DNA of 64,000 nt, taken from the NCBI GenBank assembly GCA_016839165.1, contig CP069300.1, positions 7,078,001-7,142,000 of the forward strand. The letters run 5' to 3'. Numbering within the stretch: position 1 is the stretch's first letter; each line of letters opens with the position of its first letter. Positions 1 through 64,000 of the stretch are shown here, piece after piece. The position numbers and the translations under genes are program-made. The DNA is from Bradyrhizobium sp. PSBB068. GTDB lineage: Bacteria; Pseudomonadota; Alphaproteobacteria; Rhizobiales; Xanthobacteraceae. The notes beneath the pieces are model-generated. The model worked only from the letters and a program-made list of their open reading frames with translations, made no database searches and was not told the origin of the DNA.

Positions 1-1185
1 AACTTCCTCGGCCGCATCATCACCGGCCGCATCTCCTCGGGCAGCATCAAGCCCAACCAGGCCGTCAAGGTGCTGGGCGCCGACGGCAAGCTGATCGAGC
101 AGGGCCGCATCAGCAAGATCCTCGCGTTCCGCGGCATCGAGCGCACGCCGCTCGATGAAGCCGAAGCCGGCGACATCGTCGCGATTGCTGGCCTGACCAA
201 GGGCACCGTCGCCGATACGTTCTGCGATCCGTCCGTCGACACCCCGTTGCAGGCGCAGCCGATCGACCCGCCGACGGTGTCGATGTCCTTTATCGTCAAC
301 AATTCGCCGCTCGCCGGCACTGAAGGCGACAAGGTGACGAGCCGCATGATCCGCGACCGTCTGCTGCGTGAGGCCGAAGGCAACGTCGCGCTGCGCGTCG
401 TCGAAGCCGCCGACAAGGACTCGATGGAAGTTTCGGGTCGCGGCGAATTGCAGCTCGCGATCCTGATCGAGACCATGCGGCGCGAGGGTTTTGAGCTCTC
501 GGTGTCGCGCCCGCGCGTCGTGCTGCAAAAGGACGAAGCCGGCGTCTGGCAAGAGCCGATCGAGGAAGTCGTGATCGACGTCGACGAGGAGCATTCCGGC
601 GTCGTCGTGCAGAAGATGAGCGAGCGCAAGGCCGAGATGATCGAGATGCGCCCGTCCGGCGGCAACCGCCTGCGGCTGGTGTTCTACGCGCCGACCCGCG
701 GCCTGATCGGCTACCAGGGCGAACTGCTCACCGACACCCGCGGCACCGCGATCATGAACCGCATCTTCCACGGCTATGCCGCCTACAAGGGCGAGATCCA
801 GGGCCGCCGCAACGGCGTGCTGATCTCCAACGACCAGGGCGAAGCGGTGGCCTACGCGATGTTCAAGCTGGAAGACCGCGGCCCGATGATGATCGAGCCG
901 GGCTGGAAGGTCTACAAGGGCATGATCGTCGGCGAGCACACCCGCGACAACGATCTCGAGATCAACGTGCTGAAGGGCAAGCAGCTCACCAACATCCGCA
1001 CCACCTCGAAGGACGAGGCGGTGCGCCTGACGCCGCCGATCCGGATGACGCTGGAAAAGGCGCTGGCCTATATCGAGGACGACGAGCTCGTCGAGGTGAC
1101 GCCGAAGTCGATCCGGCTGCGCAAGAAGCATCTCGATCCGAACGACCGCAAGCGCGCCGAAAAGGCCAAGGAAGCGGTGGCGTAA
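1..1185 (+). CDS. typA: TypA/BipA translational GTPase, 3' part (5' end outside the window)
   Basis: Ribosome-binding GTPase of the EF-G/LepA superfamily, implicated in ribosome assembly and stress adaptation. The frame is open from the first base (NFLGRIITGRISSG), so the annotated Met at base 70 is internal. The 394 residues seen cover domain II, the EF-G-like domain III (SGRGELQLAILIETMRREGF), the domain V-like fold and the TypA-specific C-terminal domain (GLIGYQGELLTDTRGTAIMN, then VLKGKQLTNIRTT). Family members are about 605-610 aa, so roughly 210 residues, including the GTP-binding G domain, lie upstream of the window. The basic C-terminus ending RKRAEKAKEAVA is typical. Followed by a GC-rich hairpin that probably ends the transcript. 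Confidence 0.95.
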   Translation, partial: NFLGRIITGRISSGSIKPNQAVKVLGADGKLIEQGRISKILAFRGIERTPLDEAEAGDIVAIAGLTKGTVADTFCDPSVDTPLQAQPIDPPTVSMSFIVNNSPLAGTEGDKVTSRMIRDRLLREAEGNVALRVVEAADKDSMEVSGRGELQLAILIETMRREGFELSVSRPRVVLQKDEAGVWQEPIEEVVIDVDEEHSGVVVQKMSERKAEMIEMRPSGGNRLRLVFYAPTRGLIGYQGELLTDTRGTAIMNRIFHGYAAYKGEIQGRRNGVLISNDQGEAVAYAMFKLEDRGPMMIEPGWKVYKGMIVGEHTRDNDLEINVLKGKQLTNIRTTSKDEAVRLTPPIRMTLEKALAYIEDDELVEVTPKSIRLRKKHLDPNDRKRAEKAKEAVA

Positions 1186-1206
1186 AAGCGGCCCCGCAAA
1201 GCAATC

Positions 1207-1310
1207 TGTCATGCCCCGGCTTGACCGGGGCATCCAGTACGCCGCAGCCTATCGGTTCAATAACAACCGCCTCTGGAATACTGGATCGCCCGCTTTCGCG
1301 GGCGATGACA
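1207..1310. repeat. Palindromic intergenic element with terminator-like hairpin after typA
   Basis: The element opens with TGTCATGCCCCGG and closes with GGGCGATGACA, so its ends are inverted. It carries a perfect 9-bp stem (ATGCCCCGG/CCGGGGCAT, 1211-1233) and a second short stem (CGCCCGC/GCGGGCG). It lies between typA and the amine oxidase and contains no gene. It resembles the REP-like elements that sit at gene ends elsewhere in this window. The first hairpin could terminate typA. Confidence 0.6.
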
Positions 1311-1362
1311 GTCATGCGTGAGGCCGCTTCAGGCCCGGCGGCGAACGTGCTAGAGCCGGGAC

Positions 1363-2610
1363 ATGAGTTCCCTTCCCTCCACGGTCGATGTTGCCATCAT
1401 CGGTGCCGGCGCCGCAGGCCTCGGCGCCGCGCATGCGCTGGAGGGCACCGGCCTCTCCAGCATCGTCCTGGAAGCACGCGATCGGCTCGGCGGCCGGGCG
1501 CATACGATCCAGGCCGCACCGGACGTGGTGTTCGACGTCGGCTGCGGCTGGCTGCATTCGGCCGACCAGAACAGCTTTGTCGGCATCGCCGAGCAACTCG
1601 GCTTCGAGCTCAACAAGGACCTGCCGCCGTGGCGCGAGCGCGCCTATGGCAAGGCGTTCCCGCAGGCCGACCGCGACGCGTTCATGCTGGCGCTCGACGA
1701 ATTCTACGAACGCATCGAGCAGGCCGCGCGCGGCGGCAAGGACGGCTCAGCCGATCGCTACCTCGAGCCCGGCAATCGCTGGAACCCGATGATCGATGCG
1801 ATCTCGACCTATGTGAACGGCTGCGAGCTCGACCAGCTCTCGATTCTCGATTTCGACGCCTATGAGGACAGCAACGTCAATTGGCGGGTGCGGCGCGGCT
1901 ATGGCGCGCTGGTCGAGGCCTATGGTCAGCAGGTGCCCGTCGCGCTGAACTGCGAGGTGAGGCTGATCGATCACTCCGCCAGGCGCATCCGCATCGAGAC
2001 CTCACGCGGCACGCTGGAGGCGGACAAGGTGATCGTCACCGTGCCGACCAACCTGATCGCCGACTCGGCGATCCGCTTCTCGCCGGCGCTGCCGGAAAAA
2101 CTCGACGCCGCGCGCGGCCTGCCGCTCGGCCTTGCCGACAAGGTGACGCTGGCGCTCGCCGAGCCCGAGGCGCTGCCGAAGGAAGGCAATCTGCGCGGCG
2201 CCACCATGCGCACCGAGATGGGCACCTATCACATCCGCCCGTTCGGCCAGCCCTGCATCGAGGGCTTCTTCGGCGGCCGCTTTGCGCGAGCGCTCGAAGA
2301 TGCCGGCGACGGCGCCATCGCCGCGCACAGCATCGACGAGATCGTCTCCTTCCTCGGCAATGATTTCCGCGGCAAGCTGAAGCCGCTCAGCGAATCCCGC
2401 TGGGCGCATGACCCGTTCGCCCGCGGCTCCTACTCGCACGCGCTGCCCGGCCACGCCGACAAGCGCGCCGCACTCGCCGCACCGGTCGACGGCCGGCTAT
2501 TCTTCGCCGGCGAGGCGACGTCACCGCACTTCTTCTCGACCGCGCACGGCGCGCGGGACTCGGGCGAGCGGGCGGCAAAGGAAGTGTTGGCTTTCGTATC
2601 TCGAAAGTAG
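1363..2610 (+). CDS. FAD-dependent flavin monoamine oxidase family protein
   Basis: Predicted flavoenzyme oxidising an amine to an imine/aldehyde with release of H2O2; the substrate cannot be read from sequence. The N-terminus carries the dinucleotide-binding fold (residues 7-45: VAIIGAGAAGLGAAHALEGT, GxGxxG, then E at the end of strand 2 and RLGGR, the second FAD motif). The C-terminus has the second FAD contact (DGRLFFAGEATSP, about residue 375). At 415 aa it is the usual length for the bacterial amine-oxidase family. No signal peptide, so probably cytoplasmic. The ATG at 1363 follows GAGCCGGGAC. It stands alone between two palindromic repeats and has no obvious partner gene. Confidence 0.88.
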   Translation: MSSLPSTVDVAIIGAGAAGLGAAHALEGTGLSSIVLEARDRLGGRAHTIQAAPDVVFDVGCGWLHSADQNSFVGIAEQLGFELNKDLPPWRERAYGKAFPQADRDAFMLALDEFYERIEQAARGGKDGSADRYLEPGNRWNPMIDAISTYVNGCELDQLSILDFDAYEDSNVNWRVRRGYGALVEAYGQQVPVALNCEVRLIDHSARRIRIETSRGTLEADKVIVTVPTNLIADSAIRFSPALPEKLDAARGLPLGLADKVTLALAEPEALPKEGNLRGATMRTEMGTYHIRPFGQPCIEGFFGGRFARALEDAGDGAIAAHSIDEIVSFLGNDFRGKLKPLSESRWAHDPFARGSYSHALPGHADKRAALAAPVDGRLFFAGEATSPHFFSTAHGARDSGERAAKEVLAFVSRK

Positions 2611-2617
2611 CCACATC

Positions 2618-2702
2618 ATCATTGCGAGCGAAGCGAAGCAATCCATCGCGCCGCGGAACGGATAGAGTGGATTGCTTCGCCGCTCCGCTCCTCGCAGTGA
2701 CG
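2618..2702. repeat. Palindromic intergenic repeat, ATTGCGAGCGAAGCGAAGCAATCC family, copy 1
   Basis: The left arm ATTGCGAGCGAAGCGAAGCA is answered by a right arm GGATTGCTTCGCCGCTCCGC continuing to CTCGCAGTGAC, giving a long imperfect hairpin between two convergent genes. A second copy with the same arms lies at 6585-6668 after ppa. The arms are conserved and the central loop is variable. Confidence 0.75.
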
Positions 2703-2709
2703 GCAGAAA

Positions 2710-3117
2710 CTACTCCAGCACCCTCGCCCGCATGTCGGCGTCCGGCACGAAGCACGTCTCGTACTTCCCGAAGATGCGATAGCGGTTGCGGGCGATGAGG
2801 CTGTAGACGGTGTCGCGCAGCGGCTTCGGCACCGCGAACAGCGCGCTCGTCCAGCCCCAGCCGGGGAGATGGCTCAGCACCGTCAGCGCCGCATCCGACT
2901 TCATCCAGGCGATGCCGCCATGGACCACGGCGTTGGTGTCGGGATCCTCAGGGTCGATGCCGAAGGTCTTGGCAAGCCGGGTGCCATAATCCGACTGGAT
3001 CGGCGTGAAACGAAAGCGGCGCGCCGTGTCGCGGGCGACGACGAAGCGGACCCAGCGCGAGCAGAAGATGCAGACGCCGTCGTAGAGGATCACGTCGTCG
3101 TCGGGCCAACTCTTCAT
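2710..3117 (-). CDS. DCC family (DUF393) thiol-disulfide oxidoreductase-like protein
   Basis: A 135-aa protein with the family signature DxxCxxC near the N-terminus (D13, C16, C19 in YDGVCIFC), the predicted redox-active motif of this thioredoxin-like family. Later conserved blocks are FTPIQSDYG and the GWGWTSALFAVPKPLRD stretch. The biological substrate is not established for the family. It is the last gene of a minus-strand run DUF2269 - SDR/DoxX - DUF393, 58 bp after the SDR stop. The start is supported by AAGGA upstream. Its 3' end abuts a palindromic repeat that could act as terminator. Confidence 0.88.
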   Translation of the reverse strand: MKSWPDDDVILYDGVCIFCSRWVRFVVARDTARRFRFTPIQSDYGTRLAKTFGIDPEDPDTNAVVHGGIAWMKSDAALTVLSHLPGWGWTSALFAVPKPLRDTVYSLIARNRYRIFGKYETCFVPDADMRARVLE

Positions 3118-3175
3118 CTTGTTTTCCTTCGACGCGTATTCTTCACGCGAACCGGTCCCACTTCGCTTGCAAACG

Positions 3176-4504
3176 CTATCGATTGTCCAGCATCAAGAGC
3201 GCCACCAGCATCAGCACGATCGCAGGTCCGGTCTTCACCAGCGCGCCGAGCGGCTCGATCCAGAGGTCGGGCGTCAGGATCGCCGATCCGAACATATAGC
3301 CCAGCGAGGCGACGATGCCCGCAACGAGACCGAACGCCGCGGCACGGCGGATCGCGATCAATACACCGATGCTCATGTCCATCAGGCTGGTCCCGACCGT
3401 CACCGGCCCGACCAGAGCGGGCGGGAAATGATGCGCGCTCAATATGCCGGCGGCGGCGTCATAGGAGATGACAAGGGCGATGAAGCCGGACGCGACCCAG
3501 AACAGCACCAGGCTCGCGAAGATCAGCGCCTTGATCAGGAACAGCCGCGCGAACCATTTGTCCTGGATCGTCGCGGGTCGGCCGCCGACCGCTTGCGCGA
3601 TCGTCTTCGGCACGATGCCGGTCGCGTGCATCCAGGGCGAGGGATCACCGGTGACGCCGCGGCGCAGCTCGGCGATCGCAGTGGAGCGCATCGGCGGCAT
3701 CCAGCCGAGGCGGTTTGTGAGATCGCCGAGACGGGCGCCGAGATCGATCAGGAACGATGGCGAGGCGATACGGAATTGCTTCGCCGTGCCGAACGACCAG
3801 CGGAATTGGGCGATGACGCCGCCGAGCGAGACCGGCTGCTTCTGCATCAGGTCCCATGTCACCGAGCGCACCGCTTCGTCGTCGATATCGCGCGTCGCGA
3901 GCCATGCGATGGTGGCGGCGATGTCCTCGACCGCGACCGGCTGGAACGGCGTCGCCGCCTCGTCGGCCGGCAAATCCACCGGCAGCGCCGCCAGCGCGCG
4001 CAGCATGGCGCTGCCGCCATAGGCCGATGGCGCGATCACAAAGCCCGGGCGCAGGATCGCATGGGCGATCCCCGATGCCGCGATCAGCCGTTCGGCTTTG
4101 CGCTTGGTGGCGCTGAAGGCGGTGCGATCCTGATCGGCGCTGCCGGGAATCGAAATGTGCACCAGACGGATGGCGCGATGGCTGTCGCGGATCGCTTCGA
4201 GCAGTCGCGCCACGAAGTCGCGATGCACCGCGCTTGTGTCGCTGCCCGGACCGTCCTGCAGTACGCCGAGGCAGTTGACGACGACATTGACCTCGTGGGT
4301 GCGAAGCAGCTGCGTCAGGTCAGCGACATCCATCGACATCAGTGGCAGCTCGAGATCGGCTGCGCTCATCTTTTGTGCAGCCGTGAACTGCCGCGCGATC
4401 CCGATCGCGTGAAAGCCGCGCGCCCTCAGATCGTCGGTGAGGTAGCGTCCGATCAGGCCCGACGCGCCAAGCACGAGGATATTGTGTGATGCATCGTCAC
4501 TCAT
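3176..4504 (-). CDS. SDR/NAD-dependent epimerase-like protein fused to a C-terminal DoxX-like membrane domain
   Basis: Two-part 442-aa protein. Residues about 8-300 form an atypical short-chain dehydrogenase Rossmann domain (NILVLGASGLIGRYL, glycine-rich NAD(P) loop at the N-terminus; VNVVVNCLGVLQDG). The last ~125 residues are hydrophobic with about four membrane spans (for example ALIFASLVLFWVASGFIAL and AIVLMLVALLMLDNR), resembling the DoxX_3-type domain. The catalytic YxxxK of classical SDRs is not evident, so it may bind a nucleotide rather than catalyse a standard reaction. It starts 17 bp after the DUF2269 stop, so the two are probably co-transcribed with the downstream DUF393 gene. 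Confidence 0.82.
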   Translation of the reverse strand: MSDDASHNILVLGASGLIGRYLTDDLRARGFHAIGIARQFTAAQKMSAADLELPLMSMDVADLTQLLRTHEVNVVVNCLGVLQDGPGSDTSAVHRDFVARLLEAIRDSHRAIRLVHISIPGSADQDRTAFSATKRKAERLIAASGIAHAILRPGFVIAPSAYGGSAMLRALAALPVDLPADEAATPFQPVAVEDIAATIAWLATRDIDDEAVRSVTWDLMQKQPVSLGGVIAQFRWSFGTAKQFRIASPSFLIDLGARLGDLTNRLGWMPPMRSTAIAELRRGVTGDPSPWMHATGIVPKTIAQAVGGRPATIQDKWFARLFLIKALIFASLVLFWVASGFIALVISYDAAAGILSAHHFPPALVGPVTVGTSLMDMSIGVLIAIRRAAAFGLVAGIVASLGYMFGSAILTPDLWIEPLGALVKTGPAIVLMLVALLMLDNR

Positions 4505-4520
4505 GAGATCGGATCATGTT

Positions 4521-4988
4521 CTAGAATGGTTTTGCGATCATCAGCCAGAGGATGATCATCACCGAGCCGAAGCCGGGAATCCCGAACAGGAACCAGCGGC
4601 GAAACAGCGCAGCGTAGCGCGGCGGCAGCGGAAGCCCCTTATCGGCAGCCGCCTGCGCGAGGTCGCGCATCTCCATCTGCATGAAGATGACGGGAACCCA
4701 GAACACGCCGGCCAGTGCGTAGAGCGCAAGCGAGAGCAACAGCCAGCGCTCGGTCAGGCTGGTTGCCGACAGCAACATCAGCAGCCCGCCGCTCACCGGC
4801 TGCAGCAACACCGCGCTCAAGGTGAAGATCATGTCCGCGACCACGACCGTCGACGCCGTGCGCGCGATAAAGGACGCGCTTTGCGTGCGATGCGCCGCCA
4901 GCATGAAGAAGGCGATGCCGGTCCCGGTGCCGAGGATCACGATGGCGCCGAGCACATGCAGATACTTGATCAGGAAGTAGAGCGTCAT
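4521..4988 (-). CDS. DUF2269 family integral membrane protein
   Basis: A 155-aa membrane protein with four predicted helices (LYFLIKYLHVLGAIVILGTG; VVVADMIFTLSAVLLQPVSG; WLLLSLALYALAGVFWVPVI; GIPGFGSVMIILWLMIA). The N-terminal KYLHVLG motif with its histidine is characteristic of DUF2269. Function unknown. I chose the ATG at 4988 (MTLYFLIKYLH) rather than the longer open frame because family members begin there and the upstream 27 residues are polar and unlike the family. It is the first gene of the minus-strand trio with the SDR-DoxX and DUF393 genes. It may be a membrane partner of those proteins (inference from clustering). Confidence 0.83.
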   Translation of the reverse strand: MTLYFLIKYLHVLGAIVILGTGTGIAFFMLAAHRTQSASFIARTASTVVVADMIFTLSAVLLQPVSGGLLMLLSATSLTERWLLLSLALYALAGVFWVPVIFMQMEMRDLAQAAADKGLPLPPRYAALFRRWFLFGIPGFGSVMIILWLMIAKPF

Positions 4989-5349
4989 CGCAGTCCGCTC
5001 ACGATCGGGCTGGTTTTGGCGCGCACAGATATCGCCGCTGCCATAGACCGTGCGCGCGCAAAAATCCACTGCGGCTGCGCACTCGGAGTACCCACATCGC
5101 GCTTGGATCGCACGCCAGATCCTGGCGGCGAATCAGCCCCGAATGAGCTTTTTCCGAGCGACGGCACCATCATACTGTGCGCGCGATTCACGCTTTGCAC
5201 AGGCCAGGATCGGCAATTGATCGCTCAAGCCTGGCAAGTGTCCTCTTTCGACACAAGTTTTCATGACACTGATGCAAAAAACCCACAGGTTAACTGATAA
5301 TTAACGATGGACCTTGAAGGCGGCCCTCCGACTTGCTTTGATTGGATGC
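4989..5349. other. Divergent intergenic region between DUF2269 and GNAT genes
   Basis: 361 bp with no convincing gene. The right half becomes AT-rich and contains a short inverted repeat GTGTC-N7-GACAC (5238-5254) and the CtrA-like box listed separately. The left half is GC-rich without an identifiable element. Promoters for the two divergent genes should lie here, but no clear sigma70 pair was seen. Confidence 0.5.
5290..5305 (+). promoter_or_regulatory. CtrA-box-like site TTAA-N7-TTAAC upstream of the GNAT gene
   Basis: The sequence reads TTAACTGATAATTAAC: two TTAA half-sites separated by exactly seven bases, the consensus architecture for the alphaproteobacterial cell-cycle regulator CtrA. 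It ends 44 bp before the GNAT start. Seen directly; regulatory use is inference, and such a site can occur by chance. Confidence 0.45.
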
Positions 5350-5859
5350 ATGAGCACAACGCTAATCGAGGTCCGGCCAGCCAAAGCTGCAGACGCAGCC
5401 TCGGTGGCGTCTACCCATGACGAAGCCTGGCGCTCGGCGTATCAGGGAATCATCCCCGGCGCCGAACTCGAAAAGCTGATCAATCGCCGCGGCCCGCAGT
5501 GGTGGGACAGCGCGATCCGCAAGGGCAGCCGCGTCAGCGTGCTGGTGTTCGGCGACCGAATCGCAGGCTATGCCAATTACGGCCGCAACCGCGCCCGCAG
5601 CCTGCATTTCGAAGGCGAGATTTACGAGCTCTATCTGCGGCCGGAATTCCAAGGCCTCGGCTTCGGCCGGCGCCTGTTCGCCGCGGCCCGCCGCGACCTG
5701 ATGCAGAGCGGCCTGAAGAGCATGGTGATCTGGGCACTCTCCGACAACGAGCCGGCGACCGAGTTTTACCGCGCGCTGGGCGGCCGGATGGTGGCGCGCT
5801 CCTCGGAACGGTTCGGGCCGAAGTCGCTCGACAAGGTCGCTTTCGCCTGGGCCAACTGA
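5350..5859 (+). CDS. GNAT family N-acetyltransferase
   Basis: A 169-aa acetyl-CoA-dependent acetyltransferase; acceptor unknown. Motif A of the fold is clear ([20 protein letters not shown]: beta strand 4 followed by the Q-x-x-G-x-G pyrophosphate loop), followed by the motif-B region ([20 protein letters not shown]). The N-terminus [20 protein letters not shown] is the usual first strand and helix. I start at the ATG at 5350 ([10 protein letters not shown]) because the longer frame adds 12 hydrophobic residues outside the fold. Monocistronic, between a divergent DUF2269 gene and ppa. A CtrA-like box 45 bp upstream suggests possible cell-cycle control. Confidence 0.88.
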
Positions 5860-6025
5860 AAATCCCGCTTCTCTCGCAGCTGCAGCAAGGCTAAACCAGC
5901 CTGAGCGCTGCGCGCGACGGCCAGCCCGGCCCCCACGGCCGGGCCTGATGTCGTTTTGCGGCCTGGCGGCGCCAACCAAAAAATCACATCGTTCTCAACT
6001 TCCAGAAGGCCACGCGGAGCAATCC

Positions 6026-6556
6026 ATGCGTATCGACGCCATATCGATCGGAAAGAATCCGCCCCACGACGTCAACGTCATCATCGAGGTTGCCGTCGGC
6101 GGCGAGCCCATCAAATACGAGATGGACAAGGAGGCCGGCACGCTCGTGGTGGACCGCTTCCTCTACACGCCGATGCGCTACCCCGGCAATTACGGCTTCA
6201 TCCCGCACACGCTGTCGGGCGACGGCGATCCCTGCGACGTGCTGATCGTCAACACCCGCGCGATCGTGCCGGGCGCCGTGATGAGCGTCCGCGTGGTCGG
6301 CGTGCTGCTGATGGAGGACGAGGCCGGCGGCGACGAGAAGATCATCGCGGTGCCGTCCTCGAAGCTGACCCAGCGCTACGACAAGGTGCACAATTACAGC
6401 GACCTGCCCGACATCACGCTGCAGCAGATCCAGCACTTCTTCGAGCACTACAAGGATCTCGAGAAGGGCAAGTGGGTGAAGGTGCTGCGCTGGGGCGACG
6501 CCGACGAAGCCCGCAAACTGATCCTCGAAGGCATCGAGCGGGCGAAGAAGAAGTGA
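6026..6556 (+). CDS. ppa: Inorganic pyrophosphatase (soluble, family I)
   Basis: Hydrolyses PPi to two phosphates in the cytoplasm, pulling polymer-forming reactions forward. The 176-aa product has the family I landmarks: the substrate-contact region [28 protein letters not shown], and the metal-binding DGDPCDVLI signature (about residues 66-74) with its aspartates, then [10 protein letters not shown]. The ATG at 6026 is preceded by GGAG with a 6-base spacer; the longer open frame to 5948 has no support. Stand-alone gene ending in a palindromic repeat. Confidence 0.96.
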
Positions 6557-6584
6557 CGGCGTAGTCGATACGGCGCGCTCTTCC

Positions 6585-6668
6585 GTCATTGCGAGCGAAG
6601 CGAAGCAATCCATGCCACCGCACGTGTGGGACGGTGGATTGCTTCGTCGCTTCGCTCCTCGCAATGAC
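6585..6668. repeat. Palindromic intergenic repeat, ATTGCGAGCGAAGCGAAGCAATCC family, copy 2
   Basis: Arms GTCATTGCGAGCGAAGCGAA and GCTTCGCTCCTCGCAATGAC form a near-perfect stem around a short variable loop. Same family as 2618-2702. Located between the convergent ppa and folD genes, where it could serve as a bidirectional terminator. Confidence 0.78.
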
Positions 6669-6691
6669 TGCGGAGAGATTTCCCAGCTATC

Positions 6692-7576
6692 TCACACCGC
6701 CGGCGCCGGCAGGCCCTGGATCGCGCAGGCGGCACGCAGCGTGTTGACAAGAAGGCACGCCACCGTCATCTGTCCGACGCCGCCCGGCACCGGCGTGATC
6801 GCGCCGGCGACGCCGAGCGCTTCCTGGAATGCGACGTCGCCGACCAGCTTCGGCTTGCCGCCGGGCACCGGAATGCGGTTGATGCCGACATCGATCACGG
6901 TCGCGCCCGGCTTGATCCAGTCGCCCCGCACCATCTCGGGACGACCGACCGCAGCATAGACCAGGTCGGCCTGGGCGCAGAGTTTCGGCAGATCGCGCGA
7001 GCGCGAATGCGCGATCGTCACCGTCGCGTTCTCGTTCAGCAGCAATTGCACCAGCGGACGGCCGACCAGATTGGAACGGCCGATCACGGTCGCGCTCATT
7101 CCTTCAAGCGAGGCATGCACGCTCTTGGTCAGGATGATGCAGCCGAGCGGGGTGCAGGGCGACAGCGCAGCCAGGCCCCCGGCGAGCCGGCCGGCATTGT
7201 TCGGATGCAGGCCGTCGACATCCTTGGCCGGATCGATCGCATTGATGACGGTCTCGGTGTGCAGCGATTTCGGCAGCGGCAGCTGCACCAGGATGCCATG
7301 CACCAGCGGATCGCGGTTGAGCCGCGCGATCAGCGCCAGCAGATCGGCCTGCGACACATCCTCCGGCAGCTTGTGCTCGAACGAGGCCATGCCGGCGGCC
7401 TGGGTCTGGGTGTGCTTGCTGCGGACATAGACCTCGCTCGCCGGATCATGGCCGACCAGCACCACGGCGAGCCCCGGCGTGAGCGCATGGTCGCGCTTGA
7501 CGCGGGCGACCTCGTCGGCGACGCGGGCGCGAAGCTCGGCGGCGATGGCTTTTCCGTCGATGATGCGGGCGGTCAT
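6692..7576 (-). CDS. folD: Bifunctional methylenetetrahydrofolate dehydrogenase / methenyltetrahydrofolate cyclohydrolase
   Basis: Interconverts 5,10-methylene-, methenyl- and 10-formyl-tetrahydrofolate, feeding purine and fMet synthesis. 294 aa, normal length. Seen: the catalytic-lysine region [14 protein letters not shown] (Y-x3-K), the folate signature ([16 protein letters not shown]), and the NADP-binding [14 protein letters not shown] followed by VTIAHSRS. The C-terminal [15 protein letters not shown] block is also typical. First start ATG at 7576, one base after the upstream DUF167 stop, so the pair is almost certainly translated from one mRNA. Confidence 0.96.
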
Positions 7577-7577
7577 G

Positions 7578-7913
7578 TCAGTCCTTCGTCTCTTGGTTCG
7601 GCTTTGCCGCCGTCAATTTTCTCAGCGTTTCGCCAAGCCCCTTAGGGTCACCGTCGACAGCCACCTGCTTCAGCCGCGAGGTTGCCCCCGATAGCAGCTT
7701 CACCCTGGCCTTGGGCACGCCGAGCGCCTTCGCCAATAACTCCGTCACCGCCCGGTTGGCCTCACCGCCCTCGGCGATGGCACGGACTCGCACTTTCACC
7801 ACCGAACGGCCGTTGGCCAGCGTTTCGATCCCGTCGATGTCGTCGCGGCCACCGCGCGGCGTCACGCGCAACGCGATGCTGATGCCCTCGGTGGAATAGC
7901 GCCAAGGATCCAT
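7578..7913 (-). CDS. DUF167 family protein (YggU-like)
   Basis: A small cytoplasmic alpha/beta protein (111 aa) of unknown function. Family features: [15 protein letters not shown] at the N-terminus, the conserved [20 protein letters not shown] core and [18 protein letters not shown]. The ATG at 7913 (MDPWRY) is preferred to an in-frame TTG six bases upstream. Sits between YggT (upstream, 34 bp) and folD (downstream, 1 bp), an arrangement commonly seen in alphaproteobacteria. Confidence 0.87.
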
Positions 7914-7947
7914 CAGCAATCCATCAGCAGCGGTCCATCGCCAGGGA

Positions 7948-8238
7948 TCAGATCACGTTGGGATAGATGTAATAAGCGATCACCCGCTGGATGAACATGA
8001 TGATCAGGATCACGATAATCGGCGAGATATCGAGACCGCCCAGATTCGGCATCACATTGCGAATCGGCCGCAGCACCGGCTCAGTGATCCGGTAGAGGAA
8101 CTCGGCCACCGCCGAGACGAATTGGTTGCGCGTGTTGACCACGTTGAAGGCGACCAGCCAGGACAGGATGGCCGAGGCGATCAGCAGCCAGACATAAAGG
8201 TCGAGGACGATGATGACGATGTCGAGAACAGCGCGCAT
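7948..8238 (-). CDS. YggT family membrane protein
   Basis: A 96-aa integral membrane protein with two hydrophobic segments (VLDIVIIVLDLYVWLLIASA and DISPIIVILIIMFIQRVIAY) flanking the conserved cytosolic loop FLYRITEPVLRPIRNVMPNL, the hallmark EPxLrPiR of the family. Implicated in other bacteria in osmotic stress and cell-envelope or division processes; role here unknown. Start taken at 8238 (MRAVLDIVI), where homologues begin; the open frame continues upstream without a better site. First gene of the YggT-DUF167-folD run. Confidence 0.9.
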   Translation of the reverse strand: MRAVLDIVIIVLDLYVWLLIASAILSWLVAFNVVNTRNQFVSAVAEFLYRITEPVLRPIRNVMPNLGGLDISPIIVILIIMFIQRVIAYYIYPNVI

Positions 8239-8461
8239 ATGATGGGGGCTCGCGGGTGGGACGACCAGGTAAAGCGCAACGAAACCGGACTTGAACCGCC
8301 AGCGCGCTTCTCGTTTGAGCAGGATCTTCTCGGAAAACCGCTGCGTACTTCTCGCTAACGCGGCCCGCCGGGTCCGGATCATGCTCTAAATATCGGTTCG
8401 GCCCCCCGCAAACAAGGGAAGTTCCGGGCAGGAAAGGTCGAAAACAGCCGTTTCGCCGTTC

Positions 8462-8491
8462 TTGACTTGGCCTTGGGCGGGACTGTAAATG
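8462..8491 (+). promoter_or_regulatory. Sigma70-type promoter of tRNA-Ala
   Basis: TTGACT (8462-8467) and TAAATG (8486-8491) are separated by 18 bases. The expected start site is around 8498, about 40 bases before the mature tRNA 5' end. Position and the good -35 make it the likely tRNA-Ala promoter. Confidence 0.5.
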
Positions 8492-8536
8492 GCGCCCGAC
8501 TGACGGCCGGGACACTCAGCAACACCCGGTCGCGAT

Positions 8537-8610
<74 letters not shown>

Positions 8611-8612
<2 letters not shown>

Positions 8613-8670
8613 CGCTTCGCCTTCGGGCTACGCGTGGCGCAGCCGCGCAGAGCCCGAAGGACGAAGCGTG
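8611..8670 (+). terminator. Long hairpin abutting the tRNA-Ala 3' end
   Basis: The arm CACGCTTCGCCTTCGGGCT (8611-8629) pairs with AGCCCGAAGGACGAAGCGTG (8651-8670) with one bulged base: a ~19-bp stem starting within the CCA. No T-tract follows, so it may be a processing or Rho-independent-like structure, or a REP-type repeat inserted right behind the tRNA. 8671-8752 holds nothing recognisable. Confidence 0.55.
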
Positions 8671-8752
8671 GTGTCCGGCGAAGCCCAAAGGGCGAAGACG
8701 GACCGGTCCAAACCCCTCTTCTCCGACGCCTCGCCGCCAGCCCCAATCCCCC

Positions 8753-9562
8753 TCACGTCCCCGTAAACCGTGGCGGCCGCTTCTCCACGAAGCTCGCGAC
8801 GCCTTCGCGGAAATCATTGCCCTTGAGCGCGATCTGCATTTCGCGGTTGGCGTCTATGGTAGCCTCGGCGAGGGTCTGGAACGGCACGTCATAGACCTGA
8901 CGCTTGATCACCGCGATCGCGCTCGGCGAGACGAAATCGGCGAGGTCGCGGGCATAGGCATAGGTGTCCTCGCGCAGCTTCTCCGGCGAAGAGAGCCGGT
9001 TGACGAGGCCGATGCGCAGCGCCTCCGCGGCCGACACCCGCCGCGCCGACATCAACAGATCGAGCGCGTTGGCATGGCCGACGATGCGCGGCAGCATCCA
9101 GCTGATGCCGTGCTCGGCGATCAGGCCGCGCCGCGCGAAGGCTGTCGTGAACACCGCGCTGTCGGCGGCGAAGCGCAGATCGCAATACAGCGCGTGAACC
9201 AGGCCGATGCCGGCGGTAGCGCCGTTGAGCATCGCGATGACTGGCTTCTTGATGGCGGGGTAATAGGCGTAACGCGTCTGCCAGTCGGCGCGGCGGTTCA
9301 TGTCGAACGGAATGCTCTCGCCACGCCTGACCTCGTTGGGATCGATGCCCTGCAGCGCTTCCATGTCGGCGCCGGCGCAGAAGCCACGGCCCGCGCCGGT
9401 CAGGATGATGACGCGAACATGGTCATCGTTCGCCGCCGCCTCCATCGCATGGCGCACGTCGCGCTCCATGATCGCGGTCCACGCATTCATGCGGTCCGGG
9501 CGATTGAGCGTGATGGTCGCGATCCGGTCGCTGACCTCATAGAGGATGTGCTGATAGCTCAC
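8753..9562 (-). CDS. Enoyl-CoA hydratase/isomerase family protein
   Basis: Crotonase-fold enzyme acting on a CoA thioester, probably hydrating an enoyl-CoA in fatty-acid or aromatic catabolism. Seen: substrate-CoA signature RIATITLNRPDRMNAW, oxyanion-hole segments GRGFCAGADMEAL and NGATAGIG, and a glutamate in GLIAEHGISWMLPRIVG at the second catalytic position; the first catalytic Glu position is less obvious (IGLVHALYCDLRFAAD). 269 aa with a GTG start at 9562, chosen because AGGGAG lies six bases upstream; the longer frame lacks a site. Downstream of the glutamine amidotransferase gene on the same strand. Confidence 0.88.
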   Translation of the reverse strand: MSYQHILYEVSDRIATITLNRPDRMNAWTAIMERDVRHAMEAAANDDHVRVIILTGAGRGFCAGADMEALQGIDPNEVRRGESIPFDMNRRADWQTRYAYYPAIKKPVIAMLNGATAGIGLVHALYCDLRFAADSAVFTTAFARRGLIAEHGISWMLPRIVGHANALDLLMSARRVSAAEALRIGLVNRLSSPEKLREDTYAYARDLADFVSPSAIAVIKRQVYDVPFQTLAEATIDANREMQIALKGNDFREGVASFVEKRPPRFTGT

Positions 9563-9678
9563 GGCGATCTCCCTGGCCTTGTTGTTATGAATTCGCACGG
9601 CGATACGAGCCACGCGCGGCAGCCGACAGTAGCACATCCATCAGAATGAAAAGGGCGGCGCGAAATTCCGCGCGGCGG

Positions 9679-10494
9679 CTATTCCGCCGCCTGCAGCAGC
9701 ATCGGCCGCGGCACGCGCGCGATCCAGCCGTCGATGAAATGCTTCAGCCACGCGCGCTCGGCGGCATCATGCACGGCGCGCCCGGCGAAGTGCTGATGGA
9801 CCGGTTGCGCGCCCGGCGAATCCAGCCGCGCGCAACCGCGCGTGGTCCAGCGATGCATCATCGCGTAGGTCACATCGGGATGGAATTGCAGGCCGAAGGC
9901 GTTGCCGAACTGGAACGCCTGCACCGGGAAATCATCGCCGGTCGCAAGCAGGTCCGCGCCGTCGGGCAGTCGAAAGCCCTCGCCATGCCAATGATAGACG
10001 CGCGCCGGCCAGTCCGGGCAAAGGGCGCGGCCCGCGTCCGTCGGACTGACCGGGTAGTAACCGACCTCGACACGGCCCTGCGGATGCGGCGCGACGCGCG
10101 CGCCGAGTTGCCGCGCCAGCATTTGCGCACCGAGGCAGATGCCGAGGAACGGACGCTGCTCGCGCAGCGGAACGGAAATCCAGTCGATCTCGCGCCGGAC
10201 ATAGTCGTCGGGATCGTTGGCGCTCATCGGGCCGCCGCAGATCACCGCGCCGGCATGCATCTCGAGCGTGTCGGGCAGCGTATCGCCGAAGCGCGGACGG
10301 CGGATGTCGAGGGGGTAGCCCAGCGCACGCAGCGCGTTGCCGATCCGGCCGGGAGTCGAGGTCTCCTGATGCAGCACGATCAGCACCGGCCTTAGCGCAG
10401 CCTGATCCGAAACCTGATCTACCGGCGTGACCGCGGTCGGCCTTCGGTTTGCGAAGGGTACCACGACACGGCTTTGGTCAGACCGGAACGACAT
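9679..10494 (-). CDS. Class I glutamine amidotransferase-like protein (GMP synthase GATase-like)
   Basis: A 271-aa protein with the triad nucleophile in the nucleophile elbow FLGICLGAQMLARQLGA (Cys about residue 120) and a histidine in LQFHPDVTY later in the chain, as in stand-alone GMP-synthase-like amidotransferases. ICGGPMSANDPDDY is the oxyanion-forming loop. No synthetase domain is attached and no acceptor enzyme lies next to it, so it may act as a glutaminase or gamma-glutamyl hydrolase; substrate unknown. The first ~30 residues are poorly conserved-looking and the start is uncertain. Confidence 0.85.
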   Translation of the reverse strand: MSFRSDQSRVVVPFANRRPTAVTPVDQVSDQAALRPVLIVLHQETSTPGRIGNALRALGYPLDIRRPRFGDTLPDTLEMHAGAVICGGPMSANDPDDYVRREIDWISVPLREQRPFLGICLGAQMLARQLGARVAPHPQGRVEVGYYPVSPTDAGRALCPDWPARVYHWHGEGFRLPDGADLLATGDDFPVQAFQFGNAFGLQFHPDVTYAMMHRWTTRGCARLDSPGAQPVHQHFAGRAVHDAAERAWLKHFIDGWIARVPRPMLLQAAE

Positions 10495-10655
10495 TGCCTC
10501 TGCTTGAAGGTTTGGCCTCTGCTTAAGGATTCGGCACGTAAGGTGCGATCATAGCTAAGTGCTCGTTAACATCGTGTGAGTTTGCGCACACACGCGCGAA
10601 GCAAATCGCGGGCCAGAGACAGCCTTAACGACGACCGAGGGAACGCTTCAGGGGG

Positions 10656-11435
10656 CTAGCGCTTGCGGAGCTGAAAGCCGCCGACCGCCGACAGGATGAA
10701 CGAACGCGGAAACAGCCGGAGCAGGAACGGCACGACCTTGATGAAGGCGCCGGGCAGCACGGCGCGCTTGTTGGCCATCAGGCCGCGATAGGCCTGGCGG
10801 GCGACCTCATCAGGCGCAACGTTGAGGATCGCGGAATCGAATCCCGGGGCAAACCCTGCGCGATCCTGGAATTCGGACGGCACGGGACCAGGGCAAACCA
10901 CGGTAACGCGCACGCCTTTCGGCGCCAGCTCACAGCGCAATGCCTCGGAGAATGAAAGCACATAGGCCTTGCTGGCGTAGTACACGGCCATGCCGGGGCC
11001 CGGCAGGAATCCCGCGATCGAGCCGAGATTGAGGATGCCGCCGCGATTGCGGATCAGCTGGTCGGCGAAGCGCAGCGTCAGGTCGGTCAGCGCACGGATG
11101 TTGACGCTGATCATGTTGAGCTGTTCGGCACGGTCACGCTCGACAGCGAGGCCGAACAGGCCGAAGCCGGCATTGTTGACGAGATATTCGACCTCGACCC
11201 CGGCCTCGGTCAGGGCCTGCGCGATCCGGTCGCCCGCATCGGTCTGCTGGAGATCGCAGGGGATCACGATCGGGGCCGCGCCGCCCTTGGCCCCAAGCTC
11301 GTCGGCGAGCGCAGTCAGGCGATCGGCGCGCCGCGCCACCAGCGCCACGCGGTGCCCCTTTGATGCAAACACGCGCGCCAGTTCGGTGCCTATGCCCGCC
11401 GATGCCCCGGTTATCAGCGTCACACGCTCAGTCAC
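10656..11435 (-). CDS. Short-chain dehydrogenase/reductase (classical SDR)
   Basis: A 259-aa NAD(P)-dependent oxidoreductase. Cofactor loop TLITGASAGIGTELA (TGxxxGIG) at the N-terminus followed by the RR pair of VALVARRAD, which favours NADP; NNAGFGLFG; catalytic Ser in LNLGSIAGF; and YYASKAYVLSFSEAL with the YxxxK pair. The C-terminal half (FIKVVPFLLRLFPRSFIL) is hydrophobic and basic, suggesting membrane association as in DltE/YqjQ-type SDRs. GTG start at 11435. Substrate not predictable. Confidence 0.9.
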   Translation of the reverse strand: MTERVTLITGASAGIGTELARVFASKGHRVALVARRADRLTALADELGAKGGAAPIVIPCDLQQTDAGDRIAQALTEAGVEVEYLVNNAGFGLFGLAVERDRAEQLNMISVNIRALTDLTLRFADQLIRNRGGILNLGSIAGFLPGPGMAVYYASKAYVLSFSEALRCELAPKGVRVTVVCPGPVPSEFQDRAGFAPGFDSAILNVAPDEVARQAYRGLMANKRAVLPGAFIKVVPFLLRLFPRSFILSAVGGFQLRKR

Positions 11436-11662
11436 GTTTCAAACTCTTACTGCAAATTCTAGTGAGGTTCCCTGCGGGGCGACGAGAGCATAGGCATGCG
11501 GTGCGACGCAAGCCGTGTATGGGCTTGTGGATAGCGGCTGAGGCGCTGGTTTCGGGACGAAACTACCGATTTTCAGTCGGATCGCCCCCGATCGCGGCGG
11601 AAATTAAAATTTCGTCATCCGTGATGCCGGCGACGATGCACCCGCTTGCGCAGCCGACCCTG

Positions 11663-12166
11663 TCAAATTGCCGCGTCTGCCGTGCCCCAGGGGCCCTTCG
11701 GCAGCTCGGCCTGCTTCTCGGCGACCCTGTGCTTGAGGTCGATGCGGTCGCGCGAGGAAATGCCGAGCAGGTCGGCGGCGCGCCAGACCACATTGTCCTC
11801 GAACTCGCTGACCTGGCCGTCGGCATAGACCAGCTCCCACATCATCTCGACGATGCGCAGCCGCCCCTCCTCATTCACCGAGCGCATGATCACGCTGGTA
11901 AAGTGATAGAGATCCACGGCCTCGCCTTCGACGCGCATCGCGGAAGCGATCAACTTGTCGGCGGTGCCGGGATCGAGCTGGAAACGGCTCTCGATCAGGC
12001 TGTGCAGCTTGCGCGTCTCGGTCGGCGTCGGCTCGCCGTCCAGCGAGACGACATGCACCAGCAGCGCGGTCGCCGCCAAGCGATAGTCGCCGTCATCGAA
12101 ACTGCGGTCGGCCCGGGCATCGGGGGAGACGATATCGGCAATGAATTGGCGGAGTCCGTCGAGCAT
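11663..12166 (-). CDS. TerB family (tellurite-resistance-like) protein
   Basis: A 167-aa all-helical acidic protein. Two homologous halves are visible: LAATALLVHVVSLDGEPTPT and RIVEMMWELVYADGQVSEFE, each with the acidic loop (DGE/ADGQ...E) characteristic of TerB domains and often metal-binding. The founder family is linked to tellurite/phage-stress ter operons, but isolated TerB proteins like this one are common in alphaproteobacteria and of unknown role. ATG at 12166 (MLDGLRQFIADIV) with a purine-rich leader; the longer frame has no support. No other ter genes nearby. Confidence 0.85.
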   Translation of the reverse strand: MLDGLRQFIADIVSPDARADRSFDDGDYRLAATALLVHVVSLDGEPTPTETRKLHSLIESRFQLDPGTADKLIASAMRVEGEAVDLYHFTSVIMRSVNEEGRLRIVEMMWELVYADGQVSEFEDNVVWRAADLLGISSRDRIDLKHRVAEKQAELPKGPWGTADAAI

Positions 12167-12284
12167 CGCTCTCTCTGTCGAATGAAGCTGAAACCTATAT
12201 GGCGTGGAAACAGAACCGGCGCAATCCGCGCAGGTCCCCGCTGCGGCATTACGTTTCGGCAAGCATTACGTTTCCGCAATATGA

Positions 12285-13694
12285 CTACGGTATCTCGTAC
12301 ACCACGAGCTTGTCGGCAATGCCGCGCAATGCCGCTTCCTTCTGGATCGGCTTGATCGCGGCGCGATCGAGGATGCCTGCGACTTCAGCCGATTCCATCA
12401 CCGGCTGGGTCAAATGGATTTCCTGTGACGTCGACAGGCTCTGCACCCTGGCTGCAATGTTCACGGTCTGGCCGAAATAGTCCTGCCGCTCGTTCAGCGT
12501 CACCGCGAGGCACGGCCCCTCGTGGATGCCGATCTTGACGATCAGATCCTCCTTGCCGCGCTCGGTGTTGAGCTGCTTCATCGCGGCCCGCATCCGCAAG
12601 CCTGCCGACAATGCATGCTCGGGCCGGATGAAGGTCGCCATCACGGCGTCGCCGATCGTCTTCACGACCGCGCCGCGCTCGGAAGCGATGATCTCGAGCA
12701 GCGCGTGGAAATGCGCGCGCACCAGATCGAACGCGGCGAGATCGCCGACCCGCTCATAGAGTGCGGTCGAACCCTTCAGATCGGTGAACAGGAAAGTCAG
12801 CGCGGTGATCTTCAGCCGCTGGTCGCCGGTGAGATTGTCGGCCTTGAACACGTCGCGGAAGGTCTGGTTCGACAGCATCCGTTTCGCGGTGAGGATCGGC
12901 TTGCGCTTGCCGACAAGCTTGTGCAGCGGATCGCCGGCGACCCACACCGAGGGCAGCACGCGAACGTCGGCGTGATTCTCCAGCGAAAGCCGCAGCGGCC
13001 CCGGCCGCATCGTCGAGGTGCCGGTCGGCGCATGCGTTTTGTTGAACGCGATCGAGAATTGCTGACGCTCGGTGGTCGGCTCGCCCTCGATGGCGAAGAA
13101 GTGCGCCGAATGTGTCACCGGCTCGAACACGATGATGAACTCGTTGGGCAGGTTGAGCGACAGGATCGCCTTTTCGCCGGGCGGCAGCTCGAGCCCCTCC
13201 AGCGTGACCTCATTGATCAGGGTCGACACCGAGCTCTCGTCGAGCTCGATCCCTGAACTCCAGAACACCTGGCGGAAGTATTCCCAGATCGGCAGCGTGT
13301 TGGGATCATGCGCGGCGATGTGGCGGACCCGCGGGCTGACGGTGAAGGCGACCTCGACCAGCTCGTCGACTGAGACCTCATAGCCGGCCGCGCACAACGC
13401 GCAATTGTAGTCGTCATGACGCAACGATTTCAGCGTGGTGTGGGCATCGAGCACGCCGCCGCAGCCCGGACACAGCACGTTCCAGCTCATGTCGAACAGG
13501 CCGAGCCGCGAGGCGTGCAAGAAGCCGGAAATCGCCTTCTCCTCGTCGAGCCCGGTGCGGCGCGAGAAATCCAGCACGTTGATGCGATTGAGCTCGCGAT
13601 CATCGCCATCAGCGATCAGCTGCTGCATGGCGTCGACGACGGCCGGATCGGCCGTCTGCCTGAGGACTGCGAAGTGGGCCTGCGTGTCGCTCAT
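12285..13694 (-). CDS. Class III adenylate/guanylate cyclase with N-terminal DUF5939-like region and CxxC pair
   Basis: A 469-aa soluble nucleotide cyclase. Residues about 1-290 form a DUF5939-like sensory region with a putative zinc ribbon (CPGC about residue 75, CALC about residue 99). Residues ~300-465 form the class III catalytic domain: FLFTDLKGST (first metal Asp), VVKTIGDAVMATF (base-selecting Lys and second metal Asp), and GQTVNIAARVQS (Asn and Arg of the transition state). All key residues are present, so the enzyme should be active. ATG at 13694 preceded by AGGTGG. Neighbours P450 and TerB offer no pathway hint. Confidence 0.9.
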   Translation of the reverse strand: MSDTQAHFAVLRQTADPAVVDAMQQLIADGDDRELNRINVLDFSRRTGLDEEKAISGFLHASRLGLFDMSWNVLCPGCGGVLDAHTTLKSLRHDDYNCALCAAGYEVSVDELVEVAFTVSPRVRHIAAHDPNTLPIWEYFRQVFWSSGIELDESSVSTLINEVTLEGLELPPGEKAILSLNLPNEFIIVFEPVTHSAHFFAIEGEPTTERQQFSIAFNKTHAPTGTSTMRPGPLRLSLENHADVRVLPSVWVAGDPLHKLVGKRKPILTAKRMLSNQTFRDVFKADNLTGDQRLKITALTFLFTDLKGSTALYERVGDLAAFDLVRAHFHALLEIIASERGAVVKTIGDAVMATFIRPEHALSAGLRMRAAMKQLNTERGKEDLIVKIGIHEGPCLAVTLNERQDYFGQTVNIAARVQSLSTSQEIHLTQPVMESAEVAGILDRAAIKPIQKEAALRGIADKLVVYEIP

Positions 13695-13728
13695 GGTGAC
13701 CACCTATGTTGGGAGACGCCGCGCACGG

Positions 13729-15114
13729 TCAGCGCGGCTTGATCGTGAACACCGGCGATCGGTTCGGCTGTGTCGTCACCACGCCGATCGGAATCACCGG
13801 ATCCTTGTCCGCCAGCGCGACGCGGAACGCGCCGATGATCTTCGCGAGCGCGAGCGTCGCCTCGACCAGCGCGAAATGCGCGCCGATGCAGACCCGCGCG
13901 CCGACGCCGAACGGCAGATAGGCGAAGCGATCGGGCGGTGTTCCCGTCATGAAACGCTGTGGCACAAAAGCATTCGGATCGCGCCATAGCTTCTCATGCC
14001 GGTGCAACAGCCACGGCGCGATCAGGATTACGTCATGCTTCCTGACCGGACGGCCCTCGATGGTGTCGGGACCGCCCGCGGCACGCGCGATCAGGAACGC
14101 CGGCGGATAAAGCCGCATGGTTTCGTCGATCACGGCGCGGGTGAACTTCAGCTTCTCGAAGTCCAGCGCGCCTGAAGTCGCCACGTTCCTGACTTCTGCT
14201 TCCAATTGCTCCTGGGTCTCTGGATCGAGCGCCAGCAGATAGAGCGCCCAGAACAGCGCGGTCGCGGTGGTCTCATGGCCGGCCAGGATCATGGTCGCGA
14301 CCTGGTCGCCGAGCTGGGCATCGGTGAAGGCCTGACCGGTCTCAGGATCGCGCGCAGCGCCCATCAGGTCGAACAGGTCGCGGGCCGGCGCATTGTCATC
14401 CTTGCCGGCGGCGCGGCGCTCGGCCATCAGCTGGCCGACGAATGCGGTCCAGCGCTTGCGGAAGCGGGCGCGCCGGAAATCCTGCGGGGTCGGCCAGTTC
14501 AGGGGCAACAGCAGGTCCAGCATATGCGGCCGCGCCAGCGTGTCGCCATACTCCATCACGAAGTCGCGCAGCGCGGCGCCGTGGCGGTCCATGCCGAACG
14601 AGAACATGGTGCGGCCGGCGATCTCCAGCGTCATGCGCTGCATCACCTCGCGCAGATCGACCGGACCGCCGCTCGCGATCTTCAGCCTGCCGATAGTCTC
14701 GTCGACCGCCGCGATCATGTAGGGCACCAGCGTCGTCACCGCGCGCGGCGTGAACGCCGGCGCCAGGGTGCGGCGCTGATGCTTCCACGCGCGGCCCTCG
14801 GCGATCAGCAGTCCCTCGCCCAGCATCGGACGCAACACACGGAGGCCGGCGGGCGTGCGGGTGTAGTTCTCGTAATTGTCGACCAGCACGTGGCGGATCG
14901 CATCCGGCGTGTTGAGGATGAAGCTCGAGTGATTGAGGAAGCGGCCCTGAACGATGTCGTCCTCATAGGCGCGCTGGCCCCAGGTCTCGATCGGCGAGTT
15001 GCGCATCACCCGCATCCGCTGGAACGCGCCCATGTCGGCGGGGGCGCGCGGCGGCGCCGGCGGGACCAGGGGCCGCCGCGTGACCGTGATATCGTAGACT
15101 TCAGCTATGCTCAT
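13729..15114 (-). CDS. Cytochrome P450
   Basis: Heme-thiolate monooxygenase, 461 aa, soluble (no N-terminal anchor). Diagnostic motifs in order: I-helix AGHETTATALFWALYLLA (AGxxTT oxygen-activation), K-helix ETMRLYPP (ExxR) and the heme loop FAYLPFGVGARVCIGAHFAL with the cysteine ligand (FGxGxRxCxG). The WKHQRRTLAPAF C-helix segment carries the propionate-binding W and R. No ferredoxin or reductase gene adjoins it, so electrons come from elsewhere. Substrate unknown. ATG at 15114; 35 bp upstream of the cyclase start. Confidence 0.93.
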   Translation of the reverse strand: MSIAEVYDITVTRRPLVPPAPPRAPADMGAFQRMRVMRNSPIETWGQRAYEDDIVQGRFLNHSSFILNTPDAIRHVLVDNYENYTRTPAGLRVLRPMLGEGLLIAEGRAWKHQRRTLAPAFTPRAVTTLVPYMIAAVDETIGRLKIASGGPVDLREVMQRMTLEIAGRTMFSFGMDRHGAALRDFVMEYGDTLARPHMLDLLLPLNWPTPQDFRRARFRKRWTAFVGQLMAERRAAGKDDNAPARDLFDLMGAARDPETGQAFTDAQLGDQVATMILAGHETTATALFWALYLLALDPETQEQLEAEVRNVATSGALDFEKLKFTRAVIDETMRLYPPAFLIARAAGGPDTIEGRPVRKHDVILIAPWLLHRHEKLWRDPNAFVPQRFMTGTPPDRFAYLPFGVGARVCIGAHFALVEATLALAKIIGAFRVALADKDPVIPIGVVTTQPNRSPVFTIKPR

Positions 15115-15199
15115 GGTCCTCGCTTCCTGCCTCACGCAACGGCCGATCCGGCCATGCGATCCCGGCGCCGTGAAGGCGCGCGGACCCCTTCCACAAGAC

Positions 15200-16573
15200 C
15201 TAATAAGTCAGCTCGGCGACTGCAATCCGGTTCTCCGACGCCGGCCAGCTCCGCATCACAATGCGCTCGGCGTTGAAGATTGCGGCAACCGGACGTCCGA
15301 TCTCGGCCGCGGTGAGCCGCAACGTCGTCACCGCGTCGGTCGGCACGCCGGATTTGACGTCGGCCGGCTCCTTGCCGTCGAACAGCACGATATCGCGCGG
15401 TAATCCGAAATAACCGCGCGGCCGCGACATCAGCACGACGGCGCCTGCACCGGCATCGGCCGGCAGCATGGGCCGCGCGGCGCGCAGATGCACGATGTCG
15501 GAGGAGCGCGGAAACGGCGAGCGATAGATATGCGTCGTCACCGCATCAGGCGAGGTCAGCACGAATTCGAGCGACCAGGACGGATCGACCTGCGCCGGCC
15601 CCCACCGGCCATCGGCGCCGGTCTGCGAGCTGTGCAGCGGGCCGCCGAGGCGCTCGCCGGTTTCCGCCGACACATGATAGATGTCGACCACGGCGCCCGG
15701 CACCGGCCGGTTGGTCGGCACGCCGCCGGGCGTGCCCGTGACGAGGCCGCTCAGCCGCACCGCCGTCTCCGGCACGATCTCGATCCGCGACGGCTCACGT
15801 CCGGCGATGAATTTGTAGATCTCGCGAAAGGCGCGCGGATGATACGCGGTCTCGCGATGATCGACCGCGCCGAGCACCAGATTGGTCGCGCCTTTCAGCG
15901 CCGGGCCGTCGGTCGTGACGTTGGTCGGCGTGCCCGGCTTGCCGATGAAGCGGCCGTCGGCCTGCGCATATTTGTCGAGCCCGTCGCTGCGCAAGGTCAG
16001 GAACGCGGTGCCCGCGGTCACCTCGCTGTCGCCATCGTTCAGCCCGCGCAGGAACGGACCGCGCCCGTTGAACTCGTTGCCGAGGCCGTCGTCGGATGCA
16101 TAGACGCCGTGATTGGGCGTGCCGCACAGCACCGCGTGGCTGATGTCGCCGCTGCCACCATTCTTGATGGTGTTGCGGATCGCATTGCCGCCGCGGGAAT
16201 TCCCGACCAGCGCGATCCGCGTGGCGCCGCTGGTCTGCTTCAGCTCCCTGACCGCCTCGGCGAGCGCGCGGCGCTGGTCCTCGGTCGAGGAACGGCCCGC
16301 CTGCTCGACCTTGTCGTCGGCGCGCGCCAAGGGATCGGTGAAGTTGATCGCGGCCATGCGCTCGCGCGGCACGCCGTTGGACTCCATCCGCCACAGCGTC
16401 GTCATCCAGAGCGCGGCATGATCGCCGTTGCCGTGCACGAACAGGATCGGCGGCAGGGTCGGCGGAATGTCGCCGGCCGGCGCCGGCTGGGCAAAAGCCG
16501 GGGCGGCGAGGCGGCCCGCCAGCAGCGTCAGGGCGCCGGCTCCTTGAAAAAATCTCCGCCGCGACAGCGCCAT
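15200..16573 (-). CDS. Tat-exported alpha/beta hydrolase
   Basis: A 457-aa secreted serine hydrolase candidate. The N-terminus is a twin-arginine signal (SRRRFFQGAGALTLLAG, cleavage plausible at APAFA-Q, about residue 29). The mature part has a lipase/esterase core: PILFVHGNGDHAALW oxyanion region and nucleophile elbow VGNSRGGNAI (GxSxG, Ser about residue 148). The ~170-residue C-terminal region looks like a beta-rich domain (VDIYHVSAETGERLGG). It could be an esterase or depolymerase; no closer assignment. Same strand as P450, 85 bp upstream of it. Confidence 0.83.
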   Translation of the reverse strand: MALSRRRFFQGAGALTLLAGRLAAPAFAQPAPAGDIPPTLPPILFVHGNGDHAALWMTTLWRMESNGVPRERMAAINFTDPLARADDKVEQAGRSSTEDQRRALAEAVRELKQTSGATRIALVGNSRGGNAIRNTIKNGGSGDISHAVLCGTPNHGVYASDDGLGNEFNGRGPFLRGLNDGDSEVTAGTAFLTLRSDGLDKYAQADGRFIGKPGTPTNVTTDGPALKGATNLVLGAVDHRETAYHPRAFREIYKFIAGREPSRIEIVPETAVRLSGLVTGTPGGVPTNRPVPGAVVDIYHVSAETGERLGGPLHSSQTGADGRWGPAQVDPSWSLEFVLTSPDAVTTHIYRSPFPRSSDIVHLRAARPMLPADAGAGAVVLMSRPRGYFGLPRDIVLFDGKEPADVKSGVPTDAVTTLRLTAAEIGRPVAAIFNAERIVMRSWPASENRIAVAELTY

Positions 16574-16724
16574 TGATCCCCTTCCCCAAGCCTTTCAGGG
16601 CTTTAGCTGTGTCCTACAGCCCGCGAGGATACCGTAATCGCTGGACAGGACACGCGTTTGCCGGGCATCAGTTGATGCAGCCGGAATCATTCAACAAACC
16701 ATAGCAGGCCAACCGGAACCGGAT

Positions 16725-18404
16725 ATGACCGAACCGCCGGATCGACCAGACCGTATCACTGCACCGTTGCGGCATTCAATCTTCAGGCGGATCTGGCTCG
16801 CGAGCCTGCTCTCCAACCTCGGCATCCTGATCCAGGGCGTCGGCGCCGCCTGGGCGATGACCCAGATGACCGCGGAGGCCGACAAGGTCGCCCTGGTGCA
16901 GACCGCGCTGATGCTGCCGGTGATGCTGATCTCGATGCCGGCCGGCGCCATCGCCGACATGCATGACCGCCGCATCGTCGCGCTGGTGTCGCTGGCGATC
17001 GCGCTCTCCGGCGCGACCACGCTGACGGTGCTGGCCTGGCTCAATCTGGTGACGCCGAACATCCTGCTCGCGCTGTGCTTCGTGGTCGGCAGCGGCATGG
17101 CGCTGTTCGGCCCGGCCTGGCAATCCTCGGTCAGCGAGCAGGTGCCGTCGGAGACGCTGCCCGCCGCGGTCGCGCTGAACGGCATCAGCTACAACATCGC
17201 GCGCAGCTTCGGTCCTGCGATCGGCGGCATCGTGGTGGCCTCCGCGGGCGCCGTGGCGGCGTTCGCGGCCAACGCTGTCCTGTACCTGCCGCTGCTGGTC
17301 GTGCTGTTCCTGTGGAATCGCGTCAGCGAACCGTCGCGGCTGCCGCGCGAGCGGCTGAACCGCGCCATCGTCTCCGGCGTGCGCTACATCACCAATTCGC
17401 CGTCGATCAAGATCGTGCTGACCCGCACCATGGTGACCGGCATCATCGGCGGCTCGGTCTCGGCGCTGATGCCGCTGGTGGCGCGCGATTTGCTGCATGG
17501 CGGCGCGCAGACCTACGGCATCATGCTCGGCGCCTTCGGCATGGGCGCTGTGATCGGCGCACTCAACATCAGCGAGATCCGCAGCCGGCTCAGCGGCGAG
17601 GCCGCGGTGCGGACCTGCGCGCTGCTGATGGGCGTTGCGATCGCGATCGTCGCGGTGAGCAAGCAGCCGGTGATCACCGCAGCCGCGCTGGTGGTCGCCG
17701 GTGCGGTATGGATGCTGGCCATCGCGCTGTTCAATATCGGCGTGCAGCTCTCGGCGCCGCGCTGGGTCGCCGGCCGTTCGCTTGCGGCGTTTCAGGCCTC
17801 GATCGCCGGCGGCATTGCGATCGGAAGCTGGTGCTGGGGCCGCATCACGGACCTCGGTGGTGTCGAGACGGCGCTGTTGATCTCCGCCGGCCTGATGCTG
17901 CTGTCGCCGCTGCTCGGCATCTGGCTGCGGATGCCGCCGGTCGGCGCGCGCAACGAGGACGCGACGGTTGCCCTGGCCGATCCCGAGGTGCGGCTGCAAT
18001 TGACCGCGCGCAGCGGGCCGCTGGTGGTGGAGATCGAGTACCGGGTGGCGCAGGACAAGGCGCGCGCCTTCCACAATGTGATGCAGGACGTGCAGCTGAG
18101 TCGCCAGCGCAACGGCGCCTATGGCTGGTCGATCGCGCGCGACATCGCCGATCCCGAATTGTGGACCGAGCGCTATCATTGCCCGACCTGGCTCGATTTC
18201 CTGCGCCAGCGCAACCGCGCCACCCAGATCGAGCGCGAGCTGCACCAGAAGGCGGCCGACTTCCATATCGGCGCGGATCCGATCCGGGTGCGGCGGATGC
18301 TGGAACGGCCGTTCGGCTCGGTCCGCTGGAAGGACGAGACCCCGGATCGCGCCGCCAAGGAGGTGATCCCGGTGGTCGCGACCGCGGCGGGGAGTAGTAC
18401 GTAG
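16725..18404 (+). CDS. EntS/YfiS-like MFS transporter (MFS_3) with soluble C-terminal domain
   Basis: A 559-aa inner-membrane exporter. Residues ~15-410 are a 12-helix major facilitator of the enterobactin-exporter-like MFS_3 family (IRQ-type start FRRIWLASLLSNLGILIQGV; ADMHDRRIVALVSL between helices 2 and 3; GISYNIARSFGPAIGG). The final ~130 residues are a soluble domain (VEIEYRVAQDKARAFHNVM) resembling the dimeric alpha-beta barrel attached to many members. Substrate unknown; siderophore- or drug-like molecules are typical. Single gene bounded by a divergent hydrolase and a palindromic repeat. Confidence 0.9.
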   Translation: MTEPPDRPDRITAPLRHSIFRRIWLASLLSNLGILIQGVGAAWAMTQMTAEADKVALVQTALMLPVMLISMPAGAIADMHDRRIVALVSLAIALSGATTLTVLAWLNLVTPNILLALCFVVGSGMALFGPAWQSSVSEQVPSETLPAAVALNGISYNIARSFGPAIGGIVVASAGAVAAFAANAVLYLPLLVVLFLWNRVSEPSRLPRERLNRAIVSGVRYITNSPSIKIVLTRTMVTGIIGGSVSALMPLVARDLLHGGAQTYGIMLGAFGMGAVIGALNISEIRSRLSGEAAVRTCALLMGVAIAIVAVSKQPVITAAALVVAGAVWMLAIALFNIGVQLSAPRWVAGRSLAAFQASIAGGIAIGSWCWGRITDLGGVETALLISAGLMLLSPLLGIWLRMPPVGARNEDATVALADPEVRLQLTARSGPLVVEIEYRVAQDKARAFHNVMQDVQLSRQRNGAYGWSIARDIADPELWTERYHCPTWLDFLRQRNRATQIERELHQKAADFHIGADPIRVRRMLERPFGSVRWKDETPDRAAKEVIPVVATAAGSST

Positions 18405-18411
18405 ACTCCGT

Positions 18412-18519
18412 CGTCATTCCGGGACATCGCGCAGCGATGGGCCCGGAATCCATCGGGCCGCGAGTCCAGCGTTGGAATGGATTCCGGGCTCGCGCCAGGC
18501 GGCGCGCCCCGGAATGACG
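18412..18519. repeat. Palindromic intergenic repeat, GTCATTCCGGG family
   Basis: Opens GTCATTCCGGG and closes CCCGGAATGAC; internal pairs GGCCCGGAATCCAT / ATGGATTCCGGGC give a long cruciform-capable structure. It sits between the convergent MFS gene and the small Cys-rich gene, and could terminate both. Confidence 0.72.
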
Positions 18520-18528
18520 ATGATGGCG

Positions 18529-18744
18529 CTACTGCCCGTTGTCGGTGAGCGTCTGCTGGCAGGCCTTGCTGAGACGGCTGCGATGCTCCTTCAGGCAGGC
18601 CAGCACGACCTGATCGCCCTCGCCGAGATGGGCGCGGCAGAACCGCGAGGCATCGCGCGAGCAGGCATCGCGCCCCTGCTGCTGTGCTGAGACCGCTGAC
18701 GTCAGCAGAACCAGCGGAACGGCGGCGAACAGAAATCGGGTCAT
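18529..18744 (-). CDS. Small exported Cys-rich-repeat protein (copy 1)
   Basis: A 71-aa preprotein: signal peptide MTRFLFAAVPLVLLTSAVSA (cleavage after ~20) and a ~50-aa mature part with four cysteines in a C-x7-C ... C-x11-C-like pattern (DACSRDASRFCRAHLGEGDQ, ACLKEHRSRLSKAC). The spacing resembles the cysteine-rich repeat of Golgi/bacterial CR proteins. Probably periplasmic with two disulfides; function unknown. The ATG at 18744 is chosen because only it gives a signal peptide. A relative follows upstream on the same strand (18849-19154). Confidence 0.8.
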   Translation of the reverse strand: MTRFLFAAVPLVLLTSAVSAQQQGRDACSRDASRFCRAHLGEGDQVVLACLKEHRSRLSKACQQTLTDNGQ

Positions 18745-18848
18745 CACAAAGCCTCTAAGGAATGCGACGCTGGTTCTATAGCGTTTCAGGGCGGCAAAGA
18801 AGCCCTGCGGCTTCGCCGCCCACGGCGAAGTCCATTGGTGCACTGCAA

Positions 18849-19154
18849 TCACTCGGCGGCGGCCCGGCGCTGGGCCGCGAGATCGCGATCCAGCACGACG
18901 CGGCAGCCACTGGTCAGCTGGGAGCGGTTCTTGACCATGCACGCCGTGATCTTCGGGATGTTCGGGATCTCGGAGCTGCACAGGCTGAAGGCGTCACCGG
19001 TGCACATCTGCTGCGCCTCGGCGCTGAATGCGAAGCTCGCGCTCGAGGTCAGCGACGAGACGCTCGCCGCAACCGCCAGCACGACGGCGGTCCTGCGAAC
19101 GCCACGTCCAAGTGCTCCGCCCCGAAGAACCCGGCCTTTGAAAATGGTGGTCAT
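18849..19154 (-). CDS. Small exported Cys-rich-repeat protein (copy 2)
   Basis: A 101-aa preprotein with a long n-region and hydrophobic core (AVVLAVAASVSSLTSSASFA) and a mature part with four cysteines (MCTGDAFSLCSSEIPNIPKI, ACMVKNRSQLTSGC), the same arrangement as the neighbouring 71-aa protein: two Cys eight apart, then an ACxxxxRSxL...C block. The two look like diverged paralogues. GGGAG lies just upstream of the ATG at 19154. Function unknown; oxidised periplasmic protein likely. Confidence 0.8.
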   Translation of the reverse strand: MTTIFKGRVLRGGALGRGVRRTAVVLAVAASVSSLTSSASFAFSAEAQQMCTGDAFSLCSSEIPNIPKITACMVKNRSQLTSGCRVVLDRDLAAQRRAAAE

Positions 19155-19371
19155 GATCGGCTCCCATCGGCGCCACCGATCGCGGCGCCCGTTGTCTGAT
19201 GTCCGATCCTGCTTGAGCGCGCACCCGATGACTGTGACGACCATCACGCATCGGTAAAGCACGCTTTTTCTTGCGGTCCTGGCGCCTTGTTGGGATCGCG
19301 TTAAGACCTTGTTGGCATTAATCGCTCGTTACGGCTGTGGCGTATCCTTAAGTCCGAGAGAGTGTGTAGCG

Positions 19372-20424
19372 ATGCGTAGTGCGTTGGGCCTGATGCTGGC
19401 CAGTGTTGTAGCGGCGATCGTGATCGCCGGCGTGTGGTTCTGGACCTCCTCCCCGCGTGCCGACGCGGCGCCTCCGCAGACAACGGCAGCAAGCCAGGCC
19501 GATCCGCTGCCCACAGCGGCCAAGCAGGCCGCCAGAGACGATGTCGACACGACCGCCGCGCTCTCGAAGCGCGCCGACGCCACCCAGGCGGCGGCCCCGG
19601 CCGCTGCCCCTGCACCGGCGCCCGCTCCGGTCGTGGCGATGCCAAAATGCGCCAATCCCGATGGGCTCGGCATCAGCCGCACCGTCGTGGTCGACACCAC
19701 AGGCGGCCCGGGCTTCGGCTTCCTGCAGTACAAGCAATATGACTTCCTGACCGACCATGAGGTGGTGCTGACCTTCGACGACGGTCCGTGGCCGACCACG
19801 CCCGCCGTGCTCAAGGCGCTGGCGGACGAGTGCACCAAGGCGGTGTTCTTCCCGATCGGCCTGCACACCACCTATCACCCCGATATCCTCCGCCAGGTCG
19901 CCGCCGCCGGCCACACCATCGGCGCCCACACCTGGTCGCACGCGCATCTGGCGAGCAAGAAGATCACCGAGCAGCAGGCCAAGGACGAGATCGAGAAGGG
20001 TTTTAGCGCGGTGAAGCTGGCACTCGGCGCCAATCCGGCTCCGTTCTTCCGCTTCCCGGCACTGGCGCACACGCCGGCGACCACCGCCTATCTCGGCACC
20101 CGCAACATCGCGATGTTCTCGGTCGACGTCGACTCCAACGACTTCAAGTCCAAGAGCTCCGACGAAGTGATCAACAACGTGATGACCAAGCTCGACAAGG
20201 AGCACAAGGGCATCATCCTGATGCACGATCTGCAGAAGCACACCGCACAGGCGCTGCCGACGCTGCTGCGCAAGCTGAAGGCCGGCGGCTACAAGGTGGT
20301 CTGGATGAAGGCCAAGACCCAGATCGAGACGCTGCCGGAATACGACGCGATGATGGCGAAGACCGAGAAGCCGGTCGCATCGGGCCGGCCGATCGGCAAC
20401 GTCGTGCAGACGGTGGCCGAGTAA
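19372..20424 (+). CDS. Membrane-anchored polysaccharide deacetylase (NodB-homology, CE4)
   Basis: Predicted metal-dependent de-N-acetylase of peptidoglycan, chitin-type or other amino-sugar polymers. 350 aa: one N-terminal membrane anchor (LMLASVVAAIVIAGVWFW), an Ala/Pro-rich linker (AAAPAAAPAPAPAPV), then the NodB domain with TFDDGPWP (catalytic Asp plus metal Asp), HTWSH (metal His pair) and FRFPALAHT; IILMHD supplies the late histidine. Active-site residues are intact. ATG at 19372 (MRSALGLML). The linker and anchor suggest action in the periplasm. A strong hairpin follows the stop. Confidence 0.9.
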   Translation: MRSALGLMLASVVAAIVIAGVWFWTSSPRADAAPPQTTAASQADPLPTAAKQAARDDVDTTAALSKRADATQAAAPAAAPAPAPAPVVAMPKCANPDGLGISRTVVVDTTGGPGFGFLQYKQYDFLTDHEVVLTFDDGPWPTTPAVLKALADECTKAVFFPIGLHTTYHPDILRQVAAAGHTIGAHTWSHAHLASKKITEQQAKDEIEKGFSAVKLALGANPAPFFRFPALAHTPATTAYLGTRNIAMFSVDVDSNDFKSKSSDEVINNVMTKLDKEHKGIILMHDLQKHTAQALPTLLRKLKAGGYKVVWMKAKTQIETLPEYDAMMAKTEKPVASGRPIGNVVQTVAE

Positions 20425-20456
20425 CCCCGCGAATACGCCGAACACACTCAACCCAA

Positions 20457-20488
20457 GGGCGCTCCTGGATCCGATCCGGGGGCGCTTT
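20457..20488 (+). terminator. Rho-independent terminator of the deacetylase gene
   Basis: GGGCGCTCCTGGAT and the complementary GATCCGGGGGCGCTTT form a ~12-bp G-C-rich stem (with G-U pairs) and a three-base loop, followed by TTTCGTTCG. It lies 33 bp after the stop codon. Confidence 0.75.
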
Positions 20489-20561
20489 CGTTCGTGGTGT
20501 CGGCGTCGACTACCGGCAGATCACCACGGGCAATGGTGGCGAAATTCCTGCTTCAGATGTA

Positions 20562-20645
20562 CGCAGCCAAAATATCGAAACAACCCCATGCAAAGGAGCT
20601 GGCGGGTGCCGGCGCTCGACAAGGCAGCTTGACCCGTCGGGCTGC
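20562..20645 (+). repeat. Dispersed ~80-bp intergenic repeat, copy A
   Basis: The segment starting GCAGCCAAAATATCGAAACA and continuing CAACCCCATGCAAAGGAGCT recurs at 63331-63411 in the same orientation with about four in five bases identical, including the tail GCGCTCGACAAG. It is not coding and not a simple palindrome. Both copies lie at gene ends next to other repeats. Confidence 0.75.
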
Positions 20646-20656
20646 TCGGGCCCAAG

Positions 20657-21133
20657 ATGCATGGCACCGTGATGAAGATAGGACGCACGGTCTATCGCTC
20701 CTCCGTGATCGAACCAATCCTCGCCGCCTTGATGCCGTTCCAGGCCGCCGTCGGCATGCGGCTGGCTTGGCGCTGGAGCGCGGCCGGCGGATGCGTGTTT
20801 CAGATCGGCTCCGGCGTGTACCTCCCGGCGTTCATCGTAACCCATCTGAATTCCGCACTCGTCTCCGCGCGGGCCGTGAACCACATAGATACCAATTGGG
20901 CGCGTGCGTCGGGGGCACCGACCGGCCTGATCCACGACGCCTGGAGCATCCGCCTGGTGTCGCACTACGCGCTCGGCGTCTTCTTCGTCCTTGCCCATCT
21001 CACCTCGGGATTGCGCGGCGTCCTGATCGCGCACGGCGCGGCCACCGCGATCGCCAACCGGATCTGGGCAACCGGCCTCGCCGCGGTCGGACTGGTCGCG
21101 GTCGCGAGTGGACTGTGCGGCGCGCGGATCTAG
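20657..21133 (+). CDS. Hypothetical integral membrane protein, cytochrome b-like hydrophobic profile
   Basis: A 158-aa protein with four hydrophobic stretches (PILAALMPFQAAVGMRLAW; FQIGSGVYLPAFIVTHLNSA; LVSHYALGVFFVLAHLTSGL; GLAAVGLVAVASGLCG). Histidines sit inside the membrane segments (THLNS, SHYAL, VLAHL, IAHG), a pattern that could hold heme as in four-helix cytochromes b, but I recognise no family. Start uncertain: Met1 or Met6. Flanked by a dispersed repeat and a tRNA-end remnant, so it lies at the edge of an accessory region and could be a truncated gene. Confidence 0.55.
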   Translation: MHGTVMKIGRTVYRSSVIEPILAALMPFQAAVGMRLAWRWSAAGGCVFQIGSGVYLPAFIVTHLNSALVSARAVNHIDTNWARASGAPTGLIHDAWSIRLVSHYALGVFFVLAHLTSGLRGVLIAHGAATAIANRIWATGLAAVGLVAVASGLCGARI

Positions 21134-21149
21134 GTGGAAGATGTTCTGG

Positions 21150-21180
21150 GGTGCCGCAAGAAGGGAACGAAACCCCTCCT
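21150..21180 (+). mobile_element. Putative attL: degenerate duplicate of the tRNA-Thr 3' end
   Basis: GGTGCCGCAAGA (21150-21161) is identical to the 3'-terminal 12 bp of tRNA-Thr as read on the plus strand at 24169-24180. The next bases AGGGAACGAAACCCC resemble the T-arm GGGACTCGAACCCCC with a few changes. It is in direct orientation relative to the intact gene, as expected for the displaced tRNA end left by an element integrated at the tRNA 3' terminus. Confidence 0.6.
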
Positions 21181-21311
21181 CCAAACCCAGCATTTTCCGC
21201 CTAAACGCGCTGATCCGCGAGTTTCGTGCCGGGGATCGTGTACCATTGAAAGCGAAAATTGAACTGCCGAGATTAATCCGAAATCTGACCCTGGGTGCTC
21301 ATCACGCAGCC

Positions 21312-21806
21312 TTACATGTAGGGCTCGAGCTCGTTGAGTTCGATGCTGCACCTCTTGAGCCGCATGAGATCGCGAAGACGAAGCTTGGTCACCCCACTCT
21401 TCCAAAGGCCCTCGATATATTCGTCATCGCTCTCTACGAGTCCGCACCCACGTGCTTCGTAGCATCGGACGATCAGGTTGCGAACGCTGATGCCAGCAAT
21501 GTCACCGTACAGGGTAACGCCGTCGCGAATTTCGAACAGCTTTTCTGCCTGTCGGGAGGTGAGGCGAAAGTCGCGCAACGCGAGACGCGCCTCAGCGTGC
21601 TTCTCGCTAAATTTGAGGTCTTTGCGCTCCTTTGGACTGAGCGCGATAACCTTTTCCGCCTGCTCGACAGTGTCGAGCAGAAATGTCAACTCCCACTCAC
21701 TGAAGAGATTTTCAGCCACCTTCCTCATCGCGAGAAGGCTGAGGGCAAGGTTACGGACCTTGACCGGATCGCTGCTGACAGCGAGCATTTCGCGAGCAGA
21801 GGCCAT
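21312..21806 (-). CDS. Hypothetical protein in tRNA-Thr islet
   Basis: A 164-aa soluble, charged, mainly helical protein (segments LALSLLAMRKVAENLFSEWE and ERKDLKFSEKHAEARLALRD) rich in Lys, Arg and Glu. No motif or family recognised. The ATG at 21806 is chosen because AGGTG lies six bases upstream; a GTG nine bases earlier lacks a site. The last third (IRDGVTLYGDIAGISVRNLI, CYEARGCGLVESDDEYIEGL) looks less helical. Codon use differs from chromosomal neighbours. Confidence 0.6.
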   Translation of the reverse strand: MASAREMLAVSSDPVKVRNLALSLLAMRKVAENLFSEWELTFLLDTVEQAEKVIALSPKERKDLKFSEKHAEARLALRDFRLTSRQAEKLFEIRDGVTLYGDIAGISVRNLIVRCYEARGCGLVESDDEYIEGLWKSGVTKLRLRDLMRLKRCSIELNELEPYM

Positions 21807-22272
21807 CGGAGACACCTGTTAACAACATGTGCATGGCTGATGCAGAACTCGACGCGCGAAATCCTCCCTAAGTGATTTGCTGACTTTCAGCAAGGATCAG
21901 CGCCCGTAATCACCAGAAACTGCGGGGCGGCGGGAGCAGGCACGGAGCTTGCGCCTACGGTGAGTTCCGTTACGCTTTCAACCTGAGCGGGAGGACCGTG
22001 GCGTGCGAGAGCTTGGAAGGGTCAGTGTTGCTGGGTGGCCGACGAGGCCGCCTTCGTCGCATTGAGGAGTGGCGCAGGACGCGTTTCCAGCGACTGCTAA
22101 GAGGTTCGGATCGTGAAAGAGCCATCAGAGCAGCGCGCCACTGTCTCGACGTTAGTGCACGTCGCATAGCTGGCGAGGGAGGTCTGATCAGCTAGAACAC
22201 AAAGGCCCACTACCGGTGTCTAACGGACTTCTTACCTTAATAGCTCTGATACGCCCATTATCCGAGGCAGAC
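21807..22272. other. Islet intergenic region between divergent orphan genes
   Basis: 466 bp. Short open frames of 65 aa occur on both strands around 21970-22195, but neither has a recognisable ribosome site or family. They may be remnants of a lost gene. The region must carry promoters for the two divergent islet genes; none was confidently identified. Confidence 0.4.
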
Positions 22273-23274
22273 ATGCCACGTAAGCTTTTCAATATCATCG
22301 TAGGCTTCCGAAACTATCTCCGCCGAGAGCCGTCCGAAGCCCATTTTGATAGGGGCGGCATGGCCATTCCGGAGTACCAGCTTCGTCAACGAGAAGTACT
22401 GATCCAACGATCGCAAATCGAATTGCATGGACAACGCCAAGTTGCACCGACCCAAGACCCTGCGCCGGACATCGATGCAAGAGAAGCATTTTTTCTGATT
22501 TTCGAGGAAAGCGAGTGGCGGGAGAGTCAATTAAAAACAACCATTGATACCTCGAACCTCGTTTACGACTGGCTTGCGCGTCGGCTCGACAACGAAATCC
22601 ATAAAGCTCTGCGAAACTCGCTTCTCAGTTCTTGGGGCGAGGAATGCTTAGCAGGAACGGCCACTACCCCAGAAAAGCCTATCCCTCCGGACACGTGGGA
22701 CAAAGTTGAGATCGTATTTGATCGTAGTCATCTTCCACGGACTGCGGCTCACTGGAAGGGTCCCACAAGCCGCGAGTTCGGCCCAATGGCGTGGGTCGGC
22801 GTCAGGTTCTCTAGGAACCAGATATTCGGACAATTTCCACTAGTTCAGCGGCCGATCAAGATCATTTTCGACCAAGCTAATCCCAATAGAAGGTTTTGGT
22901 CAATCGAACCGATGAGGGACGAAACCGGAAAGCAAATACCCGGAACGTTTTGGGAGTATCGAGCGCTGATAAGGAATATGTCCGCCAAGACTCAAAGGAA
23001 CGTAAAGGTCATCGTCGAAGCAATCGGACCGATGCCTACTCGGCCGGAGCCGTCACAGTTCGACATCAACAAAAAGCATCTGATCGACTTAAATCCCGGA
23101 GAAGAGGCGCTTGTTTTGATACGGCGGTGGTACAACCCGCCTATCGTGGCGGGGATGGCGTGTGGCACAGACGTATATGGACCAATAAAAATGACCGCGA
23201 GTGCCGATGACGTTGTACCGACAATAAAGCTTTTTCATTTCGATCCTGAGCGGACACCAATGATCTTCGAGTAG
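22273..23274 (+). CDS. Hypothetical protein in tRNA-Thr islet
   Basis: A 333-aa soluble protein of unknown family. The N-terminal ~130 residues are charged and probably helical (YQLRQREVLIQRSQIELHGQ; DWLARRLDNEIHKALRNSLL). The C-terminal ~200 residues are beta-rich (FGPMAWVGVRFSRNQIFGQF, FWEYRALIRNMSAKTQRNVK, LNPGEEALVLIRRWYNPP) and could be an immunoglobulin-like or sensor domain, by appearance only. The ATG at 22273 (MPRKLFNII) has AGG five bases upstream and is preferred to a GTG at 22216. Convergent with the membrane gene that ends 31 bp away. Base composition lower in GC than the core genes. Confidence 0.65.
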   Translation: MPRKLFNIIVGFRNYLRREPSEAHFDRGGMAIPEYQLRQREVLIQRSQIELHGQRQVAPTQDPAPDIDAREAFFLIFEESEWRESQLKTTIDTSNLVYDWLARRLDNEIHKALRNSLLSSWGEECLAGTATTPEKPIPPDTWDKVEIVFDRSHLPRTAAHWKGPTSREFGPMAWVGVRFSRNQIFGQFPLVQRPIKIIFDQANPNRRFWSIEPMRDETGKQIPGTFWEYRALIRNMSAKTQRNVKVIVEAIGPMPTRPEPSQFDINKKHLIDLNPGEEALVLIRRWYNPPIVAGMACGTDVYGPIKMTASADDVVPTIKLFHFDPERTPMIFE

Positions 23275-23305
23275 CGCCGATCCAATGATGTAGGTCCTGA
23301 CATCC

Positions 23306-23971
23306 TTAAGCACCGATCTTGTGAAACAAAACCTTGCTGACTTTGATAAACACAAGCATCGAAGGGATCGACAAGCAGATAAACCCCGCGAGAAAGAAAA
23401 TTGCCGCGATCCATCGAGATATCGGGCGAGACCGGTCAAGCATCTCATAGAAGAGGTTCATTCGTATGCGAAGCAATTCGCGTCCGTTCCGCCGCAGTTC
23501 CTCTAGATCAGGGTTCGGCCTGCCAAAATAGTACGCGCCATATTCGCTACTGTCTTTGCGCGCGATATCGTCGCCGACCTCCAATTTCCTTTCGATGATC
23601 GCTATTTGCTTGTCGCTCACCGACGGTTCGTCGCCCGCGATGTACTCTTCGGGAGAGCCATACCGCTTCACTTCGCCGGGGCATCGTATTGCGAATACGG
23701 CTGAGGCAATCGCGATGAATACAAGGCCGACATAAACTGCAAGCAATCGCGTCAATGTATGGTCGGCAGCGTCGTCAAACACATCCTTCGACAGCGTAAG
23801 ATGCGCAACGATGTCGTCATTCAGCAAGATCAAATAGCCGATCAGCGGAATGAGCACGGTTAGCTTTGCGGCTCGCGAATTGCCGACCGACCGGAGCAAG
23901 CTCCATGGCAGTATGACCTTCCCGCGCTTCAAGCCGCTCCTAATCTCGGCTTCGGTCTGAGTGCTGCTCAT
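23306..23971 (-). CDS. Hypothetical membrane protein in tRNA-Thr islet
   Basis: A 221-aa protein with three to four predicted membrane spans: KLTVLIPLIGYLILL, LLAVYVGLVFIAIASAVFAI, and WIAAIFFLAGFICLSIPSML near the C-terminus. A ~90-residue charged cytosolic loop (PSVSDKQIAIIERKLEVGDD) separates spans 2 and 3. No family recognised; the layout resembles small-molecule- or stress-associated SLATT-like membrane proteins only superficially. Start ATG at 23971. Convergent with the 333-aa islet protein. Confidence 0.62.
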   Translation of the reverse strand: MSSTQTEAEIRSGLKRGKVILPWSLLRSVGNSRAAKLTVLIPLIGYLILLNDDIVAHLTLSKDVFDDAADHTLTRLLAVYVGLVFIAIASAVFAIRCPGEVKRYGSPEEYIAGDEPSVSDKQIAIIERKLEVGDDIARKDSSEYGAYYFGRPNPDLEELRRNGRELLRIRMNLFYEMLDRSRPISRWIAAIFFLAGFICLSIPSMLVFIKVSKVLFHKIGA

Positions 23972-24167
23972 CGGTCAGGCTCGTGCTGCGGTCGCGTCCA
24001 TGGTCGACGCGTTTACGGTATATCCAGTAATTGCGGCGCCCAACTTGACCAAGCTCGTGCGCCACCAGATCCACACTCCGCCGTGTAGCAGGATTGGGAT
24101 CAGCACCTACACGGAGAAACAATTTCCGCCCGGAAGATCGCAAGAATTGAAGGGCTTAGTCTGAGAA

Positions 24168-24243
24168 TGGTGCCGCAAGAGGGACTCGAACCCCCGACCC
24201 CGTCATTACGAATGACGTGCTCTACCAACTGAGCTATTGCGGC
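24168..24243 (-). tRNA. tRNA-Thr (anticodon CGT)
   Basis: 76 nt with encoded CCA. Read on the minus strand: acceptor GCCGCAA/TTGCGGC, D-arm GCTCAGTTGGTAGAGC, anticodon stem CGTCA/TGACG with loop TTCGTAA (anticodon CGT, reads ACG) and T-arm GGGGG-TTCGAGT-CCCTC. Its 3' end faces the low-GC islet and is partly duplicated at 21150, marking it as an integration target. Confidence 0.95.
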
Positions 24244-24278
24244 GAACCGTTCGGCAACGGCCTGAGCTTGCGCGCCAC

Positions 24279-24307
24279 CTGATATCGGGCATGACCCCGA
24301 TTGGCAA
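24279..24307 (-). promoter_or_regulatory. Sigma70-type promoter of tRNA-Thr
   Basis: On the minus strand TTGCCA (24302-24307) is followed after 17 bases by TATCAG (24279-24284). The inferred start, about 24272, is some 30 bases before the tRNA 5' end. Good -35, moderate -10. Confidence 0.5.
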
Positions 24308-24312
24308 GAAGA

Positions 24313-24330
24313 TGCGGTTATTAAACCGCA
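24313..24330 (-). terminator. Hairpin after the HemY-domain gene
   Basis: A perfect 7-bp stem TGCGGTT/AACCGCA with a four-base loop, followed on the minus strand by TCTTCTTG. It lies 22 bp after the stop codon at 24352, separating the heme operon from tRNA-Thr. Confidence 0.6.
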
Positions 24331-24351
24331 CAGCCGTTACCTAACCCCGAA

Positions 24352-26097
24352 TTAGCTTCCCAAACGTGACAGAAATCCGCGCCAACCGCCCGCCTGGGCC
24401 TTGGGAGGGCCGATTTGTTCCGCAAATTCGTCCACCGGGCCGTCCTCATCGACCCCGGGGTCGTCGGGAGCCCGGACGATCGGAATCACGGCCGGAATCG
24501 GCGCCGGCGCCGCCTTGGGCAGATCAGTCCGGGACCGGAACAGCGGGGCCGGGGCCGGGGGCGCCGCCTCAGTGGCCGGGGGTGGAACCGGCTCCGGCGC
24601 GGCGGGTTCAGGCGGCACCGGCTCGGCGTCGCTGGCCGCCGGCGCCGGGGCGTTGTCCTGCACGGACGGCGTGGCCGGCTCGACCGGCTTGGCCTCGACC
24701 GGCTCAACCGGCTTGGGTGACGGCGGCTCGATGGCCAGCTCCTTGGGCGGCTCGACCCGACGCGGCGCCAGCATCGCCTCTTCGAACGGCGAGGGCTCGA
24801 TCGCATTGCCCTTGTCGGACGGCAGCGCCGCCACCGGCGTCTGCCACTGGAAGGCATCGAAGCGGCCGGTGACCGGCGACACCGGACGCCAGCGATCCGA
24901 GACATAGCCGTCGGCAGTCCACACCGGATCATGCAGCGCGCGCACCGCGCGCAGGGTCCAGGCCCGTGCCCGGCCGCTGTCGCCATGCTCGCTGCGCTCG
25001 ATCTCGGCCATCAGCAGCGCGACGCGCTGGGTCGGCGCGGCTGTGAACGGCTCCAGCGCCGCACGCGCCTTGCCGAATTCGGCCGCATCTATCGCGGCGC
25101 GCGCGATCGCCAGCGCGCCCTCGATGTTGCCCGGCGTCTTGGCCGCCAGCGTCTCGACGCGCACCAGCCGCTGCCGCGCGGAATCGCCGAGCCGGACATG
25201 CGAATAGGCGTCGGCGAGATCGGGATGCGGCTGCTTGAGCCACGCGGTCTCGACGATGCGCATGGCGCGGCGCACCTGATGCGCCTCGCTCTCGAACTTC
25301 GCCGAGAGCACCGCGGCGGGGATCAGCGTCGGCGCCAGCTTGACGGCCTCCATCGCGCTCGAGCGCGACAGGTCGCGATCGACGGTCTCCAACTCCAGCG
25401 CGCGCGCCGTCAGCAGCACGCCGCGCTGCCGCCGATAGGTCGCCTTGTCGATCAATCCGGCCGTCTGGTTGTTGTCGATGATCGACAGCGCGCCGGCCCA
25501 GTCACCCTTGGCGCAGCAGAAGCCGAGCACCGCATGCGAGGCCCATGACGAGGACGGCGACATCTTCAGCGCCTCCTCGGCGATCATCACGGCCGCCACC
25601 GGATCGTCGGCGCGCTGTGCCTCGATGAACAGGCCGCGCAGGCCGAGCAGCCGCGTGTCGGCGCGCTCGGCCATGGCGCGGAAGGCGCGCTGCGCGCCGT
25701 CGCGATCGCCGTCGAGCTGCGCCGATTGCGCGTGCAGCAACAGCGCCAGCGGATCACCTCCGGCGTGGCGCCGCGCCACCTCGGCATGGGCACGCGCCGC
25801 CGACGAATCGCCATGCCCGATCGCGAGCAGGCCTTGCGTGATGGCGTGACGGCCGCGGGCGTGGCGCCGCTCGCGCTGGCCGCGTCGGATGCGGCCCGGG
25901 ATCTTCCACAGTCCGCGCAGGATCATGCCGGCGACCATTGCGACGACGATGACGAGGCCGAGCAGGTACATCGGCTGCCTGGACGTCAGACGCAACCCGC
26001 CCCAATTCAGCACGAGATCGCCGGGCTGATCGGCCAACCAGGCGGCACCCGCTGCAGCGAGCGCGATCAGCAGCAGGAACAGAATGATCCGGATCAT
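24352..26097 (-). CDS. HemY N-terminal domain, tetratricopeptide-like membrane protein
   Basis: A 581-aa inner-membrane protein of the alphaproteobacterial HemY family, associated with protoporphyrin/heme biosynthesis genes (not the oxygen-dependent PPO). Two N-terminal membrane spans (IILFLLLIALAAAGAAWLA and MYLLGLVIVVAMVAGMILRG) are followed by helical-repeat segments (AITQGLLAIGHGDSSAARAH; ALAIARAAIDAAEFGKARAA) and the conserved DRWRPVSPVTGRFDAFQW. The last ~130 residues are Pro/Ala/Glu-rich low complexity. ATG at 26097. Directly downstream of the Mic60-like gene (20 bp), likely one operon with hemD. Confidence 0.9.
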   Translation of the reverse strand: MIRIILFLLLIALAAAGAAWLADQPGDLVLNWGGLRLTSRQPMYLLGLVIVVAMVAGMILRGLWKIPGRIRRGQRERRHARGRHAITQGLLAIGHGDSSAARAHAEVARRHAGGDPLALLLHAQSAQLDGDRDGAQRAFRAMAERADTRLLGLRGLFIEAQRADDPVAAVMIAEEALKMSPSSSWASHAVLGFCCAKGDWAGALSIIDNNQTAGLIDKATYRRQRGVLLTARALELETVDRDLSRSSAMEAVKLAPTLIPAAVLSAKFESEAHQVRRAMRIVETAWLKQPHPDLADAYSHVRLGDSARQRLVRVETLAAKTPGNIEGALAIARAAIDAAEFGKARAALEPFTAAPTQRVALLMAEIERSEHGDSGRARAWTLRAVRALHDPVWTADGYVSDRWRPVSPVTGRFDAFQWQTPVAALPSDKGNAIEPSPFEEAMLAPRRVEPPKELAIEPPSPKPVEPVEAKPVEPATPSVQDNAPAPAASDAEPVPPEPAAPEPVPPPATEAAPPAPAPLFRSRTDLPKAAPAPIPAVIPIVRAPDDPGVDEDGPVDEFAEQIGPPKAQAGGWRGFLSRLGS

Positions 26098-26117
26098 CAA
26101 GAACCTATTGCAAGAAG

Positions 26118-27392
26118 CTATTGATTGACCGTGGCGAGCGCCGCCATGGCGTTGTCGGCAAATTTACGCGACGCGTCGAGCGCGGCACGGCGTGCGTCCA
26201 CCCTGGCGAGCCAGGCTTGCGCCGCGGTGCGATCGGCCGGCGGCAACGACTTCAATTCGCGTTCGGTCAATGCGAGATCATTATGCACGGCGGCCGATGT
26301 CACGCGCGCGACGATGCTGCCGCGGTCGGTGCCGGTGCCGTCGGTCCGCTCGATGCGGATCAGCTTGGAGGCGCCGGCCTGCAGACGATCGACCAGCCCG
26401 GCGCTGGCGGCCGCGGCCTCCGGCGGCGGCGGAGCAAGCTGCGGCACGATCTCGATCAGCTCGCGGCACAGCGCGTTCGGATTCGGCACGCCTGACGCAG
26501 CGAAGACTTCGAGCGGCTTCAGCATATCGGGATTGTCGGCGATGGCCTTCGCGGCCTCGAGCGCCGAGCCGTAGGGATCGCCGTGACGCACCGCGACGTC
26601 GAGCAGCGAGGCCGCAACCACGCGGCGCAGCGGCACATCATCCGCCTTCGCCTCGGCCTTGGTGTCGGCGATCTTGCCGTCCTGTTTGGCGATCGCGGCG
26701 CCCTGCGCCTTCACCGCACCCTCGACCCTGTCGATCCGCGCCGTGAGGCCGGAGATGTCGGGCGCCGCCGCGCCATCGCGCGGCGCGGCCTTCGCGTCAT
26801 TCACCGCAGCGGCGAGCTTGTCGGATTGCGCCCGCGTCGCGGCGAGCTCGGTACGCAGCACGGCGATCGACTTGTCGAGCGCCTCGAGCCTTGCGGTTGC
26901 CGCGGGATCGGCGACCGCAGCGGCTGGCCGGCTCGCCTTTGCTTCGAGCGCGGCCAGGCGCGCACCGAGTTCGTCAACCGTTGCGGCGCTGGGCTGCGGC
27001 GCGGACGCCGGCGGCACCGAGGGCCAGCCGAGCAGCCAGCCGACCCCGATCACCAGCGCGGCGGCGACCGCGCCCGACACCGGCGCCACCACCCAGGGCG
27101 ACACCGGCCGCGGCCGCTCGGCCTCCGGTGCCGCGGAGGCGGCCTCGAGTTGCGGCTCTGTGTGAGGCGCAGGATCGGGATGAGGCTCCGCCCCGGGCGC
27201 AGCCGCCTCGCCGGCATGGCCAGCGGTTTCCTCGCCAGTTTCCTTGCCAATTTCCTTGGCGGCTTCCTCGGTCGCCTCGGTCCTTGACGGCTCGCTGGAG
27301 ATTTCGGTCGCCTGAAGATCAATGGTCGGCGGTGCGCGCTTGGGCCGGGAATCCGGCGAAGGTCCTGGGTCGTCGGGCCTTTCTTCAGCCAT
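26118..27392 (-). CDS. Mic60/mitofilin-like membrane protein (COG4223)
   Basis: A 424-aa envelope protein: Pro/Glu-rich cytosolic N-terminus (~100 aa), a single membrane span (PWVVAPVSGAVAAALVIGVG), a coiled-coil region rich in Ala/Lys/Glu (LGARLAALEAKASRPAAAVA to DKLAAAVNDAKAAP) and a conserved C-terminal helical domain (RRVVAASLLDVAVRHGDPYG). This is the architecture of alphaproteobacterial Mic60, which sits beside hemY/hemD and is known to shape intracytoplasmic membranes and bind BamA in relatives. ATG at 27392 (MAEERPDDPG). Between hemD and the HemY-domain gene. Confidence 0.85.
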   Translation of the reverse strand: MAEERPDDPGPSPDSRPKRAPPTIDLQATEISSEPSRTEATEEAAKEIGKETGEETAGHAGEAAAPGAEPHPDPAPHTEPQLEAASAAPEAERPRPVSPWVVAPVSGAVAAALVIGVGWLLGWPSVPPASAPQPSAATVDELGARLAALEAKASRPAAAVADPAATARLEALDKSIAVLRTELAATRAQSDKLAAAVNDAKAAPRDGAAAPDISGLTARIDRVEGAVKAQGAAIAKQDGKIADTKAEAKADDVPLRRVVAASLLDVAVRHGDPYGSALEAAKAIADNPDMLKPLEVFAASGVPNPNALCRELIEIVPQLAPPPPEAAAASAGLVDRLQAGASKLIRIERTDGTGTDRGSIVARVTSAAVHNDLALTERELKSLPPADRTAAQAWLARVDARRAALDASRKFADNAMAALATVNQ

Positions 27393-27430
27393 CGCGAGGG
27401 TCCTCAAAACTACTGGCCGCACATTCTAGA

Positions 27431-27462
27431 GCATGATCCGATCCGATTGAATCGGATCATGC
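27431..27462. terminator. Perfect 12-bp palindrome of the GCATGATCC type
   Basis: GCATGATCCGAT and ATCGGATCATGC flank an eight-base loop. It lies between hemD and the Mic60-like gene, upstream of the latter. The core GATCATGC also appears at 28473-28480 and near 4512 and 8381, so it belongs to a small repeat family. No T-tract on either strand. Confidence 0.6.
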
Positions 27463-27582
27463 CGTCATCGAGTTGTTTGGTGGCGTTACCTTAACGCGAA
27501 CCGCTCCGTCAGGATCGGCCATGGTCTTAGAGCACGATCCGAAACCCGGAGCATTGCCTAACATCATGGTCCGACGAAAGAA

Positions 27583-28323
27583 TTATTCGAGTGACGGCCG
27601 CATTGTGCGGTCGAGCGCCTCCAGCAGGGCGTTTTCGTCCGGCCGCGCCGCCACCACCACCTTGGTCGCACCGGCGTCATGGAGCACCGCGGCGACCGCG
27701 GCCGAGATGCAGCACTGCGGCAAAGCGAGCGCCGAAATCTCCAGGCCGTCGGCCCGGATCGTGTCCAGGAAGGCCTGCGCGCTGCGCCGGGAATAATGCA
27801 GCACCGCTGTGATCCGGTTCGCCATGAAGGCGTCGCTGACCTCCCTTGGAAAGCCGGCCACCGGCGCCATCCGGTAGGTGGTATGGGTGACGACGCTTAA
27901 CCCGCGCTCGCCCAGTTCACCGGCGAGATCGCGCGACAGGTCGGCGCCGGCGAGATAGAGCAGCGTGGCGGATGCCGGCAGCTCGCCGGCCTTGACCCGC
28001 GCGAGCACGAGATCACGCAGGCTCACCGCGTCGCCCTTGGCCACGATCACCTTGTCGAAGCCGGCGGCACGTGCGGCGTCCGCGGTGTGCGTCCCCACCG
28101 CGAACAGCGGCAGCGGCATCAGCCGGCTCGCACCGAGATCGACCGCGCGCAGCGCATTGGCGCTGGTCAGGATGACCGCGTCATATTCGGCATCGTCGTC
28201 ATCATGGAACGGCAACGGCTCGAAGCGCAGCACCGGCGCCGCGAGGGCATCAAAGCCGCGCTGGCGCAGCGTCGCAAGCGTCGCGGCACTATCCGGATGC
28301 GGTCGTGTGACAAGGATGGTCAG
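27583..28323 (-). CDS. hemD: Uroporphyrinogen-III synthase, apparent CTG start
   Basis: Cyclises hydroxymethylbilane to uroporphyrinogen III in tetrapyrrole synthesis. The 246-aa frame begins [20 protein letters not shown] and contains [33 protein letters not shown] and [16 protein letters not shown], the landmarks of the family. No ATG, GTG or TTG occurs at the expected position. The codon there is CTG (28321-28323), with GGGAGG seven bases upstream. The nearest in-frame ATG (28440) adds 39 residues unlike the family, has no ribosome site and lies inside a palindromic repeat. I therefore infer a CTG start. Divergent from tsaD; operon with the Mic60-like and HemY-domain genes. Confidence 0.85.
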
Positions 28324-28436
28324 GGTCAGGCCTCCCGCCTTGCGAATTGGCCCCTGCAGATTGGACCTTGTTGGTCCTTGGCGACCGATTGCACTTTGCG
28401 ACCTCGCAATGCTACCCCGGAGAGGACATTTGATGG

Positions 28437-28481
28437 GCATGATCTGGCCGGAAACCGGTTCCGGCCGGTCCGGATCATGCT
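28437..28481. repeat. Palindromic repeat between hemD and tsaD
   Basis: Outer arms GCATGATC (28438-28445) and GATCATGC (28473-28480) enclose GGCCGGAAACCGGTTCCGGCC, itself self-complementary. A typical Bradyrhizobium-type GATCATGC element. It overlaps the region where both divergent genes need promoters. Confidence 0.65.
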
Positions 28482-28518
28482 GGTAGCACAAGGGCCGAAA
28501 TTGGGACACGAACCGCCG

Positions 28519-29592
28519 ATGCTGGTGTTGGGAATCGAGACCACCTGCGATGAAACCGCAGCCGCCGTGGTCGAGCGCCAGGCTGACGGACAGGCCAAGA
28601 TCCTCTCCAACGTCGTGCGTTCGCAGACCGACGAGCACGCCCGCTTCGGCGGCGTGGTGCCGGAGATCGCGGCGCGCGCCCATGTCGACCTGCTCGACGG
28701 TATCATCGCCTCCGCCATGAAGGAGGCCGGCGTCGGCTACGGCCAATTGTCCGCGGTGGCAGCGGCCGCCGGCCCCGGCCTGATCGGCGGCGTGATCGTC
28801 GGTCTCACCACCGCGAAGGCGATCGCGATGGTGCACGACACGCCGCTGATCGCGGTGAACCATCTCGAGGCGCACGCGCTGACGCCGCGGCTGACCTGCG
28901 CGCTGGCGTTTCCCTATTGCCTGTTCTTGGCCTCGGGCGGCCACACCCAGATCGTCGCCGTGGTCGGGGTCGGCGAATATGTCCGGCTCGGCACCACGGT
29001 CGACGATGCGATGGGCGAGGCGTTCGACAAGGTGGCGAAGATGCTGTCGCTGCCCTATCCCGGCGGACCGCAGGTCGAGCGCGCGGCGGCCGACGGCGAC
29101 CCGACGCGGTTTGCCTTTCCGCGCCCGATGCTCGGCCGTCCGGATGCGAATTTCTCGCTGTCGGGACTGAAGACGGCGGTGCGCAACGAGGCGAGCCGGC
29201 TGGAGCCATTGGAGCCGCAGGACATCAGCGACCTCTGCGCGAGCTTCCAGGCCGCGGTGCTGGAAGCGACCGCGGACCGGCTGACCGTCGGCCTGCGGTT
29301 GTTCCAGGAACGGTTCGGCACGCCGCGCGCATTGGTCGCGGCCGGCGGCGTTGCCGCCAACCACGCCATCCGCAGCGCGTTGCAGGATGTCGCGGCGAAA
29401 GCGCAGACCACGCTGATCATCCCGCCGCCGGCGCTCTGCACCGACAATGGCGCGATGATCGCCTGGGCCGGCGCCGAGCGGATGGCGCTCGGACTCACCG
29501 ACACGATGGAAGCGCCGCCGCGCGCGCGCTGGCTGCTCGATGCCAACGCCAAGGCGCCGGCCGGCCACGCCAACAGCCGCGCCGGATATTGA
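28519..29592 (+). CDS. tsaD: tRNA N6-adenosine threonylcarbamoyltransferase TsaD
   Basis: Transfers threonylcarbamoyl to A37 of ANN-decoding tRNAs, with TsaB/TsaE. 357 aa, near-standard length. Seen: [17 protein letters not shown] (nucleotide-binding start), the metal-binding [11 protein letters not shown] histidines (about residues 115 and 119), [35 protein letters not shown] and [11 protein letters not shown], with the C-terminal [11 protein letters not shown] supplying the metal Asp. Start at 28519 follows the family; an in-frame ATG at 28477 would add 14 residues encoded by a palindromic repeat. gpsA follows 13 bp later. Confidence 0.96.
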
Positions 29593-29605
29593 ACCGAGGG
29601 GTCGG

Positions 29606-30583
29606 ATGCCCGCGCATATGTCAGTCAGCGTGATCGGTGCCGGCGCCTGGGGCACGGCATTGGCCGAGGTCGCGGCGCGCGCCGGACGCAAGGTGACGCT
29701 GTATGCGCGCAATGCCGGGCATGCGGCGCGGATCGAGGCGACGCGGGTCAATCCGAAGCTGACTGGTGTCCAGCTTCAGCCCGGCATCGCGGTGACGTCG
29801 GATATCTCCGCCGCCGCACGCGCCGACATCATCCTCGCGGTCACCCCGGCGCAGCATCTGCGCGCGGCGGTCGGACACCTTGCGCCGTACCTCGAACCCG
29901 ACACACCTGTCATCGCCTGCGCCAAGGGCATCGAGCACGGCACGCACAAGTTCATGACCGAGGTGGTTGCGGAGGCCGCACCGCGCGCGGTGCCCGCGAT
30001 CCTGTCGGGACCGAGCTTTGCCGACGACGTCGCGCGCGGATTGCCTACCGCCGTGACGCTGGCTGCCAAGGATGAGGCGCTTGCACGTGCGCTGGTCCAG
30101 GCGCTCGGTTCGGCGACGTTCCGGCCCTACCACACGTCAGACGTGCGCGGCGTCGAGATCGGCGGCGCGGCCAAGAATGTGCTGGCGATCGCGGCCGGCA
30201 TCGTCGTCGGCAAGGAGCTCGGCGCCTCTGCGCTCGCCGCACTGACCACGCGCGGCTTCAGCGAACTCGCCCGGTTGGGCCGCGCCTGCGGGGCGCGCAC
30301 CGAGACGCTGTCCGGCCTGTCGGGGCTCGGCGATCTCTTGCTCAGCTGCTCGACCGCGCAATCGCGCAATTTCGCACTCGGCCTCGCGCTCGGGCGCGGC
30401 GAAGCAGCGCCGGTCGGCAAGCTTGCCGAAGGCGCGTTCACCGCTCCGGTGCTGTGCGAGCTCGCCGCTGCGCAGAAGGTCGATATGCCGGTGTCGAACG
30501 CGGTCGCCGCGATCCTGAGCGGCCGGCTGACGATCGATGCGGTGATCGAAGGATTGCTGACACGGCCTTTCAAGGCCGAGTAG
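29606..30583 (+). CDS. gpsA: NAD(P)-dependent glycerol-3-phosphate dehydrogenase
   Basis: Reduces dihydroxyacetone phosphate to sn-glycerol 3-phosphate for phospholipid synthesis. 325 aa. Nucleotide loop [20 protein letters not shown] (GxGxxGxA), [33 protein letters not shown], and catalytic-lysine block [18 protein letters not shown] followed by [16 protein letters not shown]. The ATG at 29606 has GAGGGG just upstream; MSVSVIG at 29618 is an alternative. Probably co-transcribed with tsaD, a frequent pairing in alphaproteobacteria. Confidence 0.95.
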
Positions 30584-30701
30584 CGCGCGTCACAGGTGCG
30601 CGAGGTGGAGCTTCACGATCCGCGCGCGCCGTACTAGCGTGGCGGCGAACCGTCGGATCCCGGTCTTAGCAGTCGAGCAACGGATCCCAAGGGAAAAACA
30701 C

Positions 30702-31814
30702 ATGCGTCAACCGCAACGCGCCATCGTTCCCATCTGCTTCGCATTCGCCCTCGCCGCCTCGTCCATCACTGCCCACGCCCAAACCGCCGCTTCCTACGAC
30801 GAACTCGCCAAGAGTGAGGCGGCCGCCAATGCCGACAGCGGCAAGCGGGTCGCGCCGCTCAAGTCGATCGGTAACCCCACCGCTGACGTCTCTCCCGAGA
30901 TGCAGGCCATGATCGGCACGGCCTATCCGCCGCATTTCAACGCCGACCCGAAGACATCAGCGGAATGGAAGGAGCTGATCGATCGCCGCGCCAAGCAAGC
31001 CATCGCGAATATCCCGGCGATGAAGGCGAAGCTCGGCGTCAAGGTCGAGGAGAAAACAATCGCCGGCGTGCACTGCTATGTCGTGACGCCGAACAAGATC
31101 GCGCTCGAGAACCGGCGGCGCCTGCTGATCCATGTGCACGGCGGCGGCTACGTGTTCGGCCCCGGCGAAGCCGCGCTGCCGGAAGCCATCATGATGGCGG
31201 GCTTCGGCGGCTACAAGGTCATCTCGGTCGACTACCGGATGCCGCCGGACTTCCCCTATCCGGCCGCGATGGACGACGCGATGGCGGTGTGGAAGGAGGT
31301 CCTGAAATCGCATGAGCGCCATCGGCTGGCGATCTTCGGCACCTCGACCGGCGGTGCGATGACGCTCGCGATGGTGTTGCGGGCGAAGGATGAGAAGCTG
31401 CCTCTGCCCGCCGCCATCGCGCCGGGCACGCCATGGTCCGATATCGACAAGATCGGCGACAGCTACGCCGGCAATGAGTGGGTCGACAATGTGCTGGTGA
31501 CCTGGGACGGCTGGCTCGGCCGCGCGGCCAGGCTCTATGCCAACGGGACCAGCCTGAAGAATCCCTACATCTCGCCGATCTACGGTGACTTCAAGGGTTT
31601 CCCGCCGACCATCCTGACGTCGGGGACGCGCGATTTGTTCCTCAGCAACACGGTTCGCACCCACCGCAAATTGCGCCGCGCCGGCGTGATCGCCGACCTC
31701 AATGTCTATGAAGGGCAATCCCACGCGCAATACCAGATGAACATCGATGCGCCCGAGACCAAGGAAGCCTTCACCGATATCGCCAAATTCTTCGATCGAT
31801 ATCTGAAGCAGTGA
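30702..31814 (+). CDS. Exported alpha/beta hydrolase of the hormone-sensitive-lipase type
   Basis: A 370-aa esterase/lipase candidate. Sec signal peptide (PICFAFALAASSITAHAQ, cleavage about residue 25). Oxyanion-hole motif HVHGGGYVFGPG (HGGG), nucleophile elbow IFGTSTGGAM (GxSxG), acidic residue region LTSGTRDLFL (Asp) and His in EGQSHAQYQ complete the triad. The region before HGGG (~95 residues) is the usual cap. Periplasmic or secreted; natural ester unknown. AAGGGA precedes the ATG. Stand-alone gene. Confidence 0.88.
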   Translation: MRQPQRAIVPICFAFALAASSITAHAQTAASYDELAKSEAAANADSGKRVAPLKSIGNPTADVSPEMQAMIGTAYPPHFNADPKTSAEWKELIDRRAKQAIANIPAMKAKLGVKVEEKTIAGVHCYVVTPNKIALENRRRLLIHVHGGGYVFGPGEAALPEAIMMAGFGGYKVISVDYRMPPDFPYPAAMDDAMAVWKEVLKSHERHRLAIFGTSTGGAMTLAMVLRAKDEKLPLPAAIAPGTPWSDIDKIGDSYAGNEWVDNVLVTWDGWLGRAARLYANGTSLKNPYISPIYGDFKGFPPTILTSGTRDLFLSNTVRTHRKLRRAGVIADLNVYEGQSHAQYQMNIDAPETKEAFTDIAKFFDRYLKQ

Positions 31815-31910
31815 GCGCTGCCATCGAGACCAGATGCCTGTGCTTGTCGCGGGCGTCCGGCTGCCTGTAGATTGCCGCTCAATCGGCGTTCAGGAACGGG
31901 GTGAGTCGCG

Positions 31911-32324
31911 ATGAATTACTGGCTGGTGAAATCCGAGCCGTCGGTCTGGTCGTGGGACCAGCAGGTCGCCAAGGGCGCGAAGGGCGAGGCCTGGACTGGC
32001 GTGCGCAACTTCACGGCGCGGCAGAACCTGGTCAACATGAAGAAGGGCGACAAGGCGTTCTTCTATCATTCCAACGAGGGCAAGGAGATCGTCGGCATCG
32101 CCGAGATCGTCAAGGAAGCCTATCCCGATCCGACCGACAAGACCGGCAAGTTCGTCTGCGTCGACATCAAGGCCGACAAGCCGCTGAAGACGCCGGTGAC
32201 GATGGCCGCGATCAAGGCCGACAAGAAGCTCGCCGACATGGCGCTGGTGAAATATTCGCGGCTCTCGGTACAGCCGGTGACCGCGGAGGAATGGAAATAC
32301 GTCTGCAAGATGGGCGGACTGTAG
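31911..32324 (+). CDS. EVE domain-containing protein
   Basis: A 137-aa single-domain protein of the PUA-like EVE superfamily (NYWLVKSEPSVWSWDQQVAK; WTGVRNFTARQNLVNMKKGD; KAFFYHSNEGKEIVGIAEIV). Stand-alone EVE proteins are thought to bind modified bases in DNA or RNA; the domain is also fused to restriction enzymes elsewhere. Nothing here indicates a restriction system. Length and motifs are canonical. GGGGTGA precedes the ATG. The gene ends at a palindromic repeat. Confidence 0.93.
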   Translation: MNYWLVKSEPSVWSWDQQVAKGAKGEAWTGVRNFTARQNLVNMKKGDKAFFYHSNEGKEIVGIAEIVKEAYPDPTDKTGKFVCVDIKADKPLKTPVTMAAIKADKKLADMALVKYSRLSVQPVTAEEWKYVCKMGGL

Positions 32325-32343
32325 CGTTCCAGCATACTCTGCT

Positions 32344-32473
32344 GTCGTCCCGGCGAAGGCCGGGACCCATAACCACAACTCTCTGTGTCGCGCAGAGGTG
32401 TGGCCCCAGCGTTCTACATACTGAACATTTGTGTTTATGGGTCCCGGCTCGCGCTTCGCTTGGCCGGGACGAC
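32344..32473. repeat. Palindromic intergenic repeat, GTCGTCCCGGCGAAGGCCGGGACCCAT family, copy 1
   Basis: Opens GTCGTCCCGGCGAAGGCCGG and closes with ATGGGTCCCGGCTC...CCGGGACGAC; the interior holds TGGCCCCAGCGTT. The same arms and internal block recur at 45664-45785. It lies between the convergent EVE and topoisomerase genes. Confidence 0.75.
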
Positions 32474-32492
32474 GTCGAGTTGGATTCTGGGC

Positions 32493-33689
32493 TTACGCCC
32501 CCGCCGCCATCACCACCTGCGCCAGCAATTGCTCGCGCTTGCTCTGGGTGCGGTAGCCGCCCATGGTCGCGGCGAAGCGCTCGAGGATGCCGTCCTCGAA
32601 CGCGGTGACGATGGTGTCGTGGACGTAGCTCTTGCGGCAGATCGCCGGCGTGTTGGAAAGCTGGTCGGCCGCGGCGCGGATCGCGTCCAGCACCTGGCGC
32701 TTGCGGCCGCGCTGGCTGGCGGCCGGCGTGATCCGCGACAGCGATTCCACGACGACGGCCGACGCCATCAAGGTGCGGAAATCCTTCAGCGAGATCTTGA
32801 TGCCGGCGAGCTCGCGCAGGAACGCGTTGACAGCCGTGGTCGAGGCCGCGCGGACGACGCCGGAGCGGTCGTAATACTGGAACATGCGCTTGCCCGGAAC
32901 GCCGCGCAGGATGCCGATCGCACGCACCAGCTTGGCCGCGTCGCATTCCTTGCGCACGGCCTTGCCGCCCTTGGCCTTGAAGGTCAGCACCAGGCTGTCG
33001 TCTTCCAGCGTGACGTTGGACTTCAGCAGCGTGGTGGCACCGCGGGTGCCATTGAGCCGGGCATAGGATTCGTTGCCGGGCCGGATCGCGGTGCGCGCGA
33101 TCAGCTCGATCACCGCCGAAAGCGCGAACTCGCGCGTCGGCTCGTCGCCGGACAGGAACGCCGAGACCTTGCGCCGGATCTTCGGCAGCGCGGCCACCAG
33201 CTTGCCCAGGCGGTGCGCCTTGCGCTGCTCGCGGACCTTCTCCCAATCGGCATGATAGCGGTATTGCAACCGTCCGGCCGCATCGAGGCCGACCGCCTGC
33301 AGATGCGTGTTCGGATCGGTGGAGTAGCGCACCTGGCGATAGGCCGGCGGCATCGCCATCGCGTGCAGCCGGCGGATGGTGCGGGCGTCCCGGACGCGCG
33401 AGCCATTGGCGCGAACGAACGAATAGGTCTTGCCGCGCTTGATGCGGCGGATGGTCAGCTCGTTCTGGTCGCCGAGCCGCAGGCCGAGATCGCGCGCCAG
33501 ATCCTCGACCGAGGTCTTGATGGCGGCGGGCGTCTCGAACTTGAGCTTTGCCCGAGGTGGCTGCAGCTTTGCCTGCGGCCGCAACTTTGCCTGCGGCTGC
33601 TTGGGCCACTGACCCAGCGCCTTCGCCAGGGCGACAGCGGGATCGGCGGACATGGGCCGCACAGCCGCGATGTTCTGCTGATCCATCAT
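32493..33689 (-). CDS. DNA topoisomerase IB (eukaryotic/poxvirus type)
   Basis: Relaxes supercoils via a 3'-phosphotyrosyl intermediate. 398 aa. N-terminal domain (TIRRIKRGKTYSFVRANGSR) and catalytic domain with IRPGNESYARLNGTRGATTL (first catalytic Arg), the KGGKAVRK lysine loop, YYDRSGVVRAASTTAVNAFL region, and the nucleophile in ICRKSYVHDTIV (Tyr). The first ~50 residues are a Pro/Gln/Ala/Lys linker with a thrice-repeated QAKL/RAKL motif. A housekeeping or stress enzyme widespread in rhizobia. Start ATG at 33689 or 33686. Confidence 0.93.
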   Translation of the reverse strand: MMDQQNIAAVRPMSADPAVALAKALGQWPKQPQAKLRPQAKLQPPRAKLKFETPAAIKTSVEDLARDLGLRLGDQNELTIRRIKRGKTYSFVRANGSRVRDARTIRRLHAMAMPPAYRQVRYSTDPNTHLQAVGLDAAGRLQYRYHADWEKVREQRKAHRLGKLVAALPKIRRKVSAFLSGDEPTREFALSAVIELIARTAIRPGNESYARLNGTRGATTLLKSNVTLEDDSLVLTFKAKGGKAVRKECDAAKLVRAIGILRGVPGKRMFQYYDRSGVVRAASTTAVNAFLRELAGIKISLKDFRTLMASAVVVESLSRITPAASQRGRKRQVLDAIRAAADQLSNTPAICRKSYVHDTIVTAFEDGILERFAATMGGYRTQSKREQLLAQVVMAAGA

Positions 33690-34438
33690 ACTCTTCAGAC
33701 GCCTTGTTCCGCTGTTCTCCCGGTAATGCCGTTGCTTCGGGCTTCGTTCCGGTGAGGCCGTCCGGCCTCGGAATGGCGATTTAGGGCGTGGAGACTGACA
33801 TTGCGAGTCGCGAATCGGTTATCAATGGTTTCTAAATACCTTTCATGGGTGCCATTCGCCGGCTAACCTTGATTTCAGCCTGTCCGGGTTCGGTCAAAAT
33901 AGCGGGAACAGCGTCCGGGAACCGGATTCCGATGGGCCGAACTCGGACGATCTGCCGCACCGGACAGGCCGGATCGTGCCGTCCCGGCGACGCCCTCGAT
34001 CCTAGGCTGCGGGCAGCAACAAGTGCCTCGACGGGCGCCGTTAGGCCGCGCGAGACGCCGAAGGACCGATTGTTGACGCAGATCATCGCGCCGGCACACG
34101 ACAGTTCGTTGAATGCCCAAAGCCGCCCGTCAAAATCGACGCCGTACGTCGTTCGAGTTTGTCGCGGTGGGTGGCGGGGAGGCGCAGAGCACAGCACTAC
34201 TACGACCAAGAGACCGGTGACCTGATGCAGGCGATGGAGCATAGGTTTCCATCGTCAACGAGGCGCGGTAAGCGTCCTATCAGGTGCGGAAGCCGGCGGG
34301 ATGTCCTGCGGTTTCTGCGCGACGAAAGTGACAGTCCTTTTTCCTTGCGAGGCCGGAACGCGGCAACGCATAATTGCAACAATGATCAAGACGGCTTGCC
34401 GTCGCGTGGTTCGCGATCGGCATGAGTGGAGGAAACCT
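33690..34438. other. Long stretch without a convincing gene upstream of acs
   Basis: About 750 bp between topoisomerase IB and acs. Opposed open frames of ~130 aa (33832-34242 minus; 33845-34225 plus) overlap each other; neither has a recognised family or good ribosome site. There are local GC-rich palindromes (GAGGCCGTCCGGCCTC, 33754-33769). It may hold the acs leader and a decayed gene; I see no RNA gene I can name. Confidence 0.4.
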
Positions 34439-36385
<1,947 letters not shown>

Positions 36386-36423
36386 GCGTAAAGGCCAGCC
36401 ACGACAGTATCGGAAAGCCAAGA

Positions 36424-36454
36424 AGGGCCGCGCGCGATCACTGCCGCGGCCTTT
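36424..36454 (+). terminator. Hairpin terminator of acs
   Basis: AAGGGCCGCG pairs with CGCGGCCTTT (one bulge) around a GC-rich loop, about 40 bp after the acs stop, and is followed by TCGCATTCTC. A modest T-run (TTT) lies inside the 3' arm end. Confidence 0.6.
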
Positions 36455-36750
36455 CGCATTCTCCACGTCGCTCGAAAACGCGCTGGAATCGGCCATTTCA
36501 CGGGATTGTCAGAGGCAAGGCGCCAGTGCGGCGCGTTTGTGGCCAAGTGTTGTTTTCAAGTCATTTACTTTGATCCCAACTTTTCCTTTTCTGCCCGCCA
36601 TCTGGACGTGTCTCGCGGCCGGCGTGAAACCACCCGGTTAAGACACGCGGTTAACATTGCGTGCGCGAGACCGGCGGGCCCGGTTTTTTCAGGGCTCTGC
36701 ATCTTGGTTTTTGGCTCCCCAGCGGGAGCTGTTGGGAAGTGGAGAGGTTG

Positions 36751-37266
36751 ATGTCGATGAAGTTTGCGGTGGCGTTCGCTGCCACCCTTGGTGCCGTTGT
36801 CTTGATGTCGCAGACGGCCGAGGCACGGCCGGAAATGGTCGGGATCCACGCTGACAATTATGAGCCGGGCACCATCGTGGTGAAGACCAACGAACGGCGG
36901 CTCTATCTCATTCTCGATTCCGGCCACGCGATGCGTTACCCGGTCGGCGTCGGCAAGTCCGGCAAGCAGTGGGCCGGCACCACCCGGATCGACGGCAAGT
37001 ATCGCAACCCGGCCTGGTCGCCGCCCGCCGAAGTCAAGCGCGACAAGCCGAGCATTCCGAACGTGATCGCCGGCGGTTCGCCGGCAAACCCGATGGGCGT
37101 CGCCGCGATGACGCTGGCCGGCGGCGAATACGCCATCCACGGCACCAACGTGCCGGGCTCGGTGGGCGGCTTCGTCTCCTACGGCTGCATCCGCATGCTG
37201 AACCCCGACATCACCGATCTCTATTCGCGCGTCTCGGTCGGCACGACCGTCGTCGTCACCCGCTGA
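36751..37266 (+). CDS. Exported L,D-transpeptidase (YkuD domain)
   Basis: Forms 3-3 peptidoglycan crosslinks or attaches proteins to peptidoglycan in the periplasm. 171 aa: Sec signal (FAVAFAATLGAVVLMSQTAEA, about residue 26), then the catalytic domain IVVKTNERRLYLILDSGHAM, ending with the active-site block IHGTNVPGSVGGFVSYGCIR (His, then SxGCxR with nucleophile Cys). No LysM or other binding domain. GGAGAGG precedes the ATG at 36751. Upstream lies a direct repeat CGGTTAAnAC (36635 and 36648). Followed by a strong terminator. Confidence 0.93.
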   Translation: MSMKFAVAFAATLGAVVLMSQTAEARPEMVGIHADNYEPGTIVVKTNERRLYLILDSGHAMRYPVGVGKSGKQWAGTTRIDGKYRNPAWSPPAEVKRDKPSIPNVIAGGSPANPMGVAAMTLAGGEYAIHGTNVPGSVGGFVSYGCIRMLNPDITDLYSRVSVGTTVVVTR

Positions 37267-37287
37267 TTGCGCGAGCGTTTCACCGAA

Positions 37288-37316
37288 AAGCCGCGCCGAT
37301 GCGCGGCTTTTTTTTG
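37288..37316 (+). terminator. Strong Rho-independent terminator after the L,D-transpeptidase gene
   Basis: AAGCCGCGC / GCGCGGCTT with a four-base loop (CGAT), followed by a run of eight T. It lies between convergent genes; the minus-strand read has a shorter T-run (TTTTC), so it may also stop the thermonuclease transcript. Confidence 0.88.
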
Positions 37317-37317
37317 T

Positions 37318-37926
37318 TTAGCGCCCGAAGTATCCGCACCAGCCGAAGCGGTGCCCGCCGTTGTAGGCGCGCGCATGGCCGGCAGCGAGCAGCGCCGCCG
37401 AGACGTTGTCGGTCTTCTTCGTCGCGACATCGGCGACGACGCGTCCCTGATATTTGTCGGGACCAATATTGTAGATCGTGACATCGCCCTGGCCGAGCAG
37501 ATCGCGCAGCGCCACCGTCGCCGCCTGCGCCATCTGCAGCTCGCGCGCACAAGACGCCTTCAGCTCCGGCGCATCGATGCCGCGCAGCCGGACCCGCGTA
37601 TACAGATCGGGCCCCGGCGCGAGATGCACCCGCGCCTCGAACGTGTCGCCATCGATCGTCCTGACGACATCGACAGCATGGCGAACGTCAGGTGCGCCGG
37701 CCCGCTGCCGGATCACATCGGCATCGCGCGACCGGCTCAACGACCAGTGCGACGGCAAAGGCACCCATTCAGGCGCCCAGCGGCGGATCGGCAACATGCT
37801 GCCGGCGGCGATGCCGAGAACGAACACCCATGGCAGCGCCGTCGAGAAACGCCGCCCCAAAGGCGATCGGCTGAACGGCGGACGTCCCTGCGCACGAGAG
37901 GCGTTTGTTCTTTCGTACGGGGGCAT
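37318..37926 (-). CDS. Membrane-anchored thermonuclease (SNase-like) family protein
   Basis: A 202-aa protein: one N-terminal membrane segment (FSTALPWVFVLGIAAGSML) and a staphylococcal-nuclease-like OB fold with VVRTIDGDTFEARV (Asp metal ligands), VRLRGIDAPELKASC (Arg and Asp of the active site) and KYQGRVVADV (second Arg). Predicted periplasmic Ca-dependent nuclease tethered to the membrane. The C-terminus GHRFGWCGYFGR is typical of rhizobial members. Stand-alone; stop codon immediately beside the shared terminator. Confidence 0.87.
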   Translation of the reverse strand: MPPYERTNASRAQGRPPFSRSPLGRRFSTALPWVFVLGIAAGSMLPIRRWAPEWVPLPSHWSLSRSRDADVIRQRAGAPDVRHAVDVVRTIDGDTFEARVHLAPGPDLYTRVRLRGIDAPELKASCARELQMAQAATVALRDLLGQGDVTIYNIGPDKYQGRVVADVATKKTDNVSAALLAAGHARAYNGGHRFGWCGYFGR

Positions 37927-38031
37927 GTTCGGCGGGATGACCTCGACAAAGCGCTGGACCTGGACGGCATCTTGAGAACCGGCCCGAAATCAACCCGGCC
38001 GTCGTTGCCGCGATAATTCGGCCAGCTTAGC

Positions 38032-39345
38032 CTACCGCATCAACATGCGATCCGTAATTTCGCGCTGCTCGGGACGATAGTTTCCGATTCCCCAACTCGT
38101 CTGCAGACCATAGGGCGGATCATCGGATGGACCGATCACCCACCAGCTGCCGCTGATGGGTTGTTGACCTACGTCGAAGCGGGGGCCGCCCTGATCGGCA
38201 TATTCGCCGTTCATGTAGCGGATCAGCGTCCAGGCCCAATCTCGGCTGACGGGCGTCCTCATCGACGATCCCATCTCGCCGATCCATACCGGCGCGATAT
38301 TGTCTCGCACCAGATATCCCCAGGTGCGGTTCATTCGATCGACGTAGTCCGATCCGGCTTCGGCCAGCCCCCATCGGGCAATGTCGGAAACCTCATCCGG
38401 GTATTCGTGAACCGAGTACACAAGCTTGTTCGGAATCGGCAATCTCACGGGATTGGCGCCCGCCGCAGTCAAATTGCCCGCCGGTGCGGCGTATCTCGGA
38501 TCCATGCCCGATGCCGGCGGCGGCGGTGCGTAGAATTCAGGCCCCTCGCAAATGATCAGGACACCGTTGTTGATCGACTGTATCGCCGAGCCGACGCTCT
38601 CACACATGGCCTTGATATCGGTTGGCCCACCGTCTCCCCACGTGATGTGCCCCCGGTCGCCGTTCGGCTCGTTGTGCAGATCGAAGCCGATGACCGTCGC
38701 GTTTCCTGCGAATGTCCGCGCCATCTGAAGCCAATTCCGCTTGAACGTTTCCGCGGTCACCTTGCCGGTGATGACCCCGTCGGTCCCATCCGATCCCGGC
38801 CCGAGGTCGTACCAAAGACCGTTCTTCTGCTGCCCTGCCGTCCCTTGGTTGCTGTGATGGTCGAAAATCACTTTCAGGCCGATCTGTCCGGCGTAAGCGA
38901 CGACCTTTTTGAACAGCTGCAGGGTCGTCACAAATCTGTAGCGCCCGGCCGGGTCAGGAGACTGACTTGCGACCAGATCATGGTTCAACGTCGCGTTGAC
39001 CCAGCCGAGCTCGTCCTTGTAGCCGTCGAGGGGTGCATTCAGGCCCGCGTCGGTCCAGGGGATGCGGACGGTGTTGAATCCGGCCGCGGCGATGGAGTCC
39101 AGGACGGTCTTGTAGCTGACGCGCCACAGGCCGGAGAGTGTTGCACCAGGGCGGCCGTCGGTGCCGTTCCAACCGATCGAGGCGATGCGCACGTTGCGGC
39201 CGGCGTTGTCAACGATCTGACTCCCCGCTGTGCTCAAAAAGCCGGCGGGCAGGCGTCGCCCTGCCTGCGCCGCGCCCCGGCTGTCGGCCGCCCGCATGAT
39301 GATGGCTGGCGGATCCATGTGATGGTCCAGCGCAAGTCCGGCCAT
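38032..39345 (-). CDS. Glycoside hydrolase family 5 (cellulase-like) protein
   Basis: A 437-aa (beta/alpha)8 glycosidase. Both catalytic glutamates are visible: acid/base in FDLHNEPNGD (E226) and nucleophile in PVWIGEMGSS (E357). Supporting motifs are FNTVRIPW (about 90-97), VIFDHHSNQG and VYSVHEYPD. No clear signal peptide at the annotated start (MAGLALDHHMD), which is odd for a polysaccharide hydrolase; it may use a non-classical route or start downstream. Located 315 bp after a Wzc/GumC-like gene on the same strand, so a role in trimming an exopolysaccharide is plausible (inference). Confidence 0.9.
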   Translation of the reverse strand: MAGLALDHHMDPPAIIMRAADSRGAAQAGRRLPAGFLSTAGSQIVDNAGRNVRIASIGWNGTDGRPGATLSGLWRVSYKTVLDSIAAAGFNTVRIPWTDAGLNAPLDGYKDELGWVNATLNHDLVASQSPDPAGRYRFVTTLQLFKKVVAYAGQIGLKVIFDHHSNQGTAGQQKNGLWYDLGPGSDGTDGVITGKVTAETFKRNWLQMARTFAGNATVIGFDLHNEPNGDRGHITWGDGGPTDIKAMCESVGSAIQSINNGVLIICEGPEFYAPPPPASGMDPRYAAPAGNLTAAGANPVRLPIPNKLVYSVHEYPDEVSDIARWGLAEAGSDYVDRMNRTWGYLVRDNIAPVWIGEMGSSMRTPVSRDWAWTLIRYMNGEYADQGGPRFDVGQQPISGSWWVIGPSDDPPYGLQTSWGIGNYRPEQREITDRMLMR

Positions 39346-39660
39346 GTCTCACCTCAGCTCACACACTGCGTTCGCACATCCTCCCTGCGGAACAGCGTTG
39401 AAACAGCGATCATGAGGATGGCGAAGACAAAGCAGCAGATTTGCCATCGGGATGACCACACGCGGCTCGAGCCGCTTGAACGCCTCATACAGGAAGAGAA
39501 AATCCCGACATTTGCGGATACGAAGAATAGCGGAACAACATCGACGGCTTGCATCTTTCGAATGCGGGGCCGGCAAAAGGCAAGCCGAGTCGAATAGTTC
39601 CATCGAGCGACGCTGGACGTGACGTCGAATTCACGTCGCCGATGACGTGCCCTTTCGCGC
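39346..39660. other. Gap between Wzc-like and GH5 genes
   Basis: 315 bp. Short minus-strand frames exist (84 aa at 39349-39603; hydrophobic stretch WQICCFVFAILMIAVSTLF in another frame), which might be debris of a lost membrane protein such as an O-antigen ligase, but no continuous gene is recognisable. A short palindrome GACGTGACGTCGAATTCACGTC lies near 39618-39639. Confidence 0.35.
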
Positions 39661-41781
39661 TCACGCGACCAGCGCCTCTGCGTTGCGTTCGATAAAGATC
39701 GTCCTCGCCTTGATCCGATGATGTCGCAACAAGTCAGCATGAACCAGGACGTCATCGATCCTGCTATCGCCGGTCGACGCCAGGAAGATGACTTCGTCAG
39801 CCATGGCGTACAGTCCGTATTCGGACGACGTGCTGCCGAGTTCGCCGCCATCGATGATGACGCGATCGAAATCGCGCGCCTCGTTCAGCGCCTCGGAGAG
39901 TGTGTTCAGTATCCGGTCATCCGGTGGAACCATTGCCGCGAGGCCAACAGGGACGATTTTGATGTTGGTCTTGCCCAGCGGACAGGCCACATCGCTGATC
40001 GACGACGTGCCGGCCAGAATATCGCGAATTCCCGGCCGCTGGTCGAAACGCAGACGCGATGTGACCGGGTGCTGCATCAGATCGGCGTCGATGACGATGG
40101 CTTTCTGTTCCGTCTCGGCGACGGCGCGCGCCAACTCCAGTGCGATCAGGCTGAGCGATTCTTCTTCCGAGGTGCGAACCAGCAGGATGGAACGGCCCGC
40201 AGGCGCTGCGAGCAGTTCCGCCGAAAGACGCGACAACTGTTCTTGGCGACTCGCCGCGGCAGGACGGAGGATGGAGTGCAGCGATGACGTTGACGGGTCG
40301 ATGCGCTTTCCGATCGGTCTCGGCGGCACCTCATCCGGTCCCGGCGGCACCTCGTTCGGCTTTGGTAGTCGCCGGCCGCGCGCAGCAAGACTGTCCCGCG
40401 CCAGGGCCGCGGCAACGCCCAGCGTCAACCCGCCGAACAGCGCCGCGGCCATGATGATCATGGTCGGCGGCCAGCTCTTGCGTTGGGGCGGCGACGCAGG
40501 GGAAATCAACCGGATATTCGTGGTGTCGACGACCTGCTGTTCGTGTGCAGTCTTGGCTTTCGCCAGAAACATCTCATAGACCGCGCGATCGGAGTCCGCT
40601 TTGCGCTCCAGTTCGCGCAACGGCACGATGATCTTGTCGTTCGTCTGCGACAACGCCTTCAGCGAATCGAAACGCGCCTGGAGTTCCTGGACATTCGTCC
40701 GCTCGCTCGTCGCGACGTAACGGACCGCCTCGGCGATCCGCTTGACCTCGTCCTTGATCGCGGTCTGGACGTCACGAAGCTGCGCCCGGACCGCCTGCAG
40801 CGCGGGGTGATTGGGACCGTTGATCTGCGCCAGCTGCGCTTCGTCGCGGACGATGTCCGCCGCTCGCGCGCGCAATTGTGTGATCGTACCGGACTGCACG
40901 ACCTCGGGCAGAGCCTCCAGGCCTGCGCCGCCGGAGACGATGGCATCGATCAGTTTGACGCGCGCCTGCGCTTCGCTCAGCTTGGCCTTGGCATTGGTCA
41001 GCTGGGTATTGGCTTCGTCGAGCTCTTGATCCGTCACCAGCCTGTTGCGGGTGCCGACCAGATTGTTGGCGGCCTTGTAAGCGGCGACAGCTCGCTCCGA
41101 CTGGCTCACTGCATCGCGCATCCGCGCCAGTTGTGAGGTGATCGCCTCTGAAATGCGGCGATTGAAGGTGGAATTCGCCTTGGCTTGCTCCTCAAGATAA
41201 GCATTGGCCACGGCTTCGGTGAGCCTTGTTGCTCGTGCCGCCGTGTCCGCGGAAACCATGATGTCGATGACGAAGGAGCGGTCGTTTCGCTTCACTGCCG
41301 TCTTCAGGCGCAGATTCCGCAATGCCGTCAGTTCGGGCGGATCGGATGACCCCATCCCGAACAGCGACCTGATCTTCGAGCCGAGGCCGCCTTTGCCGTT
41401 GAACTCGGGGTCGTTGGCCAGTCCGGTTTCATCGACGACACGCGTCAGGACTTCGTTCGAGGTGATTATCTTCAGTTGGCTTTCGACGAGGAGCAGGCCG
41501 TCGCCAGGCACGGAGTTCTGGGCCGCCGATCCTTCTTGCGGCGTTGGGCGATCGCGGGGATCGACGTAAACTTGGGCTACCGCGGTGTAGGCCGGTCGCG
41601 CGATCATGAGATACGTGGCCGCCACCACGCAAAACGCCCCGCATATCGCAAAGATCCAGTGCTTGCGCCGCAAGAGGATGCCGATGACATCCTTCAGGTC
41701 GACGCCCTCCGAGACCTTGTCGCTGGATTGAGACAGGTCGCGATAGGGTGCTGTTGCTCCCTCTGTCTGCTGAATCGACAT
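39661..41781 (-). CDS. Wzc/GumC-like polysaccharide co-polymerase with degenerate BY-kinase domain
   Basis: A 706-aa inner-membrane protein for exopolysaccharide chain length/export. Wzz domain: TM1 HWIFAICGAFCVVAATYLMI (about 45-64), long periplasmic coiled coils (ITSQLARMRDAVSQSERAVA), and TM2 with the proline motif SPASPPQRKSWPPTMIIMAA. The cytosolic P-loop-like domain keeps Walker A' (KAIVIDADLMQHP) and a Walker B-like VIIDGG. The Walker A position reads ILLVRTSEEESLSLIALELA, with no GxxGK[ST], and there is no C-terminal Tyr cluster, so it is probably catalytically dead. ATG at 41781. No glycosyltransferases adjoin; GH5 follows downstream. Confidence 0.88.
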   Translation of the reverse strand: MSIQQTEGATAPYRDLSQSSDKVSEGVDLKDVIGILLRRKHWIFAICGAFCVVAATYLMIARPAYTAVAQVYVDPRDRPTPQEGSAAQNSVPGDGLLLVESQLKIITSNEVLTRVVDETGLANDPEFNGKGGLGSKIRSLFGMGSSDPPELTALRNLRLKTAVKRNDRSFVIDIMVSADTAARATRLTEAVANAYLEEQAKANSTFNRRISEAITSQLARMRDAVSQSERAVAAYKAANNLVGTRNRLVTDQELDEANTQLTNAKAKLSEAQARVKLIDAIVSGGAGLEALPEVVQSGTITQLRARAADIVRDEAQLAQINGPNHPALQAVRAQLRDVQTAIKDEVKRIAEAVRYVATSERTNVQELQARFDSLKALSQTNDKIIVPLRELERKADSDRAVYEMFLAKAKTAHEQQVVDTTNIRLISPASPPQRKSWPPTMIIMAAALFGGLTLGVAAALARDSLAARGRRLPKPNEVPPGPDEVPPRPIGKRIDPSTSSLHSILRPAAASRQEQLSRLSAELLAAPAGRSILLVRTSEEESLSLIALELARAVAETEQKAIVIDADLMQHPVTSRLRFDQRPGIRDILAGTSSISDVACPLGKTNIKIVPVGLAAMVPPDDRILNTLSEALNEARDFDRVIIDGGELGSTSSEYGLYAMADEVIFLASTGDSRIDDVLVHADLLRHHRIKARTIFIERNAEALVA

Positions 41782-41970
41782 GCCGCATTCCAACCTAGTT
41801 AACTCAACACACAGGGCGATTGCCCCGCAACGTATGATGAGTACGGTTAATCGCGGGTTACTTGGTAATTAGATACCATGATATGCTTACAATGCCCCCC
41901 GGCTTTCTTCCATGATCAGCTCATGTTCGGCGGCATGTTGCTTGCGTCGATTGTTGTCCGGAATCCCGCT

Positions 41971-42198
41971 TCAGAAGTCCGAGGCGATGCCCTTGGTTTC
42001 CCAATCGCCATAACGGGTCGGTTCCGGACCCTTCGGACCCTGGAATTCCTTCGGGCGTGCGGCGGCATCGTTCGCGGCCAGCTCCTCGGCAGCCTTGCGC
42101 CGCGCCGCGGCCTCGGCGAGCGCGCGCTGCGCGGCCGGCGTCAGCGGCTTGCGCGGCGCGGGTTCCGGCGGCGTTGACGATGGCGATTTCTCAGACAT
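41971..42198 (-). CDS. DUF1674 protein (succinate dehydrogenase assembly factor 4-like)
   Basis: A 75-aa protein whose C-terminus GPEPTRYGDWETKGIASDF is the diagnostic DUF1674/SDHAF4 signature; mitochondrial relatives chaperone the flavinylated SdhA subunit. The N-terminal half is a charged Ala/Lys/Glu helix (AAQRALAEAAARRKAAEELA). ATG at 42198 (MSEKSPSS) with AGAAGG upstream. Divergent from rsmB, a conserved arrangement in this group. No sdh genes in the window. Confidence 0.92.
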   Translation of the reverse strand: MSEKSPSSTPPEPAPRKPLTPAAQRALAEAAARRKAAEELAANDAAARPKEFQGPKGPEPTRYGDWETKGIASDF

Positions 42199-42384
42199 GG
42201 CAAGCCTTCTTGGCAAAACTTTCCGCCTGCGAATTCGTACTTCCGTGCTGGCTCGGTGACGGCATCACGATCAAGAAATCCGCGAGGCGATTCTTACATT
42301 TGGCATATTCGCATGCCAGAGGTGTTTTCGAGTTGATGGGCATGAGCCGAATGTAACTCAGCACCTTCGAGATATCTCCGCTTC

Positions 42385-43731
42385 ATGCCTCCTTCAAGAT
42401 TTGCAGTTCCTGCCGAAGTCCCCGGTCTCGCGGCGCGCCGCATCGCGGCCGACATCCTCGACGGCGTGCTGCACAAGCACCGCACACTCGATGATCAGCT
42501 CGACGGCGCCGGCGCGCATCCCGGCCTGAAATCGCTGGCCGATCGCGACCGCGCGCTGATGCGCCGGCTGGTCTCGACCATCCTGCGCAAGCTCGGCACG
42601 CTCGGCCATCTGTTGTCGCGCCTGCTCGATCGCGGCATCCCGACCGATGCGCCGCGCGCGCAGAGCGCGCTGTTGATCGGCGCCGCGCAGATCCTCTGGA
42701 TGGACGTGCCTGACCATGCCGCAGTCGATCTCTCGGTGCGGCTGGTGCAGTCGGACCGCCGTGCCGCGAAGTATGCCGGGCTCGTCAACGCCGTGCTGCG
42801 CCGCTGCGCGCGCGAGGCCCAGGGGCTGATCGACGAGATCAGCACGCAGACGCTGGACCTGCCGCCATGGATGCTGGCGCGCTGGAACGCGCATTACGGC
42901 GAGGCCACCGCGCGCGAGATGGCGCTGGCGCTCGGCCACGAGCCGTCACTCGATCTCACGGTGAAGTCCGACGCCGCGCAATGGGCGAGCCGCCTGCACG
43001 GCGAGGTCTTGCCGACGGGAACCGTGCGCACGCTGCTGCAGGGTTCCGTCACCATGCTGCCGGGCTTTGCCGAAGGCCAATGGTGGGTGCAGGACGCCGC
43101 CGCCGCGCTGCCGGTGCGGCTGTTCGGCGACATCAAGGACAAGAAGGTCGCGGACCTCTGCGCCGCGCCCGGCGGCAAGACGGCTCAGCTCGCACTGGCA
43201 GGCGCGCAGGTCACCGCGGTCGACCGCTCGCCGGCGCGGGTCGCGCGGTTGCGCGAAAATCTCACGCGGCTGGCGTTGCAGGCCGAGACTGTTGTCGCCG
43301 ACGCGGCCGAATGGCCCGCCGAGGCCGCGAGTTTTGACGGTATCCTGGTCGATGCGCCCTGCACCTCGACGGGAACCATCCGCCGGCATCCCGACGTCGC
43401 CTGGCTGCGCCAGGAAGGCGACATCGCCGCGCTCTCGGCCCTGCAGAAGCGGCTGCTGCTAAAGGCCACCCATCTGCTGAAGCCCGGCGGCACGCTGGTC
43501 TACTGCACCTGCTCGCTGGAGCCGGAGGAAGGCGAGCACGCGATCGCCGCGCTGCTGGCAAGCGAATCAGGCCTGCGCCGTGCGCCGGTCGAGAAGAGCG
43601 AGGTCGCCGGCCTCGACGACATCATTACCGCCGACGGCGACCTGCGCACCCTGCCGAGCCACCTGCCCAACGCCGACCCGCGGCTGAGCGGGCTGGATGG
43701 CTTTTACGCAGCCCGGCTGGTTAAGTCCTGA
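42385..43731 (+). CDS. rsmB: 16S rRNA (cytosine(967)-C(5))-methyltransferase (RsmB/NOL1/NOP2/sun family)
   Basis: SAM-dependent RNA m5C methyltransferase. 448 aa: N-terminal NusB-like RNA-binding domain (residues ~10-150, DRALMRRLVSTILRKLG) and C-terminal Rossmann methyltransferase with motif I LCAAPGGKTAQLALAG, motif IV DAPCTSTGTIRRHPD (Cys) and motif VI VYCTCSLEPEEGE (catalytic Cys). YAARLVKS C-terminus typical. It could alternatively be RsmF-like, but the NusB domain favours RsmB. Upstream of the heparinase and purH genes on the same strand. Confidence 0.93.
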   Translation: MPPSRFAVPAEVPGLAARRIAADILDGVLHKHRTLDDQLDGAGAHPGLKSLADRDRALMRRLVSTILRKLGTLGHLLSRLLDRGIPTDAPRAQSALLIGAAQILWMDVPDHAAVDLSVRLVQSDRRAAKYAGLVNAVLRRCAREAQGLIDEISTQTLDLPPWMLARWNAHYGEATAREMALALGHEPSLDLTVKSDAAQWASRLHGEVLPTGTVRTLLQGSVTMLPGFAEGQWWVQDAAAALPVRLFGDIKDKKVADLCAAPGGKTAQLALAGAQVTAVDRSPARVARLRENLTRLALQAETVVADAAEWPAEAASFDGILVDAPCTSTGTIRRHPDVAWLRQEGDIAALSALQKRLLLKATHLLKPGGTLVYCTCSLEPEEGEHAIAALLASESGLRRAPVEKSEVAGLDDIITADGDLRTLPSHLPNADPRLSGLDGFYAARLVKS

Positions 43732-43785
43732 TTTTAACCTCAGCCTTCTAAGCTCGAAGTGATTCGCGCGGTATCAAGAGGGTGT

Positions 43786-43801
43786 CTTCTTGATCAAGAA
43801 G
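43786..43801. promoter_or_regulatory. Perfect 16-bp palindrome upstream of the heparinase gene
   Basis: CTTCTTGATCAAGAAG is fully self-complementary and is flanked by direct repeats GGTGTCTT (43781-43788 and 43801-43808). It lies 67 bp before the heparinase-family start. It looks like an operator for a dimeric regulator; no regulator can be named. Confidence 0.45.
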
Positions 43802-43867
43802 GTGTCTTGGCCGCGTTTCCGGATTAAATAAGGATTCGTTGAAAATTTCCTCCCCGCAAGGTTAGGC

Positions 43868-45619
43868 GTGTCGGTCGCTCAAAGCAGACGCATCTCGACG
43901 CTGATTGCTGGCCGCTTCGCCCGCAGCATGCTCGCGCGCGCCAGCGGCAGCACGGTCGCGCTGTCGCGGCTGTGGCCGGGCCGCACCGACCGGCTGATCA
44001 TCGCGCCGCACGACCTGCGGACCGCCGACGCCACCCGCGCTGCCGAGATCTATGCCGGGCGATTCGTGTTCGCCGGCAAGATCGTCACCTGCCACGGCCG
44101 CTCGATCTTCGATCTGGAACCGCCGTCGGAGGATTGGGAAGCCGCCCTGCTCGGCTTCGGCTGGCTGCGCCATCTGCGCGCCGCCGACACCGCGCTGACC
44201 CGCGCCAATGCCCGCTCGCTTGTCGACGACTGGATCTCCAACCAGGCCCGCAAGCGGCCGCTGGAACGGCGCGCCGATGTGCGCGCGCGGCGCGTGATCT
44301 CGCTGCTGTCGCAGGCTCCCCTGGTGCTCGGCGACACCGATGGAAAATTCTACCGCAAGTATCTCCGCGGACTGGCGCGCGAGATCCGCTACCTGCGCCA
44401 CTCCACGCTCGACAATGACGGCGTGCCGCGGCTGCAGGTGCTGATCGCGCTGTGCTACGCCTCGCTCTGCCTCGCCAACCAGGCACGCAATATCAAGTCG
44501 GCGACCCGCAGGCTGTCGGACGAATTGCAGCGCCAGATCCTGCCCGATGGCGGCCACATCTCGCGCAATCCCGGCGCGCTGGTCGAGCTGCTCAGCGACC
44601 TCCTGCCGCTGCGGCAGACCTTTGCGGCACGTAACATCGCGCCGCCGCCGGCGTTGCTCAACGCGATCGACCGCATGATGCCGATGCTGCGCTTCTTCCG
44701 GCACGGCGACGGCAGCTTCGCGCTGTTCAACGGCATGTCGACCGCGCCGTCCGATCTGGTCGCGACGCTGCTCGCCTATGACGACACCCGCGGCGTGCCG
44801 ATGGCGAGCATGCCGCACACCGGCTTCCAGCGTCTCGATGCCGGCAACACCACGCTGATCATCGACACCGGTCCGCCGCCGCCGGCAAGCGTCAGCCAGG
44901 ATGCACATGCCGGCTGCCTGTCGTTCGAGCTCTCCTCGGGACCGAGCCGCATCGTCGTCAATTGCGGCATGCCGTCGACCGGGCGCGACAATTGGCGGCC
45001 GTTCGCGCGCTCCACCGCAGCGCATTCGACGCTGACCTATCACGACACCTCGTCGTGCCAGTTCGTCGAGCTGTCGGCGATGAAGCGGCTGCTGCGCGGC
45101 GCGCCGATCACCAGCGGGCCCAGCAATGTCGAGAGCTACCGCGAAGCCGTTCCCGGCGGCGACGTGCTCACCGCCTCGCATGACGGCTATCTCTCCCGCT
45201 TCGGCGTGATCCATCGCCGCGTGCTGATGGTCTCCCAGGACGGCACGCGACTCGAAGGCGAGGACTCGCTGTCGCCGGCGCCGGGCGGCCGCATGAAGGG
45301 CAGCGAGGCCGATTTCGCGCTGCGCTTCCATCTGCACCCTTCGGTGAAGGCGAGCCGGTTGTCGGATGCGCGCGGCGTGATGCTGGTGCTGCCAAACCGC
45401 GACGTCTGGACCTTCGAGGCGATGGACGACAAGGTCGACCTCGAGGACAGCGTGTTCCTGGCCGGCAATGACGGCCCGCGCCGCACCTCGCAGATCGTGA
45501 TCCGGCAGGACGCCAGGCACGCCGCCACCATCCGCTGGAGCTTCGTCCGCTCCTCGACCTCGGCCACCGCCACCAACGCCCGCCGCAACGCCCGCCGCGA
45601 GCCGGAACTGCCGCTGTAG
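43868..45619 (+). CDS. Heparinase II/III family protein
   Basis: A 583-aa protein with an N-terminal alpha/alpha toroid (WEAALLGFGWLRHLRAADTA; YLRGLARE; LRHSTLDNDGVPRLQVLIAL) and a C-terminal beta-sandwich of the heparinase II/III family (RIVVNCGMPSTGRDNWRPFA; STAAHSTLTYHDTSS, with the conserved histidine). It belongs to the alphaproteobacterial lineage found beside purH, which is assumed to be a uronate-polymer lyase but is uncharacterised. GTG start at 43868 after AAGG. No signal peptide is evident, although a polymer substrate would be outside. Followed by a palindromic repeat. Confidence 0.88.
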   Translation: MSVAQSRRISTLIAGRFARSMLARASGSTVALSRLWPGRTDRLIIAPHDLRTADATRAAEIYAGRFVFAGKIVTCHGRSIFDLEPPSEDWEAALLGFGWLRHLRAADTALTRANARSLVDDWISNQARKRPLERRADVRARRVISLLSQAPLVLGDTDGKFYRKYLRGLAREIRYLRHSTLDNDGVPRLQVLIALCYASLCLANQARNIKSATRRLSDELQRQILPDGGHISRNPGALVELLSDLLPLRQTFAARNIAPPPALLNAIDRMMPMLRFFRHGDGSFALFNGMSTAPSDLVATLLAYDDTRGVPMASMPHTGFQRLDAGNTTLIIDTGPPPPASVSQDAHAGCLSFELSSGPSRIVVNCGMPSTGRDNWRPFARSTAAHSTLTYHDTSSCQFVELSAMKRLLRGAPITSGPSNVESYREAVPGGDVLTASHDGYLSRFGVIHRRVLMVSQDGTRLEGEDSLSPAPGGRMKGSEADFALRFHLHPSVKASRLSDARGVMLVLPNRDVWTFEAMDDKVDLEDSVFLAGNDGPRRTSQIVIRQDARHAATIRWSFVRSSTSATATNARRNARREPELPL

Positions 45620-45922
45620 CGGCAGCGAAAACGCGCGATCCGCAGCGCGCGGCCTCTCCACCCCGTCGTCCTGGCGAAGGCCAGGACCCATAACCACCAA
45701 ATTTGATTGTGTGCGGGATGGTGGCCCCAGCGTCGGACAACAACTAGCGGCTGGGGTAATGGGTCCTGGCTTACGCCAGGACGACGCTGAACGTTTGTGA
45801 GCCGTCCCTTCACATTCTCTCAGGGTGAAGGGCCAATTTCCCGGGAATCGGCGTCCGGAACCGGTTTCGTGCCGCATAAAACCATGCTACCCGGCTGCCT
45901 TAACCGCCAAGGATTTTCCGAT
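45620..45922. other. Intergenic region upstream of purH
   Basis: 303 bp, mostly the palindromic repeat 45664-45785. The remaining bases up to the purH start include CGTCCGGAACCGGTTTCG, part of a small palindrome, and AAGGAT before the ATG. No riboswitch recognised. Confidence 0.45.
45664..45785. repeat. Palindromic intergenic repeat, GTCGTCC-GGCGAAGGCC-GGACCCAT family, copy 2
   Basis: Arms CGTCGTCCTGGCGAAGGCCA and TGGGTCCTGGCTTACGCCAG...GACGACG, with internal TGGCCCCAGCGT. It matches the layout of 32344-32473, with C-to-T/A substitutions mirrored on both arms (compensatory: CCTGG...CCAGG instead of CCCGG...CCGGG). Confidence 0.75.
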
Positions 45923-47515
45923 ATGACCGAGCAGCTTCGCCGCGTGACCCGCGCTCTGTTGTCCGTTTCCGACAAGACCGGACTGATCGATTTCGCCAAG
46001 GCGCTGGCCGACCAGGGCGTCGAGTTGGTCTCGACCGGCGGCACCGCCAAGGCGATCGCGGCGGCCGGGCTGCAGGTCAAGGACGTCTCCGAGCTCACCG
46101 GTTTCCCCGAGATGATGGACGGCCGGGTCAAGACGCTGCATCCGAAGGTGCATGGCGGCCTGCTCGCGATCCGCGACAACAAGGAGCACGCCGCGGCGAT
46201 GGCCTCGCACGGCATCGCGCCGATCGATCTCCTGGTCGTCAACCTCTATCCGTTCGAGGCCACCGTCGACAAAGGCGCCGGCTTCGAGGAGTGCATCGAG
46301 AACATCGACATCGGCGGCCCTGCGATGATCCGCGCCGCGGCGAAGAACCATGACGACGTCGCCGTGGTGGTCGAGGCGAGCGACTATTCTGCGGTGCTCG
46401 ACGAGCTCGCCGTGCACAAGGGCGCGACCTCGCTTCAGTTGCGCCGGCGGCTCGCCGCCAAGGCCTATGCGCGCAGCGCGGCCTATGACGCCGCGATCTC
46501 GAACTGGTTTGCCGTGCAGCTCGATACCAAGGCGCCGGACTTCCGCGCCTTCGGCGGCAGGCTGATCCAGTCGCTGCGCTACGGCGAGAACCCGCACCAG
46601 ACCGCGGCGTTCTATGCCACGCCGGAGAAGCGGCCGGGCGTTGCCACCGCGCGGCAGCTGCAGGGCAAGGAATTGTCCTACAACAACATCAACGACACCG
46701 ACGCGGCCTACGAATGCGTCGGCGAGTTCGACCCGCAGCGCACAGCGGCCTGCGTCATCGTCAAGCACGCCAATCCCTGCGGCGTCGCCGAGGGTCCCGA
46801 TCTCGCGACTGCTTATGCTCGTGCGCTGGCCTGCGACTCCACCTCGGCCTATGGCGGCATCATCGCGGTCAACCGCACGCTCGATGCGGACGCGGCGCGC
46901 GCCATCATCGGCATCTTCACCGAGGTGATCATCGCGCCCGACGCGACCGAGGAGGCGATCTCGATCATCGCCGGCCGGCGCAATCTGCGCCTCATGCTTG
47001 CCGGCGGTCTGCCGAACCCGCGCGCGCTCGGTCTCACCGCCAAGACCGTCGCCGGCGGCCTCTTGGTGCAGAGCCGCGACAATGCGGTGGTTGAGGACAT
47101 GAATCTGAAGGTCGCGACCAAGCGCGCGCCGACCGACGCCGAGCTGCGCGATCTCAAATTCGCCTTCCGCGTTGCAAAACACGTCAAGTCGAACACCATC
47201 ATCTACGCCAAAGATCTCGCCACCGTCGGCATCGGCGCCGGCCAGATGAGCCGGGTCGATTCCGCGCGCATCGCGGCGCGCAAGGCGCTGGATGCCGCGG
47301 CCGAGCTGAAGCTCGCCGAGCCGCTGACCAAGGGTTCGGTGGTCGCATCAGATGCGTTCTTCCCGTTCGCCGACGGCATGCTGGCCTGCATCGAGGCCGG
47401 CGCCACCGCGGTGATCCAGCCCGGCGGCTCGATGCGCGACGACGAGGTGATCAAGGCCGCCGACGAGCACGGCATCGCCATGGTGTTCACCGGCGTGCGG
47501 CATTTCCGGCATTGA
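45923..47515 (+). CDS. purH: Bifunctional AICAR formyltransferase / IMP cyclohydrolase
   Basis: Catalyses the last two steps of de novo IMP synthesis. 530 aa. N-terminal IMP cyclohydrolase (MGS-like) fold: [50 protein letters not shown]-terminal formyltransferase: [29 protein letters not shown] (catalytic Lys-His pair), [11 protein letters not shown] and [13 protein letters not shown] at 45923 fits the family; the longer frame is unsupported. The folate donor links it to folD. Confidence 0.97.
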
Positions 47516-47546
47516 TCTAGCAGCATGGTCGCCCCTGCCTAGATCA
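47513..47546 (+). terminator. Hairpin overlapping the purH stop codon
   Basis: TGATCTAG (47513-47520, including the stop) pairs perfectly with CTAGATCA (47539-47546) around an 18-base loop. No T-tract follows; weak terminator or stability element. Confidence 0.4.
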
Positions 47547-47567
47547 GGAGGCGCACACTCCTTCACC

Positions 47568-47701
47568 GTCACCCCTGAGGAGGCGGCACAGCGGCCGTCT
47601 CGAAGGGTCGACGGCCCGGCTGGTGGCCGTGCATCCTGCGAGACGCGCGCAAGGGCGCGCTCCTCCAGCGACAAAGGCAGAGCCTTTGCGCGGGGATGAC
47701 G
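47568..47701. repeat. GC-rich intergenic repeat between purH and gpmA
   Basis: Begins GTCACCCCTGAGGAGGCGGC and ends GCGCGGGGATGAC, with internal short stems (GCGCGC..GCGCGC, GGCAGAGCC). The ends are inverted (GTCACCCC / GGGGATGAC). Palindrome-type repeat between convergent genes, different family from the others. Confidence 0.55.
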
Positions 47702-47716
47702 GGTCCATCGCTTAGC

Positions 47717-48340
47717 TCAGCCCGCCAGATCGACCTTCGAGGCCACGGTGGAATCCGCATTGAGCCGATAGACCACCGGCGCGCCGGTCGCGAGCTCGCG
47801 CTTCAGGATCTGCTCCGGCGACAACTTCTCCAGCACCATGATCAGCGCGCGCAGCGAATTTCCATGAGCGGCGACCAGCGTGCGCTGGCCGCGCAGCACG
47901 CCGGGCAAGATCTCCTGCACGTAATAAGGCAGCGTGCGCGCCAGCGTGTCCTTCAGGCTTTCGCCGCCGGGCGGCGGCACATCGTAGGAGCGGCGCCAGA
48001 TCAGCACCTGGTCCTCGCCCCACTTCTTGCGGGCGTCATCCTTGTTGAGGCCCGAGAGATCGCCGTAATCGCGTTCGTTGAGCGCGAGATTCTTCGTCGT
48101 CGGCAGTCCGGTCTGGCCGATCTCTTCCAGCATCAGCTTCAGCGTATGCTGCGCGCGGGTCAGGTCGGAGGTGAAGGCAACGTCGAACGACAGGTCCTGC
48201 GCCTTCAGCTTGCGGCCCGCGTCCCTGGCCTCACGGATGCCCTGCTCGGTGAGGTCAGGGTCCTTCCACCCGGTGAACAGGTTCTTCAGATTCCATTCGC
48301 TCTGACCGTGACGAACCAGCACAAGAAGACGATCACTCAT
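47717..48340 (-). CDS. gpmA: 2,3-bisphosphoglycerate-dependent phosphoglycerate mutase
   Basis: Interconverts 3- and 2-phosphoglycerate in glycolysis/gluconeogenesis. 207 aa; histidine-phosphatase fold with [20 protein letters not shown] (phospho-His about residue 11), [11 protein letters not shown] (Arg), [10 protein letters not shown] (Glu) and [12 protein letters not shown] (second His). The chain is shorter than the 250-aa E. coli form, as usual in alphaproteobacteria. Last gene of the dnaK-to-gpmA minus-strand run; 46 bp after the dapB stop. Confidence 0.95.
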
Positions 48341-48386
48341 TTCAGATTCCGTTTCGCTGATTTGGATTTGATCTCGTCGAGCGGTC

Positions 48387-49199
48387 TCAGTCGCTCAACC
48401 CGAGAACGTCGGTCATCGAATACATGCCGGGCTTCTTGCCATGCGCCCACAGCGCCGCCTTCAGCGCGCCCTGCGCGAACAGCGCGCGATCCTCGGCATG
48501 ATGCGACAGCGTGATGCGCTCGGAAGGACCGGCAAAGATCACGCTGTGATCGCCGGCCGCGGTGCCGCCGCGCAACGATGCAAAGCCGATGTCACCGGCG
48601 CGCCGCGCGCCGGTCAGGCCATCGCGGCCACGCGCCGAATGCTGCTCCAGCGCGATCTTGCGGCCGGCGGCGGCGGCTTCGCCGAGCATCAAGGCGGTGC
48701 CCGATGGCGCGTCGATCTTCTGCTTGTGGTGCAGCTCGAGAATCTCGATGTCGAAGCTCTGGTCGAGCGACTGCGCGACGCGCTTGACCAGCGCCGCGAG
48801 CAGATTGACGCCGAGGCTCATGTTGCCCGACTTCACCACGATGGCGCGGTCGGTGACGCTGCGGATCACCGCATCATCGGACGGCGACAGGCCGGTGGTG
48901 CCGATGACGTGAACCAGACCGCGTTCGGCCGCGATCGCGACATTGGCGATGGTCGCGGCCGGCACGGTGAAATCGAGGATGCCGTCGGCGTTGGCCGACA
49001 TCGACCACAGATCGGCCGACAGCTTGACGCCGTTGGCGGGGAGACCGGCAAGCACGCCGGCATCCTTGCCGAGCAATTCCGAGCCCGGCGCTTCCAGCGC
49101 GCCGACCAGCACCGCCCCCGGGGTTTCGTCAATCACCCGCACCAGCGTGCGGCCCATCCGGCCGCCGGCTCCCGCAACGATCAAACGCATGTCAGCCAT
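48387..49199 (-). CDS. dapB: 4-hydroxy-tetrahydrodipicolinate reductase
   Basis: NAD(P)H-dependent step to tetrahydrodipicolinate in lysine and diaminopimelate synthesis. 270 aa: N-terminal loop [20 protein letters not shown] (GxxGRMG), [12 protein letters not shown], catalytic [20 protein letters not shown] (His-His and Lys), and [28 protein letters not shown] lies just before the ATG at 49199. Downstream of the DUF1330 gene in the same run. Confidence 0.96.
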
Positions 49200-49262
49200 G
49201 GCTCACCTCTGCATGCCGTATAGCGAGCCATGGCTGTTCCGGCAACCGAACCGGCTGCCAGG

Positions 49263-49559
49263 CTACGGGTTGTCGTGTCCCTCGATGACGATGAGGTCGG
49301 CGATCGAATGGGGCTGCCGCACCTTGATGTTCGCCTGGTATTCCGGCGAGTTGTAGCAGGCCAGGGCAGTCTGATAGTCCGGGAATTCGATCACGACGTT
49401 GCGCGAGCGGCTCTGGCCTTCCACGCTGGTGAATTTGCCGCCACGGACGATGAACTTGCCGCCGAATTTCTGGAAGATGGCCGGGTTGGCGGCCATGTAG
49501 GGCTTGTAGCCCTCGTCATTGTGAACGTCGACGCGTCCAATCCAGTATCCCTTCGCCAT
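49263..49559 (-). CDS. DUF1330 domain-containing protein
   Basis: A 98-aa ferredoxin-like alpha/beta dimeric-barrel protein (KGYWIGRVDVHNDEGYKPYM; VIEFPDYQTALACYNSPEYQ, the family signature). Function unknown for DUF1330. GGGAG precedes the ATG. Between pyrF (23 bp upstream) and dapB, probably co-transcribed. Confidence 0.93.
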   Translation of the reverse strand: MAKGYWIGRVDVHNDEGYKPYMAANPAIFQKFGGKFIVRGGKFTSVEGQSRSRNVVIEFPDYQTALACYNSPEYQANIKVRQPHSIADLIVIEGHDNP

Positions 49560-49582
49560 CTCTGTTCTCCCGTGTTGTTGGT

Positions 49583-50305
49583 TCAGGTCAGTGCCTGGGC
49601 GACCTCGGCGTGAATGGCCTCGGCTGCGGCCTTCGGATCGGCGGCTTCCATCACCGGGCGGCCAACCACCAGATAGTCGGCGCCGGCGGCAATGGCACGG
49701 GCCGGCGTCATGATGCGCTTCTGGTCGCCGGTCGCCGAGCCCGCGGGGCGGATGCCCGGCGTCACCAGGTTCATCTGATCGCCGACGATCTTGCGCAGGG
49801 CGGCGGCCTCCTCGGGCGAGCTGACGAGGCCGTCGACACCGAGCGCCTGTGCCTGCCTGGCGCGCGCCTCGACCAGATCGGAGACGTTGAGGCGGTAGCC
49901 TGCGGCGTGCAGGTCGCTGTCGTCGTAGGAGGTCAGCACCGTCACCGCGAGGATCTTGAGGCCAGAGCCGGCGCGCGCATCGACCGCCGCCTTCATGGTC
50001 TGCGGATAGGCATGCACGGTGAGGAAGGTCGCGCCGAGCGCCGCGACGCTCTCGACCCCGCGCGCAACGGTGTTGCCGATGTCGTGCAGCTTGAGATCGA
50101 GAAACACCTTCTTGCCGCTGCCGGCGAGCTGCTTCGCCAGCGCGAGGCCACCGGCATAACCGAGTTGGTAGCCGATCTTGTAGAAGGTGACGCTGTCGCC
50201 GAGCCGGTCGATCATCGCCTCGGCGCTGGCGACGGACGGCAGATCGAGCGCCACAATCAACCGATCTTTCGGAGCGATCTTTGAAGCGATCTTGGCTGGC
50301 TGCAT
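49583..50305 (-). CDS. pyrF: Orotidine 5'-phosphate decarboxylase
   Basis: Converts OMP to UMP. 240 aa TIM barrel with [20 protein letters not shown], the catalytic KxxD block [40 protein letters not shown] and phosphate-binding [14 protein letters not shown]. The ribosome site GAGGTG overlaps the stop region of the upstream reductase gene (six bases apart), so the two are translationally linked. Confidence 0.96.
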
Positions 50306-50311
50306 GTCACC

Positions 50312-50890
50312 TCACATCATGCGTTGAGAATGGTCGATCAGCTGCCGCACCAGCGCGCGCATCGTGTCGATGTCGGCCTGGTGCTTCAGACGATCCATAT
50401 CGTCATAGGCCTGCTCGGCGAATGACAGCGCGAGCTGGTTCGGGATCACGGTGGCGTGGCACGCCGACAGGATCAGGCGCAGCGCCGCCAGCGCGCGGAT
50501 GCCGCCGAGCCGGTTGCCGGATGCCGCAGCGATCGCGAACACGCGCTCGCGGAACACCTGGCCGCGGGCCTCTTGCGGGTCCTGCACGCGGCTCACCCAG
50601 TCGATCGTGTTCTTCACCAGCGCCGGCACCGAGGAATTGTATTCCGGCGTCACGACCAGCACGCCATGATGGGCGCCGATCATCCGCTTCAGATTGACGG
50701 CGTGCTGCGGCACGCCCGATTTGGCCTGCAGGTCGCCGTCATAGATCGGCAACGGAAAGTCGCCGAGCGAGATGCGGCTGACGTCGGCGCCCGACTGCGC
50801 GAGCTCGTGCGCCAGCACGGCGGCGAGCTTCGTGTTGAGCGAGCCGGATCGAAGCGATCCCGGGATCACGAGGATTTTCAGCGCGGACAT
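50312..50890 (-). CDS. NAD(P)H-dependent FMN reductase family protein
   Basis: A 192-aa flavodoxin-fold reductase: KILVIPGSLRSGSLNTKLAA (FMN phosphate loop), LVVTPEYNSSVPALVKNTID (family signature) and AIAAASGNRLGGIRALAALR. Likely cytoplasmic quinone, chromate/azo or flavin reductase; substrate uncertain. Six bases before pyrF and 43 bp after pmtA, same strand. Confidence 0.92.
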   Translation of the reverse strand: MSALKILVIPGSLRSGSLNTKLAAVLAHELAQSGADVSRISLGDFPLPIYDGDLQAKSGVPQHAVNLKRMIGAHHGVLVVTPEYNSSVPALVKNTIDWVSRVQDPQEARGQVFRERVFAIAAASGNRLGGIRALAALRLILSACHATVIPNQLALSFAEQAYDDMDRLKHQADIDTMRALVRQLIDHSQRMM

Positions 50891-50933
50891 TTTGAAGTCG
50901 CAGGTCCAGGGCGTGCACCCCGGCGCGGGGCGA

Positions 50934-51536
50934 TCAACCCTTGCGATACACCCAGACCCGCGCCGGCGGAAGGTTCATCCAGATCCGCTCCGAGGCCTCT
51001 GTGGACACGCCGGGCAGCGACTTCGGAATCGGGGGCGCCACCGAATAGGTGAACTGGACGAAGGGCGCGCCGGGCGCGAGAGCCAGGAAGGCGTCGCGGA
51101 TCAGCTTCAGGCGGGTGAGCATCGGCTTGGTGACCAGCGGCAGGCCGGAGACCACGGCCGACGCCGGAGACTTCATGACGTCCCACAGCGTGTCGCGGAG
51201 CCTGTAGGCGTCGCCCTGCACGACCTTGGCCTGCGGATAGCGTTCGCGCAGCAACGCGCAGAAACCGGGATTATACTCAACCAGGACGAGCCGCTTCTGA
51301 TCGACGCCGTGCTCGATCAGCGCGTTGGTGATCGCTCCGGTGCCGGGCCCAAGCTCGACGACCGGCCCTTCGGCGTCAGCATCGACATATTGCGCCATGG
51401 TGCGCGCGAGCAGCCGTCCGGACGGCATCACCGCGCCCATGTGCAGCGGCTTCTCGATCCATGAACGGAGAAAACGAACCTCGTCGTCGAGACGGAGGGG
51501 CTTCTTCGACGCACGCACGGACGATTGCAGAGGCAT
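50934..51536 (-). CDS. pmtA: Phospholipid N-methyltransferase-like SAM methyltransferase (PmtA family)
   Basis: A 200-aa class I methyltransferase of the rhizobial PmtA type, which converts phosphatidylethanolamine toward phosphatidylcholine at the membrane. Motif I VVELGPGTGAITNALIEHG, motif II VLVEYNPGFCALLRERYPQA, motif IV AVVSGLPLVTKP. The amphipathic N-terminus (EVRFLRSWIEKPLHMGAVMP, SGRLLARTM) is typical and membrane-binding in PmtA. ATG at 51536. Downstream of dnaJ, as in other Bradyrhizobium-like genomes. Specific lipid substrate is inference. Confidence 0.82.
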   Translation of the reverse strand: MPLQSSVRASKKPLRLDDEVRFLRSWIEKPLHMGAVMPSGRLLARTMAQYVDADAEGPVVELGPGTGAITNALIEHGVDQKRLVLVEYNPGFCALLRERYPQAKVVQGDAYRLRDTLWDVMKSPASAVVSGLPLVTKPMLTRLKLIRDAFLALAPGAPFVQFTYSVAPPIPKSLPGVSTEASERIWMNLPPARVWVYRKG

Positions 51537-51606
51537 GTCGCTACCAGGCGGGACCGCGCACAATCGAGCGGTTGTCAGAAAACAGTCATAAACACGTATA
51601 GATCGA

Positions 51607-51632
51607 AGTCGTTACGGTCAAGCGTAACGACT
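51607..51632 (-). terminator. Hairpin after dnaJ
   Basis: AGTCGTTACG / CGTAACGACT, a perfect 10-bp stem with a six-base loop, four bases after the dnaJ stop. No T-tract, so either a weak terminator or an mRNA-stabilising end. Confidence 0.55.
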
Positions 51633-51636
51633 CCGG

Positions 51637-52764
51637 CTAGACGGAGCGACTTCCGAAGAAGTCCTTGACCTTAGAGAAGAAACCCGCTGCCTCCGGCTGG
51701 GTTGCGCCGGACGAGAGTTTTTCGAACTCCATCAGCAATTCTTGCTGCTTCTTGGTCAGATTCTGCGGGGTTTCGACCACGACCTGGACATACATGTCGC
51801 CGGTCTGGCGCGAGCGCAGTACCGGCATGCCCTTCGATGCGATGCGGAATCGCCGGCTGGACTGGGTGCCGGCGGGCACTTTCACCTTGGTCTGGCCCTT
51901 GTCGATGGTCGGCACCTCGAACTCGCCGCCGAGGGCTGCGGTGACCATCGAGATCGGCACGCGGCAATGCAGGTCGGCGCCGTCGCGCTGGAAGAACTGG
52001 TGCGCGGTCAGCGACAGGAAGATGTAGAGGTCGCCGGGCGGCCCGCCGCGGACCCCCGCCTCGCCTTCGCCGGCGAGCCGGATACGGGTGCCGTCCTCGA
52101 CCCCCGGAGGAATGTTGACCGAGAGCGTGCGCTCGCGCGTCACCCGGCCGGAACCGGCGCAGGAGGTGCAGGCATCCTCGATCATCTGACCGCGGCCCTG
52201 GCAGCCGGGGCAGGTCCGCTCCAGCGTGAAGAAGCCCTGGGCCTGCCGAATCCGGCCGGCGCCACCGCAATGCGAGCAGGTCTTCGGCTTGGTGCCGGCC
52301 TTGGCGCCGGTGCCGGAGCAGGACTCGCAGGTCACCGAGACCGGGATCTCGATCTGCGCGGTCTTGCCCTGGAAGGCCTCCTCGAGCGTGATCTCCATGT
52401 TGTAGCGCAGGTCGGCGCCGCGCTCGCGGCCGCCGCTGCGGCGCTGCCCGGCCATGCCGAACAGATCCTCGAAGATGTCGGAGAAGGAGGAGGCGAAGCC
52501 AGCGCCGAAACCGGGGCCGCCGCCGCCCATGCCCTGCTCGAAGGCGGCATGGCCGAAACGGTCATAGGCGGCGCGCTTGTCGCCGTCCTTCAAGACCTCA
52601 TAGGCTTCGTTGATTTCCTTGAAGCGGACTTCGCTGGTGGCGTCGCCGGGATTCTTGTCCGGGTGCCATTTCATCGCGAGCTTGCGGAAAGCCGATTTGA
52701 GCTTGGTCTCGTCCGCGTTCCGTTCGACCTCGAGGGTCTCGTAATAGCAGCGCTTGGTGGACAT
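51637..52764 (-). CDS. dnaJ: Chaperone DnaJ (Hsp40, class I)
   Basis: Co-chaperone stimulating DnaK ATPase and delivering unfolded substrates. 375 aa, all class I parts present: J domain ([23 protein letters not shown] in [11 protein letters not shown]), Gly/Phe region ([20 protein letters not shown]), four zinc-binding CxxCxGxG repeats ([32 protein letters not shown]) and the C-terminal substrate domain. 160 bp downstream of dnaK, with a T-tailed hairpin in between. Confidence 0.97.
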
Positions 52765-52852
52765 CCTTCAATTCCGTCCGAAGTTCATCGCGATCGCCAA
52801 TAGGATCGCGTCAAGGATTGCGCCTGTCTGGAAGATGCAGCGATCGCCTTAA

Positions 52853-52911
52853 AGAAAAATGACCCCCACTCCTCCGAGACGCGGCGCGTGCTCTTTGGCG
52901 TGAGGGTCATG
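52853..52911 (-). terminator. dnaK-dnaJ intergenic hairpin with T-tract (attenuator)
   Basis: On the minus strand ATGACCCTCAC ... GTGGGGGTCAT form an ~11-bp stem (one wobble) with inner pairings, followed directly by TTTTCTTT. It lies 14 bp after the dnaK stop. This is an intrinsic-terminator layout that would stop part of the transcription from dnaK into dnaJ. Confidence 0.72.
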
Positions 52912-52924
52912 ATCGCAAGCCCGC

Positions 52925-54826
<1,902 letters not shown>

Positions 54827-54928
54827 GATTTTGATATCCTCTTTGCTACGGCAGGTTGGTTGGGCCCTGACGGCGCTCCGTACCGAACCCCCAGACGTTC
54901 ACATACTCGCGATATTGCGACGGTGAGC

Positions 54929-54959
54929 CTGATATAGGAGAGAGGGTTCTGCCCGCAAG
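54929..54959 (-). promoter_or_regulatory. RpoH (sigma32)-type promoter of dnaKJ
   Basis: On the minus strand CTTG (54956-54959), 17 bases, then CCTATATCAG (54929-54938). This fits the alphaproteobacterial RpoH consensus CTTG-N17/18-CYTATNTNNG at every defined base. The inferred start is near 54922, about 95 bases upstream of dnaK. No CIRCE (HrcA) element was found here. Confidence 0.85.
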
Positions 54960-55125
54960 GACTGGACGCAACGTTGAGGCCTGAAAAGACTGACGTTTGA
55001 AAGATTGTGTCAGTCCGACCGCGGCGCCGGTTCAAGTGGCAACCAGCGCCCCCGCCGAGTTAACAAATCGGCAATGATGCCGCCGGCCGTCGACCCGAAC
55101 GTCGGAGACGCGACGTCTGCGCTGT

Positions 55126-55139
55126 TGAGTGAACACTCA
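55126..55139. promoter_or_regulatory. Short palindrome TGAGTG-AA-CACTCA
   Basis: Perfect 6-bp arms with a two-base centre, in the dnaK divergent region. Operator-like for a TetR-type dimer by appearance. No neighbouring regulator gene; the nearest start is 264 bp away. Confidence 0.35.
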
Positions 55140-55403
55140 CAAACATCGTATGCGAGAGCGGCGCACGGGTCGAGGGCGCGCTGTTTGGCCGCTGGCCACC
55201 ATTCTTGGAAATGTCGGGAAACTGGAAAGTGCCAGCCAATCGGGGCGAAAAGCCCACGGAATCGAGCCTGTGGGCTCGAAGCGGAGATTTGGCGACCTGT
55301 TGCAGGGTCATCAAAACCGCTAAAAGCGGTCCGACTGAAAGAGGCCATCCAGCCCTGCACCGGCCCCGTTGCGCGGCCACCAAGCAAAACCGGTAGATCC
55401 CCC

Positions 55404-56339
55404 ATGACGCCTTTTCGAGTTCTCGTTGCGGTTGCCTTGCTGATTGCTGCCACCTGTCGTGGCTTCGCCGCCGACGTGGTGTTTCCGCCGGGCGCGCATG
55501 TCGGGATGAAGCCGCTGGTGGGCCTCGTCCGGGCCAAGTCGTTCATCGGCTTCGAGACCGAGGATCAGGGCGTCAAGGTCCTGATCGCGGACCTGCCGGC
55601 GGACGCCTACAACGAGGTCGTGACCGCCTTCAAGGCCAACCCCGCCGGCACCGGAAACATCAAGCCCGAGAGCCTCGAGACGCCGGCCGGCCTCGCCTAT
55701 TACACCGTGGAGAGCGCGCGCGATGGCGCCAGCACTGTGCGGCGTTATTCCATGATCCTGCCGGGACCGACCTTCTCCGGCTATGTCGCGGTGCAGGTCC
55801 CGGAGAACGCCAGCAGGATCTACACCGACGACGCCGTGCGGCAGATGTTCGCCTCGGCCCAGATCCGCAACGAGGTGCCGGTCGACGAGCAGCTCGGTAT
55901 GATGCCGTTCAAGGTCACCGAGCTCAGCGCTTTCAAGAACATCCGCATGCTGGCGCCGGGCGCAGCGTTGCTGATGGCCGACGGCGACGACAAGAGCCTC
56001 GAGACCAAGCCCTTCATGCTGCTCGGCGTCATCGGGTCGGCCCCCGCCACGCCCGACGACCGCGGCCGCTTCGCCCAGCAGATCGCGACCACGATCCCCG
56101 GCGTGCGCGACGGGCGGATCACCATGTCCGAGCCGATCCGGATCGACGGCCAGCCCGGCTTCGAGACCCGGATCGACGCCATCAGCGGCAAGGACAACAC
56201 CCCGGTGACCATCGTGCAGTGGCTGCGGTTCGGCGCGCAAACGTCGGTGCGCGTCATCGGCAGCTCACCGCGCACCGATTGGGAGAAGGCCTTCCCGCGC
56301 TTCCGCGCGGTGCGCGACGGCATCCAGCCGCGCGGCTGA
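55404..56339 (+). CDS. Exported hypothetical protein (next to dnaK)
   Basis: A 311-aa protein with a Sec signal peptide (FRVLVAVALLIAATCRGFAA, cleavage about residue 23) and a soluble mature part of mixed alpha/beta character: GAHVGMKPLVGLVRAKSFIG, MILPGPTFSGYVAVQVPENA, FMLLGVIGSAPATPDDRGRF. No cysteines of note, no catalytic motif recognised. Periplasmic. Genes of this kind occur beside dnaK in Bradyrhizobium relatives. Function unknown. ATG at 55404. Confidence 0.8.
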   Translation: MTPFRVLVAVALLIAATCRGFAADVVFPPGAHVGMKPLVGLVRAKSFIGFETEDQGVKVLIADLPADAYNEVVTAFKANPAGTGNIKPESLETPAGLAYYTVESARDGASTVRRYSMILPGPTFSGYVAVQVPENASRIYTDDAVRQMFASAQIRNEVPVDEQLGMMPFKVTELSAFKNIRMLAPGAALLMADGDDKSLETKPFMLLGVIGSAPATPDDRGRFAQQIATTIPGVRDGRITMSEPIRIDGQPGFETRIDAISGKDNTPVTIVQWLRFGAQTSVRVIGSSPRTDWEKAFPRFRAVRDGIQPRG

Positions 56340-56438
56340 CCGGCCTTTCGCGGCCCGGTCGGAAAAATCCCACTTTCGTCGTTCGCCGAACGGAACTAGC
56401 CTCCTCGCGCAGTATCACGCAAAGCGAGGAGGGGCGCG

Positions 56439-57149
56439 ATGTTGGATCGACGACAGGTGGTTGCAGGCCTCGGCACGTTGGTGCTGGGGACCCTGGTTCC
56501 CAAACATCTTTGGGCGGCCGCGATCAAGCCGGACGATGGTGCCGCGCTGCTCGTGATCGACGTCCAGAACTGCTTCCTGCCCGGCGGCAGTCTCGCGGTG
56601 AAGGAAGGCGACCAGGTGGTGCCTGTCATCAACAAGATCGCCAAGAGCTTCGCGAATGTGGTGATGACGCAGGACTGGCACACGCCCGGCCACGTGTCCT
56701 TTGCCTCGGTCCATGCGGGCAAGAAGCCGTTCGAGACCATCGACCTCGCCTATGGCAAGCAGGTGCTGTGGCCCGACCACTGCGTGCAGGGCACCGACGG
56801 CGCAGGCCTGTCGAAGGATCTCGCGATCCCGCAGGCCGAGCTGATCATCCGCAAAGGCTTTCACAAGGACGTCGACAGCTACTCCGCCTTCACCGAAGCC
56901 GACGGCAACACCACCACCGGGCTTGCCGCCTATCTGAAAGCGCGCAAGGTCGAGCGGGTCTTCGTGGCCGGGCTCGCCACCGATTTCTGCGTGGCGTGGA
57001 CCGCGCTCGACGCGCGCAAGGCCGGCTTCGAAACCTATGTCGTGGAAGACGCGTGCCGCGGCATAGACACCCAGGGATCGCTGGCCAAGGCGTGGGATGA
57101 CATGGCCAAGGCCGGCGTCAAGCGCATCCAGTCGGCGGATATCGCCTAA
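56439..57149 (+). CDS. pncA: Nicotinamidase/pyrazinamidase with N-terminal export signal
   Basis: Deamidates nicotinamide to nicotinate for NAD salvage. 236 aa: the first ~26 residues look like a Tat-type signal (LDRRQVVAGLGTLVLGTLVP), unusual for this normally cytosolic enzyme. Isochorismatase-fold core with triad D41 (LLVIDVQNCF), K139 (IIRKGFHKDVDSYSAF) and C184 (LATDFCVAW), and metal ligands in MTQDWHTPGHVSF (D79, H81, H85). Followed 21 bp later by an AraC-type regulator. Symbol by function; the export prediction is inference. Confidence 0.9.
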   Translation: MLDRRQVVAGLGTLVLGTLVPKHLWAAAIKPDDGAALLVIDVQNCFLPGGSLAVKEGDQVVPVINKIAKSFANVVMTQDWHTPGHVSFASVHAGKKPFETIDLAYGKQVLWPDHCVQGTDGAGLSKDLAIPQAELIIRKGFHKDVDSYSAFTEADGNTTTGLAAYLKARKVERVFVAGLATDFCVAWTALDARKAGFETYVVEDACRGIDTQGSLAKAWDDMAKAGVKRIQSADIA

Positions 57150-57170
57150 GATCTTCGCTGCGAGGCCCGC

Positions 57171-58025
57171 ATGGCCGCTGTCTCAGCGCCGGTCGCATTC
57201 GACTTCGCGCGACGCTCGCCGTCGCCGCGCATGGCGGGCTTGATTGTCGGGATCACCGGCTATCGCGAGGCCGTCGCCGGCCGCTATTCGCGGCGGCAGA
57301 CCGCGCCGCTGATCGCCCCGCTGATCGTCAGTTTCGGCACGCCGTTCCTGATCGCGCTGGCGCGCGAGCCCGGTGCGTCCGACCGGCAGCTCAGCTTCGC
57401 CGCGGGCCTGCACGCCGGGCCCGTCTATATCGAGTCCGACGGCGGGGCCGAATGCGTGCAGGTGGATTTCACGCCGCTCGGCGCCTATCGCTTCTTCGGC
57501 GGCACCGTCACCGAGCTCGCCGGGCGGATGATCGATCTCGGCGACGTGCTCGGCCACGAGGGGCGGCGGCTCCGCGAGCGGCTCGGCAATACGACCTGCT
57601 GGCAGCGCCGCTTCGACCTGATCGAGGACTTCGTGCTTCGTCGCGCGAACCATGCGCCATCGCCGGAGATCGCGGCCGCCTATCGCAGACTGGCGCGATC
57701 CGCGGGCACGGTCAGGATCACGACGCTCGCCGCTGAGATCGGCTGGAGCCGCAAGCACCTCGTCGACCGGTTTCGATCGGAGCTCGGCCTCGCCCCCAAA
57801 TCGCTCGCGCGGATGATGCGCTTTCACCAGGCCTGCCGGATCGCACAGCGCGGCGGGCCGCGCGCCTGGGCGGCGATCGCAGCCGAAAGCGGCTATTCCG
57901 ACCAGGCCCATCTCGTCCGCGAATTTGTCGAATTCGCCGGGGAACCGCCGACGGCGTGGGCACGCCGGTTGGCGATGACCGACAGCCGGCTGGCGCATTC
58001 CGGCGATCTGCTGGCCGACCGGTAA
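57171..58025 (+). CDS. AraC family transcriptional regulator
   Basis: A 284-aa regulator. C-terminal DNA-binding domain with two helix-turn-helix units: TTLAAEIGWSRKHLVDRFRS and WAAIAAESGYSDQAHLVREF (the second carries the AraC family GYSDQAH... signature). N-terminal ~180 residues form an effector domain of the DUF6597-like kind (FTPLGAYRFFGGTVTELAGR). Effector unknown. GAGG precedes the ATG. Same strand between the nicotinamidase and a VOC protein, so it may regulate either. Confidence 0.9.
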   Translation: MAAVSAPVAFDFARRSPSPRMAGLIVGITGYREAVAGRYSRRQTAPLIAPLIVSFGTPFLIALAREPGASDRQLSFAAGLHAGPVYIESDGGAECVQVDFTPLGAYRFFGGTVTELAGRMIDLGDVLGHEGRRLRERLGNTTCWQRRFDLIEDFVLRRANHAPSPEIAAAYRRLARSAGTVRITTLAAEIGWSRKHLVDRFRSELGLAPKSLARMMRFHQACRIAQRGGPRAWAAIAAESGYSDQAHLVREFVEFAGEPPTAWARRLAMTDSRLAHSGDLLADR

Positions 58026-58101
58026 CAAACCTTCAAGCCGGTGACACTCAGCCTTACGCATATTGGCGCCATCCGGCGACCAACAAAGGAAACGCGCAAT
58101 C

Positions 58102-58524
58102 ATGAGCAACATCGAACCGCCCCGCATCTTCCCGACGATACGTTGCAGGGATGCCGAGGCGATGGTCGGCTGGTTCAAGGCGGCATTCGGGTTCACCGAA
58201 TACGTCGTCTATCGCCACGACGGGGTGATCCATCACGCCGAACTGGCCTACGGTTCCTCGATCCTGATGCTCGGCCAGAGCCGCGACGATGATTATGGCA
58301 AGCTGATCGGGGGCATGGATGGCCGGCGCACCGATTCGATCTATGTCGCGGTCGACGATCCCGACGCCCTGCATGCGAGGGCCAAGGCGGCGGGGGCGAA
58401 GATCGAGATGGAACTGCGCGACACCGACTATGGCAGCCGTGATTTCGCCTGCCGCGATCCGGAAGGAAACCTCTGGAGCTTCGGAACCTACTGGCCGAAG
58501 GCGCATGAGAAGCCGCTGCCGTGA
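58102..58524 (+). CDS. VOC superfamily (glyoxalase/bleomycin-resistance-like) protein
   Basis: A 140-aa two-repeat beta-alpha-beta protein (FPTIRCRDAEAMVGWFKAAF; SIYVAVDDPDALHARAKAAG; DFACRDPEGNLWSFGTYWP). The PhnB/YER-type layout with conserved histidines in VIHHAELAYGSS could bind a metal. Substrate unknown. Strong site AAAGGA precedes the ATG at 58102 (MSNIEPPRIFP). Downstream of the AraC regulator by 76 bp. Confidence 0.88.
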   Translation: MSNIEPPRIFPTIRCRDAEAMVGWFKAAFGFTEYVVYRHDGVIHHAELAYGSSILMLGQSRDDDYGKLIGGMDGRRTDSIYVAVDDPDALHARAKAAGAKIEMELRDTDYGSRDFACRDPEGNLWSFGTYWPKAHEKPLP

Positions 58525-58563
58525 ATCCACGACAGCGCGCTCATCGTTCGAAGGTCGGACGGA

Positions 58564-59169
58564 TCAGACCGTGATGTCGGCGCTTGGTGCAGCCTTGGCG
58601 CCGCCCTTGGAGACGCCGACCAGCGCCGGACGCAGGATGCGATCGCCGATCATGTAGCCGGCCTGCACCACCTGCACCACGGTGCCCGACGGCACCGACG
58701 CATCAGGCACTTCGAACATCGCCTGCTGGAAGTTCGGATCGAACTTCTCGCCGATCGGATCGAACTTCTTGACGCCGTTCTTCTCCAGCGCGTTGAGCAG
58801 CGAACGCTCGGTCAGCTCGACGCCTTCGATCAGCGCCTTCAGGCCGGGATCGGCGGATTCCTTGGTCTCGGCCGGCACGGCATCGATCGCGCGCTGCAGA
58901 TTGTCGGCGATATCGAGCACGTCGCGGGCGAAGCCGGTGATGCCGTAGGTCTTGGCATCGGCGACCTCGCGGCGGGTGCGCTGACGGAGATTCTCCATCT
59001 CGGCCAGCGTGCGCAGCGTGCGGTCCTTCGCCTCGGCGAGTTCCTTGGCCAGCGCCTCGGCCGATCCCACCTCGGGATCGTCAGGCATGATGTAGGGCTT
59101 CGAGACCACGGGCTCACCCGTCGGCGCCGAATTCTCGGTGTTGTCATTGGCCCGGTTCGGATCGGTCAT
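58564..59169 (-). CDS. grpE: Nucleotide exchange factor GrpE
   Basis: Releases ADP from DnaK. 201 aa: disordered N-terminus, long coiled coil ([40 protein letters not shown]) and beta domain with the signature [43 protein letters not shown] at 59169; GAAGG upstream. 163 bp downstream of hrcA; a possible imperfect RpoH -35 CTTG lies in the gap but no good -10. dnaK is 4 kb away. Confidence 0.95.
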
Positions 59170-59332
59170 GGCGTGCCTTCTCGAAAACTCGCGTCGGTTC
59201 AAATCTTGGGGATTGCTTGCCGGGATATCGTGCTTTAGGCGGCGAAAATCAAGCGCAACATCCGGCTTCGGCAACAGGGATCTCCGGTTCGGGTCAAGAA
59301 AACCCTTCAAATGAAAGCGAAATCCAGCCCAG

Positions 59333-60421
59333 TCAGCCGCCCAGCATCTTGCTGACGATGCGCGCGGCATAATCGACGGTCGGAATCACCCGCGCATAAT
59401 TCAGCCGCGTCGGGCCGATCACGCCGAGCACGCCGACGATCCGGCCCTGGGCGTCGCCATAGGGCGCGATGATGGTCGAGGAACCCGACAGCGAGAACAG
59501 CTTGTTCTCCGAGCCGATGAAGATCCGCACGCCTTCGCCGCGCTCGGCGCGGCCGAGCAGGTCGATCACGCCGCGCTTGGTCTCGAGATCGTCGAACAGC
59601 GACTTGATCCGCTCGAGGTCGTCGAGCGCATGCAGATCCTCGAGCAGATTGGCGTGACCGCGCACGATCAGCTGGCGGTCCTCGCTCTCGCCGCCGGACC
59701 AGCTGGCGATGCCGGCCGCGACCACTTTCTGGGTGAGCTGATCGAGCTCGGCTCGGTTCTGCGTCAATGCGGTCTCGAGCTCGAGCCGCGCTTCGGCCAG
59801 CGTCCGGCCGCGGATCCGGGCATTGAGGAAATTGGTCGCCTCCGTAAGGGCCGAGGACGGAACGCCCGGCGGCAGCGCCAGCACGCGATTCTCGACCTGG
59901 CCGTCCTCGCCGACCAGCACGACCAGCGCCTTCTCCGGCTCCAGCCGCACGAATTCGATGTGCTTCAGCCGCGCATTCGATTTCTGCGTCAGCACGACAG
60001 CCGCGGCACGGGTCAGCCCCGACAGCCGCGTCAAGGCTTCGCCGAGCGCCGCCTCGACGGATTGCGCGCGGCCGACCGCGGCCAGCTGGGTCTGGATCGA
60101 CTGACGCTCGGCCTCGGTGAGGTCGCCGACCTGCATCAGGGCGTCGACGAAGAAACGCAGCCCGAGTTCGGTCGGCAGCCGCCCGGCCGAGGTATGCGGC
60201 GCATAGATCAGGCCGAGCTGCTCGAGATCCGACATCACGTTGCGGACCGAGGCCGGCGACAACGGTAATGCGATCAGGCGCGAAATGTTGCGCGAGCCGA
60301 CCGGCTCGCCGGTCGCCAGATAGCTTTCGACGATTTGACGAAAAATATCCCGCGAACGCTCGTTGAGCTGGGCAAGCCCGGCATGCGGCGCGATCAGGCC
60401 GATCGGATCGTGGTGAGTCAC
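59333..60421 (-). CDS. hrcA: Heat-inducible transcription repressor HrcA
   Basis: Represses CIRCE-controlled heat-shock genes, classically groESL. 362 aa from a GTG at 60421 ([11 protein letters not shown]); AGGGA sits seven bases upstream, and a GTG at 60436 is an alternative. N-terminal winged helix ([40 protein letters not shown], the recognition helix), GAF-like core, and C-terminal [40 protein letters not shown]. No CIRCE operator in this window. Divergent from rph. Confidence 0.95.
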
Positions 60422-60603
60422 ACTCCAGTCCCTCACAATTGCTACCTAATTTGTCGATCCGGGAGGCCGGTGACAAGCATGCATTCGGCCCTCTGGTACC
60501 GGACCAATCCGGGGCCGAAAACCCTCGCCAAGACCCTTGCCGCTGCCCCCTGCCCCTCCTACAAGCACGCCCAGCTCTATCTGTCGGATTTTTGGAGGAT
60601 TTC

Positions 60604-61317
60604 ATGCGGCCAAGCCGCCGTGCGCCCGATGAACTGCGCCCCGTGTCGCTGGAACGCGGCGTCGTCAAATATGCCGAGGGTTCCTGCATGGTGAAGTTCG
60701 GCGATACCCATGTGCTGGTGACCGCGACGCTGGAAGAGCGGCTGCCGCCATGGCTGAAGGGCCAGGGCCGCGGCTGGGTCACCGCCGAATACGGCATGCT
60801 GCCGCGCGCCACCCTGGAACGCACCCGCCGCGAGGCCTCCGCCGGCAAGCAGGGCGGCCGCACGGTCGAGATCCAGCGGCTGATCGGCCGCTCGCTGCGC
60901 GCCGCCGTCGATCTCGAAGCGCTCGGCGAACGCCAGATCACGGTCGATTGCGACGTGATCCAGGCCGATGGCGGCACCCGCACCGCCTCGATCACCGGCG
61001 CCTGGGTGGCGCTGGCCGACTGCATCAACTGGATGAAGACCCGCAACATGCTGAAGACCAACGTGTTGCGCGACAACGTGGCGGCGATCTCCTGCGGCAT
61101 CTACCAGGGCACCCCGGTGCTCGACCTCGACTATGCCGAGGACTCCGAGGCCGATACCGACGCCAATTTCGTCATGACCGGCGACGGCCGCATCATCGAG
61201 GTGCAGGGCACCGCCGAGAAGACGCCGTTCTCGCAAGACGAATTCCTGGCGCTGATGGCCTTGGCACGCAAAGGTGTCGCGCGTCTGGTCGACTTGCAAA
61301 AGATCGCGGTGGCGTAG
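60604..61317 (+). CDS. rph: Ribonuclease PH
   Basis: Phosphorolytic 3'-exonuclease trimming tRNA 3' ends. 237 aa, hexameric family. Seen: [40 protein letters not shown], the conserved [20 protein letters not shown] (phosphate-binding Arg), [20 protein letters not shown] and [20 protein letters not shown] (metal Asp). GGAGGATTTC before the ATG is ideal. First gene of rph-rdgB-hemW; the stop is 11 bp before rdgB. Confidence 0.96.
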
Positions 61318-61328
61318 TCAGATTGGTC

Positions 61329-61964
61329 ATGCATCGCCGAATCACCGGAAGGCTCGTGATCGCCACCCACAATCCCGGCAAGCTTGCCGAGATGCGGGAA
61401 CTGCTGGCGCCGCATGGCGTCGAGGCGGTGTCGGCCGGCGAGCTCGATCTGGCTGAGCCCGAGGAGACCGGCGACAGCTTTCGCGCCAATGCGGCGATCA
61501 AGGCGATCGCCGCAGCGAAGGCGACCGGATTGCCGGCCTTCGCCGACGATTCCGGCCTCGTGGTCGACGCGCTCGACGGTGCGCCGGGAATCTACTCGGC
61601 GCGCTGGGCCGGCGAGGGCAAGGACTTCATGGCGGCGATGACGCGGATCGAGCGGCTGCTGCAGGAGCGCGGCGCCACCGCACCGGAGCAGCGCAAGGCC
61701 CATTTCGTCTCCGCGCTGTGCGTGGCCTGGCCCGACGATCACCTCGAAGAGGTCGAGGCCCGGGTCGATGGAACCCTGGTCTGGCCGCCGCGCGGCACTG
61801 CCGGATTCGGCTATGATCCGGCGTTCCTGCCCGACGGTTACACGCGGACCTTCGGCGAGATGACCAGCATCGAGAAACACGGCTTGCCGCCGCTCGGGCT
61901 CGGCCTGTCGCATCGCGCCCGCGCCTTCGTGAAGCTCGCGGAGATCTGCCTTGAGCCACGCTGA
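61329..61964 (+). CDS. rdgB: XTP/dITP diphosphatase (Ham1-like)
   Basis: Removes non-canonical purine nucleoside triphosphates. 211 aa: [20 protein letters not shown] (SxNxxK-type start), [40 protein letters not shown] (catalytic Asp pair), and [20 protein letters not shown] with FGEMT. The rdgB end overlaps the hemW start by 14 bp, so the two are translationally coupled. ATG at 61329 is family-consistent. Confidence 0.95.
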
Positions 61965-63108
61965 ACGAGAAGCTTTCGGCGTCTACGTGCACTGGCCGTT
62001 CTGCCTGTCGAAATGCCCGTATTGCGACTTCAACAGCCATGTGCGGCATGCGCCGGTCGACGAGGCGCGCTTCGTGCGCGCCTTCGCCCGCGAGATCGAG
62101 ACCACGGCGGCGCGGGTGCCGGGGCGCGAGGTCACTTCGATCTTCCTCGGCGGCGGCACGCCGTCGCTGATGCAGCCGCAGACGGTCGGCGCCGTGCTCG
62201 ATGCGATCGGCAAGCACTGGCATGTCGCGCGCGACGTCGAGGTCACGCTCGAGGCCAATCCGACCAGCGTCGAGGCGACGCGCTTTCGCGGCTATCGTGC
62301 CGCCGGTGTCAACCGCGTCTCGCTCGGCGTGCAGGCGCTGGACGACGCGTCGCTGAAGGCACTGGGCCGCCTGCACACCGCGCGCGAGGCGCTCGATGCG
62401 GTTGCGATCGCGCGTTCGGCGTTCGACCGCTACTCGTTCGATCTGATCTACGCCCGCCCCGACCAGACGCCGCGGATGTGGGCCGATGAATTGAAGCAGG
62501 CGATCTCGGAAGCGGCCGAGCATCTGTCGCTCTATCAGCTCACGATCGAGGAAGGCACGCCGTTCTTCGGGCTGCACGCCGCCGGCAAATTGCAGACGCC
62601 GGATGAAGCGACCTCGCGCGCGCTCTACGACGTGACGCAGGAGGTCTGTGCCCGCGAGGGATTGCCGGCCTACGAGATCTCCAACCACGCGCGCGCCGGC
62701 GCCGAGTGCAAGCACAATCTGGTCTATTGGCGCGGCGAGGAATATGCCGGCATCGGCCCCGGTGCACATGGAAGGCTCGACATCGATGGCGTCAGGCATG
62801 CGACCGCGACCGAGCGGCGTCCCGAGGCCTGGCTGCTCAATGTCGAGGAGCGCGGTCATGGCGTCGTCACCGATGACAGCCTCAACAGCGAGGAGCGCGC
62901 CGACGAATTCCTGCTGATGGGACTGCGGCTCGCCGAGGGCATCGATCCCAAGCGTTATGCGCAGCTCTCCGGCCGAAAGCTCGATCCGCACCGGATCGCG
63001 ATGCTGCGCGAGGAAGGCGCGATCGCCGTCGATGCCGACGGACGGCTGCGCGTGACCAAATCGGGCTTCCCGGTGCTCGACGCCGTCGTCGCGGATCTCG
63101 CGGCTTAG
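61951..63108 (+). CDS. hemW: Radical SAM heme chaperone HemW
   Basis: Heme-binding radical SAM protein that loads heme into target enzymes; formerly annotated as HemN-like. 385 aa with the CxxxCxxC cluster in [27 protein letters not shown] (SAM-binding glycine-rich), [13 protein letters not shown] and the C-terminal HemW region [26 protein letters not shown] start at 61951 ([16 protein letters not shown]), overlapping rdgB. It lacks the second CxxC of true HemN coproporphyrinogen oxidases. Confidence 0.93.
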
Positions 63109-63152
63109 ATCGGCATGAAGTTGGGTTGAATCGGTTTGGCCACGAACACGAT

Positions 63153-63280
63153 TCACCTCTCCCTTGGGAGAGGTCGATTTGCGCAGCAAATCGGGTGAGG
63201 GTTTACGGTCTATCGAGAGAGCAAGAGCCCTCACCCGGATTGCTTCGCAATCCGACCTCTCCCCGGCGGGGAGAGGTGAA
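63153..63280. repeat. Large palindromic intergenic repeat, TCACCTCTCCC family
   Basis: Nested inverted arms: TCACCTCTCCC / GGGGAGAGGTGA, CGATTTGCGCAGCAAATCG on the left, CGGATTGCTTCGCAATCCG on the right, and GGGTGAGGG / CCCTCACCC. The whole can form a cloverleaf-like structure between hemW and the next gene. Confidence 0.78.
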
Positions 63281-63330
63281 CCAAGACCGGGCTAAGCCGA
63301 TTCCACCGAAACTCATCCCGCTTTAGGCAT

Positions 63331-63411
63331 CCGCTGCCAAAATATCGAAAACAACCCCATGCAAAGCAGCCGGCGGGCACCGACGCTCGACAAGACGGTT
63401 CGACCGGCTGA
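63331..63411 (+). repeat. Dispersed ~80-bp intergenic repeat, copy B
   Basis: CGCTGCCAAAATATCGAAAA through GACGCTCGACAAGACGGTT, matching copy A (20562-20645) in the same orientation, with the shared AACCCCATGCAAAG core and CGCTCGACAAG tail. Confidence 0.75.
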
Positions 63412-63417
63412 CGAAAA

Positions 63418-63999
63418 TTAAGCCCCAAAACTCTTCGGCGAACCCGCAACCGGCGTGCTGCCGCCGGATGCCACCTTCATGACCGCGAGGCCGCGCTCGT
63501 TGGTGCCGTCGGAGCGGAAACGGAACAGGCCGTCGATGCCGGCAAAGCCGGACGGATTGGTCAGCGTCTCCGGCGCGAAGCGCTGCGCACCCTGGGTGCG
63601 TGCCAGCGCCGCCATCAGCGCCACGGCGTCATAGGCGAGCGTCGCGGTGCGCACCGGCTCGCCGCCGAATTTGGTGCGATAGCGGCCGGCGAAGCTGCGG
63701 AAGCCGGAGGGATCGGGTGCCGCATAGAGGCCGCCCTGCAAGACCGGGCTCGCGAACACCCGCGGATTGTCCCACAGCCCGGTGCCGAGCAGCTGGATGT
63801 TGCGCAGATTGGCGCCGGCAGCGGTCAGCGCGTCGGCGGTCGCGACAACAGAATCGCCATCGTCGGCAATCAACAGCGCATCGGCCTGGCCGAGCGATTG
63901 CGCCACCGTCCGCGCCGCGGCGGCGCGGTCCGCGCCATATTTCTCGAAGGCGACGACGCGGCCGTTCTTGCGGCCGGCCGCCTGCTTGAACGCGGCCTC
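63418..63999 (-). CDS. Penicillin-binding-protein activator / type 1 periplasmic binding-like protein, C-terminal part
   Basis: The frame runs off the right edge (EAAFKQAAGRKNGRVVAFEK...), so only the C-terminal ~193 residues are seen. Peripla_BP_6-type fold: RVVAFEKYG, ADALLIADDGDSVVATADAL, LRNIQLLGTGLWDNPRVFAS, GRYRTKFGGEPVRTATLAYD and FGFAGIDG-like FAGIDGLFRFRSDGTNERGL. In this lineage such a gene is an LpoA/LppC-like lipoprotein that activates PBPs, often next to rsmI; an amino-acid ABC-transporter binding protein is the alternative. N-terminal signal not visible. Confidence 0.82.
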   Translation of the reverse strand, partial: EAAFKQAAGRKNGRVVAFEKYGADRAAAARTVAQSLGQADALLIADDGDSVVATADALTAAGANLRNIQLLGTGLWDNPRVFASPVLQGGLYAAPDPSGFRSFAGRYRTKFGGEPVRTATLAYDAVALMAALARTQGAQRFAPETLTNPSGFAGIDGLFRFRSDGTNERGLAVMKVASGGSTPVAGSPKSFGA

Positions 64000-64000
64000 G

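Follow-up and report, generated by a model that had tools for sequence, protein, structure and literature searches.

Small islands that occupy tRNA hotspots have been described in Escherichia coli, where, according to a survey (PMC10121019), integrase-only hotspot islands are small and defence-carrying, with 18 of 41 in tRNA loci, are present in only some genomes and move by a mode of transfer that is unclear. Csx23 (PMC11014256) and Cap1 (PMC12642688) are reported to act in defence through a membrane effector under the control of a recognition component. In this work, we analyze an islet found in a 64,000-nucleotide stretch of the chromosome of Bradyrhizobium sp. PSBB068, hereafter the window. 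Like the E. coli islands, the islet is small, located at a tRNA hotspot and limited to a subset of genomes, but those islands typically keep an integrase or recombinase together with recognized systems, and the islet has neither. The switching of a membrane protein by a recognition part is likewise proposed here for two of the islet proteins; the differences from the Csx23 and Cap1 systems are that the islet membrane protein matches no PADLOC model and that no CRISPR part is present. No description of the islet was found in openly licensed PMC papers.

The islet spans 3.02 kb (21150-24167) between an intact tRNA-Thr gene and a decayed copy of its 3' end (Table 1). Both ends had been called in the original prediction: ARAGORN recovers the tRNA gene, with anticodon CGT, and the partial direct duplicate is real, the last 12 bases of the tRNA being repeated exactly at 21150-21161 and the window comparison giving an 81% match of 21150-21176 to 24169-24195. 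With up to one mismatch, 0.56 chance matches to this 12-mer are expected per 64 kb; in the whole 7.67-Mb genome the exact 12-mer has two copies only, one at each islet end, 3 kb apart. Empty sites were found in six related loci with a like outer flank (L031, L032, L034, L035, L036 and L041, of which L034 and L035 are the weakest), where the tRNA end abuts sequence that lies outside the repeat in the window. In L037 and L039, 172 and 100 bp, respectively, separate the deacetylase gene from the tRNA. Similarity to the relatives stops at the tRNA end or within 10 bases of it. The absence of the islet genes was tested directly, by protein searches and by probes on 56 surveyed loci, none of which carries the genes for the 164-, 333- or 221-aa proteins (p164, p333 and p221), and a DNA search of the other 97 genomes gave no islet DNA among the matches listed. 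The outcome that had been named as fatal to the prediction, near relatives all carrying the same genes at this place with no empty site, was therefore not observed.

The composition of the three genes is foreign as well. Measured in 500-base steps, GC is 0.50-0.58 across 21250-24249. Elsewhere in 15000-30999 it lies at 0.62-0.76, with the exception of the two steps overlapping the islet boundaries, at 0.59 and 0.60. The genes for p164, p333 and p221 have GC of 0.563, 0.515 and 0.532 and CAI of 0.455, 0.332 and 0.409, respectively, as compared with 0.664±0.027 and 0.684±0.087 for a reference of 49 heuristically picked ORFs of the window outside the islet, the lowest of which have GC 0.609 and CAI 0.355. 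The lower GC noticed initially is thus borne out, and the alternative outcome, a core-like composition, was not observed. An intact tRNA, a direct repeat of its 3' end, an empty site in relatives and atypical composition, which together define a tRNA-anchored islet, are all present, so that the islet is well supported; its insertion is established by the repeat together with the empty sites and the foreign composition.

Table 1. Features of the islet and its flanks (window coordinates)
Feature	Position	Strand	Basis and remarks
Polysaccharide deacetylase, conserved left flank	19309..20424	+	Family scan, relatives' loci
Remnant, truncated at the 5' end, of a gene for a 355-aa SdhC-like membrane protein that relatives have in full length	20636..21130	+	Outer flank of repeat; SdhC match weak, below cut-off
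Decayed copy of tRNA-Thr 3' end, 12 exact and 15 diverged bases	21150..21176	+	Other islet end
p164, 164-aa predicted soluble protein; probable passenger	21312..21806	-	No family match above cut-off
p333, 333-aa two-module protein (A and B); proposed sensor/recognition component	22273..23274	+	ORF, homologue searches, model
Module A, aa about 55-193; found elsewhere with other C-terminal parts	22435..22851	+	Boundary set by the authors from BLAST ranges
Module B, aa about 194-333, predicted all-beta	22852..23271	+	Ig-like at middling Z; elsewhere after HTH, HNH or TM segments
p221, 221-aa membrane protein, hydrophobic segments aa 37-55, 77-95 and 191-209; proposed membrane effector	23306..23971	-	Unnamed 3-TM family, varied neighbours
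Intact tRNA-Thr (anticodon CGT), CCA encoded	24168..24243	-	One islet end; ARAGORN
HemY_N/TPR protein, conserved right flank	24352..26100	-	Family scan, relatives' loci

The three ORFs are as originally described, including the three hydrophobic segments of p221 and its convergence with p333, from which it is separated by 31 nt; all are intact, with relatives at about 50-88% identity. The claim that they belong to no known family also held, since none reaches the cut-off of any model in Pfam, NCBIfam, PHROGs or PADLOC; the weak matches are TIGR02530 (E 0.17) for p164, and TIGR04554 (E 0.023), NF009236 (E 0.19) and two PHROGs (E 0.05-0.09) for p221. Searches of PDB sequences gave nothing for p333 and p221 and a best E of 0.47 for p164. 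In viral contigs, one relative of p164 (L070) and, at the sensitivity of the scans used, none of p333 or p221 were detected, and protein searches of plasmids returned five records for p221 and none for the other two. Some relatives of p164 bear the JGI label of a GAF domain protein, which was rejected, since nothing in Pfam matched with an E of 1 or below.

Judged from its homologues, p333 is a predicted soluble protein of mix-and-match build, assembled from swappable modules: 12 of the 109 homologues contain both modules, 58 only module B and 39 only module A, and the B-only proteins fall into 18 N-terminal groups (57 proteins). Module B is probably Ig-like in the structure model, which has a pLDDT of 87. 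Among 391 family genomes, p333 matches its own genome and one other (E 1.6e-5), and one scan of genome contigs added three distant module-B loci, two in Methylobacterium and one in an Acidobacteria MAG.

p221 belongs to an unnamed 3-TM family, the members of which retrieve one another in searches, share a motif and, when distant, often lie downstream of partner genes of different kinds. A co-directional ORF of at least 200 aa, ending no more than 160 nt upstream or overlapping, accompanies 12 of the 20 distant loci; the remaining eight include L094, where an 84-aa ORF intervenes. Pfam matches of the upstream ORFs above cut-off are GmrSD (L088, Rhizobium johnstonii pRL11), DUF4365 (L098, in G501), DUF2971 (L093), RES (L102) and the housekeeping gene product ThiC (L095), and AAA-type matches of neighbours are below the cut-offs. 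PADLOC gave strong matches for two of the ten upstream neighbours scanned (L088 and L098) and none for the 32 sequences of the p221 alignment. In L088 and L098 the membrane protein is of the same 3-TM family, but the partner is another one; p221 of the window has p333 beside it, in convergent orientation. A further relative lies next to a 607-aa gene in Sinorhizobium alkalisoli. Comparison of L088 with L089 provides one clean case of the membrane half being kept with a different partner, as DNA similarity (81%) covers the membrane gene only and the upstream partners are unrelated. The SLATT family of two-TM effectors is represented in Pfam, and a Pfam scan of p221 and ten distant relatives gave no match above cut-off. 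The p221 model (pLDDT 69) gave no useful fold match with Foldseek and VIA-align. No description of a membrane family with these partner types was found in openly licensed PMC literature.

Whether the three genes form one system, as the original prediction had it, was approached through contigs of identical size among the hits. The 109 p333 and 33 p221 relatives have four such sizes in common (5572 nt for P0003/P0113, 11661 nt for P0005/P0118, 1467 nt for P0011/P0116 and 2227 nt for P0018/P0115), against a mean of 0.35 in a crude jittered null, the largest of whose 2000 draws equals the observed four; this suggests that p333 and p221 are linked. p164 has no coincidences above its null, so the single-system claim may hold for the pair but probably not for p164, which looks like an unlinked passenger.

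The explanation that we favour, with a probability of roughly 0.55 for the whole, is that the islet is a non-autonomous element, the functional cargo of which would be the convergent pair, a sensor and membrane-effector module of defence type, with the p164 gene as an unrelated passenger. p333 would sense an infection-related ligand through modules A and B and release or activate p221, which in turn would damage the membrane and halt growth in an abortive-infection-type defence. Taken separately, a defence-type function of the pair falls a little short of even odds; it is suggested because the p221 family elsewhere follows exchangeable partners, several of defence type. Counting against it, PADLOC matched no curated anti-phage model to the three proteins, and the islet contains no sigma-70-like sites versus 1.7 expected. 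Also speaking against a defence module are the convergent layout, which contrasts with the mostly downstream and co-directional position of distant p221 relatives, the ThiC neighbour, the eight loci lacking a partner, and the p221 model, with its pLDDT of 69 and absence of a fold match. More tentatively, p221 might be the founder of an undescribed family, in which 3-TM membrane effectors work with interchangeable sensors (GmrSD, AAA-like, DUF4365, DUF2971, RES and, here, a new recogniser with the probably Ig-like module B, shuffled among HTH, HNH and membrane-anchored proteins), the pairs being spread by tRNA-Thr islets without an integrase of their own.

The pair may instead be a conflict module other than phage defence (kin recognition, plasmid exclusion, or a toxin with its neutraliser), with p333 as recogniser or toxin and p221 as its membrane-bound partner. 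The convergent layout, the TM, HTH or HNH N-termini of p333 relatives and a broken p221 relative on a conjugative plasmid, about 5 kb or less from genes for MobC, a relaxase and a recombinase, would fit this reading, but some distant p221 relatives adjoin restriction-type genes and no toxin domain was matched in the family scans, and we consider it unlikely. A second reading, about as unlikely, is that the two genes have nothing to do with each other: p221 would act alone or with a partner since lost, and the islet would be a collection of passengers. The four common contig sizes and the three intact ORFs with their relatives at about 50-88% identity count against it, even though convergent genes form no operon, some distant p221 relatives have no upstream partner (L092 and L100, and L091 with only a 90-aa ORF), p164 is unlinked and the outer flank contains a truncated gene.

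As to the mode of insertion, a phage-type tyrosine integrase, of the kind labelled P4-type, is encoded about 190 bp (187-189 bp) from the same tRNA-Thr in three of the 56 surveyed loci (G070, G061 and G043). These islands share with the islet the tRNA end and side and the placement of DNA between the tRNA and the deacetylase gene, which in G070 and G061 is 13.8 and 27.8 kb from the tRNA; the islet differs in its length of 3 kb and in having no integrase gene. Two integrases of the same site, used as queries, gave a best E of 0.12 in the islet, and a search of its own genome gave a single weak match (28%). The G070 island also encodes HsdM and HsdS. For G070 and G061, the matches listed contained no exact repeat of more than 11 bases that could mark a second att copy. 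The islet is best read as a non-autonomous element: the genome-unique repeat of the tRNA tail, the empty sites, the foreign composition and the integrases beside the same tRNA-Thr support an integrative element without an integrase. That it had lost its integrase, as originally proposed, does not follow, since the enzyme may have acted in trans. The 3' end of tRNA-Thr(CGT) would have been the target of the site-specific recombination that brought the islet into the chromosome, and because phage-type tyrosine integrases adjoin this tRNA in three other genomes, we infer that such an enzyme, in trans or since lost, made the insertion. Arrival by homologous recombination or illegitimate insertion, with the tRNA repeat due to chance, is highly improbable: although the repeat is short (12 bases exact, 27 at 81%), the islet has no integrase and the matches listed show no second att copy for the integrase-bearing islands, the 12-mer is confined to the islet ends, similarity to relatives breaks off at the tRNA and integrases do occur there.

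The islet is thus an ordinary sort of element, cleanly demonstrated, the cargo of which points to a membrane-protein family with no Pfam, NCBIfam or PADLOC match above cut-off and only weak matches in PHROGs. If p221 is a shared killing module, the assay of one small protein would provide a handle on several partner types, and the junction of tRNA-Thr and the deacetylase gene would be a place to seek more such modules. Outside the repeat, the segment 20436-21149 is likewise absent beside the tRNA in two relatives, which indicates that this spot took up DNA more than once.

Inserted DNA with three intact foreign genes lies between a tRNA-Thr gene and a decayed copy of its 3' end in the window, which corresponds to positions 7078001-7142000 of contig 1 in the 7.67-Mb genome. 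The genes encode a 164-aa predicted soluble protein (p164), a 333-aa protein (p333) and a 221-aa membrane protein (p221), the latter two convergent and 31 nt apart. Rfam calls the tRNA at 24171-24243. The original prediction of a duplicated tRNA 3' end with 12 identical bases was borne out, the exact 12-mer having two copies in the whole genome, at the tRNA-Thr end and in the repeat at 21150, and nowhere else (chance expectation of this 12-mer with up to one mismatch, 0.56 per 64 kb). The lower GC content proposed for the three genes was likewise confirmed: it is 0.563 for p164, 0.515 for p333 and 0.532 for p221, compared with 0.664±0.027 for 49 ORFs chosen heuristically from the rest of the window, and all three fall under the reference minimum of 0.609. 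The codon adaptation index is 0.455, 0.332 and 0.409, respectively, compared with 0.684±0.087; one reference outlier (0.355) lies under p164 and p221, and the next lowest value is 0.526. The islet is one more representative of a known element type, the tRNA-anchored islet.

Coordinates of the islet features and of the membrane genes of two plasmid loci
Feature	Sequence	Position	Strand	Remarks
tRNA-Thr(CGT)	window	24168-24243	minus	ARAGORN
tRNA-Thr 3'-end copy	window	21150-21176		12 bases exact; 81% over 27
p164 ORF	window	21312-21806	minus	intact
p333 ORF	window	22273-23274	plus	intact
p221 ORF	window	23306-23971	minus	intact
Membrane gene, L088	Rhizobium johnstonii pRL11	5965-6585		upstream GmrSD
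Membrane gene, L089	Sinorhizobium alkalisoli plasmid	5965-6585		upstream 607-aa protein without family match

The empty site sought in relatives was found. When 98 genomes, own included, were searched with the DNA of 20400-25000, the listed right-flank matches in other genomes began no more than 10 bases from the tRNA end, or later, the left flank was also matched, and no listed match in other genomes reached further into the islet. Among 16 fetched related loci, six have the tRNA end preceded by sequence like the window's DNA outside the repeat, and the islet is therefore absent there (identity over aligned columns: L031 0.68, L032 0.69, L036 0.76, L041 0.75, and L034 and L035, the weakest alignments, both 0.55). 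In L037 and L039, the match to the polysaccharide deacetylase gene of the conserved left flank stops short of the tRNA by 172 and 100 bp, respectively. The outer flank (20636-21130) is a 5'-truncated SdhC-like gene, equivalent to residues 186-355 of a 355-aa protein (78% identical) that is full length in relatives, so this junction has undergone other changes as well. Since several relatives carry the 355-aa copy plus a second, diverged piece near the tRNA, the fragment seems to have been duplicated around other inserts.

tRNA genes are well known as hotspots, and the end of this tRNA-Thr is an integration site. Of 56 loci surveyed on that side of tRNA-Thr where the island lies (16 + 40, some stretches short), 7 have the end of their deacetylase match no more than 300 bp away from the tRNA, 11 showed no deacetylase match within the fetched stretch, and none (0/56) matched p164, p333 or p221 at E 1e-8. 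An integrase probe taken from L038 located a phage-type integrase 187-189 bp from the tRNA in three of the 56, namely L038 (also L114; genome G070), L045 (G061) and L150 (G043); the L038 and L045 integrases match Arm-DNA-bind_3, Phage_int_M and Phage_integrase, and the G070 island encodes HsdM and HsdS within the 13.8 kb up to the deacetylase. At the same tRNA-Thr, the integrase probe did not match the small insert of L033 (4892-5464), where a member of the 8xMP family (octameric membrane proteins) is encoded 57 bp away from the tRNA. The islet was originally described as devoid of an integrase, and two integrases of this site used as queries gave a best E of 0.12 against it; the own genome encodes one weak relative of them (28%, E 4e-4). 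A recombinase acting in trans, or since lost, would have put the islet in. Published work places 18 of 41 E. coli defence hotspots at tRNA loci (PMC10121019) and describes integration hot spots within tRNA genes of S. meliloti (PMC11476347).

p221 belongs to a 3-TM family whose alignment displays the common motifs W..LR..G.S, P..GYLILFN and L...YFGL...CP...K. It has 33 matches, own cluster counted; among organisms with names, closer forms occur in Bradyrhizobium sp. USDA 4473 (57%) and HKCCYLRH3059 (56%). At E 1e-20, p221 matched 8 of 265 genus genomes, the own at 1e-115 and the next at 8e-39, so that few of the genomes searched carry the close form. More remote relatives (about 25-46% identity) were found in 14 of 195 genus genomes including the own (E 1e-3), in 13 of 391 genomes at the family level (E 1e-10) and on plasmids of Rhizobium, Sinorhizobium and Vibrio. 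Reverse queries with other family members led back to one set of five plasmid records, recovering four or all five of them, except for one query that returned none. On the conjugative plasmid pBb38S5a of Bradyrhizobium barranii (L087, 5980-6661), a relative split across two reading frames has MobC, relaxase and recombinase genes within about 5 kb.

Neighbours were counted in 20 fetched distant loci, the broken copies of L087 and L108 being left out. The p221 relative has a lower GC content than the fetched stretch in all 20, and in 12 an ORF of 200 aa or more, read in the same direction, stops no more than 160 nt upstream of it or overlaps it. Pfam matches of these upstream neighbours above the cut-off, in a scan that covered all but L096, comprise GmrSD (L088), DUF4365 (L098, with a homologous neighbour in L099), DUF2971 (L093), RES (L102) and ThiC (L095), the last a housekeeping gene; AAA_16 falls below the cut-off in L101 and L105, and likewise in L094, which is not one of the 12, and no Pfam match was found in L089, L090 and L097. 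In L100, AbiTii is convergent with the p221 relative. PADLOC strongly matched two of 10 upstream neighbours, those of L088 (Orf5, type IV restriction) and L098 (the Aga_REase model, a label that reads as Argonaute-associated). L088 and L089 provide one clean case of partner exchange: at the DNA level they resemble each other in the membrane gene alone (81% over 575 bp), and the proteins encoded upstream are unrelated (best E 7.1). In three genomes, low-GC inserts contain an AAA-like ATPase followed by a p221 relative (L101 4295-6323, L105 4488-6454 and L094 4476-6492, the last with an 84-aa ORF between the two); these ATPases, below the Pfam cut-off, are homologous to one another.

p333 is modular. 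Two Methylobacterium loci from one contig scan across genomes with p333 (L067 7713-8477 and L068 7761-8525) encode a hydrophobic N-terminus with a relative of its C-terminal module B, probably Ig-like, at the end (43-46% identical). The match lists of p333 and p221 have four contig sizes in common (5572, 11661, 1467 and 2227), compared with 0.35 expected coincidences under a crude jittered null whose largest value in 2000 draws was 4, which is suggestive of a pair. Phage defence is the most likely use of p333 and p221, favoured because of some of the partner types and of the restriction-modification genes in one island at the same tRNA; p333 would serve as a sensor and p221 would act on the membrane. 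No defence model in PADLOC matched the islet proteins, and no description of the islet or its cargo was found in the openly licensed literature searched; the cargo would be a new version of systems combining a sensor with a membrane effector.

Coinciding contig sizes do not link p164 to p333 (1, compared with 1.86 expected) or to p221 (0, compared with 0.64). It is present in two of 195 genus genomes, own counted, and has 114 matches, which are 53-77% identical when the window's own cluster is set aside, and one relative of p164 resides on an IMG/VR contig.
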